From Haliotis asinina (lineage: Eukaryota; Mollusca; Gastropoda; Lepetellida; Haliotidae), in contig NC_090292.1 of the NCBI RefSeq assembly GCF_037392515.1, positions 44,381,747-44,445,746 of the forward strand: DNA of 64,000 nt, in the 5' to 3' direction. Under the pieces are notes generated by a model. The model was given only the letters and a program-made list of their open reading frames with translations, was not told the origin of the DNA and did not search any database. Position numbers and translations under genes: made by a program. The number at the start of each line of letters is the position of its first letter. Position 1 is the stretch's first letter. Shown here piece by piece: positions 1 through 64,000 of this stretch.

Positions 1-2
1 AC

Positions 3-3000
3 AGAAGGGATTTCTTGTTATCTCTAGAAAATCATCTTGTAACTCGTCGCCTTGTTGTCCTTGGGGGAGATTTTAATTTTGTTTTGTCAACTGCTTTAGA
101 TAAAGTTGGGGGGAATCCAAATTATGGTACTGGGGGGGCAACGATTTTGAGACGTTTTCTAAATTCTTATAAATTAACTGACCCTTATCGGTCATTGTAT
201 AAGTATAAAGTTATGACAACATGGCGTGGTGGAAATATTAGTTGTCGGCTAGATAGATTTTATATCTCTGCTCCTTTAGTTCCGGTTATTAAAAGTTGTG
301 ATGTGCAGCCATGTTCCATTTCTGATCACGATTATTGTGTTCTAGAGCTGGAGGTTGTTGACTGCATCTCTGTAGGACCTGGCTATTGGAAATTCAATAA
401 TTCTTTACTTAAAGACAAATCATTTATATTGGAATTTCAAAAGTTTTGGGAATCTTTACATGTTCAGGCTGATTTGTCTCTTTCGGATTGGGATAGCCTT
501 AAGGCTGAAATTAAAACTTTTGTTTTGGCCTATGGGAAAAAGGTAGCTGCCAATAAAAGAGGTATTTCACAGCAGCTTCAAAGGCGATACAGAGATCTGA
601 TAGCTGCAGAAAGTCAGAGACCTGGTGAGTATGCAGAACAGTTAAAAGCAATCAAGTCACAACTTTATGATTTTCATTATGATAAGGTACAAGGAAGTGC
701 AATCCGCTCCAGAGTGCAGGTTTTGGAAAATAATGAGAAACCATCAAAACAGTTTTTACAGTCTGAATTTAAACGCTCTGGAGATAAAACCATTCATGTT
801 TTGGAGAATGGTTCTGAAACTTATGACAAAAATGATACTATTCGGAACTATTGCAAGGAGTTTTACCAAAAATTATACACTCCTCAGGAATTTGATGATT
901 TTTATTGTTCAGAATTTCTTGAGGATTTGCCTTTCTTGGATAGGGCCTCGGCTGATAGTATAGAGAGAGCTGTGATAAAAGAGGAGATTTTCCTAGCGCT
1001 TCGTGGGATGGATAATAATAAAGCCCCTGGGTTGGATGGTTTAAGTAAGGAGTTTTATCTCAAGTTTTGGCCTTTATTACAAGATGTATTATTACATATT
1101 TATAATTTGTCAATAAAAATGGGCACTCTTCGTGATTCTCAGAAATTAGGTTGTATTTCTTTGTTATGTAAGGACCCCAAAGCTCCTCAGTTGTTACGTA
1201 ATTGGCGCCCTATCAGCCTGTTAAATGTAGATTATAAAATATTGTCTAGGGTTGTACAAAACCGGTTGTCATCAGTCATTGCTGAGATTGTACACCCTGA
1301 TCAGAAATGTTCAATCAGGGGCAGATCTATAGCGGACAACATACATCTTCTACGCAATGTAGTTGATTATGTGGAGCAAAAAGGAGATTCTGTGGCCTTT
1401 GTTTGCCTTGATCAGGAGAAGGCTTTTGATCGGGTAAATCATGATTTCATGTTCAGGGCCCTACATCAGTATGGGTTTGGTCCAGAGTTTATTAACCTGG
1501 TCAGCCTGTTATATTACAATGTTAGTAGTACCGTGTTAGTAAACGGGTTTTGTTCGGACAAATTCCCTGTGAGGAGGGGCGTCAGGCAAGGCTGTAGCCT
1601 AAGTCCCTTGTTGTATGTTTTAGTTTTCGAACCTTTTGCCATTAAAGTAAGGAGTGACAAGTTAATCAAGGGCATTAAAATTCCCGGTGTTAACGAAGAA
1701 GTCAAAATATCAGCTTATGCTGCTGATGGGACTGGTATATGTGCGAATGAGATGAGTGTTAGACTGCTTCAAGTGAGTGAGTGGTATGGTAGAGGTACTG
1801 GTGCCCGTCTCAACATGGCCAAAACAAAGGCCATATCTTTTGGGAAATGGCGTTCTTCGGCCGACCATCCTTTCGGTATATCATGGCCCGATTCTTGCAA
1901 AATTTTGGGGGTTGTTTTTGGTAGTAATGTCACTCCTGATGATAACTGGAATAAAATTTTAACAAAATTCCACGGGGTTCTAAATTTTAACTTTAAAGAT
2001 AGGTTCTTATCCATATATGGTAAGTCCACTATTTGCAATATCATGGCCATGTCAAAGTTGTGGTATGTTGCAGCTGTATTGCACATGTCCAAACACTTTG
2101 TTGATATTTTCACACGAGTAGCTTTTGATTTTTTCTGGGAATCCCATCACTTTGAACCTTTGGCTAGAAGTATTTTATATAATGATAAGGAGTTTGGAGG
2201 TGTTAATTTTCCCCATATATCTACACGCCTTCATGCTTTACGTTTATATCATTTACATAAAATTATCAACAATAGTCAGAGTAAATATGCATGTTTTGCT
2301 TTGTATTGGATAGGGTTTTCACTTAAAGAAATTAATTCTGATTTTGCTTCTAATTTATTACCTCATTCTGATTATGTACCACCATATTATAAAAAACTTT
2401 TAGAATCTTATCGATATTTCAAGTCATTGTATCCAAATTATAATTGGTTTCAACCTGTTAAAAGTGGTGTATTTTATCACATGTTAATTACTCATGCATG
2501 TACAGAGCCTGTCATCTTTAAACACTTTCCAGATGTACTTTTTAAGTCTGCTTTTCTATTGCTAAACGACTCGTTTCTTGACCCCGTTCTGAAAAATTTC
2601 TCATGGCGTCTCCTTCATGACATTATCCCCACTAATTATACACTATATTGCAGACGTCATTCCCTAGTTAAAACGTGTACCTTTTGTAATGAAACTGAGT
2701 CTGTTGAACACCTATTCTTTAATTGTAGCATGGTTTCTTCTCTTTGGAGTATTGTCAGTAAATGGGTTTTGGATCTATCGTTTGGCTTAATTGATTTAAA
2801 TGCTAGTAAGATTCGGTTTAATCAGTTGCTCTTTTGTCATTGTAATTATCGGAAATGTGTCATTGTATACCTGGTGTGTTTGGCTAAACATCAGATTTGG
2901 CGTGATAGGTGTAACTTCAAAAATGGTAGGAAAGGGGTGACTAAGGAAAGTATGGTCGCCCGGTTTTTGGAAAGATTACGTTTTCAAATTGTTGTAGACA

Positions 3001-3095
3001 AAGCCCGTTTACCTGACACTTTATTTGATAAGTACTGGGTGCAATGTAAATTGGTTTGCACCGTTAATAATAACAAGGTGGAATTTACTTTTTAA
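3..3095 (+). CDS. Tx1-like LINE ORF2: endonuclease-reverse transcriptase, partial, catalytic mutant
   Basis: The frame is open from the window edge to the stop at 3095 with no internal stop. The N-terminal part is the second half of an APE-type endonuclease (GGDFNF near 75-90, SISDHDYCVLEL near 330-350). The reverse transcriptase follows, with NKAPGLDGLSKEF, NWRPISLLN, FVCLDQEKAFDRVNHDF and RRGVRQGCSLSP in the expected order. The active-site box that reads YADD in copy B (14083-14094) reads YAAD here: codon 1722-1724 is GCT instead of GAT, removing one of the metal-binding aspartates. The C-terminal third carries a zf-RVT-like knuckle (CTFCNETESVEHLFFNC). The open frame suggests a young copy, but the RT should be inactive. 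Sequence before position 3 is missing. Confidence 0.85.
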   Translation, partial: RRDFLLSLENHLVTRRLVVLGGDFNFVLSTALDKVGGNPNYGTGGATILRRFLNSYKLTDPYRSLYKYKVMTTWRGGNISCRLDRFYISAPLVPVIKSCDVQPCSISDHDYCVLELEVVDCISVGPGYWKFNNSLLKDKSFILEFQKFWESLHVQADLSLSDWDSLKAEIKTFVLAYGKKVAANKRGISQQLQRRYRDLIAAESQRPGEYAEQLKAIKSQLYDFHYDKVQGSAIRSRVQVLENNEKPSKQFLQSEFKRSGDKTIHVLENGSETYDKNDTIRNYCKEFYQKLYTPQEFDDFYCSEFLEDLPFLDRASADSIERAVIKEEIFLALRGMDNNKAPGLDGLSKEFYLKFWPLLQDVLLHIYNLSIKMGTLRDSQKLGCISLLCKDPKAPQLLRNWRPISLLNVDYKILSRVVQNRLSSVIAEIVHPDQKCSIRGRSIADNIHLLRNVVDYVEQKGDSVAFVCLDQEKAFDRVNHDFMFRALHQYGFGPEFINLVSLLYYNVSSTVLVNGFCSDKFPVRRGVRQGCSLSPLLYVLVFEPFAIKVRSDKLIKGIKIPGVNEEVKISAYAADGTGICANEMSVRLLQVSEWYGRGTGARLNMAKTKAISFGKWRSSADHPFGISWPDSCKILGVVFGSNVTPDDNWNKILTKFHGVLNFNFKDRFLSIYGKSTICNIMAMSKLWYVAAVLHMSKHFVDIFTRVAFDFFWESHHFEPLARSILYNDKEFGGVNFPHISTRLHALRLYHLHKIINNSQSKYACFALYWIGFSLKEINSDFASNLLPHSDYVPPYYKKLLESYRYFKSLYPNYNWFQPVKSGVFYHMLITHACTEPVIFKHFPDVLFKSAFLLLNDSFLDPVLKNFSWRLLHDIIPTNYTLYCRRHSLVKTCTFCNETESVEHLFFNCSMVSSLWSIVSKWVLDLSFGLIDLNASKIRFNQLLFCHCNYRKCVIVYLVCLAKHQIWRDRCNFKNGRKGVTKESMVARFLERLRFQIVVDKARLPDTLFDKYWVQCKLVCTVNNNKVEFTF

Positions 3096-3273
3096 TATGT
3101 AAATGCTTAATATACTATTCTTCTCATTGTCCATTTCATTCCATATGTTAATAACACGTATATGTAAATATGATTTATAAGTACTTTCCACCTTTAGTTT
3201 TGTATATGTCCCTCTTTTGAAATAGTCTGCCATCCAATGTATAAAGTTTTATTTTATGGTATGACTATTAGGA

Positions 3274-3415
3274 CCCAGACACCTTTTCTTTTAATCGTCA
3301 CTCTATAAATCATCAACATTTTCATTTAAAGTATACTGCTGTATGTACTCATGTCCATTCCTATCCTCAAGGTGTCTGGGGAGTATTGTTCTTAGGCCCT
3401 TTTAATGTAAATAAA
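3274..3415 (+). promoter_or_regulatory. 3' UTR inverted repeat and polyadenylation signal of Tx1 copy A
   Basis: CCCAGACACCTT at 3274-3285 and AAGGTGTCTGGG at 3369-3380 form a perfect 12-bp inverted repeat enclosing about 83 nt, followed by AATAAA at 3410-3415. The same arms occur in copy B at 15643-15654 and 15739-15750. Placement just before the tail suggests an RNA stem recognised by the element's own RT; this role is inferred. Confidence 0.6.
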
Positions 3416-3439
3416 CTTTATTGAAAACAAAAAAAAAAA

Positions 3440-4069
3440 CAAGGCTGTGGGCCCGGGGCGAGACCTTTCCATTGCACCTCGGTTTGGTTGACCCCTGCGA
3501 TCGTCCCAAATGTGGACGACTCGGGTGCGCAATTTATAAATGGGAGGGACTGCGTTCGCGCTCTCCCCTTGAAAATCAACCCCCAAAATAGACATTTTCA
3601 TTTGACACTTCCCCCACTTCAAAATCACTTGAAGATGATTGTTTTCCCGTGTGTGTATGTGCAAACTGTTTATTTTTAATGCGCGTGTGTTAATCTGTGT
3701 ACTGTGGTAAAAGTATATGCTCAAAACAACTCTGGTTTTGATGTATTTCAGATGGGATCACTTTGTCAGCCAGTTGTTGTGTTTGGACTGTCAAGTTGTC
3801 TCCCCTGCGTCCCGGATAGAAGATGCACGTGCATGCAGCTTAAATGGAAATAAATCCGTCTGTGTGTGTTTTTATCTATCAGTAATTTTTTTCACAAAGT
3901 GAAGGTACTAATGGAGTGTTCTGTACAATAAGCTGTACGAACAATTAACCTGCCATGAAATATATGTGAAGCTTTGATGATGTGACACATGAATGGGGCA
4001 ACGCCAGGGTGATATAAGTGAAAACTGGAACCTGTCCCAAGCATACTTATCTGGCACAGGCTTTAGTGA
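3440..4069. other. Spacer between Tx1 copies A and B, no gene seen
   Basis: No convincing coding region. The part near 3640-3740 resembles 27640-27740 (shared blocks such as AAAAGTATATG and AAAACAACTCTG), so it belongs to a dispersed repeat I cannot name. The GC-rich block near 3450-3590 has no recognisable content. Confidence 0.4.
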
Positions 4070-4159
4070 TCATCAGGAAGTATACGAGTTAATACATTTT
4101 ATTCTTCAGATCTACGGGTGGGCATAGGGCCTTGTGTTCTCGGACTTCCCCCCCCCCCA

Positions 4160-5209
4160 ATGGCTGCTATCCTTCTTTCTCTTAATGGACCTTGGAAGTC
4201 GGAAACATCGCAGGATGTCTGCAGACGGGTACTGAAGCTTGACCTCACCGGCCCGGATCGTTTTTCATTGTCGAGGTTCTGATTATTTTCTTTCTTGGAG
4301 GAGCAGTTTGGCCATGGACACGTGAAACGCCTCTGTAAGAGAGCCAAGGCTTCGGAGTGGTTCATTACTGTGGATTCTGAGGATCTTGCAGAGAGGATAC
4401 ATCAGATGTCATTCCTAAGGATAAATGAACGTGTTGGAGTTCATTTCTCCCTCGTGAATAAGGTGAGGATTGAATTGCGGGTGCATTGGCTTCCTGAAGA
4501 ATATGGATATACGTTCCTATCAAGATTCTTCTCGGAGTTTGGTCGTGTTCTATCAGTTGCAGAGGAAACGAGTGAGGAGGAGTTTGACATGGGTGTTTTT
4601 TGGGGAGTACACAGAGTCATTCTGGAAACAAGTCTGGAGGATGTGGACAGGGTTCCACATCTTGTGAACATTTCATCTAGGAATGGGGTTTTTCCCCTCC
4701 GTGTGACAATGGCTGGACGTCCTCCACTCCGTCTCAGGTGTCATGAGATAGGTCATGTGAGGAGGGAATGTAAGGGACAAGTTAAAACTTTACCAAAGCC
4801 ATCCTTACGGAAAACGTATTCACAGGCCCTCTCCACCGTTCCAGGAAGTGACCATTCATATATGGATGAGGAAGAGGATGAGACAGCGGAATTGAGAGCA
4901 GAGATTGATGAGGCCACTGGAAAGAAAAATGACTGGTCTGGTCAGGAGTCTCAGGAAAAGAATGGCACGAAGTCAGCTCCGGATGTTAGTGACGTTCAAG
5001 AAACAACAAGTGGTTTGGAGAAACCAGAGACTGGAAACAACAGGAAACGGCCCTCTTCCCCAGTGAGAAAGAACGATAAGGCAGCCAAGATGGTGCACGA
5101 CACCATGAAAGATGTCCACAGAAGAGAGGCCACAGGGTGGAGGCCAGAAGCCCGAGATGTTGACACAGATGATTCTGAGAGTAGCGGCTTGGGAAGTCCT
5201 GTAACATAG
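4160..5209 (+). pseudogene. Tx1 copy B ORF1 (nucleic-acid-binding protein), one internal stop
   Basis: Starts ATGGCTGCTATC like copy C ORF1 (15915). The frame continues to 5209 except for an in-frame TGA at 4280-4282; copy C has a glycine codon at the equivalent place. The middle is an RRM-like region (VHWLPEEYGYTFLSRFFSEF). A zinc-knuckle remnant (RLRCHEIGHVRREC) follows with only part of the CCHC spacing. The hydrophilic C-terminal tail contains the conserved block MVHDTMKDVHRRE. Such proteins form the retrotransposon RNP. The unusual knuckle, shared with copy C (SLKCEEVGHVRKEC), suggests a family-wide loss of the first cysteine rather than damage. Confidence 0.75.
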
Positions 5210-5487
5210 GTTTCTTGTATCCCGATCCAACTAGACGACGAACTGGACACGCCCCTGGATTTTGAACATGGATTTGTGCTTCCAACGATGTGTGATATTC
5301 TTATTTTGTGATGATGTTTCGGACACGCCCATGGACTACGACTTAGAACAATGGATTAAAAATACACGGTTTTGGCCGGGTCTCGACTCTTGTGAGTATT
5401 GTAAATATTTGCACGTCTGTAGGTTTATGTTGTGTTTAACTATTTACTATTGTATACTTACTTATCGGTTTAGCTTTGTTTCTTTGT

Positions 5488-5954
5488 ACAGTTGTTTGTG
5501 TGTTTGTTGTACAGTTGTTTGTGTGTTTGTTGTACAGTTGTTTGTGTGTCTGTTGTACAGTTGTTTGTGTGTCTGTTGTACAGTTGTTTGTGTGTTTGTT
5601 GTACAGTTGTTTGTGTGTTTGTTGTACAGTTGTTTGTGTGTCTGTTGTACAGTTGTTTGTGTGTCTGTTGTACAGTTGTTTGTGTGTCTGTTGTACAGTT
5701 GTTTGTGTGTCTGTTGTACAGTTGTTTGTGTGTTTGTTGCACAGTTGTTTGTGTGTCTGTTGTACAGTTGTTTGTGTGTTTGTTGTACAGTTGTTTGTGT
5801 GTATGTTGTACAGTTGTTTGTGTGTTTGTTGTACAGTTGTTTGTGTGTTTGTTGTACAGTTGTTTGTGTGTCTGTTGTACAGTTGTTTGTGTGTTTGTTG
5901 TACAGTTGTTTGTGTGTTTGTTGTACAGTTGTTTGTGTGTTTGTTGTACAGTTG
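5488..5954 (+). repeat. 23-bp minisatellite, 20 units, in the Tx1 ORF1-ORF2 spacer
   Basis: The unit ACAGTTGTTTGTGTGTTTGT plus TGT (23 bp) is repeated from 5488; every 23 bp to 5948 begins ACAG, giving 20 units and a partial. Units differ mainly by T, C or A at one position of GTGTNTGTTG. Because 23 is not a multiple of 3, all frames cycle through the same 23-residue peptide and stay open on both strands, which produces several long but meaningless ORFs here. Copy C has a single GTTGTACAG at this place (17445-17453), so the array expanded within copy B. Confidence 0.95.
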
Positions 5955-6024
5955 TATCTGTAGATCTGTTACTACGTTTCATGTACGTTTTGGTGTAGAC
6001 GCCAAAATAGCCATATAAGGGAAT

Positions 6025-6075
6025 ATGTGTAGTATAGCAAGTATAAATTGTGCTGGTATCAGGGGAGGGACTAGA
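6025..6075 (+). pseudogene. Tx1 copy B ORF2, first 17 codons
   Basis: ATG at 6025 begins a peptide (MCSIASINCAGIRGGTR) matching the start of copy C ORF2 (MYKIATINCAGIRSGTR at 17498). It contains the first APE-endonuclease motif, with the conserved Asn. It is cut at 6075 by the I-like LINE and resumes at 12086. Confidence 0.8.
6063..6075 (+). repeat. Target-site duplication of I-like LINE copy 1 (left)
   Basis: GGGAGGGACTAGA here and at 12073-12085 flank the I-like LINE exactly; the sequence is part of Tx1 ORF2 codons. Length 13 bp, the same as for I-like copies 2 and 3. Confidence 0.95.
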
Positions 6076-6631
6076 GTGAGTGAGTGAGTGAGTGAGTGAG
6101 TTAATATTTAACGTCACATCGGCAATATTGCAGCCATATCGTGACGAGAACATACATGACAAAAAAGAATATATATGCATATTATGAACACCCTGTCTAC
6201 GAAGGACAGTAAAACCACTAGACTATCACAGTTAATATTAAAACTAGTGTGGAAACTTATAAAAATATAACAGTATCATTATTTGGACAATACAATATAA
6301 AAACAGGCCATAGATCGCCAACAACAGAGGGTAGATCACCATACCAGGGACCATGGGGACTTACAGTACCTCTGCTACCTGCATGGCCCCTGGCTGGATT
6401 TACACCATCCCCTCAGCTGTTGGCGACTGTATGCTAGATTAGCCACAAATTAAAATGACACATATTCTACGATTAAAAAAGTGAAAGATTGAATCTGACT
6501 TAAATCGTTTTGGGACTTACGTACCCTCTCAGGAGGACAATAATTTTACGGTACTTCAACCCCCTTCGAGGATACAGCCACTAACAATCTCAGTTGCTAA
6601 TTCAACTTCCAATCATAAAATACTTATTTAT

Positions 6632-9600
6632 TTACATGTCAGTCAATAAATTCAATTCTTTTAAAAATGCAATAATTAAATGAGAACTTACATTACTAAA
6701 AAGGTCCTTCATAGTTCTTGATTTAAAATAATTGTCCCTTGTGATGGAATATTCAACACAGTCAAGCAAGACATGCTTGACCGTGATTATTTCATCACAA
6801 GGGACGCAGAACGGATGATCCTGACCTTTCAAAAGATATTCATGAGTATACCTAGTGTGGCCAATACGACATCGTCGTATAATGACCTCTTCAAATCTGG
6901 ACCGACATCCCAAGTAGGTGTAACCAACAAATGGTTTTATTGCATGTAATTAATTGATACCTACTTGGGTGTCCCACTTCTTCTGCATGAGATCACGAAT
7001 GTAAGATCTAATGGTGGCTTTATAATCACTGTAAGGAATAAGAAGTGGTGATACAGATTTGTTGAGCGCTGCTTTAGCAGCAAGGTCAGCCAATGTGTTA
7101 CCAGAGATTCCAACATGGCTGGGTAACCAACAGAAGACGATGTCGTATTGGCCAGTTGCAAGATAGTTATAAAGTTCAATAATTTCTATTAAAAGTGAAT
7201 GTTTACATGCTAGGTTTTTAATAGCCTGAAGGCAACAAAGAGAGTCTGAATAGATTATGTACTGTTTATGTTTAGGATGTCTTTGGATATATTTAAGGGC
7301 TGTTAATATGGCGTTAGCTTCAGCTGTAAAAATAGAACTATTGTCTGGTAATCTAGAAGATATTGTTCTGGATCCAATGACAGTAGCACAAGCCACTGCG
7401 CCACCGCCCTTAGACCCATCTGTAAATAAGGATTTATAACCGCAATATTTATGTTTCAACTGATTATATTCTTGTTTGTATTGTAGTTCATTAGTTTCTG
7501 ATTTTTTAAATGTACTTAATGTTAGGTCAACTTGTGGCCTAACCAATTGCCAAGGAGGAGAAGAAAGAAGACGGGAAGGAGCTATGTTTTCCAGCTCAAT
7601 GCCGGCCGAAGAAAGAAAGGGTTTAATTCTGTGTCCGAGAGGTGGAACAAGAGAACACTTTTTGTTGTATAAATCCTCGTAGAGAGGATTGAAAACACAG
7701 TTATATGCCGGGTTAGATTTGTTAGAGAATAGTTTTGTAGCATATTGTAAAGATAATTTTATACGTCGCTGAGTGAGAGATGGCTCATCTGCCTCGACAT
7801 AGAGACTGTCAACGGGAGAAGTTCGAAAAGATCCAAGACATAATCTTAGACCTTGATGATGGATAGAATCTAACATTTTGAGACTGCTTTTACAGGCTCC
7901 ACAATATACAACGGAACCATAGTCAAGTTTGGAGCGAATGAGCGATCTGTATAAGTGAAGTAGGGTGGTTTGATCCCCTCCCCATTTTGAATTTGAAACA
8001 ACTTTTAACAAGTCGAGTGCCTTCAAACATTTAACTTTAAGGGATTTAATATGTGGCAAGAACGTCAAGTGGGAGTCAAATATAAGACCCAGAAACTTGG
8101 CCTCTTTAACAACTTTAATAGGTGTGCCGTTTAGATACAGTTCAGGGTCCTTATGTGGTTTGTATTTACGGCAGAAATGTATACAGTTAGTTTTTGACTT
8201 AGAAAATTTAAAGCCGTTTTCCAAACACCATTTATTAATTTTGTTTAAACACAACTGCATTTGCCGTTCAATAGTATGCATGTTTTTACCTCGACATGAA
8301 ATGTTAAAATCATCCACAAAAAGTGATCCATCAATTGAATCGTTTAAAACCTTTGATAAACTGTTTATCTTGATGCTAAAAAGTGTAACAGACAAAATAC
8401 TGCCTTGTGGTACACCCTGATCCTGACTGTAATGATCAGACAGGGTAGAACCCACACGGACTTGAAATTGTCTATCATTTAAAAAGTTGGCTATAAATTG
8501 AGGCAATCGGCCTCGCAATCCGAAGTCATGTAAATCTTTTAAAATCCCATGTTTCCAAGTGGTGTCATATGCTTTTTCTAGATAAAAAAAGATCGACACT
8601 GCATGTTGTTTATTAATTATGGCATTCTTAACAAAAGATTCTAAACGCACTAAGTGATCGACTGTACTTCTGTTTTTACGGAAACCACACTGAATATCTG
8701 TTATTAGGTTATTTGTTTCCAAGTACCAAACAAGTCGATTATTTATCATGCGTTCCATGGTCTTGCAAACACAGCTAGTAAGTGAAATTGGCCTATAATT
8801 GGAAGGATCCGTATGATCACGTCCAGGTTTAGGAAGGGGAACAACGATAGCATCACGCCATGACGAAGGAAATTGTCCAGATGTCCAAATATTATCAAAA
8901 ATATGTAACAGCGTCTCTAAGCATGTATCTGGCAAGTGCTTCAGGAGTTGATAATGTATGTTATCAGCTCCTGAAGCAGTATCATGAGCCTGATCAAGAG
9001 CAGTATGAAGCTCATGTAACGAAAAAGTTTCATTATAGTCTTCCCCATTATCTGAATTAAAGTTAATAGTTTTCTTTTCTTGCTGTTTTTGATGTGTTTG
9101 GAACTTAGGTTCATAATTTGACGAAGAAGAATGTTTTGCCAAAGTTTCACCAAGTTTATTAGCAATATCGGTTTCATTAGTTAATAACTGGTTTCCATCT
9201 TTAAGGTGGTGAATACTAGATTTGGAGCCCTTACCTTTGATTTTTTGGATCATATTCCAGACTTTAGATATTGGTGTACGTGAATTAATGTTTGATACAT
9301 ATCGTTGCCAAGATTGGCGTTTGCTTTGTTTAAAAGTACGCCGTGCTTTAGCATTTACAATCTTAAATTTATTCAAATTATGCACCATGGGGTGTCGACG
9401 GAAATAGTGTTCTGCCTTTTTCCGTTCCTTTCTAGCTTGTTTACATTGATCATTGAACCATGGTTTGCGAATATGTGGAACTGCAGAGGACTTTGGTATA
9501 CACTCATGAGCAATAACATTCATTTCATCACAAAAATGTTGAATAGCATCAGGAACATTATCAAAAAGTTCAGGTTTAAGCCTGTCAACACACAGAGTTT

Positions 9601-10321
9601 CATATAAACGCCAGTTAGCCTTTTTGAAGTTCCATCTTGATGATGGAGGAACATCAGATGGATTCACAGGTTTTAGTAATGTTGGGAAATGGTCACTCCC
9701 ACAGAGGTCATCATGAACTGACCATTCAAATTCATTTAGAAGGCTTGAATCACAAACTGATAAATCAAGGGCAGAATATGTTCCTGTGCCAGGATGTAGA
9801 TATGTGTTCGACCCATCATTGAAAATACATAAATCATTTTCAGAACAGAACTCCTCTAGTATTTTACCTTTAGCATTTGTAGTTGTACCACCCCAGAGTG
9901 GGTTGTGGCCATTTACGTCTCCCATAATAACACAGGGTTTCGGGAGTTGGTTATACAAATTTTGAAGTTCGGTCTTCTGAAGTGTTGAAGACGGTGAGAT
10001 ATATAAAGAGCATAGTGTGAGTGCAACGTGTAAAGTAAGTCTCACGGCAACAGCTTGGAGACCAGTATTAAGAATAATAGGGCTCTGAATAATATTCTGG
10101 TTTATAAGGATAGAAGCTCCTCCAGTGGCCTTCTCGCCCGGGGGTGAAAAAGAATGGTAAGCATTGAAATGGCGTAGGTCAAAAGTATCCGTCTGCTTTA
10201 AATACGTCTCCTGCAGACAAACTGCTGATGGAATAAAGTCCTGGATCAATAGCTGTAAATCATTGAAATTATTTTTCAGCCCTCTGCAGTTCCACTGTAT
10301 GATGTTATAAGAAGAAACTAT
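6632..10321 (-). pseudogene. I-like LINE copy 1 ORF2: endonuclease-RT-RNase H, one premature stop
   Basis: The frame runs from the ORF1 junction at 10321 to 6632 with a single in-frame TAA at 6950-6952, leaving more than 1,100 residues uninterrupted. Order: APE endonuclease (IQWNCRG, CLQETYLKQ, MGDVNGHNPLWGG, SDHFP); RT (SGADNIHYQLLKHLP, NYRPISLTS, GFRKNRSTVDHL, QGVPQGSILSVTLF and the active site LFVDDFNIS); RNase HI (LFTDGSKGGGA, EANAILTALKYI, YSDSL, PSHVGISGNTLADLAAKAA). Behind the stop lies a conserved zinc-binding tail (CRIGHTRYTH, CVPCDE, VKHVLLDC). All visible catalytic residues are present. The loss of about 106 C-terminal residues is the main defect, making this the best preserved I-like ORF2 in the window. 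Confidence 0.88.
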
Positions 10322-11486
10322 CTTTTGGGGGGATTTATTGGGGATCTACCCCGCACCTTTTTGGAGGGCGACAGGCTATGTGCCCTGGGATGGAAGTTTT
10401 CTGACACTTCCATGGCCTCAAGCGATCCGTATTTATTAAATAATTTTACAGGATTTTCTGAACCCTTCTGGGGTCTGCCACTCTTTTTTGAAGATTCTGT
10501 TCTTGAGTCAGTTTTACTTTGAACAATATTCTTCGAGCTTGTTTTTGATCGTGATTTGTGAGTTGGCTGAGACAAAGATTGTTCTCCAGATACAGATGAA
10601 GTCTGACTACAGACTTACCCGGCTTTAGATACCACCTGAGTGTTGACAGAAGATGTCAAGGTTTGAGTAGACTGTTCGGGTGCAACGAACTGAGCATTAT
10701 TTGTTTTAACCCACGTCAAATCTGTCTGGCAATGTATCGACGAGGTAGTTACTTTTGAGGTATATTCAGGAGTTCTTACAACTGATGCAAATGATTCAGT
10801 ATGTGCTGCAGATTCCACAAGTTTCTTTGCGTCAGAAAAGCTGACGTTCTGGGTGAATTTAATTTTATTGATCTCCATTTGTTTTTTCCAGACTGGACAC
10901 TCTTTGGCGAAAGACGAATGATTTCCCGAACAATTTGTACACTTTTTATGGTCACTGTTACCGTCTTCTGTGACATGAGTATTCTCACTACAGTGGGCGC
11001 ATGTAATGGGTAAAACAGATAAGTATTTGTTTGGACCGTTTCATTGTTTCTGCGGATCGTGAATCTTTTAACATAAATCACTCCCTGATCTTTCATCTCA
11101 GAAGCAATATCTAACTCTGACATATCAGCAAACAATCCATCTCTGTCTCTGATTATGCCTTTACTGGTATTCAGAGTCCTGTGGGCAGTGATAGAGACGG
11201 GAATTCCAACAAATACTTCTGTTGACATGAGGTTCTTTGCTTGCTGTTTTCTGTTGCATTCAACCAGCAGAGAGCCTGAACGCAAGCGTCTAACGTTTTT
11301 AACCTCACCTGCAATGCCATGTATACCCTTGGAAATGGCGAAAGGGTTAAGTTTCATTGGCGTCTTGTCTACAGTTTCTAGAACTAAAAATCGTGGCCAA
11401 TAGTCGATTGAGTTGGAAGGTCGTTGGTCGTCATCATCGTTGTCAAGTTGACGTTTATTGCGTTTTTGGGGGGTTTGGTATTCCAT
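10318..11486 (-). pseudogene. I-like LINE copy 1 ORF1 (gag-like), frameshifted
   Basis: Begins at ATG 11486 (MEYQTPQKRNK) and shares with copies 3-5 the block LNPFAISKGIHGIAGEVKNV followed by an RRM-like fold (GSLLVECNRKQQAKNL). The first CCHC knuckle region is deleted and a frameshift near 10900 moves the rest into another frame. The C-terminal part (10878-10615 and 10575-10318) ends in the conserved SPINPPKR before the TAG at 10318-10320. ORF1 proteins of this type bind LINE RNA through two or three CCHC knuckles; this copy would not make a normal product. Confidence 0.82.
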
Positions 11487-12011
11487 AGGTAGTATATGTG
11501 TTTCATCATCCGAGCTCCCCACCCACCACGGAGTATCACAAAGGACAATGCTAAACACAAGCGGGTGTCCAACTTGCAGCACCAAGGATACTCAGATGAT
11601 ATACTCCAGCAGAAAAACCAAAAGATTAATTCTTCCACCAGATTGGCCCATGAGCCACCGCCTTCTGGGCATAAGACTCTAGGCAGAATTCATGTAAACA
11701 AAATTCAAGTCAAATAATATTCTGAACAAAGGGTGCCAAGACTAAAGTTTAAACAATTCCAAATCAAATTTTGTGCAATTACATATTATCTATGCACAGG
11801 GCTTGGCATGACCAGCCGATTGGTTGAACCGGGCCCATTCAACCACCCGCCTAGGTGAAGTCAGGGCCAAAGTGGTGTATTGGGCATTAGGAACACTGGT
11901 CCTGCTCCCATGCCCTCAACCACCAGGATCCCCTCCTCCACCGACACAGGGCCGCAACCCACGGCAAACGGGTTGGTGGACCAAATATCCCCCCGGGTCC
12001 ACTACGGGGGT
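11487..12011 (-). promoter_or_regulatory. 5' leader of I-like LINE copy 1
   Basis: Non-coding leader between the ribozyme and ORF1. Two blocks are strongly conserved in all five I-like copies. One is around GGCGGTGGCTCATGGGC, flanked by GCCCA/TGGGC complementary ends. The other is TCCTTGGTGCTGCAA followed by TTTAGCATTGTCCTT and CTCCGTGGTGGGTGGGGAGC. No TATA box is evident. I-type elements usually use an internal promoter starting at +1; here that would coincide with the ribozyme. Confidence 0.55.
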
Positions 12012-12072
12012 GTTGGCGAGCTCTTGGCGTTACCCAGCACCCACCACGAGGAGGTGGCTCGCCACAGGTGCC
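12012..12072 (-). ncRNA. HDV-like self-cleaving ribozyme at the 5' end of I-like LINE copy 1
   Basis: Read on the minus strand from the first base of the element (12072). P1 is GGCACCT pairing with GGGTGCT (7 bp, starting with a G-U wobble as is typical). P2 is GGCGAG pairing with CTCGCC. P3 is CCAC pairing with GTGG, closed by the L3 loop CTCCTC. After P1 comes GGG (P1.1 with the CC of L3), then TAACG, then the active-site strand CCAAGAG. The predicted catalytic C is the first of CCAA, fitting the C-N-R-A rule. Cleavage would occur before G 12072, exactly at the target-duplication boundary. P4 is reduced or absent, as in several LINE ribozymes. Confidence 0.85.
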
Positions 12073-12085
12073 GGGAGGGACTAGA
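12073..12085 (+). repeat. Target-site duplication of I-like LINE copy 1 (right)
   Basis: Second copy of GGGAGGGACTAGA; see 6063-6075. Tx1 ORF2 resumes directly after it with the codons for RRVLCEEW. Confidence 0.95.
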
Positions 12086-15000
12086 AGGCGTGTGTTATGT
12101 GAGGAATGGAAGAGAATGAATGTGGATATTTTATTTCTGCAAGAATGTCATGTTGCTTGTGTGAAAGAAGGAGAGACTGTAGAAAGACTGTTTGAATGTA
12201 AGCCCTTCTGGAGTTTCGGTACGGGAAACGCACGTGGGGTTGGTATTTTATTATCTGGTAAATTGAATTATAACATTGTTCATTTTTATTACGACTTTGA
12301 TGGCAGGCTCTTTGTCTTAGATATTGATACTGGTAGTCATTGTTATAGATTTATAAATATTTATGCTCCACACCATTACTCAGATAGAAGGGATTTCTTG
12401 TTATCATTGGAAAATCATTTTGTTACTCGCCGCCGTGTTGTGCTTGGGGGAGATTTTAATTTTGTTTTATCAACCACTTTAGATAAAGTTGGGGGGAATC
12501 CAAATTGTGGTACTGGAGGGGCAACGATTTTGAAACGTTTTTTAAATTCCTATAAATTAACGGACCCTTTCCGGGCATTACATAAGAATAAAGTCAAAAA
12601 GACATGGCGAGGTGCTGACTAGATAGATTTTATATCTCTGCTCCTTTATTACCGGTTGTTAAAAGTTGTGATGTGCAACCATGTTCCATTTCTGACCACG
12701 ATTATTGTGTTCTGGAGTTGGAGGTTGTTGATTGCATCTCTGTAGGACCTGGTTATTGGAAATTCAATAATTCTTTACTTAAAGACAAAGCATTTATATT
12801 GGAATTTCAAAAGTTTTGGGAATCTTTACATGTTCAGGCGGATTTGTCTCTTTCGGATTGGGATAGCCTTAAGGCTCAAATTAAAACTTTTGTTTTGGCT
12901 TATGGGAGAAAGGTACCTGCCAATAAAAGAGGTATTTTACAGCAGCTTCAAAGGCGATACAGAGATCTGATAGCTGCAGAAAGTCAGAGACCTGGCGAGT
13001 ATGCAGAACAGTTAAAAGCAATCAAGTCACAACTTTATGATTTTCATTATGATATGGTACTGGGAAGTGCAATCCGCTCCAGAGTGCAGGTTTTGGAAAA
13101 TAATGAGAAACCATCAAAACAATTTTTACAGACTGAATTTCAACGCTCTGGAGATAAAACCATTCATATTTTGGAGAATGGTTCTGAAACTTATGATAAA
13201 AATGATACTATTCGGAACTATTGCAGGGAGTTTTACCAAAATTTATACACCCCTGAGGAAATTGATGATTTTTATTGTTCCGAATTTCTTGAGGATTTGC
13301 CTTTCTTGGATAGGGCCTAGGCTGATAGCATAGAGGGAGCTGTGACAAAAGAGGAGATTTTCCTAGCGCTTCGCGGGATGGATAATAATAAAGCCCCTGG
13401 GTTGGATGGTTTAAGTAAGGAGTTTTATCTCAAGTTTTGGCCTTTATTACAAGATGTATTATTACATATTTATAATTTGTCAATACAATTGGGTACTCTT
13501 AGTGATTCTCAGAAATTAGGTTGTATTTCTTTGTTATGTAAGGACCCCAAAGCTCCTCAGTTGTTACGTAACTGGCGCCCTATCAGCCTGTTAAATGTAG
13601 ATTATAAAATATTGTCTAGGGTTGTACAAAACCGGTTGTCATCAGTCATTGCTGAGATTGTGCACCCTGATCAGACATGTTCAATCAGGGGCAGATCTAA
13701 AACGGACAACATACATCTTCTACGCAATGTAGTTGATTATGTGGAGCAAAAAGGAGATTCTGTGGCCTTTGTTTGCCTTGATCAGGAGAAGGCTTTTGAT
13801 CGGGTAAATCATGATTTCATGTTCAGGGCCCTACATCAGTATGGGTTTGGTCCAGAGTTTATTAACCTGGTCAGCCTATTATATTACAATGTTAGTAGTA
13901 CCGTGTTAGTAAACGGGTTATTTTCGGACAAATTCCCTGTGAGGAGGGGCGTCAGGCAAGGCTGTAGCCTAAGCCCCTTTTATGTTTTAGTTTTCGAACC
14001 TTTTGCTATTAAAGTAAGGAGTGACAAGTTAATCAAGGGCATTAAAATTCCCGGTGTTAACGAAGAAGCCAAACTATCAGCTTATGCTGATGATGGGACT
14101 GGTATATGTGCGAATGAGATGAGTGTTAGACGGTTGCTTCAAGTGAGTGAGTGGTATGGTAGAGGTACTGGTGCCCGTCTCAACATGGCCAAAACAAAGG
14201 CCATATCTTTTGGGAAATGGCGTTCTTCGGCCGACCATGCTTTCGGTATATCATGGCCCGATTCTTGCAAAATTTTGGGGGTTGTTTTTGGTAGTAATGT
14301 CACTCCTGATGATAACTGGAATAAAATTTTAACAAAATTCCACGGGGTTCTAAATTTTAACTTTAAAGATAGGTTCTTATCCATATATGGTAAGTCCACT
14401 ATTTGCAATGTCATGGCCATGTCAAAGTTGTGGTATGTCGCAGCTGTATTGCACATGCCCAAACACTTTGTCGATATTTTCACACGAGTAGCTTTTGATT
14501 TTTTCTGGGAATCCCATCATTTTGAACCTTTGGCTAGAAGTATTTTATATAATGATAAGGATTTTTGAGGTGTTAATTTTCCCCATATATCTACACGCTT
14601 TCATGCTTTACGTTTATATCATTTACATAAAATTATCAACAATAGTCAGTGTAAATATGCATGTTTTGCTTTGTATTGGATAGGGTTTTCACTTAAAGAA
14701 ATTAATTCTGATTTTGCTTCGAAATATTACCTCATTCTGATTACATACCAACATATTATAAAAAGATTTTAGAATCTTATAGATATTTCAAGTCATTGTA
14801 TCCAAATTATAATTGGTTTCAACCTGTTGAAAGTGGTGTATTTTATCAAATGTTAATTACTCGTGTATGTACAGAGCCTGTCATCTTTAAACACTTTCCA
14901 GATGTACTTTTTAAGTCTGCTTTTTTATTGCTAAACGACTCGTTTCTTGACCCCGTTTTGACAAATTTCTCATGGCGTCTCCTTCATGACATTATCCCCA

Positions 15001-15464
15001 CTAATTATACACTATATTGCAGACGTCATTCTTTAGTTAAAACATGTACCTTTTGTAACGAAACTGAGTCTGTTGAACACTTATTCTTTAATTGTAACAT
15101 GGTTTCTTCTCTTTGGAGTATTGTCAGTAAATGGGTTTTGGATCTATCGTTTGGCTTAATTGATTTAAATGCTAGCAAGATTCGGTTTAATCAGTTGTTC
15201 TTTTGTCATTGTAATTGTCGGAACTGTGTCATTGTATACCTGGTGTGTTTGGCTAAACATCAGATTTGGCGTGATAGGTGTAACTTAAAAAATGGTAGGA
15301 AAGGGGTGACTAAGGAAAGTATGGTTGCCCGGTTTTTGGAAAGATTACGTTTTCGAATTGTTGTAGACAAAGCCCGTTTACCTGACATTTTATTTGATAA
15401 GTACTGGGTGCAATGTAAATTGTTTTGCACCACTAATAATAACAAGGTGGAATTTACTTTTTAA
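12086..15464 (+). pseudogene. Tx1 copy B ORF2, main part, several breaks
   Basis: Continuation of the ORF2 begun at 6025. It encodes the APE endonuclease (FLQECH, FINIYAPHHYSDRRDFL, LGGDFNFVLS), the RT with intact active site (SAYADDGTG, YADD at 14083-14094) and the C-terminal zf-RVT knuckle. Breaks relative to copy A: a small deletion near 12612 shifts the frame and ends it at 12622; TAG at 13318-13320 replaces a serine codon; a frameshift near 14560 ends the frame at 14568; the rest is readable from about 14796 to the stop at 15464. The defects differ from those of copy A, so the two copies decayed independently. Confidence 0.88.
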
Positions 15465-15642
15465 TATGTAAATGCTTGATATACTATTGTTCTCAATGTC
15501 CATTTAATTCTACACCTATATAACATGTATATGTAAATATCATTTATAAGTACTTTCCACCTTTAGTTTTGTATATGTCTCTCAGTTGAAATAGTCTGCC
15601 ATCCCATGTATAAAGTTTTATTTTATGGTATGACTATTAGGA

Positions 15643-15785
15643 CCCAGACACCTTTTCTTTTAATCATCATCTCTGTATATCATCAACATTTTCATTTAAT
15701 GTATACTGCTGTATATACTCATGTCCATTCCTATCCTCAAGGTGTCTGGGGAGTATTGTTCTTAGGCCCATTTAATGTAAATAAA
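15643..15785 (+). promoter_or_regulatory. 3' UTR inverted repeat and polyadenylation signal of Tx1 copy B
   Basis: Arms CCCAGACACCTT (15643-15654) and AAGGTGTCTGGG (15739-15750), then AATAAA at 15780-15785 and the A-rich tail. Same layout as copy A. Confidence 0.6.
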
Positions 15786-15914
15786 CTTTATTAAAAACAA
15801 AAAAAAAACAAAAACGGGCAAGTATTTCGAGAGCTAATTCATTCTTTGTTTTGTAGATCGACGGGGTGGCTGGACTTTGTCCTTGTCTTCGGACTCCCCC
15901 CACTTTTCTGGAAT

Positions 15915-17114
15915 ATGGCTGCGATCGTGACTGTGAGGGCTGGACCACGCTTGGCGGAAACGGATCAGGACATCAGGAACCGTGTCGTCCGCTTCACCTT
16001 CTACGGTACAGATAGGTTCAGTGTGAACCGTTTCGGAGTTCTAGACTTCGTGAATAAGATTGTTGGAGTGGAATGTGTGGAACGGATTAGCAAGCGTGAT
16101 AAAGGGTATGAGTGGTTCGTGACCCTGAACTCATCACAAGCTGCTGAAAAACTCCACTCAAAAGTCTTTGAAAGAATCTCGCCCAGACTGTATGTTGAGT
16201 TCTTTATTGTGAATAGGATCAGGCCAGCAGTGAGGATACATTGGCTCCCGGAAGAATATGGAGTACTGTTTTTGAGACGTATATTACAGCCATACGGAAA
16301 AGTGATCAACATCTGCGAGGAAAAAAGCAGTGATGCAAGATCGAAGGGCATTTTTCTAGGAACCTATGAAGCGATCGTCGAATGCACCCATGAGGATGCT
16401 AGGAAAATCCCGCACTTGATTCATGTCACTGCTTCTAATCTAACAACTTTTCCATTACTACTCACTGTGGCTGGTCGGCCTCCTTTGTCCCTTAAGTGTG
16501 AGGAGGTCGGCCATGTTCGAAAGGAGTGCAGCAACAGGCCAAAAACTTCACAGCCTGCACTCCATGCAGCAGCAACAAGGAGTTACTCGGACATAGTTCA
16601 AGGGCAAAATAATCGGAAAAACGAAGAATTTCAAGACGAGGAGATGCAAATCGAAAGGGAAACGGAATCAGACCTCAGCATTGTTCCTCCGGGTGAGGAC
16701 TGGTCAGCATCTAAGGGTGCTGAAGGGTCAGCTTCGTTCTTTCCATCAGAAAAGTCACCATCAGGGGTAGATGAGACCATACATGTAGTCGAATCTACAG
16801 AAACGCAAGAATCCACTGGAAAGGTTGCTGGTGTTACGGTCCCTAAGGACAGGCCTGTTTCCCCAATGGACATCACAAGTACCCCTAAGAGTCTGAAGAG
16901 ACACTCATCTCCCCAGAGAGGATTGGAAAAGACTCCTCGTACAGTAAGAGACACCGTGGAAGATATTGACAGAAGGGAGAAGTCGAACTGGTTGAATAAC
17001 ATGCGCCCAGACCTTGATTCAGACGATGCAGGGAGTGCCACTAGTGGAGCCGGACAACATGTATATTACAAGATGCTTCCTTGTGGACGATTCGGATATG
17101 CCCCTGGACAATGA
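15915..17114 (+). CDS. Tx1 copy C ORF1, intact 399-residue RNA-binding protein
   Basis: The ATG at 15915 is chosen because copy B ORF1 starts at the same conserved ATGGCTGC. An N-terminal domain (about residues 25-90, DRFSVNRFGVLDFVNKI) is followed by an RRM-like region (about 95-185, IHWLPEEYGVLFLRRIL, GTYEAIVECTHED). A single zinc-knuckle-like motif (SLKCEEVGHVRKEC, near residue 195) lacks a first cysteine. The second half is acidic and Ser/Thr-rich, with a conserved basic patch (KTPRTVRDTVEDIDRRE). There are no internal stops. The function, binding LINE RNA in the RNP, is inferred from position and fold. This is the only intact ORF1 of its family here, although its own ORF2 is broken. Confidence 0.78.
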   Translation: MAAIVTVRAGPRLAETDQDIRNRVVRFTFYGTDRFSVNRFGVLDFVNKIVGVECVERISKRDKGYEWFVTLNSSQAAEKLHSKVFERISPRLYVEFFIVNRIRPAVRIHWLPEEYGVLFLRRILQPYGKVINICEEKSSDARSKGIFLGTYEAIVECTHEDARKIPHLIHVTASNLTTFPLLLTVAGRPPLSLKCEEVGHVRKECSNRPKTSQPALHAAATRSYSDIVQGQNNRKNEEFQDEEMQIERETESDLSIVPPGEDWSASKGAEGSASFFPSEKSPSGVDETIHVVESTETQESTGKVAGVTVPKDRPVSPMDITSTPKSLKRHSSPQRGLEKTPRTVRDTVEDIDRREKSNWLNNMRPDLDSDDAGSATSGAGQHVYYKMLPCGRFGYAPGQ

Positions 17115-17497
17115 TTTAAGATTACGGACTTTATACAGAGATTATGGATTTCATCTTTTAGTGTGTTTTTATGTTGACGTTTTGGATGTGCCCATGGACA
17201 ATGATTCAGGATTGTGGACTTGTTATGAATGTTTCAGAAATACGGATTATTGTCGGGAAAAGTTTAAAGGTAGGATTTTGTCATGTTATTACTTTATTTA
17301 TGCTTATGATGTAATATATTGCTTGTATGTTGTATGTTATTGTTATTCTCATGTACATACCATTGACCATTATATAAGATTGGAAAGGTTTTGGTCTAAT
17401 GGTTTGTTTATGTTTGGAAATATTTGTGTATATGTGGTTATAACGTTGTACAGATGTTTTGGTGTGTATACACCAAAGTATTCTTTCACATAAAAAA

Positions 17498-18429
17498 ATG
17501 TACAAAATTGCAACGATTAATTGTGCGGGAATAAGGAGTGGGACCAGAAGGCGTGTGTTGTGTGAAGAATGGATGAGGATGAAAGTTGATATTTTGTTTA
17601 TTCAAGAGTGTCATGTTGCTTCTGTGAAAGAAGGTGAGACTATAGAGGAAGTGTTTGATTGTAAGACCTTCTGGAGTTTTGGTATGGGAAATGTACGTGG
17701 GGTTGGAATTTTATTGTCTAAAAAATTACATTATAGCATCGTTAAATTCCATCATGACCTTGGTGGCAGGCTCTTTGTTCTAGATATTGATATTGAATCT
17801 AATTGTTTTAGATTTATTAATATTTATGCTCCTAATTATTACACAGATAGGCGGGATTTTTTAGATGTTTTCTAAATTCTTATAATTTAACTGACCCTTA
17901 TCGGTTATTGAATAAGCATAAAGTTTTATCAACATAGCGTACTGGAAATATTAGTTGCCGGCTAGATAGATTTTATATCTCTGCTCCTTTAGTTCCCGTT
18001 TTTAAAAGTTGTGATGTGCAACGATGTTCCATTTCTGATCACGATTATTGTGTTCTAGAGCTGAAGGTTGTTGATTGCATCTCTGTTGGACCTGGCTATT
18101 GGAAATCCAATAATTCTTTACTTAAAAACAAATCATTTATATTGGAATTTCAAAAGTTTTGGGAATCTTTACATGTTCAGGCTGATTTGTCTCTTTCGGA
18201 CTGGAATAACCTTCAGGCTCAAATTAAAACTTTTGTTTTGGCTTATGGGAGACAGGTAGCTGCCAAATAAAGAGGCATTTCACAGCAGCTTCAAAGGCGA
18301 TACAGTGATCTGATAGCTGCAAGAAAGTCAGAGACCTGGCGAGCATGCAGAGCAGTTAAAAGCAATCAAGTCACAACTTTATGATTTCCATTATGATCGG
18401 GTACAAGGAAGTGCAATCCGCTCCAGAGT
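17498..18429 (+). pseudogene. Tx1 copy C ORF2, truncated and broken
   Basis: ATG at 17498 opens the APE endonuclease (INCAGIRSGTRRR, LFIQECH, FINIYAPNYYTDRRDFL). A deletion near 17866 joins this to a point about 100 nt downstream and the frame ends at 17875. A further readable piece at 18016-18270 matches copy A around SISDHDYCVLEL. Stops and frameshifts continue until homology ends near 18429. The RT domain is absent. Confidence 0.78.
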
Positions 18430-19360
18430 ACACTGTGTTCAGGTGTGGAATCCTCACCACTGCCCCGTGCACCGTTTCCAAGATCACCTCGTACGTTCCC
18501 AGGAGGCAGCGGTTATCAAAATCACCGGCACTAACTTCCTCCGTTGCAGATATCACTTTTCCATACGTCCTAAAAAATCTCTTCAAGAACAAGCCTCCAA
18601 TTTCTTCAGGGAGCAATCATGTCGTCATAACTTTATTTTTATGTAATGCCCAGAAAGGGTCCGTTAATTTATAAGAATTTAAAAAACGTTTCAAAATCGT
18701 TGCCCCTCCAGTACCACAATTTGGATTTCCCCCAACTTTATCTAAAGAGGTTGATAAAAGAAAGTTAAAATCTCCTCCAAGCAAGGAAGTGTGGAACGGC
18801 TGAGTAGAAGGGATAAGGTCACAGACTTGTTTGTGGCCAGGTCGGATGATGTCACCACTGAGAAGATGCATCAGATGAAGTCCTTGGACATAACAGAAAG
18901 AATTCCTCATATTGTGAACATTCAATCATGATTGGAAGGGAACCACTACGTCTCAAGTGTCTGGAGATTGGACATGTTCGCCAAGAGTGTACTGGTGGAA
19001 GAAACGTTAGAGAACGTCCTGTGTAGTTAGAGAGGAAGAGTTACGCGGAGGTGTTGGCGAGATCCAAACGATCACATGGAAACAGAGGGGAAGAAGGAAG
19101 CCCCTAAACAGTTTCGGTGGACACTGCACCCATTTCAGAGGACACTGTGGTTAAAGAGGAAGGACAGCACAGACGTGCCTGAGGACAATAGTGATAATGA
19201 GTAGCAAATGGATTCAAAGCGGTCTACATCATCACCAAAGCAGAACAAGTCGGTCAAATTCATGAAGGACACCATGGACGATCTCCACCGTAGAGAGCTT
19301 AACTGATGGGGACAGTCGCCTCGGGAGATTGACAGTGGCACTGACGATTCCATGGATAGA
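18430..19360. mobile_element. Rearranged Tx1 fragments in both orientations
   Basis: Three pieces of divergent Tx1 sequence lie end to end. 18431-18616 on the minus strand encodes an ORF1 piece (LPEEIGGLFLKRFFRTYGKV). 18620-18790 on the minus strand encodes an ORF2 endonuclease piece (GGDFNFLLSTSLDKVGGNPN). 18791-19360 on the plus strand encodes scattered ORF1 pieces (RRDKVTDLFVARSDD, LKCLEIGHVRQEC, FMKDTMDDLHRREL). None is functional. The minus-strand order (ORF2 piece upstream of ORF1 piece) is the reverse of an element, so rearrangement or template switching has occurred. Confidence 0.7.
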
Positions 19361-19399
19361 CCAGGTGGGAAAACATAGTGTTTGGGTTTGTGGTGTCAC

Positions 19400-19877
19400 A
19401 TCGTCAACTATACAAACTACTCCATCAACTGGAAAAAACACCGAGATCCTGGCTTCCAACATCAGTGATTGGCGGAGAAGGAAGCTTTGGGAAGCAATCA
19501 ACATCACAAGATTAGAACCTCAGATCAATAGAATCAAGGCGTGGACCTACCCTCTGCCTGGTGTGTCAACAAGGACTCATAGACTCTCAATCTATCAGCT
19601 GAGTAAACAACCATGTACTGTGAAAACATTCCCCTTTCATCTCCCCTCGGTGATTGTACATACCTAATTACATTTATGTGCTTGTATATACATCTTACCT
19701 CTCTGGCTTCATGTATACCTATGCTCATTAGCCACCTGACGAAGGGGCAAGAATTAGCCTTGAAACGTCGTGTTAAAAGAATGAAAGTTGTCATCCATAA
19801 TAGTGTCTTCTATTACCTCACCAACTTCTAAATGCCTTTGAAGAATTTCATTATATGAACCCTTTAAACGTGATACA
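19400..19877 (+). pseudogene. Penelope-like element 3' fragment (end of GIY-YIG endonuclease and tail)
   Basis: The translation around 19440-19530 (EILASNISDWRRRKLWEAIN then ITRLEPQINR) resembles the last helix region of the GIY-YIG endonuclease of Penelope-like retroelements, in which W-R-R-K-hydrophobic-EA-I precedes P-x-hydrophobic-N-R. No RT domain is present, so only the 3' end survives. The following non-coding part contains a hammerhead-like core (19731-19775), which Penelope-like elements characteristically carry. I-like LINE copy 2 inserted directly behind it at 19878-19890. Confidence 0.55.
19731..19775 (+). ncRNA. Hammerhead-ribozyme-like core in the Penelope-like fragment
   Basis: CTGACGA at 19736-19742 and GAAA at 19762-19765 flank a short stem II (AGGG with CCTT, one G-U pair). 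GAAA overlaps the self-complementary ACGT (19765-19768), followed by C 19769. The flanking CAC and GTG can form the start of stem I. This matches the minimal type-I hammerhead layout reported for Penelope-like elements, where the tiny stem III works as a dimer. Stem I loops were not verified. Confidence 0.5.
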
Positions 19878-19890
19878 AGTGTCTCTATGT
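19878..19890 (+). repeat. Target-site duplication of I-like LINE copy 2 (left)
   Basis: AGTGTCTCTATGT here and at 27609-27621, 13 bp, flanking the element precisely. Confidence 0.93.
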
Positions 19891-22708
19891 GATTGAGTGA
19901 GTTAGTGAGTTAATATTTAACGTCACATCGGCAATATTGCAGCCATATCGTGACGAGAACAATATAAGTTATAGTAATGTTAAGATGAGAAAAGAGAAAA
20001 AGTAAAACCTGTCAGCGAAGGACAGTAAAAACACTAGAGTATCACAGAACATAAAACTAGTATTGAAAGTTAAAACATTGGAATTAAAGAAGACAATACA
20101 ACATAAAACCGGGGCTATAGATCGCCAACAACTGAAGGTAGATCACCATACTAAGGTCCATGGGGACTTACATTACTTCTGCTACCTGCATGAACCCTAC
20201 CTGGATTTACACCATCCCCCAAGCTATTGCGGATTATCCTGAAATTTAGCCATTACTTAAAACAACAAATATTCTACGATTAAAAACTAGTAGTAGATTT
20301 AAATTGACTATGAGAGTAGTGGACTTACGTACCTTCTCAGGAGGACAATAATTTTACAATACTTCAACCCCCTTTGAGGGTACAGCCACTAACAATCTAA
20401 GTTACTAATTTAAACTACCAATCATAAAAATACAACTATCTCCAGAACATATCAGTTACAATTCAATAAGAAAATCAGTTTCTTTTAAAAATCCAATAAT
20501 TAAATGAGTACTAACTGTGCTAAAAAGATCCTTCATTGTTTTGACATTGAAATAGTTATCCCTTATGATGGAGAATTCAACACAGTCAAGCAGGATATGC
20601 TTGACCGTGGTTCTCTCATCACAAGGGATACAAAACGGAGGATAATCGCCTTTTAGGAAATAACTGTGGGTGTAACGCGTATGGCCATCGACATCGTCGC
20701 ATAATGACCTCTTCAAATCTGGACTGACAGCCCAAGTGAGTGTAACCGATATAAGGTTTTATGGCATGTAATTTATTTATTCCCACTTGGGTGTCCCACT
20801 TCTTTTGCATCAGATGACGAATGTAAGTTCTAATGCTAGCTTTATAGTCACTGTATGGAATAAGAAGTGGTGTCACAGATTTCTTGAGTGCAGCAAGATC
20901 GGCCATTGCTTTACCAGAAATACCTACATGGCTGGGTAACCAACAAAAGACGATGTCACACTGGCCAGTTGCAAGATCATTATACAATTCAATTATGTCA
21001 ATTAAAAGTGGATGTTTACGAGACAATTTTTAATAGCCTGAAGCCAAGAAAGAGAGTCAGACAAAAGTATATACTGTACATGATTAGGATGTCTTTGAAT
21101 ATATCGAAGAGCCGTTAATATTGCGTTTGCTTCTGCAGTGAAAATGGAGCTGTTATCAGGTAATCGAGAAGATATTGTTCTGGATCCAATGACAGTGGCA
21201 CAAGCAACTGTGCCACCATCCTTGGACCCATCTGTAAATAAGGATTTGTATGAACTATAATTTTTTTAATTGCATAAACTCTTGTTTATATTGTAATTCG
21301 TTTGTGTCTGATTTTTTTAACTTTGTTAATGTGAGGTCAACTTGTGGCCTCACTAATTGCCAAGGAGGAGAAGAAAGAAGACGAGAAGGCGCTATACTTT
21401 TCAGCTCAATGCCGGCAGCAGAAATGAATGGTTTAATTCTGTGCCCAAGAGGCGGAACAAGAGAAGGCTTTTTGTTGTATAAATGCTCATAAAGAGGATC
21501 GAAAACACAGTTAAAAGCAGGGTTGGATTCGTTAGAGTATAGTTTTGTAATATATTGTAAAGCTAATTTGATACGGCGCTGTGTAAGAGATGGTTCATCC
21601 GCTTCGACATAGAGACTGTCAATAGGAGAAGTTTGGAACGACCCAAGACAAAGTCTCAGACCTTGGTGGTGGATAGAATTAAGGAGTTTTAGATTGCTTT
21701 TACAGGCTCCACCATAAATGATGGAGCCATAATCAAGCTTCGAACGGACAAGTGAACGGTATAGGTGCAGGAGAGTAGCTTGATCCCCTCCCCATTTTGA
21801 GTTTGACACAACTTTCAATAGATCAAGTGCCTTGAGGCATTTAGTTTTCAGGGATTTGATATGCGGTAGAAAAGTTAAATGAGAGTCGAAAATCAAACCT
21901 AAGAACTTGGCCTCCTTAACGACTTTGATAGGAGTGCCATATAAAAATAGTTCTGGGTCCTTATGTGGTTTATACTTACGGCAGAAATGGATGCAATTAG
22001 TTTTTGTCTTAGAAAATTTAAAACCATTCTCAAGACACCATTTATTTATTTTGTTTAAACACAATTGCAGTTGCCGTTCAATAGTATGCATATTCTTCCC
22101 GTGACAGGAAATATTAAAATCATCCACAAATAATGATCCATCAATTGAATCATTTAAAACTTTAGATAAACTGTTGATCTTGATACTGAAAAGAGTGACA
22201 GACAAAATACTGGAACACCCTGATCCTGAATGTAATGATCAGACAGGGTAGAACCCACGCGGACCTGGAATTGTCTGTTATTTAAAAAGTTGGATATAAA
22301 TTCAGGCAAACGACCCCGCAAGCCGAAGTCATGTAAATCTCTTAAAATGCCATATTTCCAGGTTGTGTCATATGCTTTTTCAAGATCAAAAAAGATAGAC
22401 ACAGCGTGTTGTTTATTAATTAGTGCGTTTTTAACAAATGATTCCAAACGCACTAAGTGATCATCGGTACTCCTGTTTTTACGGAAACCACACTGAATAT
22501 CTGTAATTAGGTCATTGGTTTCCAAGTACCAAACAAGTCGATTATTAAGCATGCGCTCCATGGTTTTGCAAACACAGCTCGTTAGCGATATAGGCCGATA
22601 GTTCGAAGGATCTGTATGATCACGTCCAGGTTTAGGGATAGGGATAACTATAGCAGCATGCCATGAAGAAGGAAACTTTCCAGATGTCCAGATATCATCA
22701 AATATATA

Positions 22709-24218
22709 CTGAACATCACTGAAAACGCACCACCCCTACAATTGTGGATTTCTAAGAGCAGAAGTGAGCAATCTATGTAAATTTTACATATTTGTGTAGA
22801 CCAATGTTTGATAAAGAAAAGAAGCAAAAAACAATCAAGCAAAACAGTGAAGATTTAATGCAGCTGACAATGAAATAAAGATGGGGTCAAAATGGAAAGT
22901 CAGTAGCGTGTATGACCCCCGTTAGCAGCAACACAAGCTGTGCAACGTCTCCTCATTGAACGGATAAGTCTCTGAATAAAGTCCTGAGGCACTGCATTCC
23001 ACTCTTGCTGCAAGGCATTGTCGAGTTCCCCAAGGTTGTTGATCTGCGGACGACGTGCGAGGCGTTGGCCGATGTAATCCCACAAGTGTTCGATGGGTGA
23101 CAAATCTGGTGACAATGCAGGCCAATGAAGTAGAGGAATGTTGTTGTTAGCCAGATACTGTATCGAAACACGTGCAGTGTGGGCTCGTGCATTGTCATGT
23201 TGAAATGTGTGCAGATCTTGATGCTGGTGAAAGAAGGGAACGACGTTGTTCTGAAGAATGTTGTCACGGTAGTAAACGGCATTCACTCTGCTACGACAAA
23301 CAATCAGAGCGGTTCTGTGGTGATAACTTATCCCTCCCCACACCATAATGCTGTCTCCACCAACCGATCGGTTTGCACAACACAATCCTGATGATAACGT
23401 TCACCCCGTCGACGCCATACCCGTAGACGCCCGTCAGCATTTCGCAAGTGAAAACGCGACACGTCGGATAACACCACACCATGCCAACGTTGTAACAACC
23501 ACACACGATGCTGTTCAGCCCATTGTCGGCGTTCACGGCGATGCCTGTCAGTCAGGATGGGTCCAACGTAAGGGCGTCCACAACGTAACCCTGCCGCACG
23601 GAGACGGCGTCGGACGGTGGAAGCGCTGATCAAACCACGTCGACCCTGGACAGCTTTGGCGGTTCTGGCAGCGGGCAAGGTTCGATCCCGAATATGGCGC
23701 CGTGCAATGTCTCGATCTTGACGAGGGGTGGTAACACGTGCCTGACCTGGGCGTTGCCGGTCCCTGCTGGTTCCTGTTTGTTGGTATCTGTTAGCAAGCC
23801 TCAGAATGGTCGAATGATGACACCCAAATCGTCGTGCAATGTTTCTGCTTGAAGCGCCGACCTGCAACATACCCAAGGCCTGTTCTCGTTCCTCTGGTGA
23901 CAATCTTGGCATGGCGAAAAAACTTTACTTACGAAGGTACTGCGAAACGAGAACGGTTTTGTGCCGAAGGTCATTTATACCCCTGAACAGCATGCTTTCT
24001 GCATGCAATTTGTGCCCTTCGTGTGTGATGTGCATGAATTTTGTTGTTTTCATGTGATGTGTTCGATGATGTGTTCGAACGATCCGTTTTTTACTGTAGA
24101 GCGTTATTTACGATCTAGTGTGTTATTATCAAAATTCCCACCATTAATTTTCCATTTCCAAAAGATTCTATTGCCTTATTTCAAAATTTACAGGTGGTGC
24201 GTTTTCAATGATGTTCAG
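22709..24218 (-). mobile_element. Tc1-type DNA transposon, complete, 1,510 bp
   Basis: Terminal inverted repeats of 26 bp (CTGAACATCA at 22709 and its complement ending at 24218; 25 of 26 positions match) are flanked by TA at 22707-22708 and 24219-24220, the standard Tc1/mariner target duplication. It encodes one transposase on the minus strand. LINE sequence on both sides joins correctly when the element and one TA are removed. Confidence 0.95.
22900..23912 (-). pseudogene. Tc1 transposase (DD34E), one frameshift
   Basis: Starts at ATG 23912 with a paired helix-turn-helix DNA-binding region (SPEEREQALGMLQVGASSRN, then RRFGCHHSTILRLANRYQQ). The catalytic domain keeps the first Asp (VVLSDVSRFHL), the second Asp (QHDNARAHTA) and the Glu (SPDLSPIEHLWD); 34 residues lie between second Asp and Glu, the Tc1 spacing. 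A frameshift between about 23385 and 23330, just after the first catalytic block, moves the second half into another frame (22900-23385). Family length is about 340 residues, so nothing else is missing. Excision and integration activity is lost in this copy. Confidence 0.9.
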
Positions 24219-25635
24219 TATATGTAAAAGGGTCTCTAAACATGATTCCGGTAAATGTTTCAGAAGTTGATAATGTATGTTATCAACTCCTGTAGCAGGA
24301 TCATGGGCCTGGTCAAGAGCTGTATGGAGCTCATGAATCGAAAATACCTCGTTGTAATCTTCCCCGTTATCTGAAATAATATTAATAGCTTTCTTTTCTT
24401 GCTGTTTTTGATACTTTTGGAATTGAGGTACATAATTCGAGGAAGAAGAATGTTGTGCCAGTGTGTCTCCAAGTTTATTGGCTATATCTGCTTTATTAGT
24501 TAATAACTGGTTTCCATCTTTGAGATGGTGAACACTAGATCTAGAGCCCTTACCTTTGATTTTCTGGATCATATTCCATGCCTTAGATATAGGTGTGCGC
24601 GAATTGATATTAGATACATAGTTTTGCCAAGATTTACGTTTACTCTGCTTGAAAGTACGCCGAGCTTTAGCATTTTGGATTTTAAATTTGTTCAAATTAT
24701 GAACCATAGGGTGATGACGGAAATAATGTTCGGCCTTTTTCCGTGCTTTCCTAGCTTGTTTGCAATCAGAGTTAAACAAACTATGGTTTCCTTATGTGTG
24801 AAATTGTAGAGGACTGTGGGATACACTCATCAGCAATGGTGTTTAGTATGTCAGATAAATCTTTTATAGCATCAGGAACATTAAGAAAACAATCAGGTCT
24901 AAGTTTGTCAGCACACAGGGTTTCATGTAAAGCCCAGTTGGCCTTTCTAAAATTCCATCGTAATGATGGCGGAACATCAGATGGGTTGACAGGTTTTAAT
25001 GTTGTTGGGAAGTGGTCACTTCCACACAGGCCATCATGGACTGACCACTCAAATTCACTAAATAGGGTGGAATCAGTCATTGACAAATCGAGAGCTGAAT
25101 ATGTTCCCGTGCCAGGATGTAAATATGTCTTTGAACCAACATTATAAATGCATAGATCATTATTTGAGATGAAATCCTCCAGTAATTTACCTTTGGTGTT
25201 TGTATTAGTACCAACCCAGAGCGGGTTGTGGCTGTTTAAATCACCCATGATCAAACAGGGTTTAGGTAGTTGATCATAAAGAGCTTGCAAATCACTTAAC
25301 TGAACAGCAGAAGATGGTGGAAGATACAATGAACATAGAGTAAATGCAACATGTAATGTAAGTCGCACCGCCACGGCCTGGAGATTTGTTTTGAGCGTGA
25401 CTTGACTATGAATAACATTATTCCTCACCAGGATAGATGATCCACCAGTAGCCCTGTCGCCCGGAGGAGAAAAATAATGGTATGCATTAAAATGACGTAG
25501 ATCAAAATTATTCGTCTGCTTTAGATAGGTTTCTTGAAGGCAAAATATTGACGGATTAAGATCTTGGACCAACAGTTGTAAGTCATTAAAATTAGTTCTG
25601 AGTCCTCTACAATTCCACTGAATTATAGACGAAGA

Positions 25636-25640
25636 CATTA
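25636..25640 (-). promoter_or_regulatory. Overlapping ORF1 stop / ORF2 start (TAATG), I-like LINE copy 2
   Basis: On the minus strand the ORF1 stop TAA (25640-25638) shares its last A with the ORF2 start ATG (25638-25636). This is the arrangement that supports termination-reinitiation in other non-LTR elements such as SART1. Reinitiation here is inferred. Confidence 0.7.
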
Positions 25641-26984
25641 TGTCTTCCGAGGAGGATGTACAGGAGATCTACCCCTCGCCTTCCGTGATGGTGACAAGCT
25701 ATGTGTCCTACCAGTGCTATGGTTGGACACATCCATGTCCTAAAGGGATCCAAACTTATTTTATAGCTGGATTTCATCATTTGAACCCTTAGCGAGTCTA
25801 TCGCATTGGTTAAGTCTAGTTATTTTTGGGTTTCCTTTCACAATTTGTTTAACATGAGGTTTATGTACAGGTTTTGATGGACATGAATCTGGTCTAGATT
25901 TGGGACTGGAGGATCTTCTTTTGTCTGGTTGTGTCTTTGGATATGTTGGACCTTTCGGGGAGGAAGACATATGTTGAGAGGACGTCACTGTAGCTGGTAA
26001 AACGTCAGCAGTCTGTGTAGCAGATTCTCCTCGTATTAACAGTTCTTGATTTGGGACAAGTTCAGGAGAAGTAGACTTTGTCCATGTCAGTTCTGTCTGA
26101 CATTCGATGGAGACTGTGGTTGTAGATTGTTTTCTGGTAACAGAAGCATAAGATTCACCTGGGAGGACAGATGGCACAAGTTTCTTAGCTTCAGTATAAC
26201 TGATGTTTTCAGTATGCTTTATTCCATTTACTTCCATTTCCCTTTTTCAAACCGGGCAATTTTTGGACGATGAAGAATGCATGCCTGAGCAGTTGACACA
26301 TTTTCTAAAGTTGTTTGTACAATCTTCTGTCACGTGTGATTGTTCCCCACAATGTGCACAAGTTATTGAGTTTGAACATGAATTCATCCCATGACCACAT
26401 TTCTGGCATTTAACACACCTCAACGGATCGGGAATATACATTTCAACCTGAAGGCTACAATATCCAGCTGTTATTGATCTCGGTGGCGATGGTGATACAA
26501 ATGAAAACAGATACGTGTTAGTTGGAACCACTTCTGAATTCTGACGTCTCGTAAATCGCTTCGCGAACGTGACACCTTCATCTTTAAGTTCTAGCATGAT
26601 GTCAAGTTCGGTCATGTCCGCTAAAAGATGATCCCTATCTCTGACTATACCTTTACTAGAATTGAGGGTCCGATGAACTGACACTGAAACAGGTATTCCA
26701 GCCAATGTATCAATTGACAGCAGGTTAGATGCTTGTTGTCGTTTGCCACATTGTATGAGTAAAGACCCAGATCTCAGTCTCTTGATATTTTTTACGTCCC
26801 CTGCAATACCGTACACTGCTTTAGAAACCGCAAACGGGTTGAGTTTAAGTGGTTTTTTATCCGGGGATTCTATCACTAAAACTCTTGGCCAGTAGTCTAC
26901 TTGCTTAGATGGTCTACAACTATCAGGTGTACTTTGATCAGTTTAAAGTTGACGTTTCTTTTTCAAGGGGGTTTCAGGATCCAT
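25638..26984 (-). pseudogene. I-like LINE copy 2 ORF1 (gag-like), three internal stops
   Basis: ATG at 26984. Contains the conserved KLNPFAVSKAVYGIAGDVKN block, RRM-like strands (GSLLIQCGKRQQASNL) and three CCHC-type knuckles (CVKCQKCGHGMNSC, CAHCGEQSHVTEDC, CVNCSGMHSSSSKNC) at about 26430-26250. In-frame stops: one after the N-terminal basic stretch, TGA replacing Trp just after the third knuckle (26247-26249), and TAA replacing Tyr near 25761. The frame is otherwise continuous to the TAA at 25638-25640. The three knuckles identify it as the ORF1 of a Jockey/I-type LINE. Confidence 0.85.
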
Positions 26985-27548
26985 GTTAATGTATTTAGAT
27001 TCATCATTCCAGCTCCCCACCCACCACGGAGTATCACAAGGACAATGCTGTAAGCAAGTGGACCTCCTACTTGCAGCACCAAGGATACTGGCAAGATATA
27101 CTCAAGCAGAATAATAGAAAGTAATTATTCTACCAGATTGGCCCATGAGCCACCGCCTTCTGGGCATATCACTCTAGGCAAAATACAAAATTGAAGATGT
27201 TTTCTCTTTTCGTTTTAAACATATACGCACAAACCAATGCATCTGACAAAACGTGTAAATAGTTTTCTTGCAGACGTGCATCAAAAATATACATGCCACA
27301 GGGCTCGGTATGACCAGCCGATTGAATGAATCGGGCCCATTCAACCACCCGTCTAGGTGAAGTTAGGGCCAAAGTGGTGTGTTGGGCAACAGGATCACTT
27401 AGTCCCTGTTCCAGTGCCCTCAACCACCAGGATCCCCTCCTCCACCGACACAGGGGCGCAACCCACGGCCAACAGGTTGCCCAATTTGGTCTCCTCGTAC
27501 GACCAGCAATGGGGTTCTGTGGACACATTCTGCCCCGGGTCCACACGG

Positions 27549-27608
27549 GAGAAGAGCACTTAGCGTTATCCAGCACCCACCACGAGGAGGTGGTTCTTCA
27601 TGGGTGCC
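27549..27608 (-). ncRNA. HDV-like self-cleaving ribozyme at the 5' end of I-like LINE copy 2
   Basis: From 27608 on the minus strand: P1 GGCACCC with GGGTGCT; P3 CCAC with GTGG; L3 CTCCTC; then GGATAACG and the active-site strand CTAAG. P2 is GAAGA with TCTTC, a different helix from copies 1 and 5 but still complementary. The 5' base abuts the target duplication. Confidence 0.85.
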
Positions 27609-27621
27609 AGTGTCTCTATGT
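27609..27621 (+). repeat. Target-site duplication of I-like LINE copy 2 (right)
   Basis: AGTGTCTCTATGT, pair of 19878-19890. Confidence 0.93.
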
Positions 27622-28349
27622 TTTGTGTATATCGATATGACTTCAAACTGAATACTTTGAATGTGCATGTGTCAATCTGTATGTTAAAGCAAAAGTATAT
27701 GTTGAAAACAACTCTGAATTTTGTTATTGTGTATTAGTGAACAATTCATAGATCTGGGAATAAATCAATCGCACTGAAAAATAACATGATAACTGAAATA
27801 GGACTGGAGAAGTAGCACATCTGTTCGTTAATTTTGATAACAATTCTTACTGAAGTTGCCTGTTGTACACGTGCACATTTAATTTGTTTATATAAACACA
27901 TTGTCAACATAGTCTTAAACTAGGTAGCAATTCTTTAGCCGAGAAAATATTGTTCAAATGTGAACACGCATAATACTTGTCCTGGTGCATTCTGTTGTAC
28001 ATGAATTTTGTGGACTGGACAGACTGGAACGTAGTATCTGTCATCAACCCTTGTGGTGACAAAGAACAACATTGTTGCATGTAATTATATTATTCAAATG
28101 GATATACTCATGCATTCGGTTCTTTTCTTGATCTTTGGTATTATGTTTGATGATGTCTTTGGAGTTGTATTAAACTTACCCCGTGAGAAATAATGCTCTG
28201 CTCACCGGCCCAATTCCTCCTAAAAACAGAGCTTCTAGATTCCTTGACATCCCTTTTAGAAACTCATGCGAAGCAACTGACAGTTCTGTGGCAATGTCGT
28301 AAGACATACAAGGTCTGTGCGTCTAATTTGGGTGTTAAAACCACCTTGA
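27622..28349. other. Non-coding stretch, no gene seen
   Basis: AT-rich sequence without a convincing ORF. The first 120 bases resemble 3640-3740 (unnamed dispersed repeat). Confidence 0.4.
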
Positions 28350-28511
28350 TGTGGACCTGCACCCCGGAGATGCTCTCATTATGGGAATCAATTCAACATT
28401 GATGGAAATGGTGTCTGTGTATATCCTGACTCAGGTTATTGGTCTCTACTAAATCAGGCTGATATCTCAACATTTGAAATGACTCGGTATGCAGAGTCAA
28501 TAGCCGCTTAA
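28350..28511 (+). other. Possible 3' terminal coding exon, unrecognised
   Basis: A frame of 53 codons (CGPAPRRCSHYGNQFNIDGN, then GVCVYPDSGYWSLLNQ) ends in TAA at 28509-28511. Cysteines, prolines and aromatic residues are spaced like an extracellular domain. AATAAA signals follow near 28676-28690. A TGA precedes the first Cys codon and I see no splice acceptor at that point, so this may be a decayed fragment. No family recognised. Confidence 0.2.
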
Positions 28512-30605
28512 ACATGATTGAAAGTGTAAATGAAGTACAAAGTGTATGAAGATACCGGCATTCTGCAACTACTCTATTTTGTGGCTGTGGTAATGTATGC
28601 CATAAGCCTAATGATTATATAACCTGCTCCTTGGTACACAAATATGTTCGGTGTTTCGATTGATACTGACATTTTGAATAAACGAATAAACGAGAGCTAC
28701 GGATGTTAAAAAAAACGTGCCTAGAAAACAGTTCATGTAAGTATGGACATGACGCTGCTAAAGAGAGAAAGGGAAACACTCATTGTGACTGACCTTCCCA
28801 ACCTCATATGGACATACAGCAAACGTTTGTCCGTGCTTGTAAAACATACCCGTTGGCAATCCATTACACATATCGTCATAGATATGATATAGCCCATCGA
28901 TGTTTTGTCAGTTTTGTACAAGAAGTAGACCTATCTACGGCACCGATTTCCTCACGGCAAACATGCATTTTCATTGTCATCTGAAAGACAGTATCAATAA
29001 TTTTGGGAGTACTTACGGAAATAGGCTGTTTAGCATTAGGAGATACAACGGTATTCTCTCTGACTACCCACCAAACAAACGCTCCGTCGAGTGCCAAGTG
29101 ATCAGGAAGTTTGATCTCTCTCTCTTTGATCAACCACAGAGTTGCCTTCCAAGATGACAGATGCCACCAAGAGCAAGGAATCAAGAATTACAACAACACA
29201 ACTGATGTTCCCACAACACCAAGCGTGAGGAAATGTGTCTTTCTGTACAATCTAAGGATCTTATAAGACGGGACACAAGTGTAGGAAACCGTTTCTCGTA
29301 GTGTGAAGGAGAGCTACTTTTGTTATCACTGCCTTATATTCCCATTTCATCTATTTTAGTGAATATATTGTTATTATTTACATTTCCGTCTTGTTTCCTA
29401 TTTTGATGAAAGATGAAGTAGATTGTAAATGTTTCCCTGGTTTTGAAGTTTTCCATCGCACACTGGAATTACATAGAGCAAAGTCCACAAGAAAACCATG
29501 GGATAACATCGAGGTTCATTCTGCACTGAATCTGCAACTGGACCGCAATAGGGAGTCTGTTACAATTCCAATTTATTGCCCCATTCACTGCACGGGCCAG
29601 AGTGAGTGAGCTATTATTTAAGGTCACACCATTTCAGACGTGTTGTGATTAGGGATGTTGTAAATTATGAAATAAATACAAAGTTATTTAATATACTTAC
29701 CTGTCTGCAAAGTAAAGTGTATACAAAAAAAACTAAATGTAACACTGCTATGCTCAAACTGGTTGCACTTTATTTTTCAAAACCTCATCTTTTTTTATGC
29801 TGTTTTCAAAGAATGTATAAAATACTTCATGCTTTGAGTCTGTACTATGTGCACAAATTTTTTGATAAATTTGATAATGGGTAGGAACGAGGTCCCCGTT
29901 TAAAAAAAAAACAAACTTAAATTGATTATGTCTGACGTTTGAGACGACAATACAATAAAACCAACTAAATCCCCATACTACACATACACTAAAGACCTCG
30001 GAAGCAATTTCTGATAAGTAATTTCTAACGCAAGGCTGGAGTTCTTAGGGCGGCTATGTTCCTCGTTAATGCTGTGATTTCTATCAATTTTGAGCTGATC
30101 AGTCGGTATCGTCATGCACGAGACGTTCCAAACGACGTATCTGATCCAGCTGACCCAAGCTAAGAACCAACACAAGTGTTTCCTGTGTCTAACATTCACT
30201 ATGCAAGTATTCCAGTTTTGTTTTGTATTGGATAAAAATAATTTCTGTCAGTGAAAGTGAAAAATCTAACTTGGCTTCTAACCTCATATCACTCACTCAC
30301 TATTATATTGTATCATATCACAGGAAAGTTTAAAATTCTTAATAATTATTAAAATTCATTGTTTCCGAACTATGGTTGGTCTGTTCCCAACATTTATCCA
30401 ATATGTTCTGCCAGCATACACAATCACATCCTCACCACAAAAGCTCAGCTATTTGCAGGTAATGAAAGAACTTACTGCCAAATAAATAAATAAATAAATA
30501 AATGAATAAATAAATAATAGCACACGTATCCCATACGTAACTTTAATCACAAACGTCTGATCAGTTTATTCAACGCCATCATCTATATAATCCTGCTACT
30601 ACTTC
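28512..30605. other. Non-coding stretch
   Basis: No supported gene. Contains AATAAA motifs near 28676-28690, a weak SINE-tail remnant near 29600-29640 (AGTGAGTGAGCTATTATTT) and an (AAAT)n microsatellite near 30484-30516. Short frames here have no domain features I can recognise. Confidence 0.4.
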
Positions 30606-30835
30606 CAACAAATAAATTGCCAAAGAAAGGCGACTATGCTTGCCGTAAGAGGCGACTAAAGGGATCTGGAGGTCAGACTCGCTAACCTGATTGACACGTC
30701 ATCGGTTCCCATTTGCGTAGATCGATGGTCTTGCTGTTAATCACTGGAATGTCTGGTCCAGACTCGATTATTTACAAACCACCGCCATATAGCTGGAATA
30801 TTGCTGAGTGCGGTGTAAAATTAAAATCACTCGAG
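30606..30835 (+). repeat. SINE-like element
   Basis: Shares with 35311-35558 and 50020-50210 the head GTAAGAGGCGACTAA, the middle CATCGGTTCCCA...GCGNAGATCGATG and the tail CATATAGCTGGAATATTGCT before a CACTC-type end. Short, non-coding and dispersed, so non-autonomous. The tail resembles the 3' end of the I-like LINE. Confidence 0.75.
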
Positions 30836-31583
30836 CAAAAAATATATCCCCATCCATGGACCTTTATAAACTTGCAAATGTCTGGAATCATAGCTATTCT
30901 GTAGTGGAAATACAATGGTATCCGAGAAAACAAGCATGGAATAAAAACACTCTTTGCCAATCCGAAAAAAAGATCAACCTAGTATAATAGATCTACCAGA
31001 AGCCGAATCAACGCAAAATCCGTAAGTGGCAACTTCGTGCGGCGAGATAGTCCCCAAGAACGTGAAAACCTGAATACACATAAACTCTCAAACTTCCACT
31101 AATTATTTATTATTCCTAGTCATCTAAACTAAGATAAATAACCAAGATAAATAAGAGGAGACTAGATACGATTCACTTCTCTTTGCAAACAGGTTGACTC
31201 AACCAGCATTGTTAGGCTCTAGGACATTTTCCACCGAAGGTATACAAACACCATCAAATCAACCCCGAACTAAAGACAGTCCTTAGATGGAAACCAGTTG
31301 CAAAAAAGGCTGAAATACTGCCGATATGACTTAAAATTTGAACTCGATCACCCACCAGCCTGGCAGTCAATTCGTGTGCAGCTTGTCGAATCTTTCCTGT
31401 CCACATCGGTATCACAACCTGTTCTTACTGGCCACCGCACCTGTGTACAGTCTGTCCATGTTTTATAACGTGGCCAAGGCCGCTTCACCATCAGCTCGTC
31501 GTTCGCCGTAAGTCAGAGCGACGGTAGTGCACGGACTTCACGTGGTTGAAACTGACACGACACACAGGGAGATATCATGTCCT
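30836..31583. other. Non-coding stretch
   Basis: Nothing recognisable on either strand. Confidence 0.35.
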
Positions 31584-31857
31584 GGCCCCGATTTCTCGAA
31601 ACAAACTTAAGTCTGAGTTTTGACTTAAGTCAAAGATTGTACTCAAATTTGAGAAAAGGCATTTCTCTGAATAAACTGAAATCGGCACTAAACTCAAACT
31701 ATTGGAAACAATTTGAGTTTCATGAATAGATTACTTAATTTGTTAACGTTTTTTCTGTCAAAAATGCACTTGAGTTAAAAAATTCAGCTGTTTCAAATAG
31801 TGAAACTCAGTGTCAGATTTGAGTAAAAACTTAAGTTTGTTTCGAGAAATTGGGCCC
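31584..31857. mobile_element. MITE-like element, 274 bp
   Basis: The ends are inverted copies of each other: ATTTCTCGAAACAAACTTAA near 31591 and its complement ending near 31850, with GG(C/G)CCC outermost. Internal sequence is AT-rich and repeats variants of CTCAAACT/AGTTTGAG. No ORF. No clear target duplication, so the superfamily is undetermined. Confidence 0.75.
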
Positions 31858-32234
31858 TGACGTAAACTGATGCATGGCAGTATTTTCTCTGGGACAGTTA
31901 TATTCTGACATGGAAATTTGTGTTTTTGAACACAAACTGACGCGTGTAGAAAAATATGTTTCTGCTGTTCCACGGCTCACTCAACAATGTCTGGCTGTAT
32001 GGGACGTATATATTCAAACATATGTTGATTTTCTTAATGCCACATGTCGTATGCAACTGGTGATTTTACTGAATTTTGACACAGGCAAGACCTAATGGCT
32101 CGGTAAGAGTTCCACCGGTAACCCACGCTCAAAATGCAGACGTATTTAATGTTGAACGAAAAGGGTGAGCATTGTGCACAATAAGGAAACAATTTAAATG
32201 GTGACTTCTTGAACGTCACAACTAAACGAATATT

Positions 32235-32500
32235 GTGACAGATCGTGGTCGCCTTAGGGTGACGACCAACAGACAGGATCGTTACATTGTGAACTCCCAT
32301 TTACGTAACTGCTTCCTTCAAACCACGACTACAGCTCGACACAGACAACAGAGGCTTCTGCGGGAACGACAGCGCCTGAGTTGGAGACACATGCAGCGGC
32401 GTGACATTGTTTTCACTTATGAGAGCTTATTTCGTATCGATGCCGCAGGCGGTCATGTCAGGATCTGGCGTCGTAAGAATAAACGGATCCGTGGCCTCTG
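32235..32500 (+). pseudogene. Tc1-type transposase relic
   Basis: Encodes GRLRVTTNRQDRYIVNSHLR, comparable to the linker region of the transposase at 22900-23912 (ARVTTPRQDRDIARRHIRDR). After an internal deletion it continues to a first catalytic block (IVFTYESLFRIDAAGGHVRIW), in which Tyr occupies the place of the catalytic Asp. Second half absent. No terminal repeats were found. An old, dead copy of a related family. Confidence 0.65.
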
Positions 32501-32919
32501 TGTTTTGGAAACTGACCGTTGCGGAGGGCCTTCCATTTCGCTCCAACACCTCATTCGGTTCTCCGAGTGCACACACCGCCAGACTCACCCAATAATTCCT
32601 GACTATCAGTAACACCCAGGCGATGAACTGACCTACTTGACCACAAGTAATTCGTACCTTGTTTTATGTGAGACTGTTGACCCGTTTCTTTTGTAGCTGA
32701 GTATACATTCTAAGACCGACAAGTAACAACCGGAATTGTATTTACCTCATGACGACTGTTTCTTATACCGGCGTGACTTGACGAAACTGCGTATTGGCAA
32801 AGTAAGATTGCCATTTGAACTGAGGGGATATTATACCAACAATACTGCGACTATGTAAAGTGTGTAAGATATGCTTGATGATGAATTTCATTTTCTTATG
32901 TCCATCTTATGAAAGCTTA

Positions 32920-32980
32920 GGCACCCGTAGCGAGCTACCTCCTCGTGGTAGGTGCTGGGTAACGCCAGGAGGTCGCCACC
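32920..32980 (+). ncRNA. Decayed HDV-like ribozyme of the I-like LINE relic
   Basis: GGCACCC pairs with GGTGCT (the seventh pair is now C-A). L3 CTCCTC and GGGTAACGCCAGG are still recognisable. P2 (GCGAG / GTCGC) is partly mismatched. Probably inactive. Confidence 0.6.
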
Positions 32981-33640
32981 CCCTCCGTTGAGGACCTGGA
33001 GGCATATTTGGCTCACCAACACGTTTGCCGTGGACTGCGGTCCTGTGTCGGTGGAGGAAGGGATCCTGGTGGTTGAGTACTGTCAACGGGCCTGGGACCG
33101 TGTTCCTGTTGCTCAACACAACACTTTGGCCTTGATTTCACCTAGACGGGTGGTAGAACTGGCCCGGTTCATGAAATCATACATATATATGTTTGTGGTT
33201 ACTTTAATATGTCTCGTCTTGGTAAACATATGTGTGCATACTATGCATGTACTGTTTCACTATGTTGATTTCTCCGTCATAAGGGATAAAATATTCAGCC
33301 TCAAGACAGTAAAGGACCTTTTCGATATGGTTAATTATCATGTAATCATTTCTTTTTTTAAAACAGATATGTTTGTTAAATGCATGTAAATAAATGAAGT
33401 TTTATTCTTGGTTGTGCAGCTCATGAACTTAATAATGATTGTGGCTGTATCGTCTCGGGAGGTTGAGGTACCTACTCTTCCAGATTACCGGATAACAGCT
33501 CTATTTTCACCGCTGAATCTAACGCCATGTTAACGTATGTAATCTTTTCACACTGTCTTTCTTGCCTTCAGGCTATTAAAAATATTTCTTGTAAACATCC
33601 ACTTTTAACTGAAATTTTTGAAATGTACAATAATCTTGCC
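32920..33640 (+). mobile_element. Rearranged relic of the I-like LINE
   Basis: Contains the 5' end with a decayed ribozyme (32920-32980) and leader to about 33175. A piece of the ORF2 C-terminus follows (33241-33390, FSVIRDKIFSLKTVKDLFDM), then a piece of RNase H (about 33480-33640, LPDNSSIFTAES, HCLSCLQAIKNISCKHP). The RNase H piece should precede the C-terminal piece, so the order is inverted. No function expected. Confidence 0.75.
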
Positions 33641-33681
33641 CGTGTTTTATATTATTGTCTACTTTACGTGAAATGTTTTTA

Positions 33682-33702
33682 CCCCCCCCCCCCCCCCCCC
33701 CC
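33682..33702 (+). repeat. Poly-C tract
   Basis: Uninterrupted run of 21 C on the plus strand, a mononucleotide repeat prone to length change. No relation to a gene seen. Confidence 0.9.
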
Positions 33703-34240
33703 ACCCCTATGTGACGTATGTGATAACCTAGTGGTTCCATTGCCCATCATAGACAGATTTTACTATCCCAAATGGTCTTATTTTTGTACAAATTGCTTTC
33801 CTCACAATAAGGTTGAGGCATTGCCGATGTGTCATTAGAATTCAACTCACTCAGAAACTTCATCTCAGACTAGAATCAGAATTGTATAATCGTGTTTTCA
33901 TCAAAAATGAAAAAAAAACAGTTTAACCAATTTACTCAATTTTATTAGTTCACGGGATACAGTGATAACATGACAAATACAAATAGGAAAACACACATAA
34001 CAGGTTGGCTTGTCTCACTTTATTGCCCTAGAAAACAATTACTCAAAGGCCAAATTCACTACGACTCACAGTTGCCTTGGGGCTAAAATACATTACTTCA
34101 TTGTTTAAATTCTCAGGTTATACAACTAATTTGAAATATCTAATACAAGTCATACACGTGCGATATATTGTTGAGTAGGAAATGACTGTCTTCGTTGAGG
34201 CAGTATCGAGTGTTCTACCTTTAAGACAGGTTACTTTTAG
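33703..34240. other. Non-coding stretch
   Basis: No gene or known repeat recognised. Confidence 0.35.
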
Positions 34241-34940
34241 TGAGTGAGTGAGTTTATATTTATCGTCACATCGGCAATATTTCAGCCATATCGTGACGGG
34301 AACAAAACACTGAAATGGAATATATGTGTATTATAAAAAACCTCTCGACAAAGGACAGTAAAACAACTACAGTATAACAATTTGAGTTAAAACTAGCATG
34401 GAGAGATAAAACTAATATCAACATTTAGACAATACAATATAAAAACTATAGATCGCCAACAAAAGAAGGTAGATCACCATACTAGGGACCATGGGGACTT
34501 ACAGTATCTTTGCTACCTGCAACGACCCTAGTTGGATTTACACCATCCCTTCAGCTGCTGGTGAGTGTACAATATGCTAGCCAAAATTAAAACAACAGGA
34601 ATACTACGATTAAAAACCTGGTAGACTTAAATTTTCTATGAATGTTTTTGGACTTATGTACTCTCTCAGGAGGACAATAATTATACAATACTTCAACCCC
34701 CTTTGAGGGTACAGCCACTAACAACTCTAGTTACGAATCTAAAATACCAATTATTAAAATACATCATTTTACAGAAATATATTGCTCATAATTCAATCAG
34801 AAAATCAATGTCTTTTAAAACTCCAATAATTAAATGAGATCTAACGCTGGTAAAAAGATCCTTAATTGTTTTAACTGTAAAATACTTATCCCTTGTGATG
34901 GAGAATTCAACACAGTCAAGCAAGATATGCTTGACCGTAC
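34241..34940 (-). mobile_element. I-like LINE 3' fragment
   Basis: 5'-truncated copy: the end of ORF2 (about 34940-34786, including FSITRDKYF and a terminal LIEL stop) and the complete 3' UTR down to the AGTGAGTGAG end at 34241. Typical result of incomplete reverse transcription. Confidence 0.85.
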
Positions 34941-35310
34941 AAGGTTACATTTAATATTATCCAGTGCCATTACCCAGATATTGTTTTAAAACGAATGCTT
35001 GTTGTGCTGTCTCCAACAGACAATACGCTCAACGACGCTAAGGCTGAAATGACGTCGGATGAAAAACAGAAAAAAAACACACACACATCACTGCATGGAG
35101 CTAAACGTCAGATGGTGGGATAAGGTGAATGAAAACACGTACAGCTTAACACTCATCTCTTACACTATACAGAGCTGTTTCATTGAGATACACCAGGGAT
35201 ACCTGTAACATTATTCCAAACTGGCAACATTGTTTCCAAGACAACATTACCACAGTGCTATCGCTAGTCAGTTCTTAAAAGACCAGTGAAGTTCCCGGGG
35301 TACAATAGGC
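34941..35310. other. Non-coding stretch
   Basis: No gene seen; includes a short A-rich and CA-rich run near 35065-35088. Confidence 0.35.
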
Positions 35311-35558
35311 CCTCAGCAGCCCATGCTTACCATAAAAGGCGACTCAGCTTGTCGTAAGAGGCAACTAACGGGATCGAATGGTCAGGCTCGCTGACTTGGT
35401 TGACACATGTCATCGGTTCCCAGTTGCGGAGATCGATGATCATGTTGTTGGTCACTGGAGTGTCTGGTCCAGGCTCGATTATTTACGGACCGTCGCCATA
35501 TAGCTGGAATATTGCTGAATGCGGCTTAAACCTAACCTCACTCACTCACGCACTCACT
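35311..35558 (+). repeat. SINE-like element
   Basis: Well preserved member of the family at 30606-30835, with head GTAAGAGGCAACTAACGGGA, tail ATATAGCTGGAATATTGCTG and terminal ACTCACTCAC repeats. Confidence 0.8.
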
Positions 35559-35575
35559 AAGTTCTTAAAATAATA

Positions 35576-35735
35576 GCCGACTACAGGCATCAGGTGGTGT
35601 AGCCCGCTGGCACATGTCACTGTATCCCAAATGCGTACATCAATGCCCATGGCGTTAATCACTGAGTTATCTGGTCGAGACACAATAACGTACAAATCAC
35701 TGCCATACAGCTGAAATGTTCCTGACTGATCAATT
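35576..35735 (+). repeat. Degenerate SINE-like element
   Basis: Follows the pattern of the preceding copy (GTGTAGCCCGCTGGCACATG, CATCAATGCCCATGG, ATACAGCTGAAATGTTCCTG) but is older. No ORF. Confidence 0.55.
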
Positions 35736-35820
35736 AAACAAACAAACAAACAAACACAACTTCCCCAGGCACGTCCTCGCCCACATCGGTGTCAACACAT
35801 TCAACGTCACTTGATGTATT

Positions 35821-35995
35821 CTAATTCTGTATCGGCCTCAGCTCCAGATAGCCAGAACCGCTGACTGAGGCAGGCTGCCCCTCATATTTGAGCCCATCGT
35901 ACATCCTTGCTTCATCAACGACATCGTAGTGAGGAGCATCTCCTGCCTCTGGGGGCACGTCCATGTTCTGGGTAGGAGTGACGTACAGTTGGAAC
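35821..35995 (-). CDS. MEGF/Draper-like receptor gene, terminal exon (cytoplasmic tail)
   Basis: Minus-strand exon with acceptor TTTGCAG before 35995, entered in phase 2, reading 58 codons to TAG at 35821-35823. The encoded tail begins FQLYVTPTQNMDVPPEAGDA and contains tyrosine motifs HYDVV, YDGL and YLEL; the last two are YxxL motifs separated by 13 residues. Phase and order match the transmembrane exon at 37218-37338. In MEGF10/Draper-type engulfment receptors, tail YxxL pairs recruit SH2-domain kinases; the similar role here is inferred. Confidence 0.65.
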
Positions 35996-36149
35996 CTGCA
36001 AATGTTTGACAGGCATCATGTTATGGACACGTATTATGGATAACTTCAACACAGTGCATAAAGAGCTGTTATCTCTACTCTGCGTATTCGTTTAAACCTG
36101 TTTGTTTATACTACATATATCTTACAATATCGGACTAGGCTAGGTCAAG

Positions 36150-36290
36150 TTGGATGACGTGAAATTTTATACCTTAGATAGATGTTCATGCTGTTATTCA
36201 CATGATTATCTGGACGAGACTCAATTATTTACATATAGCTGGTATATTGCTGAATACCGGATAACACCAAACGTAAATATTCACTCGCTC
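36150..36290 (+). repeat. Degenerate SINE-like element
   Basis: Retains ATTATCTGGACGAGACTCAA and CATATAGCTGGTATATTGCT of the SINE-like family; head lost. Confidence 0.5.
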
Positions 36291-36759
36291 ATGTGTCTAA
36301 CTGCCACGCTGGTACGTTGCTTTGTTTTTGTTTCCGTGTTTTCAGGACCTGTTTTATTCTACCCTCACAAATCACTCCCCATGCATCCAAACATGTGAAA
36401 TTCATGTCCGTCATGTAGTTCTAATGTGTCTACTTGTGCGACGTGTAAAATTCCTATATGTCATTCACTTTGTATGAATATTATCAAGGTATTCCCGTCT
36501 ATCTACTTGTGGGTTGTTTTATCATACCTATGACCCGCTTCCGCTGTGTGTTTGTAATGACGAGATAAGGAAATAGTAACATCATGTCAGCACGAGGCAA
36601 AACCGGAATTGAAATGATCAATCGAATCTTCCGTGTAATGCCTCGGTCAGCTCAGGTTGGTGCATGGCGGGCTACAAGTTGTATATTCGGTCCGTGAAGA
36701 CCAGAGTTCCATCTCGTCAATACGTGACGTGTTATATATTGATATTATTTATATATTGC

Positions 36760-37070
36760 ATTGTCTTCTTTAATTACAACGTTTAACTTTTCATGCTAGT
36801 TTTATGTTTATATCTGTGATATTGTAGTATCTTACTGTCCATCGTTGACATGTTTTTTTATAATGCATACATATTCCTTACCAACGTTAAATGTTCTCGT
36901 CACGATATGGCTGAAGTATTGACGATGTGACCTTAAAAGTTAACTAACTCACTCACGAGTATTTTACTGTCCATCGTTGGCACGTTTTTTATAATGTACA
37001 TACATTTCTTCCTAATGCTAAATGTGGCTAAATATTGATGGTGTGACGTAAAATGTTTTCTCACTCACCC
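36760..37070 (+). mobile_element. Two I-like LINE 3' UTR fragments in tandem
   Basis: First copy about 36760-36955, ending ACTAACTCACTCAC after CACGATATGGCTGAAGTATT. Second copy about 36956-37070, with the same TTTACTGTCCATCGTTG start and a decayed tail. Both are very short 5'-truncated inserts or a local duplication. Confidence 0.7.
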
Positions 37071-37217
37071 TACCTCTTCAATACAAAATAAGACATTCAT
37101 ACGCTGAACACAGAACACCACAGCAGTTCACGTGGGTTCCGGTATAACTCTAAGGAACCACGTGCTATTGTGAATTCGCGTTACAGAATCTCGTGGTACA
37201 TTCATGCCATCACTCAC

Positions 37218-37338
37218 CTTTCTGTTCTCAAACGTTGACAGTAACTGCAGCATGTAGCCAGGGCAACCATTACAAGGAAAATGAGAAAGGCTGCAGCTAG
37301 TCCTGCAGATAGCGATGTTGCCAATTCAACGTCGATAC
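37218..37338 (-). CDS. MEGF/Draper-like receptor gene, transmembrane exon
   Basis: 121-bp minus-strand exon between acceptor TTTGGTAG (before 37338) and donor GTGAGTG (37217-37211), entered in phase 1 and left in phase 2. It encodes IDVELATSLSAG, then a single hydrophobic helix (LAAAFLIFLVMVALATCC), then a basic stop-transfer (SYCQRLRTER). Upstream it accepts the phase-1 donor of the EGF exon at 38680; downstream it matches the phase-2 acceptor of the tail exon. Together they give a type I membrane protein with extracellular EGF-like repeats. Confidence 0.72.
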
Positions 37339-38039
37339 CTACCAAACAACGTGGATAACAAGTTAATCTAATAAAGAAGAACGTTTACTTTAGTCCCGTT
37401 GATGGTGTTGTAACCAGCTCTACGTTGATACCCACTATACAACGAAGATAACGAGTTAATAAAATGAAGGAGAGTCTACTGCTTGCCTATTGATAGTGCT
37501 GTAGCCAAACAAAGGGGCTTACAAGTTACTACAACAGCGACAAATGGTTGCACGAAATAATACTCGTCTCGCGTTAAATAGTAGCATCACTAATTAAAAT
37601 GATGCATCGATTCTTCCGTGTAATGCCTCGGTCAGCCTAGTTGGGTACAGGGTGGGCTACAAACCTTCATATTCGGTCCATGAAGACCAGAGTTTAACAC
37701 AACGAACAGCATCCCACCTCGTCAATACAAAATGAGACATTCATGCGCTGAACACAGAACACCAAAGCAATTCACATGAGTCCCAGTTTAACCCACGACA
37801 GCGGCAAATGATTGCTCGAAATAGTACTCGTCTCGCATTACCCAGACGATGTCCTACATTCCTACTTTACCACAAATACTGTATATGCGTACCCTATTCA
37901 GGGAGGAGAGTTACACCATTATCACGTTCTTGAGGAGTATTCGATAAAGACCAACTGTTACCAGATACGGACGTCATTTTACTTTTATTAATATTAGAAG
38001 CAACCACCTGACCCTGATTAACCATTACGAGTCCCCTTT
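37339..38039. other. Intron sequence of the EGF-repeat gene
   Basis: No exon recognised. The text near 37360-37500 repeats part of the preceding exon-intron edge in degenerate form (TACCNACNANACAACG seen three times), so local duplication is likely. Confidence 0.4.
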
Positions 38040-38161
38040 AGCCTGTAATTACATGACGTACATCCGCTTGAACAAGTCTTACATCCAGCCCCACAATAGG
38101 AGTCGATAAGTCCAGACACACAGGATGAACCCAACTGTCATTGTCCTCCATCAGAACCACC
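38040..38161 (-). pseudogene. Degenerate EGF-like exon copy
   Basis: The minus strand reads GGSDGG then QLGSSCVSGLIDSYCG and further Cys pairs, clearly related to GGCDGGYCQLGSTCVSGCVD of the exon at 38680-39024. The frame is broken by a TGA where the intact exon has Tyr-Cys. It probably arose by tandem exon duplication and is skipped. Confidence 0.6.
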
Positions 38162-38672
38162 TGATACATCATCACGTGTTTAACTGTTACATGACGTACA
38201 TACAATTGCTCTCACGTGTTAAACTGTTACTTGACGTACATACAATTGCTCTCACGTGTTAAACTGTTACATGACGTACATACAATAGCTCTCACGTGTT
38301 AAACTGTTACATGACGTGCATACAATAGCTCGCACGTGTTAAACTGTTACGTGACGTACATGCAATAGCTACCTGATACATCATCACGTGCTAAACTGTT
38401 GCGTGACGTACATACAATAGCTACCTGATACATCACCACGTGTTAAACTGTTACATGACGTACATACAATAGCTCTCACGTGTTAAACTGTTACATGACG
38501 TGCATACAATAGCTCGCACGTGTTAAACTGTTACGTGACGTACATGCAATAGCTACCTGATACATCATCACGTGCTAAACTGTTGCGTGACGTACATACA
38601 ATAGCTACCTGATACATCACCACGTGTTAAACTGTTACATGACGTACATACAATAGCTACCTGATACATCAT
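38161..38672 (-). repeat. Intronic minisatellite of 40- and 52-bp units with a 184-bp higher-order repeat
   Basis: Eleven CACGTG boxes start at 38173, 38213, 38253, 38293, 38333, 38385, 38437, 38477, 38517, 38569 and 38621, giving spacings of 40,40,40,40,52,52,40,40,52,52. The 40-40-52-52 block (184 bp) occurs twice in succession. Each unit carries CACGTG or a variant plus TGACGTRCA (E-box and CRE-like). The 52-bp units add a segment that, on the minus strand, reads GTATCAG followed by GTAGC, a copy of the splice donor of the adjacent EGF exon. Confidence 0.92.
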
Positions 38673-38679
38673 CACGTAC

Positions 38680-39024
38680 CTGATACACTGTTGCAATCAG
38701 TTCCGTAGTGGGAGTCTACACATCCAGACACACAGGTTGACCCCAGTTGACAATATCCTCCATCACAACCACCTGGACATGGTGTACAGTTATCTCCTGG
38801 AATGTCACATGGTATGCTGCATCTCTGGCCTTGATATCCTGGCTCACAACCCTCGGTGCAGCGTCCACTACCGTCGACAGATTGATAACACAGGTTACCT
38901 TTACAATGACCATCGCACACGGAGAAGCATTTCAAATCAAAGTACCCTGTGTCACAGTCAGTGAGGCAATGTCCCGTCCTGTTGTCGCAGTCAAAACAGT
39001 GCTGGTTGTCCAGACATGGGCCAG
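38680..39024 (-). CDS. MEGF/Draper-like receptor gene, EGF-repeat exon
   Basis: Minus-strand exon of 345 bp (115 codons) between acceptor TTTTCAG (before 39024) and donor CAG/GTACGT (38679-38674), entered and left in phase 1, the standard symmetrical phase for EGF-repeat exons. It encodes about three EGF-like or laminin-type repeats (CLDNQHCFDCDNRTGHC, CKGNLCYQSVDGSGRC, CPGGCDGGYCQLGSTC). The repeat spacing fits the multiple-EGF family (MEGF10/11, SREC, Draper). Signal peptide and further repeats are expected upstream but were not identified. Reading past the donor meets TGA within three codons. Confidence 0.75.
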
Positions 39025-39178
39025 CTGAAAATGAAGCTACAGGTAGATATTCATAGGTGAGTGAGTTCGATTTGACTGACAGTGTGTGATGAAAGTTCAT
39101 TCTGAAGCATAGTCTTAAAAATAGTCACTGCAAAGGCTTTGGATATTGTCGACATGGCTATTAATATTAACACACTTA

Positions 39179-39260
39179 TCAGCGCAAAGTAAATCAGTGA
39201 GGCAATGTCCCGTCGCGTTGTCACAGTCAGAACAATGCTGTTTGTCCAAACATGGGATAG
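39179..39260 (-). pseudogene. Degenerate EGF-like exon copy (5' part)
   Basis: The minus strand shows an acceptor (ATTTCAG) followed by IPCLDKQHCSDCDNATGHCL, almost identical to the start of the exon at 38680-39024. It then loses the pattern after LTD. Probably a truncated exon duplicate. Confidence 0.55.
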
Positions 39261-39664
39261 CTGAAATTTCGTGTGCAGGTATTTATCACATGATATTTGC
39301 AAAGGATTTAATATACTGAATGTGGTGCGTAAATAGCGTTGGCAGTTCTACCCTTGACCTTTTCTGAAAGTTAATATATTGACTCCAAATAACTGAAAGC
39401 CTCTATACCTTACAACGGGTAACGAAGTAACGAGGTCAGATGAGCAATATTAACGATAGACTTTCTACCTTGAGTATAAAGTACCGAGTATGTTATCCAT
39501 ATGTACAGCTTCTCCATGTCGGTCATTCTGTTTACCTATACCAACCTGAAAGAACAATGTGTGACAAAGAAGATTGCCCCCTCAACGCAAGCAAAGAAAC
39601 AACAACCGTTGGCTTACAAGATAAACGTCCAGGAGATATGCAAATAAAAACACTCACATGAAAG

Positions 39665-39800
39665 TGGATGAGTGTGTGAGTTCATTTAGCAATGTTCCAG
39701 CAATATCACGCAAGAAACGGCCTTCATACCCATGTGATAATTCGAACCTTCGTCTTAGGCACGAGAAGCGAATCTTTTAACCACTGGGCTACCCCATCGA
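39665..39800 (-). repeat. tRNA-derived SINE
   Basis: On the minus strand the head has TAGCCCAGTGGTTA (A-box-like) and GGTTCGAATT (B box) about 40 nt apart. The body ends GATATTGCTGGAACATTGCT and CTCACACACTC. The internal RNA polymerase III boxes identify a tRNA-type SINE head. The tail resembles the other SINEs here. Confidence 0.75.
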
Positions 39801-40615
39801 CTCCCTAAGAGGTGAAAGAAGCTCGGATGGGATTATGTATTTTGGGTAGTATTCGTTTTTTGTATTTGTAGCATGATATATCTACTGATTAAGAAATACT
39901 CTCTGCAAAATTCAGAGTAGCCTAGAGGCAATCGCACACACACACATACTTCCGTGTACAGAACCACTAAATATGATTTAAATAGAACCAAGAATGTTCA
40001 ACACAGATACTTACAGTGTGGTAGGATGTTTTTGACCCTCCTCTTTGTACAGGAGGGTAGCTCTGGGTGAATTTGGGGGAATGTTTGACTCTGACGTGTC
40101 GGCGGCAGCTGTTGTTGTTGTTGTTGAAAGTAGCATCTGCTGTAAGTATCACTTCCTCTTTACAGGGATGATAAAGATGTAATTACTCTCAAGGAAATAG
40201 TACCTAGGTTTAATGTTTCAGATACTGAGGAAGACGTACGTTGAACAATGTATTAATACTTGAATTACAAGGTCAAAAACTTGGCATTGTTAAGTTGACG
40301 GTTGTTTTATGAACTTGGCATTGTTAAGTTGGCAGCTCTGAAATTGACTCGCAGATCTGCATGAATAGTGACATAACATGTGTGATGGTACAGTCAGGCA
40401 GTCTGACGATCGGAACAAGGTTTAAATTCCATTAACTGAGTGGCAGTTTAGACATTTGGAAGTACAATAATGCCATTTTCTGATGGCTTACAAGATCAAC
40501 AACAGTACAATAATCAATGTTGTTATCCAACTGTAGCTGTCACTTTGTAATGAAAAATTAATTAAATAGTTTTACCTTGCAGAGGAAATGTACATTTCAT
40601 CATTCCACGTGCACA
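39801..40615. other. Non-coding stretch
   Basis: No supported gene. A minus-strand segment at about 40012-40130 is open and followed by the donor-like GTAAGTATC, but it has no recognisable domain. Confidence 0.3.
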
Positions 40616-40715
40616 CGTGTGTGTGTGTGTGTTGGCGTGTGTGTGTGTGTGTTGGCGTGTGTGTGTGTGTCTGTGTGTTGTGTGTGTGTGTGTTGTGTGT
40701 GTATGTTGGTGTGTG
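40616..40715 (+). repeat. (GT)n microsatellite
   Basis: Interrupted GT repeat with TTGGC, CTGTG and TATG variants. It opens spurious Cys/Val-rich frames. Confidence 0.9.
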
Positions 40716-41182
40716 GGGATTGGATGCATTACTGTGGTGGTGTGTTCACGCTAACTGTACATGTTACCAATGTATGCTTTAATCTGAACATTGATTTGGG
40801 AGAGATATTCGAGAGAAAAGCTATGACCGTTACGTGTGTAGTGTAGATGATCTGTTTCTTACATTTGCACATTGGACTTACCAAGCTGCCACAACGGATT
40901 CCGAGTTAAATACCACACACGACTCCAGAGCTACAATCTTTGTTATAGACGTATTCGTATGCGTGGAAGGAAAATACTGGATGGTCAGAATCTGCCTTGA
41001 GTTACTAGCCATGTCTAGAACAGAGCTAGTGCATGTACATCTGTTTGTTAGAAGCGGCTTAGATCTAGATATACATGAATTAACATTTAACGTAGCCCCC
41101 TACAGCATACCAACTTGGAAAATGCCACATGAAGCTGTTTTTATTATTTTATTTCATGTACTTTTGTAACCCGAAACACATG
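40716..41182. other. Non-coding stretch
   Basis: A 111-codon frame at 40834-41169 has no recognisable motif, signal peptide or splice context, so it is not called. Confidence 0.3.
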
Positions 41183-41460
41183 CAGGTAGCAGAAGTACTG
41201 TAAGTCCCCATGGCCCCTAGTATGGTGATCTACCTTCAGTTGTCGGTTTTCTATAGCCAGTTTTTATATTGTATTGCCCGAATAGTGATATTAGTTTAAC
41301 TTTTCACGCTAGTTTTAATTCAGATTGTGATATTCTAGTTGTTTTACTGTCCTTTGCCGACAGGTTTTACAATATACATATATTACTTTTCATTGTTAAA
41401 TGTTCTCGTCACGATATGGCTGCCATATTGGCGCTGTGACGTTAAATATTAACTCACTCA
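41183..41460 (+). mobile_element. I-like LINE 3' UTR fragment
   Basis: Matches the last ~280 bases of the I-like 3' UTR (GCAGGTAGCAGAAGTACTGT through CACGATATGGCTGCCATATT to AACTCACTCA). Severely 5'-truncated. Confidence 0.8.
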
Positions 41461-42473
41461 AATTAACACGAAACGCCAACAAAAATAGCGGGAACAGAAG
41501 TGGAGAGAATCCTGTGTTAATACACAGAACCTAGCAGAAATGAAACAGTGAAATAATATTCTAAACTCCAACCAACTTTTAAGTGGCGCTGAAAACTTTT
41601 TACACTTCATCTGGCAGCAAGATTGCAGAACCGATCTGTGTCTGGCAAAGCACAGTTTAAAGCATCCGTTGCTAACAGCTTCCAGGATCGTCCGGATACT
41701 AATTAGTCTCTCGTAAGACCCACTAACGCTATGAGTTTGGAAATAGGATTTTTAAAACATATGTAACGAAATGTCTCGGTCAACGGATGTGCACAAGCGA
41801 AAATATCAATGTTAAATTCGGTGTGGTTGAAAGCTTCCAGGGAAAACTAAAAACAGATTATGGTGATATTTGATCACAGTTTCCCATAAGAATTCTGTAA
41901 ACGTTATACCGGACATACTGCGACCTCCATATAGGGTAAATGACGTCTTTGGCGAAGGTCAGACGTTACTTAACGAATGGAAGGTCACACGTTAATTAAC
42001 GAATGGAAAGAAAACTAACACGTAAACGGACCCCTTTAGCACCAAAACCTCCAGTGACGATACATAGCAGCAAAATTATTTTCGGCAAAGGATGCGCGGA
42101 TAACTGAAGCAGGGAGATATTTTATGGGGATAAATCACGTTAAGCATGGACATCCGCTCACGTTTAAGATTAACGATTATAAGGACCAGACCAGTGAAGA
42201 GCTACAGTTGTTGACAGCGCCCAAGTCTTGCGATATAGACAAAGAGATAAAGTATAAGTTATATCAGATCACTGTCGTAAAAGAAGACTTAGCGAGATGG
42301 AAATGATACCCCAAAACATCCGATCAGTGGATAACCCGCGAGGACGTTGTGCACAAAGAGCGATTCCCATCCAAGCATTGTGCGTGATATTAACTATTTC
42401 ACTCGTCGCGGTTGTATTGATAGTAACACACCCTTTGGACATCCTTTCTGTTTTAAAAGATCTAGATATACCT
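41461..42473. other. Non-coding stretch
   Basis: No gene or repeat recognised. Short frames at 42124-42497 are shared by chance with the LINE junction and are not supported. Confidence 0.35.
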
Positions 42474-42486
42474 CTTAAGCGCTTAT
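42474..42486 (+). repeat. Target-site duplication of I-like LINE copy 3 (left)
   Basis: CTTAAGCGCTTAT here and at 49138-49150, 13 bp. Confidence 0.95.
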
Positions 42487-42547
42487 GGCACCCGTGAACG
42501 GCCACCTCCTCGTGGTGGGTGCTGGGTAACGCCAAGAGCCGTTCAAG
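42487..42547 (+). ncRNA. HDV-like self-cleaving ribozyme at the 5' end of I-like LINE copy 3
   Basis: P1 GGCACCC (42487-42493) with GGGTGCT (42517-42523). P2 TGAACGG (42495-42501) with CCGTTCA (42539-42545). P3 CCAC (42502-42505) with GTGG (42512-42515), L3 CTCCTC (42506-42511). GG 42524-42525 can pair with the CC of L3 (P1.1). Candidate catalytic C at 42532 in CCAAG. P2 is perfectly paired although its sequence differs from that of copies 1, 2 and 5. Confidence 0.88.
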
Positions 42548-43111
42548 CCCCCGTGTGGACCCCCGTGTGGTCAACTAGGTCCATAGCACCCCATTGCTGC
42601 TTGCAAGGAGCAACCGAATTGGGCAACCTGTTTGCCGTGGGTTGCGTCCCGTGTCGGTGGAGGACGGTAGTCTGGTGGTTGAGGGCAGTAGGAGCCTGAA
42701 CCGTGTTCCTGTTGATGAACACACCACTTTGGCCCTTACTTCACCTAGACGGATGGTAGAATCGACCCGATTCTATCAATCGGCTGGTCACGCCAAGCCC
42801 TGTGTATGGACTTGTACGTCACTGCACAAATTTAATTTGAAAATGTTTTACATTTGAACTTGGTACATTTATTCATATCAGATGTCAATGATTTGCAATA
42901 TGCTGTTTTCCTCTTTGCCTAGAATCTTATGCCAGAAGGCGGTGGCTCATGGGCCAATCTGGTGGATTAGCTATTTATAACTCTTCTGCTGGAGTATATC
43001 ATCCGAGTATCCTTGGTGCTGCAAGTTGGAGACCCACTTGTGTTTAGCATTGTCCTTGTGATACTCCGTGGTGAGTGGGGAGCTCGGATGATGAACCTTA
43101 AAACATTAATT

Positions 43112-44911
43112 ATGGCTTACGAAACCCCTATCACCAAGAAAAAACGTCCTCTTGACACGGATCCTGATGTTAATGAACAAAGACCGTCCACATCTATTGA
43201 CTATTGGCCACGTTCTATAGTACTTGAGACTGTTGACAAGCCTCCTTTGAAGCTGAACCCTTTTTGCTGTTTCAAAAGGCGTACAAGGCATAGCAGGAGA
43301 TGTTAAAAATGTTAGACGTTTGCGTACAGGTTCACTTCTTATTGAATGTAATAAGAGACAACAGGCAAATAACCTCCTGGCAACTAAATCTTTTGTTGGC
43401 ATTCCCGTATCAGTCTCTGCCCACCGAACGCTTAACACCAGCAAAGGCATAGTGAGAGACCGAGACCGCCTTTTTGCTGATATGCTGGAAATTGATATTG
43501 CCTCAGAGATGAAAGAACAAGGTGTGTTGTATGTAAAACGTTTCACTACCCGTAAACACAATGAGATCCAACAAACAAACACCTTTTTGTTTTCATTGTC
43601 TACTCCGACTGCTCCTAAATCCATAAAGGCTGGTTACTGTCATATCAAAGTGGAAACATATATTCCGAATCCACTGAGATGTTTCAAGTGCCAGAAGTAT
43701 GGGCATGGCGTCAATACTTGCACATTGTCTGTTGTGTGTGCTCACTGTGGTGAGAAGACACACAAAACAGAAGATTGTGACAGTAGTTATAAAAAATGCA
43801 CTAACTGTTCAGGAGAACGTTCCTCTTTTTCAAAAGAGTGTCCAATATGGAAGCAGCAGGTGGAAATAAATAAACTGAAATTTACCCAAAATATTAGTTT
43901 TTCAGAAGCAAAACAGCTTGTTCAAAGATCCGAATTAACAGAAACGTATGCTTCAAAAACTAAGACATCATCTGAGGCGACGAAAAAAGCAACCAGATCA
44001 ACTACAGGTTGCCAAACAGATTTGACGTGGGTGAACACTGATTCCCCACAAACATTTGCACCTGCAATATCTACCCAAACTGCTGAGTTGAAATTTGAAT
44101 TAGCAACTAAGATTGTTAGTGGCTGTATCCTCGAAGGGGGTTGAAGTACCGTAAAATTATTGTCCTCTTGAGAGGGTACGTAAGTCCCAAAAAGTTGAAG
44201 TCAGATTTAATCTTCCACTTTTTTAGTCGTAGAATATGTGTAATTTTAAATTGTGGCTAATCTTGCATACAGTCGCCAGCAGCTGAGGGGATGGTGTAAA
44301 TCCAACTAGGAACCATGCAGGTAGCTGAGGTACTGTAAGTCCCCATGGTCCCTAGTATGGTGATCTACCTTTGGATGTTGGCGATCTATGGCCTGTTTTT
44401 ATATTGTACTGTCCAAATAGTGATAATATTAGCTTTTAAGTTTCTACGCTACTTTTAAATACTAACTGTGATAGTCCAGTGGGTTTACTGTCCTTCGTCG
44501 ACAGGTTCTTCATAATATGATTATATATTCCTTTTTATGTCACATATGTTCTCGTCACAATATGGCTGCAATATTGCCGACGTGACGTTAAATGATAACT
44601 CACTCACTCCTGGCACGTCTCAAAGTCAACCAGAGCCAGATCAAAATGTGTCATCTCAGTCTACCACAAGGTCTCAATTGTTGTGTAACGTGCAACAAAC
44701 TGCTAAATGCAAAAGTAAACATAAGCCGGATTCTTCTCAAAAACAATGTGGAAGAGCCCCAAAAGGGTCCGAAAACAAGATTAAACCTTTCAACAAATAT
44801 GGATCACTTGAGGACATGGACGTGTCTGAAAATGTCCATTTTAGGGCACACAGCTTGTCGCCCACCAAAAAGGTACGGGGTAGATCCCCAATAAACCCCC
44901 CTAAAAGATAG
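43112..44911 (+). pseudogene. I-like LINE copy 3 ORF1, frameshifted and interrupted
   Basis: ATG at 43112 (MAYETPITKKKRPLD). A frameshift near 43270-43320 precedes a long readable part (43320-44085) with RRM-like strands and three CCHC-type knuckles (CFKCQKYGHGVNTC, CAHCGEKTHKTEDC, CTNCSGERSSFSKEC). A LINE 3' fragment at 44085-44607 interrupts it. The C-terminal tail (FNKYGSLEDMDVSENVHFRA, SPINPPKR) ends at TAG 44909-44911, whose first two bases overlap ATA, the first ORF2 codon. Role as in the other ORF1 copies. Confidence 0.85.
44085..44607 (+). mobile_element. Nested I-like LINE 3' UTR fragment inside ORF1 of copy 3
   Basis: Corresponds to the complete family 3' UTR (compare 56085-56604), from AAGATTGTTAGTGG to ACTCACTCACTC, inserted in the same orientation within ORF1. 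Target duplication not identified. Confidence 0.85.
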
Positions 44912-47900
44912 TTTACTCCCACAATATTGTACAGTGGAATTGCAGAGGACTAAGGCATAATTATAATGAGTTACAGTTATTGGTCCAGGATTGTACGCCG
45001 TCAGCAGTCTGTCTGCAGGAGACCTATTTAAAGCAGACAGATCTTTTTGAGCTACGTCATTTCAATGCTTATCGTTGTTTCTCAACTCCGGGTGACAGAG
45101 TCACTGGAGGATCTTCAATCCTAGTCAAACGGAATGTTATCCATAGCCCCATTACGCTCACTACTAATCTTCAAGCAGTTGCCGTCCGACTCACTTTACA
45201 TGTTACCCTTACATTATGTTCTTTGTATGTCTCACCGTCTACAGCTCTTCAGAAGACCGACCTTCAAACCCTATACGATCAACTTCCCAAACCGTGTATT
45301 ATTATGGGAGATTTGAATGGCCATAACCCACTCTGTGGCGGTACAACTACGAATACTAAAGGTAAACTATTAGAAGAGTCCTGTTCAGATAACGATTTAT
45401 GCTTATATAATGACGGTTATAACACATATTTACACCCTGGGACAGGGACCTATTCTGCTCTCGACTTGTCACTCACAAATTCAGAACTACTAAATGAATT
45501 CGAATGGTCAGTCCACGATGACCTCTGTGGAAGTGACCATTTTCCTACTATACTAAATTCTGTAACTCCACCTGATGTTCCTCCATCATCAAGGCGAAAT
45601 TTTAAAAAGGCTAACTGGGCTTTATATGAAACACTGTGTGCTGAAAAACTTAAACCCGAATGGTTTATTGACGATCCTGATGCTATTAACTGCTTTTCTG
45701 ATGAATTGAACTCTATAGCTGATGAGTGTATACCAAAGTCCTCTGCAGTTCCACATATAAGAAAACCATGGTTCAACGATGAATGCAAACAAGCTAGGAA
45801 GGCAAGGAAAAAAGCAGAGTATTATTTCCGTCGCCATCCTATGGTGCATATAATTTAAATAAATTTAAAATTTTAAATGCTAAAGCGCGGCGTACTTTTA
45901 AACAGAACAAACGCCAATCTTGGCAAAGTTATGTATCCAAAATAAATTTTCGGACACCCATGTCCAACGTATGGAACATGGTCCAGAAAATTAAAGGTAA
46001 AGGTACTAAATCTACTGTCCATCATCTTAAACATGGAGATCAGTTACTTACTGATAAATCAGATATTGCAAATAAACTGGGCGAAACTCTCGCTAAACAC
46101 TCTTCCTCTTCTAATTATTTACATAAATTCCAGCAGTATCAACAACAACAAGAAAAGAAAACTATTAATTTCAATTCTGATAATGGGGAAGATTATAATG
46201 AAACGTTTTCTATTCATGAACTCCATACTGCTTTTGATCAAGCTCATGACACTGCTACAGGAGCTGATAACATACATTTTCAACTCCTGAAAACATTTAC
46301 CAGAATCCTGTCTGGAAACTCTCCTAAATATTTTTGATGATATTTGGACATCGGGTAACTTTCCTCCTTCATGGTGTGATGCCATAGTAGTACCAATACC
46401 TAAACCTGGACGTGATCATACGGATCCATCTAATTATCGTCCGATTTCATTAACTAGCTGTGTTTGCAAGACCATGGAACGCATGATAAATAATCCACTT
46501 GTTTGGTACTTGGAAACAAATAACCTTATCACAGATATACAATGTGGTTTCCGTAAAAACAGAAGTACTGTTGATCACTTAGTGCGACTGAAATCATTTG
46601 TTAAAAACGCACTAATTAACAACCAACACGCTTTTTTGATCTTGAAAAAGCATATGACACTACTTGGAAATATGGCATTTTACGAGATTTACATGACTTC
46701 GGGTTGCGAGGCCGTTTGCCTGAATTTATAGCCATGTTTTTAAATAACAGACAATTCCAGGTCCGTTTGGGTTCTACCCTGTCTGATCATTACAATCAAG
46801 ATCAGGGTGTTCCACAAGGCAGTATTTTGTCTGTCACTCTTTTTAGCATCAAGATCAACAGTTTATCAAAAGTTTTAAACGATTCAATTGATGGATCGTT
46901 ATTTGTGGATGATTTTAATATTTCTTGTCGTGGTAAAAATATGCATACCATTGAACGGCAATTGCAGTTGTGTTTAAACAAAACAAATAAATGGTGTCTT
47001 GAAAACGGCTTTAAATTTTCGAAATCCAAAACTAATTGCATACATTTTTGTCGTAAATGCAAACCCCATAGAGACCCTGAACTATCTCTAGATGGGGCGC
47101 CCATTAAAGTTGTGAAGGAAGCCAAATTCTTGGGTCTAATCTTTGATTCACATTTAACTTTTTTACCACATATTAAATCACTTAAAACTAAATACCTGAA
47201 AGCACTTGACTTGTTGAAAGTTGTTTCAAATTCAAAATGGGGAGGGGATCAAGCTACCCTTCTCCATCTATATCGATCACTCGTTCGTTCTAAACTTGAT
47301 TATGGCTCCAGCGTCTATGGTGGAGCCTGCAAAAGCAATCTTAAACTTCTTGATTCTGTCCATCACCAAGGTCTAAGACTTTGTCTTGGGTCCTTCAGAA
47401 CTTCACCTATTGACAGTCTTTACGTTGAGGCCGATGAACCATCTCTTGCACAACGCTGTATCAAATTATCTTTACAATATATCACAAAACTTTACTCTAA
47501 CGAATCAAACCCTGCATATAACTGTGTCTTCAATCCTCTTTATGAGGATTTATATAGCAAGAAGTCTTCTCTTGCTCCACCTCTTGGGCTCAGAATAAAG
47601 CTGTTTATTGCTGCTGCTGGTATTGAGCTGGACAATATAGCTCCCTTCCGTCTTCTTTCTTCTCCCCCTTGGCAGTTGGTTGGGCCACAGGTGGACCTAA
47701 CATTAACTAAATTTAAAAAATCAGAAACGAATGAGTTACAGTATAAACAAGAATACAATCAATTGAAACATACATATAACAATTACAAATCCTTATTTAC
47801 AGATGGGTCCAAGGACGGTGGTGCAGCTGCTTGTGCGACTGTCATTGGATCCAGAACAATATCTTCTAGATTACCCGAAAATAGTTCTATTTTTACAGCA

Positions 47901-48590
47901 GAAGCGAACGCCACATTAACAGCTCTTAAATATATTAAAAGACACCCTAAACGTAAACAGTATATAATATATTCCGACTCTCTTTCTTGCCTTCAGGCTA
48001 TTAAAAATATTTCTTGTAAACATCCACTTTTAATAGAAATTATTGAACTGTATAATACTCTTGCTAATGGCCAATACGACATCGTCTTTTGTTGGTTACC
48101 CAGTCACGTAGGTATTTCTGGGAATGTGGTGGCCGATCTTGCCGCAAAAGCAGCAGTCAACAAATCTGTGACACCACTTCTTATTCCATACTCTGATTAC
48201 AAAGCCATCATTAGATCTTTTATCGGTGATCTGATGCAGAAGAAGTGGGACACTCAAGTGGGTATCAATAAGTTACATGAAATAAAACCTTACATTGGTT
48301 ATACCCACTTGGGTTGTCAGTCCAGATTTGAAGAGGTCATACTACGACGATGTCGTATTGGGCATACAAGATTTACCCATAACTACCTGTTAAAAGGTGA
48401 GGATCCTCCATTTTGTATCCCTTGTGATGAGAGGGTCACGGTCAAGCATATTCTGCTTGACTGTGTTGAATTCTCCATCACAAGGGATAGATATTTCAAT
48501 GTCAGAACCATCAAGGATCTTTTTACCACTGTTGCTTCTCATTTAGTTATTTGTTTTTTAAAAGAAAATGATTTTTTGGTTGAATTTTGA
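44908..48590 (+). pseudogene. I-like LINE copy 3 ORF2, frameshifted
   Basis: Readable pieces: endonuclease 44980-45858 (CLQETYLKQTD, MGDLNGHNPL, SDHFPTIL); linker 45960-46337; RT start 46380-46620; and a long piece 46704-48590 with RT palm (LFVDDFNISC), RNase H (LFTDGSKDGGA, YSDSLSCLQAI, PSHVGISGNVVADLAAKAA) and the intact C-terminal zinc tail (HTRFTHNYLLKGE, CIPCDE, VKHILLDC). Frameshifts lie near 45855, 46300 and 46630. The last 628 residues are uninterrupted. One substitution (ATL for AIL) is in the RNase H core helix. Confidence 0.87.
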
Positions 48591-49137
48591 GTAATATGTT
48601 CTGTAAATAGATGTATTTTAAATCATTGGTAGTTTAGATTAGTAATTTGTATTGTTAGTGGCTCTACCCTCAAAGGGGGTTGAAGTATTGTAAAATTATT
48701 GTCCTCCTGAGAGGGTATGTAAGTCCCAAAACATTCGATGTAAATTTAAGTTTACGAGGTTTTTAATCGTAGTATTCTTGTCATTTTAAATTTGGCTAGC
48801 ATTTCGTACACTCGCCAGCAGCTGAGGGGATGATGAAAATCCAGCTAGGATCCATGCAGGTAGCAAAGGTACTGTAAGTCCCCATGGTCCCTAGTATGGT
48901 GATCTACCTTCTGTTGTTGGCGATCTATATCCCGTGTTTTATAATGTATTGTCTTCTTTAATTACAATGTTTTAGTTTTTCATGCTGGTTTTATATTCAT
49001 GTCTGTGATATTCTAGTGTTGTTACTGTCCTTTGTTGACAGGTTTTTATATTACACATATATTCCATTTCACTGTTAAGTTCCCGACACGGTATGGCTGA
49101 AATATTGCCGATGTGACGTTAAATGTTAACTCACTCA

Positions 49138-49150
49138 CTTAAGCGCTTAT
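49138..49150 (+). repeat. Target-site duplication of I-like LINE copy 3 (right)
   Basis: CTTAAGCGCTTAT, pair of 42474-42486. Confidence 0.95.
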
Positions 49151-49264
49151 TTTGTCCATAATTGATATAGACTGAGCTCGCAGGTGAACGGAACATGGAG
49201 TGAACATCTTATTTCACGTTACATTTCCTAGCGATGCCATCCCCGATACGAGACGTGACAGTGT

Positions 49265-49519
49265 TCAACATTCGGTTACCCATAGACCTGGTCCACCCTT
49301 TGGAGCTTGTGAGGTTGGTGTCCGCTCACTGCAAACACCCGTGACGTGGACAAATAATGCGGCTCCATACAATATCATGAACTTAGGCGTTATAGCTTTT
49401 ACATACTGGAGGCTACGATGGGCAGGCGTTTGCCGGTGCCTCCCAATGGTGAATATTTCTTCTGCTTCAACGACATAGTCCACAATAGAAATATTAGTGT
49501 ATTTGGAAGGTTTTGCCAT
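49265..49519 (-). CDS. Candidate small protein or first exon, unrecognised
   Basis: 84-codon frame from ATG 49519 (MAKPSKYTNISIVDYVVEAE) to a TGA at 49265. It contains a basic stretch (GRHRQTPAHRSLQYVKAITP) and a short hydrophobic segment (FMILYGAALFVHVTG) that could be a membrane anchor. It lies outside recognised transposons. A donor-like GGTGTTTGC occurs within it, so it could be the first exon of a spliced gene. I do not recognise the family and assign no function. Confidence 0.3.
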   Translation of the reverse strand: MAKPSKYTNISIVDYVVEAEEIFTIGRHRQTPAHRSLQYVKAITPKFMILYGAALFVHVTGVCSERTPTSQAPKGGPGLWVTEC

Positions 49520-50019
49520 ACGCGATTACAAAAGTAGAGGCGGAGTTAAACTTTCATTATGTGCACACGTAGATGAAATGACTTGCCGAAACAAAATGGC
49601 GGTGTAATGCTAAATCCAAGATGTCATCCTCCCGCGAATGTATGTGTTAGCTATTTGTTTGAAACGATATCTATTATTCCTTGAAGCAGTTGTTTATAGT
49701 AATGTGTTAGTTCACGTGCTTTTCGTAATCAGCACGTGTTGTCTGATATTACCGAAGATCAGATTGTCGGACACACAACTCAACTCCACGCTCGGAGGTT
49801 CTGATCTAAAACCTAACCTTGTAAGCCGCATCTGCGGCAAAAAGTCATCATCGTAATATCACTGTCGTCGTCACCAATGGAGGAGGAGTAGTAGAGGTCC
49901 CGGCTGTATCAAACTTTAATAAAGCTTTGATTGTTAATAATGCTATGATTAGTTAATCACTGCTTATCTTCAGTTGCATGAAACGCTAAATAAGGGAATC
50001 CCTTAATTAACTCATCATT
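49520..50019. other. Non-coding stretch
   Basis: No gene seen. If the small frame at 49265-49519 is real, its promoter would lie here. Confidence 0.3.
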
Positions 50020-50210
50020 AAGCAAATGTGTCGTAAGAGGCGACTAACGGGATCGGGTGGTCAAGCTCGCTAACTTGGTTGATACATGTCATCAGTTCCC
50101 AATTGCGCAGATCGATGCTCATGTTGTTGATCACTGGGTTGTTTGACCGCCGCCATATAGCTGGAATATTGCTGACTTTGGCGTAAAACTAAACTCACTC
50201 ACTCACTAAA
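50020..50210 (+). repeat. SINE-like element
   Basis: Member of the family at 30606 and 35311: GTAAGAGGCGACTAACGGGA, GCGCAGATCGATGCTCATG, CCATATAGCTGGAATATTGC, ending ACTCACTCACTC. Confidence 0.8.
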
Positions 50211-50221
50211 TGAATGTTTGG

Positions 50222-50297
50222 GTAGATCCATCCATCCATCCATCTACCATCCATCCATCGATCGATCGATCGATCGATCGATCGATCGATCGATCAG

Positions 50298-50334
<37 letters not shown>

Positions 50335-50407
50335 TATGGAATCAAGCATACAATCAAATATGGAATCAAGCATACAATCAAGCATGTAATCAAGCTTGCA
50401 ATCAAGC
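50222..50407 (+). repeat. Compound microsatellite (ATCC)n-(ATCG)n-(ATCA)n and AATCAAGC repeats
   Basis: Consecutive tetranucleotide arrays that change by one base each (ATCC, ATCG, ATCA), followed by repeats of AATCAAGCATAC and relatives. Non-coding despite the open frame encoding IDRS/INQS runs. Confidence 0.9.
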
Positions 50408-51115
50408 AATGATTTATTACACAAGACCTCATAGGTCCATACACAAACGAGTTACATGTGTACATCAGTATGGAGACATGGATGGGTTAAACGGAAATGT
50501 AATTCAATTAAGAAAACAAAGTTTGGCGTAATATCAATATTAACGCTAAGTGCTCTTCTCCCGTGTGGACCCGGGACAGAATGTGTCCACAGCACCCCAT
50601 GGCTTGTCGTAAGAGGCGACTAAATTGGGCAACCTGTTTGCCGTGGGTTGCGTCCCGTGTCGGTGGAGGACGGTAGTCTGGTGGTTGAGAGCAGTAGGAG
50701 ACTGAACCATTTTGCTCCTATTGCTCAACACACCACTTCGGCCCTTACTTCACCTAGACGGGTGGTAGAACTGGCCCAGTTCTATCAATCGGCTGGTCAC
50801 GCCAAGCCCTGAGCTACAACTATGTAATGCTCAAAATTTATAAAACTGTTGCTTTGATTTTTCATGCTTGGCTATTTTGAAATTGTTCGTTCAAACCCAT
50901 CATGTTATGTATGTTTTTGCCTAGAGTCGTATGCCCAGAAGGCGGTGGCTCATGGGCCAATCTGGTGGAATGATTACACTTTTAATTTTTCTGCTGGAGT
51001 ATATCATCCGGGTATCCTTGGTGCTGCAAGCTGGAGATCCGCTTGTTTTTAGCATTGTCCTTGTGATACTCCGTGGTGGGTGGGGAGCTCGGATGACGAA
51101 TCATTACCACTTAGC

Positions 51116-52383
51116 ATGGAATACCAAACCCCAAACAAAAAAACGAAACGTCCACTTGACATTGATTATGATGAACAGCGACCTTCGAAATCCGTTGATT
51201 ATTGGCCTCGTTTCCTACTTCTTGAGACTCTTGATCAAACTCCATTAAAGCTGAATCCGTTTGCTATATCAAAAGGTATCCACGGAATAGCAGGAGAAAT
51301 TAAAGATGTGAAACGCTTGCGTTCAGGATCTCTGTTGCTTGAATGTAATAGAAAACAACAAGCAACCAATCTGCTGTCCACTGAAATGTTTGTTGGAGTT
51401 CCGGTTAAGGTGTCTGCACATAGAACTCTGAACACCAGTAAAGGTATTGTAAGAGATCGAGACCGTCTATTTGCAGATATGACTGAGTTTGACATTGTAT
51501 CAGAAATGAAGAATCAAGGAGTGATAGATGTAAAACGATTTTCAATCCGGAAGAATAATGAGGTTGTTCCAACTAACACGTACCTGTTTTCATTCTCTGC
51601 ACCAAATGCACCAAAATCAATCAGGGCAGGTTACTGCAATGTTAACGTTGATTTGTACATCCCCAATCCTTTGCGGTGTTTTAAATGCCAAAAATATGGA
51701 CATGGTATGAACACTTGCACATTGTCTGTTGTGTGTGCTCACTGTGGTGAGAAAACAGACACAACAGAAGATTGTGACAGTGATTTTAAAAAATGCACCA
51801 ACTGCTCAGGCGATCATTCGTCATTTTCTAAACAGTGTCCTATTTGGAAAGAGCAAATGGAGATAAACAGAATAAAATTTACTGAAAATATCTCCTTTTC
51901 TGAGGCAAAAAAACTGGTACAGAGAGCTGATCTTCCAGAAAGTTATGCTACAGTAGCAAAAACACCATCTGAGTCTACCTCTAAAAGAACAAAAACATCA
52001 ACAGGCTGCCAAACTACCTTGACTTGGGTCAATTGCGACTCTCCACAGATGCTATACCCTGCTATATCATCACAGACTGAGGAATCACTTCCTAGTACAT
52101 CCAAGTCATCTTCTGATCACAAATCATCATCATCTCAGTCACACTCAAAGCCTCAGCTGATAGTCAACACACTGTTAAAAGCAAACCTAAGCCTAAGCCT
52201 GATGCTTCAAAACACCAAAGTGGCAGAGCTACTAAAGGGTCACAAAACAAAATTCAATTGTTCAACAAATATGGGTCTCTTGAAGACATGGACGTTTCTG
52301 AAAACGTCCATTCTAGGGCACATAGCTTGTCGCCCTCCAAAAGAGTGCGGGGTAGATCCCCAATAAATCCCCCCAAAAGATAG
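51116..52383 (+). pseudogene. I-like LINE copy 4 ORF1, C-terminal frameshift
   Basis: ATG at 51116 (MEYQTPNKKTKRPLD). Conserved LNPFAISKGIHGIAGEIKDV, RRM-like strands (GSLLLECNRKQQATNL) and three complete CCHC-type knuckles (CFKCQKYGHGMNTC, CAHCGEKTDTTEDC, CTNCSGDHSSFSKQC at about 51675-51840). About 350 residues are intact. A frameshift near 52160 leads to a wrong-frame tail ending at 52366, whereas the family tail (SPINPPKR) ends at TAG 52381-52383. This is the best preserved knuckle region of the family here. Confidence 0.87.
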
Positions 52384-55300
52384 TTTATTCCAACAATATT
52401 CTACAGTGGGACTGCAGAGGACTGAGGACTAACTTACATGAATTACAGCTATTAGTCCAAGATTTTACACCTTCAGCGATCTGTCTGCAGGAGACTTATT
52501 TAAAACAGACAGATACTTTCGATCTTCGTCATTACAAAGTATATCATTGCTTGTCACCTCCAGGTGATAAGGCCACGGGAGGATCTTCCATTCTAATCAA
52601 AGACAACATTATCCATAGCCCCGTTTCACTTAATACTAATCTTCAGGCCGTTGCAGTACGACTAACTTTGCACGTTGCTTTTACGTTATGCTCACTCTAT
52701 ATCTCTCCGTCTTTGACGTTTGCCAAAACTGATCTTCAAGCTCTGTATGACCAACTCCCGAAGCCCTGTGTTATAATGGGAGATCTGAATGGGCACAACC
52801 CACTCTGGGGTAGTGTAACTACTAACGCTAAAGGTAAATTGTTGGAGGACTTTTGTTCTGACAATGATTTATGTATTTATAATGATGGTTCCAACACATA
52901 TTTACACCCTGGGACAGGGACCTATTCTGCTCTTGACTTGTCATTGACAAATTCAGAACTACTAAATGAATTCGAATGGTCAGTCCACGATGACCTCTGT
53001 GGAAGTGACCATTTTCCTACTATTCTCAAATCTGTAACTCCATCTGATGTTCCTCCATCATCAAGGCGGAATTTTAAAAAGGCTAACTGGGCTTTATATG
53101 AAACACTGTGTGCGGAGAAACTTAATCCTGAACGTTTTATTGACGTTCCTGATGCTATTAAATGTTTTTCTGAGGAACTGAATTCCATAGCTGATGAGTG
53201 TATACCAAAGTCCTCTTCAGTTCCACACATAAGAAAACCATGGTTCAACGCTGAGTGCAAACAAGCTAGGAAGGCAAGGAAAAAAGCAGAGCATTATTTC
53301 CGTCGCCATCCTATGGTGCATAATTTAAATAAATTTAAGATTTTAAATGCTAAAGCACGGCGTACTTTTAAACAGAACAAACGCCAATCTTGGCACAATT
53401 ATGTATCCAAAATACATTCTCGGACACCCATGTCCAACGTATGGAACATGGTCCAGAAAATTAAAGGTAAAGGTACTAAATCTACTGTCCATCATCTTAA
53501 ACATGGAGATCAGTTACTTACTGATAAATCAGATATCGCAAATAAACTGGGCGAAACTCTCGCTAAACACTCTTCCTCTTCTAATTATTTACATAAATTC
53601 CAGCAGTATCAAAAACAACAAGAAAAGAAAACTATTAATTTGAACTCTGATAATGGGGAAGATTATAATGAAACGTTTTCTCTTCATGAACTCCATACTG
53701 CTCTTGATCAAGCTCATGATACTGCTACAGGAGCTGATAACATACTTTATCAACTCCTGAAGCACTTACCAGAATCCTGCCTAGAAACTCTTCTAAATAT
53801 TTTTTATGAGATTTGAACATCGGGTAACTTTCCTCCTTCATGGTGTGACGCCATAGTAGTACCAATACCTAAACCGGGACGTGATCATACAGATCCGTCC
53901 AATTATCGACCTATTTCACTAACAAGCTGTGTTTGCAAGACCGTGGAACGCATGATAAATAATCCACTTGTTTGGTACTTGGAAACAAATAACCTTATCA
54001 CAGATATACAATGTGGTTTCCGTAAAAACAGAAGTACTGTCGATCACTTAGTGCGTTTAGAATCAATTCTGAAAAATGCGCTGATTATTCAACAACATGC
54101 TGTGTCTATCTTTTTTGATCTTGAGAAGGCATATGACACTACTTGGAAATATGGCATTCTGAGAGATTTACATGACTTCGGTTTGCGAGGTCGTTTGCCT
54201 CAATTCATAGCCAAATTTTAAAATAACAGGCAATTTCAAGTCCGTGTGGGTTCTACCCTGTCTGATCATTACAATCAGGATCAGGGTGTTCCACAAGGCA
54301 GTATTTTGTCAGTCACTCTTTTTAGCATCAAGATCAACAGTCTATCTAAAGTTTTAAATGATTTAATAGATGGATCTTTATTTGTGGATGATTTTAATAT
54401 TTCTTGTGGTAAAAATATGCATACCATTGAACGGCAATTGCAGCTGTGTTTAAACAATATAGATAAATGGTGTCTTGAAAACGGCTTCAAATTTTCTAAA
54501 TCAAAAACCAATTGTATACACTTCTGTCGTAAATACAAACCCCATAAAGACCCAGAACTATATCTCAGTGGTGCCCCGATCAAAGTGGTCAAGGAGGCCA
54601 AGTTCTTGGGACTTATTTTCGACTCACATTTGACCTTTATGCCGCATATTAAATCCCTTAAAGCCAAATGCCTGAAGGCACTCGATTTATTAAAGTTTGT
54701 TTCAAATTCAAAATGGGGAGGGGATCAAACTACCCTCCTTCACTTATATAGATCACTGATCCGATCGAAACTTGATTACGGTTCCATCGTAAATGATGGC
54801 GCTTGTCAAAGCAACCTAAAACTACTTGATCCTGTTCACCACCAAGGCCTGAGACTTTGTCTCGGTTCTTTTAGAACCTCTCCTATCGACAGTCTGTACG
54901 TCGAAGCTGATGAGCCTTCTCTCAACTTACGTCGTATCAAACTATCTTTACAATACATTACAAAATTAGCTTGTAATGAGTCTAATCCCGCATTTAATTG
55001 TGTCTTTAATCCTCTTTATGAGGATTTGTATGACAAAAAGTCTTGCCTTGTTCCGCCTCTTGGGCTCAGAATTAAGCCATTTCTTGCTGCTTCTAGCATT
55101 GAGCTGGAAAATATAGCTCCTTCTCGTCTTCTTTCTTCTCCTCCTTGGCAGGTGGTTAGGCCACAAGTTGACCTAACATTAACATCATTTAAAAAATCAG
55201 AAACCAATGAATTACAGTATAGACAAGAATATAACCAATTGAAACATAAATATAACAATTATAAATCCTTATTTACAGATGGGTCCAAGGACGATGGCGG

Positions 55301-56066
55301 AGTGGCTTCTGCCACTGTCATTGGATCCAGAACAATATCTTCTAGATTACCCGAAAATAGTTCTATTTTTACAGCTGAAGCTAATGCCATATTAACAGCT
55401 CTTAAATATATTCAAAGATACCCTAAACGTAAACAATATATAATTTATTCAGACTCTCTTTCTTGTCTTCAGGCTATTAAAAATATTTCTTGTAAACATC
55501 CACTTTTAATAGAAATTATTCAATTGTATAATGATCTTGCTACTGGCCAATACGACATCGTCTTCTGTTGGTTACCCAGCCACGTAGGTATTTCTGGTAA
55601 CACACTGGCTGACCTTGCTGCTAAAGCAGCACTCAACAAATCTGTGACGCCTCTTCTTATTCCATACACTGATTACAAAGCTTGCATTAGAACGTATATC
55701 CGTGATCTGATGCAGAAGAAGTGGAACACTCAGGTAGGTATCAATAAATTACATGAAATAAAACCGTATATTGGTTACACCTACTTGGGTTTTCAGTCCA
55801 GATTTGAGGAGGTCATCTTGCGACGATGTCGCATTGGCCACACAAGATATACACATGGATATCTGCTTAAAGGTGAGGATCCTCCTTTTTGCGTCCCTTG
55901 TGATGAAAGAATCATGGTCAAGCATGTTTTGCTTGACTGTGTTGAATATTCCATTACAAGGGACACATATTTCAAATCCCGAACTATGAAGGATCTTTTT
56001 AATAATGTCAGTTATCATTTAATTATTGCGTTTTTAAAAGAATTAGATTTATTAAGTGAGTTGTAA
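52380..56066 (+). pseudogene. I-like LINE copy 4 ORF2, nonsense mutations
   Basis: Frame from ATA 52380 (overlapping the ORF1 TAG) through the endonuclease (ILQWDCRGLR, CLQETYLKQ, MGDLNGHNPLWG, SDHFPTIL). TGA at about 53814 replaces the Trp found in copy 3 and TAA at about 54219 replaces Leu. From 54246 the RT palm (LFVDDFNIS), RNase H (LFTDGSKDDGG, EANAILTALKYI, PSHVGISGNTLADLAAKAA) and the zinc tail run uninterrupted to 56066. Compared with copy 3 the active-site loop lacks one residue after FNISC. Confidence 0.88.
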
Positions 56067-56610
56067 ATAATTAAATATTTTATTATTGGTAGTTTAGATT
56101 AGTAACTGAGATTGTTAGTGACAGTACCCTCAAAGGGGGTTGAAGTATTGTAAAATTATTGTCCTCCTAAGAGGGTACGTAAGTCCTGAAACATTCAAAG
56201 TGAATTTAAGCTTACCAGGAGTTTTAAATGTAGTATTTCTGTTATCTTAATTCTGGCTAAGATTCCTACAATCGTCAGCGGCTGAAGTGATGGTGTAAAT
56301 CCAGCTAGGGTTCATGCAGGTAGCAAAGGCACTGTATGTCCTCATGGTCCCTAGTATGGTGATCTACCTTCAGCTGTTGGCGATCTATAGCCTGTTTTTA
56401 TACTGTGTTGTCCCTTCTGGCTCAAAGGTTTTATATATAATTACTAGTTTTACATGTATATCTGTGATATTCTAGTTATTTTACTGTCCTCTGACGACAG
56501 ATTCTTTAACATATGCATATATTCCATTTAAATGTGAAATGTTCCCGTCATGATATGGCTGAGATATTGCCGATGTGACGTTAAATATTAACTCACTCAC
56601 TCACGCCTGT

Positions 56611-56671
56611 GGCACCCGTGGCGAGCCACCTCCTCGTGGTGGGTGCTGGGTAACGCTAAGAGCTCGCCAAC
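56611..56671 (+). ncRNA. HDV-like self-cleaving ribozyme at the 5' end of I-like LINE copy 5
   Basis: P1 GGCACCC with GGGTGCT (56641-56647); P2 GGCGAG with CTCGCC (56663-56668); P3 CCAC with GTGG; L3 CTCCTC; then GGGTAACG and the active-site strand CTAAGAG with candidate catalytic C at 56656. P1 has six Watson-Crick pairs plus the starting G-U wobble. Confidence 0.88.
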
Positions 56672-57199
56672 ACCCCCGTAGTGGACCCGGGGGAATATTT
56701 GGTCCACCAACCCGTTTGCCGTGGGTTGCGGCCCTGTGTCGGCGGAGGAGGGGATCCTGGTGGTTGAGGGCAATATGGACCTGTAACCGTGTTCCTGTTG
56801 CTCAATGCACCACTTTGGCCCTGACTTCGCCTAGACGGGTGGTCGAATGGGCCCGGTTCGACCAATCGGCTGGTCATGCCAAGCCCTGTGCGTGGATTAT
56901 TTATGTAATTGCACAGATTTGATGTACTGTTTCAATTTTGGCCTTGGCTTTTTCATTCATATATAACTTTTAGATTTGAAAACTGACGTTATGAACTTTG
57001 CCTAGAGTCTTATGCCCAGAAGGCGGTGGCTCATGGGCCAATCTGGTGGATCGATTAATTTTGAATTAGTCTTCTGCTGGAGTATACCATTCCAGTATCC
57101 TTGGTGCTGCCAGTGGGAGAGCCACTGGTATATAGCATTGTCCATGTGATACTCGGTGGAGGGTGGGGAGCTGGGATGGTGAACTTTCTATTATTAACC

Positions 57200-58410
57200 A
57201 TGGCTCAACCCAAAAAACACAAACGAGCACTAGATGAGTGTTTGTCCTCGGACGAGGACAGTGCTACAAACAGATTACCGGATACATGGAGCAGATTTTT
57301 GGTTGTATCTTCTGCTGACGGTGAACCTCTAAAACTCAATCCATTTGCCACATCAAAAGCAATTTATGGACTTGTTGGGGATGTCCAAGCTGTTACAAAA
57401 ATTAGATCTGGGTTTCTCCTCATAGAGTGTAAAACAGCGAAACAATCAGCTACCCTCATAGGTACAAAACAGCTTGCTAATACTGCAGTATCTGTTTCAC
57501 CCCATAAGTCTTTGAACAGCGGCAAAGGCATCTTGAGAGACAGGGACCGGTGGCTTTCCCACATGAGTGAAACAGAAATCTCCACTGAACTACAAAATCA
57601 AGGAGTCACTCATGTCAAACGATTCACTTTTAAGAAAAATGGAGAAACTTTCAATACAAATACTTATTTGATTTCTTTTTCACAACCGAAACATCCAAAG
57701 TGTATCAAAGCTGGATATTGTAATATCGAAGTGGAGCAATATATTCCAAATCCACTTCGTTGTTACAAGGTCACGGTGCCCAATCTTGCAGGAATCGTGC
57801 AACATGCTACAGATGTGGTAAAGAAGATCATGAAGGTTCTGACTGTTTGTCTTCTCCAAAATGTGTTAATTGTCTGGGAGACCATATGTCTTCATCAAAG
57901 TCATGTGAAATCTGGAAACGTGAATATGAAATTATCAAAATCAAAACTCAAAAGAATGTCACCTATCATGAGGCAAAACGTTTAGTAAATGCAGCCTTGC
58001 CTCAGTCATCAAATATAACATACTCTGCTGTCGTTGCTCGCCCTCGTGTTAAATCTGTGCTGTCTGTTTCATGTCAGACAGATATCACCTGGGTCAAAGC
58101 TGACAAACACACTTTAAGCACAACAGATTCTGATGGTGATAAGAATCATGCAACATCAGCTTGCCAGACTGAATCACAAACAATATCTCCTGCAGTGAAA
58201 AATCCTTGTCATAAAGTAGATTATAGACAAAAATCTGATCGAGTACAAAAGGGATCACGTGATCCTGTACAAGTCTATAACAAGTTTCAACTTTTAGAAG
58301 ACATGGACGTCTCTCCTCATCCCCGTGCATTTCATCGTGCGCGAAATAGAAGCAGTTCGCCTCGGAAGGGGAAAAGTCGGTCCCCAGTACTACCACCTGC
58401 TATTAAATGA
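57200..58410 (+). pseudogene. I-like LINE copy 5 ORF1, one frameshift
   Basis: ATG at 57200 (MAQPKKHKRALDE). Divergent but recognisable KLNPFATSKAIYGLVGDVQ block and RRM-like strands (GFLLIECKTAKQSATL). A frameshift near 57770 falls inside the first zinc knuckle. The second frame then gives two more knuckles (CYRCGKEDHEGSDC, CVNCLGDHMSSSKSC) and runs to TGA 58408-58410. The tail ends RSPVLPPAIK. The stop overlaps the ORF2 start as ATGA. Confidence 0.85.
58407..58410 (+). promoter_or_regulatory. Overlapping ORF2 start / ORF1 stop (ATGA), I-like LINE copy 5
   Basis: ATG 58407-58409 and TGA 58408-58410 share two bases. Translational coupling by reinitiation is the simplest reading. Confidence 0.65.
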
Positions 58411-58816
58411 ACAGTAATTCCTTAATCCAATGGAATTGCAGAGGACTTAGGACCACTTTTAATGAAGTACAACTACTAGCACAGGATTATAAACCATCAG
58501 CATTTAGTTTTCAAGAAACATACTTGAAACAAACTGATAAATTCGAATTGCGTAAATACCATTCTTATCATTCTTTTTCACCCCCTGGTGACAAAGCCAC
58601 TGGTGGATCTTCCATATTGGTGAGACATGGTACTATTCATAGCCCTGTTCCACTTAAAACCAATCTTCAGGCTGTTGCTGTTCGTCTTACTTTACATATA
58701 ACACTTACCCTTTGTTCCTTGTATATCTCCCCTTCTTCCATTCTCCATCAGAATGATCTTCAAGATTTGTATGACCAATTACCAAAACCCTGTATCATAA
58801 TGGGTGATCTCAATGG
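58407..58816 (+). pseudogene. I-like LINE copy 5 ORF2, truncated endonuclease
   Basis: MNSNSLIQWNCRGLRTTFNE begins the APE endonuclease, with FQETYLKQTD, GDKATGGSSIL and IIMGDLNG. It is uninterrupted up to the Polinton boundary at 58816. A further ten bases are read by chance into the Polinton end. Confidence 0.88.
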
Positions 58817-58958
58817 AGTAGTATAGGGAATAGGGGTTCTGGACCACTTTCAAGAAATGTCTCTACAAAGCCTTATTTACTAAATAAGGCTTTGGTTGGA
58901 CCCTTAGCTCTTGCTACTATTACCCCTACTACAAAAAAGTTGGCGGTAGTTACTATGC
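58817..58958. repeat. Polinton terminal region (putative terminal inverted repeat)
   Basis: Non-coding end of the Polinton. It includes a perfect hairpin at 58867-58893 (AAAGCCTTATTT, loop ACT, AAATAAGGCTTT). The opposite terminus is outside the window, so the inverted repeat cannot be verified; the predicted 6-bp target duplication is CAATGG (58811-58816). Confidence 0.6.
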
Positions 58959-59927
58959 CTACTTTGTGTTGGTAGGAGGTAACACTGTGCCGTACGGTAC
59001 GATCAATAATTCTTCTCTTACAAACCCCCTACCCGGCCCATCCCTCAAGTAGTACAAGTTAGGTTCGTCGGCTTTCATATCCACTTTATCTATGTTGTAA
59101 GTTTTGACTGACCATATAGGATCGGTGGCTCGCTTACGGCTATCGTCCTCGTGTTCCCCCGGCTGGTATAGATACCTCACTAGGGCCCTATCTGGTATCT
59201 GTTTCTCCTTCCCACGCAATGGAGCGGCCGACTCTGCAACTATTGATTTTAGTTTGATAGCGTCTGCCGGTTTCTTACCGGTGAGACGGGTGACTTCATG
59301 GTTGATTGCCGACACCACCTTGGGTAACCTCGTGACCCATTCAGTCGATCGTTTTCCAGGGGTGGCCATCTCCCTAGCATACTGATGTCCGAACAAGCGC
59401 TCAGCCAAAGTCCTATTAAATCTCTCAACTATGGCTTGGCTGCGATGGGCTCCGGCCGTGCCACGCCTGACCTTTGTATCGTGTTTGGCTAGCAGTTGTG
59501 ACACGGCACCCATGAACTCCCGTCCGGGGTCAACTTGCAGCTCTGTTGGCCACGTCAGCGGGCTGCGTTTGTATATACGTTCGAATCCTCTGGCTACCTG
59601 GGCCGAATCTTTCGTGGTCAAGGGTTCGGCTTCCTTGTAACGACTGGCTACGTCCACTACGGTTAAGGCATACTTGTACCTCTTGTCGTGGGGTAGGAAC
59701 AGTAGGTCTGCCTGGTGAACGCTATTAGGTATGTTAATACCGAACCTCCTTCTAGGCACGTAGCGTGGTGCCGGCAAATAGATCTGCCACAGGGCTTGTT
59801 TTTCAAGCCACGCTTTGGCTTCCTCCGGGGCTACTCGCGCTATTTTAGCTAGCTTATCTACTGCGCTAGCTCCTTTCCAGTACCCACGCGGGCTGTAGTA
59901 AATAGCCTCAAATTTTTTCATGTCCAT
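58959..59927 (-). CDS. Polinton integrase (retroviral-type, DDE)
   Basis: 322 codons from ATG 59927 (a second in-frame ATG is at 59921). The rve catalytic core has the first Asp in HQADLLFLP (near residue 73), the second in ELQVDPGREFMG and the Glu in SQAIVERFNRTL, with 34 residues between the last two. The C-terminal part (DPIWSVKTYNIDKVDM, LYYLRDGPGRGFVREELL) is the SH3/chromo-like domain usual in Polinton integrases. There are no internal stops. It overlaps the end of the polymerase gene by 20 bp in another frame, so both may come from one transcript. It integrates the linear element with a short target duplication. Confidence 0.92.
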   Translation of the reverse strand: MDMKKFEAIYYSPRGYWKGASAVDKLAKIARVAPEEAKAWLEKQALWQIYLPAPRYVPRRRFGINIPNSVHQADLLFLPHDKRYKYALTVVDVASRYKEAEPLTTKDSAQVARGFERIYKRSPLTWPTELQVDPGREFMGAVSQLLAKHDTKVRRGTAGAHRSQAIVERFNRTLAERLFGHQYAREMATPGKRSTEWVTRLPKVVSAINHEVTRLTGKKPADAIKLKSIVAESAAPLRGKEKQIPDRALVRYLYQPGEHEDDSRKRATDPIWSVKTYNIDKVDMKADEPNLYYLRDGPGRGFVREELLIVPYGTVLPPTNTK

Positions 59928-62900
59928 ACGCGTTTGTGTTTATCCCATCAATAGCTATCCAACGTTTCGTGTCCATAGGCGACAGGGACGTCTTGTTTAT
60001 AGTCAGTCCGTATATCTTATGTCCATCACTTCTAAGTGTGTTCATTTTATGCCTAAAGGTACGGGTCTTGAACAGGGCTTCCTTGAATCTGGCGTGTTTG
60101 ATGTGTTGTTTCACCACATACTTCTTAACCCCCTTAGCCTTCCGGATCTCACTATTGTCGGCTTTCAGTATGGAGTACATCTTAGGTCTCAAACCTATGT
60201 ACTCGGCTATGGGCGTGCCAGCACACTCGTCCTTCATCTTACCTAGGACCTTTTTATTTACAGTACTGTGTATGGCATGGGTCTTAGGGTAGTCGCTGGT
60301 GTCGTATAAATCAAGGTGTTTTTTCATGTCCTCGTACACGTCCTCGGTTCGAATCTCCATCAGCAGGGAATCCGTGTCAGTGTACAGCACTTCACACCTG
60401 TCACCGTACTGTTTCTTGAGCTCGTTGTAGTAAAAGTCGTACATCAGGTGTTTGGATAAATCGAGGATGCTCATCCCCACGTAAACAGGCCGGTTGAATT
60501 TTATGTGACTTTTCTTCATGTGTAGGGCAACCAGGTTGTCTGTGAATATCTTAGTACGGTTGAATGCCGGACTGGCTATCAATCTCCTGAGCTTGTCTTC
60601 CTCACTCGACCGAACCAGCTTCACGGTCACGCGTTTCCTCAGGTTCTCCATAGTCTTACCAAACACCGAGTTGTTCATGAGCTTGTAGAGATTTTTCTCA
60701 AAATCACTGGTGGCTTTTTTTCGTAGGTCTGTGTTCATTCTGATGTAGGGCTCCATCCATGGGCTCTGGTCGAACATGAGCACCCTGTGTATTTTGGTCA
60801 GCCTCATACCCAACGACATGTACAGCTGTAGGTTGCGATAGTGAACGATGTAATTGGTCTTATTCATTAAGTTAGGCACGAGTTTTTCAACGTCTGTCAC
60901 ACGCCCACCTGACAAGTTATGTTGGTACTCAGACATCCAGTCTGGGTTAACCCTCATACGTTCGGGGGCCAGGGGGTAGCTGTTGTGCGATGTGTGTAAT
61001 TCCTTGGGATACTCTAAGTCAACCTCGAGGATATAACCTTTGTTCGAATCTGGTGCAACCCCCATAACATCAACGTGGGGTACCCATTCGAATCCCCCTG
61101 TAGGTAGATACTGACTCATGGCCCAGCCGTACAGGTTGTTTGCATCGAGGTAGAGAATGTGATTGGTTGGTTTGTTAGGATCGTAACCTTTCACGTATTG
61201 ATTATTTGCTTTCGCGTATCGTTTGGATGCCATGGAAATCCCACCTCGCAAACCTTTCTCAATGAATAGGTGCATGTCGTAATCTGTGAGCAATTCCAAA
61301 TTAACTCCGGTCTTTTTAAGCAAGGCGTCCTATGACAGACCTGGGCTGGTGTAATACCATGCGGGGTCGAGTTTATACTGCTTGAAACATGCCCGCCTAA
61401 ACGTTTCAAACACGTCGGCTAACAGCAGTATATCTGTCCTCAAGTACAGGTCGTGATAATCACCCAGGTTCTTACAACCCAGTTTATTCCATACGTTAGT
61501 CGCGTGCGAGTAATCATCTCGTGAGACGGACGCCTCATTCAGCTTGCTATAAAAGCAGTCAATAGGGGGTAGTCTGGTCTCGGTGAACTTGGCCCAACTA
61601 TCCATGTACTCATAGGGGTACACACCCTTCCTCATAAGCAGGGGTCTAGTCTCGGCGTCTGTGTATCGATCGGTGATAGGGAAGGTATTGTTGGCCTTGA
61701 CCAGACTGTCGAGTGACGACAGGAGGAACTGAAACGAGTCAATGAACCTAAGTCCGTTTAAGCTGAAGGAGATGTATCTCTCCATGTTGTTGGGGATGCA
61801 CGTTATATTACCATCGATTTTCGCGATGGCCTGCATGATCAAGTGTGAGTCGTACCCTCTCAAGTTGTGAAAGACAACGGGGATGTTTATTGTCTTAGGG
61901 TTGATTTTAAGCTTGAGGTTGCACGTGTTGTGAGCGGCGCCTCTATACTTACCAGTTATGTGACAGTGATCTCTCACCGAATCACCGTTAAGTGGTGATT
62001 CACACACGTGACAGTTAGTGCTACTAGCGTAGGCTAGCCTGTCGACTCGGGTCAGACGCATGGGAGCGATTTTATACAATGCATTCCTAATAATTTTTTC
62101 TTCCTCCTGCAAACACTTTAGAAACCTTTCAGCCGCGTCAGGCCCCCTATACACTACCGGAGCTTTCGTTTCCCCGTCACAACGGACGACAATGTATCCA
62201 AACGAACAGGCTTTATGCTCTTGTGTTTTGTGGGTAAAGGTGCCGGCGGCACCACTGGGAGCCTCGCCGGCGGCAGCCACTAAGGCTTCGAAGTCGGCAT
62301 ATATAATATAAGGCACAGACATTTGGTTCTTGTGGTTATTGAATTTTAGGATATTGTCACCTTCCTTAGGCATGTCGACTCGTATGGCCGTCTGCCCCAC
62401 ACCTTGACAATCATCCCGGTGGGATTCTAATAAATCAGCTCGGGTGAAGCCATGTAGACATCGTTCACAGAAGTGGGTCTTTCCTTTGTATGCTGATTGG
62501 TCATACAACAGCTTGCTAAAGTGTTTTATCCACGTGTAGTGATACTTGTCACCTCGCTGGATCATGAATATATTGATAACTTGGCGATCCTTCACCGGGC
62601 TGACCCTGTGTACTATTGTTGTGTTACCTTCGTGCCCAAAGACATTTATAGCCAGATTATTCTGTTTTTCTATTTTAGTGATCTGGGATATGGGGGTGGG
62701 TTCATCTATACCATCCCAGTTGAGCCCATCGTCTTGGGGATAGCTAGAAAGCCTATCTGAATGAGTGCCAGCTGGAAATAAGGCTGACCTGATAGCTAAC
62801 CTCAGGCAATCGTTTCCTCTATTCTTAACGTTTACTATGGCATGTTTGTTTCTATAGTAGGGAGGCAAGGCTAGGTATGACCCGCCTCTGAATGGCACGT

Positions 62901-63606
62901 AGTTAGCTATGTCTAGATAGACATTATCGATTTTATCTACAACCCACCCGGACCCCAAGTGTGTGTAGCGTTCTAGGTATTCTCGTATCTGCTGAAAACT
63001 GGTATCGATTGATGTATCAATGGTCTCTGTATGTGTGGCGACCTCTTGTTGACCTCGGAAGTAAGGCTGAACATACTCAGTGGCACTCCCAACCTGCTTA
63101 TCGAGCGACATTTTCACTGTGATCTGAAACTTGATACTTCCTAGATTATTTAGTTCCTGGTTGACCTTATCAGCTATCAGAGGCTTGATATCTGTAATGT
63201 CTATGTTTCTATCAACGTGCATGCGCCAACCTCTCAAATAGTTGCCTACAGCGCGCTCAGTGCGCACGAACTGTAGGTCAATAGCTCTATTCTGTCGTAA
63301 TAATTCTAAAAGCTGTGGTTTTCTCATACGGGAATACCCGCCTAAACCCAAATCGTGTGCCTCGGCTTTCAGTTGTTTTACAGTGGGACGTGCTACGGGG
63401 GCATGTGATAACAATGCGGTTAACCCGGCTCTCCCCAGGTTTGAATAACCCGTGTATCCAAGCTGTTTTGCTTGAGCTTTTAATTGTTTTACTGTAGGAG
63501 GGGCTTCTAAACCTAGTAATCTCAACAATGCTGACTTCCGCATTCGAGAATACCCGATCACACCTCTCTGTTTTGCGACCCGCTTGAGCTCGCTTACAGT
63601 AGACAT
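59908..63606 (-). pseudogene. Polinton protein-primed DNA polymerase B, one in-frame amber codon
   Basis: Frame from ATG 63606 (MSTVSELKRVAKQRG) to TGA 59908-59910, about 1,230 codons, with a single TAG at 61330-61332 in the same frame. The N-terminus has three tandem SAP/HeH-like helical motifs (each TV.(E/Q)LK..A...G..GYS) at about residues 3-105. Next are a C2H2-like finger (CERCLHGFTRADLLESHRDD), exonuclease I (YADFEAL, near 435), an endonuclease VII-like zinc motif (CHVCESPLNG, DHCHITGKYRGAAHNTCN, near 530-560), exonuclease II (FHNLRGYDSHL) and III (YLRTDILLLADVF). After the TAG come the polymerase motifs: A (DANNLYGWAM), B (KLMNNSVFGKTMENL), C (YTDTDSL) and KMKDE. The amber falls between exonuclease and polymerase domains, so this copy should not make active polymerase unless the stop is read through. 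Confidence 0.92.
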
Positions 63607-63666
63607 CGTGTTTACACCTAAGAGAACCAATGTCTAATTGGTTCACAGTAAGGGGAGGTAACCCTT

Positions 63667-63933
63667 TCACACACTGGAGTCTATCTTGAGCAGTCGCCTA
63701 CGTTCTTTTATGTAGCCTTTTTTATTCTCGTAGATGAGTTGATGTCTGACTACGTTCGCTCCGTGAGCTTTACATAGACAGTAGTGTCCTTTAACCCCGA
63801 TACCACACACAGAACATGTGTAGTTAGGACTTCCCATATGGAAACAACAGAACCCCTGATTCCTGCATTTCCTACCACAGGCCTCGGTCTTCCCCATAAG
63901 TATGTATTCGCATCGGTATGGAGCGGGTCTCAT
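63667..63933 (-). CDS. Polinton Cys-rich zinc-binding small protein, unknown function
   Basis: 88 codons from ATG 63933. Two Cys/His clusters: C-x10-C-x3-C-x5-CC-x-H (YRCEYILMGK to CCFH) and C-x2-C (CSVCG) with a following YCLCKAHG. The last third is basic (KKGYIKERRRLLK). It lies about 60 bp upstream of the polymerase on the same strand, suggesting co-expression. Small zinc proteins are common in Polintons and related large DNA viruses. I do not recognise a named family. Confidence 0.6.
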   Translation of the reverse strand: MRPAPYRCEYILMGKTEACGRKCRNQGFCCFHMGSPNYTCSVCGIGVKGHYCLCKAHGANVVRHQLIYENKKGYIKERRRLLKIDSSV

Positions 63934-63952
63934 GTTTACTTATATAGGTATT

Positions 63953-64000
63953 TTAATTTAATTGCTTCGCAACCAACGCAGTAGCTGCTATACCCAACAC
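63953..64000 (-). CDS. C-terminal end of a further Polinton frame (partial)
   Basis: The minus strand reads VLGIAATALVAKQLN and then TAA at 63953-63955, open to the window edge. Only 15 codons are visible, mostly hydrophobic. It could be the end of a capsid-associated or membrane protein; not assignable. Confidence 0.3.
   Translation of the reverse strand: MLGIAATALVAKQLN

Follow-up and report, generated by a model that had tools for sequence, protein, structure and literature searches.

Does the sequence that opens at position 42487 of the window studied here (the whole 64,000-nt stretch from Haliotis asinina) encode a self-cleaving ribozyme, as a preliminary description of this DNA proposed, and, if so, what does it do for the LINE that follows it? 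On the sequence evidence assembled below, this LINE family very probably opens with ~58 nt that encode an HDV-like self-cleaving ribozyme without a P4 helix, which would free the LINE RNA from read-through transcripts and fix its 5' end.

Five copies in the window open with GGCACC, at 12072 and 27608 on the minus strand and at 32920, 42487, and 56611 on the plus strand. Four of them (all except 32920) had been described previously, and their positions and GGCACC starts hold, but that list was incomplete, the ribozyme copy at 32920 having been missed. The ribozyme of copy 3 (42487 to 42547, plus strand; P2 class C, GAACGGC/GCCGTTC) scores 83.7 bits against a model built from copy 3 itself. Alignment and model matches place the ribozymes of copy 1 (12012 to 12072, minus strand; P2 class A), copy 2 (27548 to 27608, minus strand; P2 class B with one A-C mismatch), and copy 5 (56611 to 56671, plus strand; P2 class A), the last lying just 3' of the tail of copy 4, while Rfam and model matches place that of the 32920 copy (32920 to 32980, plus strand; an imperfect class A P2). 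Copy 4, on the plus strand, is truncated within the ribozyme and has lost its 5' side, leaving a remnant at 50541 to 50561 that was recovered by window self-comparison.

The LINE copies themselves were delimited by self-comparison of the window, combined for the first three with target duplications. Copy 1 spans 6076 to 12072 (minus strand); copy 2 spans 19891 to 27608 (minus strand) and is interrupted at ~22708 to 24219; and copy 3 spans 42487 to 49137 (plus strand) and carries an extra block at ~44040 to 44690, part of which resembles the 3' end of the LINE itself. Copy 4 (50541 to 56604, plus strand) is 5' truncated, and copy 5 is represented by its 5' part (56611 to 58816, plus strand), its 3' end not having been located in the window. 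Copies 4 and 5 stand head to tail, ~6 nt (GCCTGT) apart at 56604 to 56611, an arrangement in which a read-through transcript of copy 4 would enter the ribozyme of copy 5 directly. The copy at 32920 to 34938 is scrambled, consisting of the first 250 nt followed by fragments of the 3' part of the LINE, and a further 3' fragment lies close by in the opposite orientation (34239 to 34938).

ORF2 of copy 1 (6950 to 10345, minus strand) encodes an AP endonuclease (Pfam PF14529/PF03372), a reverse transcriptase (PF00078), and an RNase H (PF00075), an order of domains that is the I-group layout and that bears out the earlier assignment of the host to the I-like LINEs. ORF1 (10776 to 11591, minus strand), a partial open reading frame, shows cysteine motifs by eye and has no Pfam match. 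A protein search with the reverse transcriptase region of ORF2 matched 4129 proteins; most of the 120 listed are unnamed, those that are named are animal reverse transcriptase proteins (Araneus, Plakobranchus, and Nymphon), and the few listed from bacterial bins were taken for contamination. We presume the Nimb clade to be the favored candidate for this family. As described in PMC10294476, the I-superfamily clades of molluscs are Ingi and Nimb, a single unknown clade in O. sinensis excepted.

Several other repeats share the window. A short interspersed repeat, present at 30626 to 30832, 35335 to 35543, and 50029 to 50206, has a 3' end (ATAGCTGGAATATTGCTGA..., and ACTCACTCAC at 50200) that resembles the LINE 3' tail, and its GTCGTAAGAGGCGACTAA motif, in the copy at 50029, recurs in the 5' UTR of LINE copy 4; it is possibly a SINE moved by the ribozyme-bearing LINE. 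A U1 snRNA-like sequence at 3433 to 3570 (79.8 bits; gathering score, 69.5) is without the normal 5' end and begins within the A-rich 3' terminus of a copy (3 to 3438) of a different LINE family. No U1 match follows the second copy of that other LINE (12386 to 15808), and the junction at 3433 reflects either a target-site preference or a chimera. Frames on the minus strand between 58959 and 63633 resemble, by eye, the DNA polymerase B and integrase of Polinton/Maverick elements.

By sequence complementarity, all five window copies can form the nested double pseudoknot of the HDV type, with helices P1, P2, P3, and P1.1 and a catalytic C at position 46, the paired alignment columns being 1 to 7 with 31 to 37 (P1), 9 to 16 with 52 to 59 (P2), 18 to 20 with 28 to 30 (P3), and 22 to 23 with 38 to 39 (P1.1). 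Counting of aligned pairs places the 5' strand of P1 in copy 3 at 42487 to 42493 (with predicted cleavage before 42487), the 5' strand of P2 at 42496 to 42502, the ACC of P3 at 42504 to 42506, loop L3 (TCCTCGT) at 42507 to 42513, with the CC side of P1.1 at 42508 to 42509, the 3' strands of P3 and P1 together with the GG of P1.1 at 42514 to 42525, and the 3' strand of P2 at 42538 to 42544. The P1, P2, and P1.1 of the preliminary fold stand, but its P3 (CCAC/GTGG around an L3 of CTCCTC) is replaced by the canonical register, in which P3 is ACC/GGT and L3, TCCTCGT, directly abuts the P1 3' strand GGGTGCT. In HDV, L3 likewise abuts the 3' strand of P1, and the structure line of RF02682 agrees with this layout. 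An alternative local hairpin, CCACC/GGTGG, forms 5 of 5 pairs in all five window copies, and since the 32920 copy retains it through a two-sided change at the cost of one P1 pair, the border between P1 and P3 given here is provisional.

The previously recognized strands of P2 do pair, and the helix is longer than had been thought by a C16-G52 pair that is identical in all five copies. Counting seven pairs and allowing G-U, P2 is complete in three copies and forms 6/7 pairs at 27608 and 5/7 at 32920. P1.1 is CC/GG, and a 6-nt spacer (GTAACG, or ATAACG in copy 2) is all that separates it from the catalytic C, a distance at which P4 must be absent. The P4 helix occurs in most HDV-like ribozymes, not all. 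It is dispensable for activity according to PMC3774820.

A larger sample was drawn from the genome with an exact 22-nt core (ACCTCCTCGTGGTNGGTGCTGG): 72 genome loci (including L035 and L051) and the five window copies make up an alignment of 77, with no row dropped, and 70 of the 72 loci come from 0.77 to 2.80 Mb of a single contig, C1. The C at position 46 of copy 3 (42532), which we take to be the counterpart of the HDV catalytic C, is a C in 74/77 copies; the adjacent position 47 varies (T in 37, C in 36, G in 3, and A in 1), and position 48 is A in 77/77, which reproduces the C-N-A pattern of J4/2 that includes the catalytic C. Among the five window copies, 38 of the 46 ribozyme columns outside P2 are invariant, versus 105 of 184 ungapped columns in the stretch that follows. 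Energies of nested folds, computed without pseudoknots, are not lower than those of shuffled sequences (z scores of -0.2 to -1.6), and we count them as no support.

The pairing itself was measured against two controls, alignments in which the 3' partners were slid by 1 to 3 columns and shuffled alignments. Of 100 base-pair cells in the five-copy alignment, 95 hold standard pairs, versus 30 to 49% when slid. Both partners changed in four P2 pairs (G-C to A-U, C-G to A-U, G-C to C-G, and A-U to G-C) versus none when slid; 26 of 500 shuffles yield as many such pairs, but none of the 500 attains the six two-sided cells or the covariation score. In the alignment of 77 copies, which has 50 distinct rows, pairs fill 952 of 1000 cells, versus 32 to 50% when slid, and 36 cells are two-sided, versus a shuffle mean of 8.2 and slid values of 2 to 8. 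Two further measures on the 77 copies are unexceptional. The count of pairs with a two-sided change, four, is attained in 226 of 500 shuffles, and slid alignments yield as many as five; the number of further pair types, 15, is the same as the average over shuffles.

The two strands of P2 also agree in class from copy to copy. Sorted by strand, the 77 copies comprise 55 A/A, 9 B/B, and 5 C/C and no crosses, the remaining 8 being rows with a mutated or unclassed strand. Against this, some P2 strands crossed between window copies could still pair at 6/7 places with G-U allowed: the 3' strand of copy 2 does so with copies 1, 3, and 5, and the 3' strand of the 32920 copy with copies 1 and 5, the remaining crosses pairing only 3 to 5. 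Compensatory change in P2, proposed at first from 4 copies, extends to 77, and the wider alignment that could have shown P2 changes to be uncompensated shows strands matched in three classes. A small number of evolutionary events may underlie all of these classes. No P1 pair changed on both sides in the copies aligned. P3 and P1.1 are invariant in the five window copies; the constancy of P3, L3, P1.1, and most of the P1 3' strand in the 77 proves nothing, because those copies were picked by the exact core. An HDV-fold descriptor, composed after the family had been seen and therefore a gauge of rarity rather than a means of discovery, gives five hits in the window, which are the family copies, versus 6 hits in 40 first-order Markov windows. 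Its hit at 32920 takes another C and a P2 strand ~50 nt downstream (33016 to 33027), the aligned P2 of that copy having too many imperfections.

In the copies examined, the ribozyme begins exactly where the LINE begins. Across the 77 copies, mean pairwise identity per column is 0.24 to 0.28 at positions -11 to -1 (0.28 at -1) and rises to 0.92 at +1, the expected HDV cleavage site; this jump, together with target duplications ending at -1, upholds the earlier placement of the ribozyme at the exact 5' end of the element. In the window self-comparison, pairwise matches extending to the 5' end break off at GGCACC or at most 1 base from it, and some others end short of it owing to the high divergence of the 5' UTR. 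Twenty class C copies, taken from 14 contigs and chosen among exact class C matches, likewise all have different flanks directly before GGCACC.

Four copies keep their 5' end intact and can also be read at the far end, and in 4/4 the target duplication is 11 to 13 nt long and ends at -1. Flank comparison shows 13-nt duplications directly before GGCACC in copies 1, 2, and 3: CTTAAGCGCTTAT at 42474 to 42486 and 49138 to 49150 for copy 3 (plus strand), TCTAGTCCCTCCC at 12073 to 12085 and 6063 to 6075 for copy 1 (minus strand), and ACATAGAGACACT at 27609 to 27621 and 19878 to 19890 for copy 2 (minus strand), the 5' side being given first in each case. L042, a shortened copy in a stretch chosen regardless of the family, has an 11-nt duplication ending at -1. 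No target duplication was found for the copies at 32920, 50541, and 56611, and a candidate for copy 4 was rejected, its sole match lying within the copy's own tail. Downstream of 32 genome loci (L004 to L033, L035, and L051), which hold too little sequence for a full element, the matches are of chance length (9 nt in L004 and 8 or 7 nt in a few others) and lie away from tails; L035 has a tail-like end 278 nt downstream and neither an intact 5' end nor a duplication.

Further upstream, columns -13 and -12 are pyrimidine rich, with G in 3 and 2 of the 77 copies (P = 1.2e-6 and 2.9e-5 versus the pooled flank at -11 to -1), and G occurs at neither column in the separate set of 20 class C copies. 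The simplest cause would be a target (nicking-site) preference of the endonuclease, seen through a near-constant duplication length.

The family is very abundant. The 22-nt core occurs 4972 times (2491 and 2481 on the two strands) in the 1.143-Gb genome, versus 0 occurrences of the reversed core, and the first 100 of these places listed are all on contig C1. Exact-core copies are dense in parts of C1 between 0.77 and 2.90 Mb, where, judged by eye, a few are flanked by what seems to be coding sequence of this LINE, and some may be nested insertions. The class C ribozyme, allowing up to 3 mismatches, has 538 places in the genome (reversed control, 0), of which the 100 listed are spread over 15 contigs (C1 to C16 without C8), and among the 20 class C copies its P2 is followed by three different downstream backgrounds. 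Of twelve 10-kb stretches sampled at round coordinates (L042 to L053), two hold a strong model match, as does one of eight stretches next to the window, where the matching copy has a decayed P1; two more matches, at 12.1 and 10.6 bits, are at noise level.

Existing covariance models recover the family poorly. RF02682 (HDV-F-prausnitzii) is the best match at 27608, 42487, and 56611 and RF00094 (HDV_ribozyme) at 32918, all with 25 to 31 bits, below the gathering scores of 44 and 50; the copy at 12072 has no Rfam HDV match at E values up to 10, and six further genome loci have none at the gathering score. The genome search with an HDV covariance model by which the preliminary description had hoped to collect family members came to nothing with RF00094, which matched neither the genome nor any of its 14 controls. 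In our judgment, the scores below gathering weigh little because the HDV models of Rfam are narrow. Searches for relatives elsewhere found none among viral contigs, by pattern or by protein, and none among plasmids. A scan of genome contigs returned three related loci in bacterial records (L001 to L003), which are probably contaminants; neither the descriptor nor the model finds a ribozyme in them, which says little since L001 and L002 stop short of the 5' end and L003 is distant (28% identity).

Taken with the P2 compensation, the position at the 5' end, and the LINE host, the fold supports the HDV-like reading first proposed for this sequence, self-cleavage being what we infer from it. The ribozyme fold probably cuts the RNA of the element free from its neighbors. 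The LINE would be transcribed mostly by read-through from whatever lies upstream, and the nascent RNA would fold and cleave itself cotranscriptionally before G1. The freed RNA, beginning 5'-OH-GGCACC, would then be translated, and target-primed reverse transcription would copy it to that very end, with insertion accompanied by a short duplication. Copying to the cut end of the RNA would mean that every new copy again opens with a complete ribozyme, and an intact ribozyme would keep full-length copies autonomous wherever they insert, host flank being removed from the template. Such a sequence of cutting, reverse transcription to the new end, and short duplication would give exactly the borders described above.

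The same 5' end could instead be a conserved structured 5' UTR (a promoter, an IRES, or a protein-binding signal) that is shaped like HDV and does not cleave, the element's precise start being that of an internal promoter at G1. Cleavage is here deduced from sequence, and Pr77 of L1Tc is both promoter and ribozyme by the account in PMC8256844, so one sequence can serve both roles; what such a UTR leaves unexplained is why the features kept are the catalytic set of HDV (the C in 74/77 copies, with L3 and P1.1 in all five window copies) and why the element starts exactly at the HDV cleavage site. These features count against a structure that does not cleave, and we consider this explanation improbable. 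Chance complementarity in a GC-rich repeat might be argued from the unremarkable nested folding energies and from the two covariation measures that do not rise above shuffles, but the paired-cell and two-sided-cell counts against slid and shuffled controls, the strand-matched classes of P2, and the coincidence of the fold with the border of the element make it hardly credible.

Very unlikely, if less so than chance, is a history in which the founding elements had an active ribozyme and most copies seen today carry an inert remnant of it, preserved because the family amplified recently and not because selection acts on every copy. Many copies are indeed mutated, C46 being lost in 3/77, several lacking a P1 or P2 pair, and L035 having no P1 5' strand, whereas three strand-matched P2 classes, with class C on several backgrounds, speak against such a history. 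This possibility concerns individual copies and is compatible with a self-cleaving ribozyme in active lineages.

Judged by the sequence evidence, then, the ribozyme family is real, covarying, and HDV-like, and it belongs to a LINE-borne kind that is already known. HDV-like ribozymes at LINE 5' ends are described in PMC3774820 and PMC4035085, and PMC3774820 cites Webb and Luptak (2011) for one from an abalone, Haliotis discus, in which 5 nt replace P4. As PMC3774820 describes it, the Haliotis discus ribozyme is likewise HDV-like, from a mollusc, and reduced to 5 nt at P4; it is possibly of the same family, in which case the family has already been reported, with or without its host element. The novelty suggested in the preliminary description is accordingly smaller, given the LINE-borne kind and the P4-less Haliotis discus case as presented in PMC3774820. 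That paper is the only one our literature search found to link HDV-like ribozymes with Haliotis or abalone, and the search found none joining the hepatitis delta virus ribozyme, LINE, and Nimb.

Among LINEs, the Pr77 ribozymes of L1Tc/ingi in trypanosomatids are likewise HDV-like and at the 5' end of elements with endonuclease, reverse transcriptase, and RNase H, and they differ from HDV and R2 in the orientation of a GC pair in P1 and in P1.1, as PMC4035085 describes them. Their hosts are trypanosomatids, where a promoter function is established, whereas the present LINE is in a mollusc. The ribozymes of R4/Dong, RTE, and baggins also cleave at LINE 5' ends and belong to other LINE elements, as named in PMC3774820. 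R2 ribozymes, in the same account, have the same fold, lack P4 in silkmoth R2s, and set the junction by cleavage; R2, unlike the present LINE, is specific to rDNA and has a single ORF. R2s that cut at their own 5' end have junctions that vary by deletions and added nucleotides, according to PMC3774820, whereas the junctions of the present LINE are exact in 4/4 readable cases, with duplications of 11 to 13 nt.

We regard as evenly balanced the broader proposal that this mollusc LINE family, with its 4972 exact cores and at least three P2 classes on different backgrounds, has its 5' end defined by a P4-less HDV-like ribozyme, and that the fixed end of the template leads to exact 5' joining and a near-constant duplication, unlike in the imprecise R2s that cut at their own end. 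The family extends LINE-borne HDV-like ribozymes to an abundant lineage with AP endonuclease, reverse transcriptase, and RNase H in an animal, and it may supply the host for the abalone ribozyme reported in 2011. Its thousands of copies in one genome offer abundant natural covariation data on a minimal fold without P4, and so compact a ribozyme shows clearly how a cut could set the start of an element. The family also allows one to ask whether the ribozyme cut is what makes LINE 5' junctions exact; if it is, the family would let the contribution of ribozyme cleavage to 5' junction precision be told apart from that of the integration machinery. The contrast between exact junctions here and variable ones in R2s would, if upheld in a larger survey, be the most interesting point.
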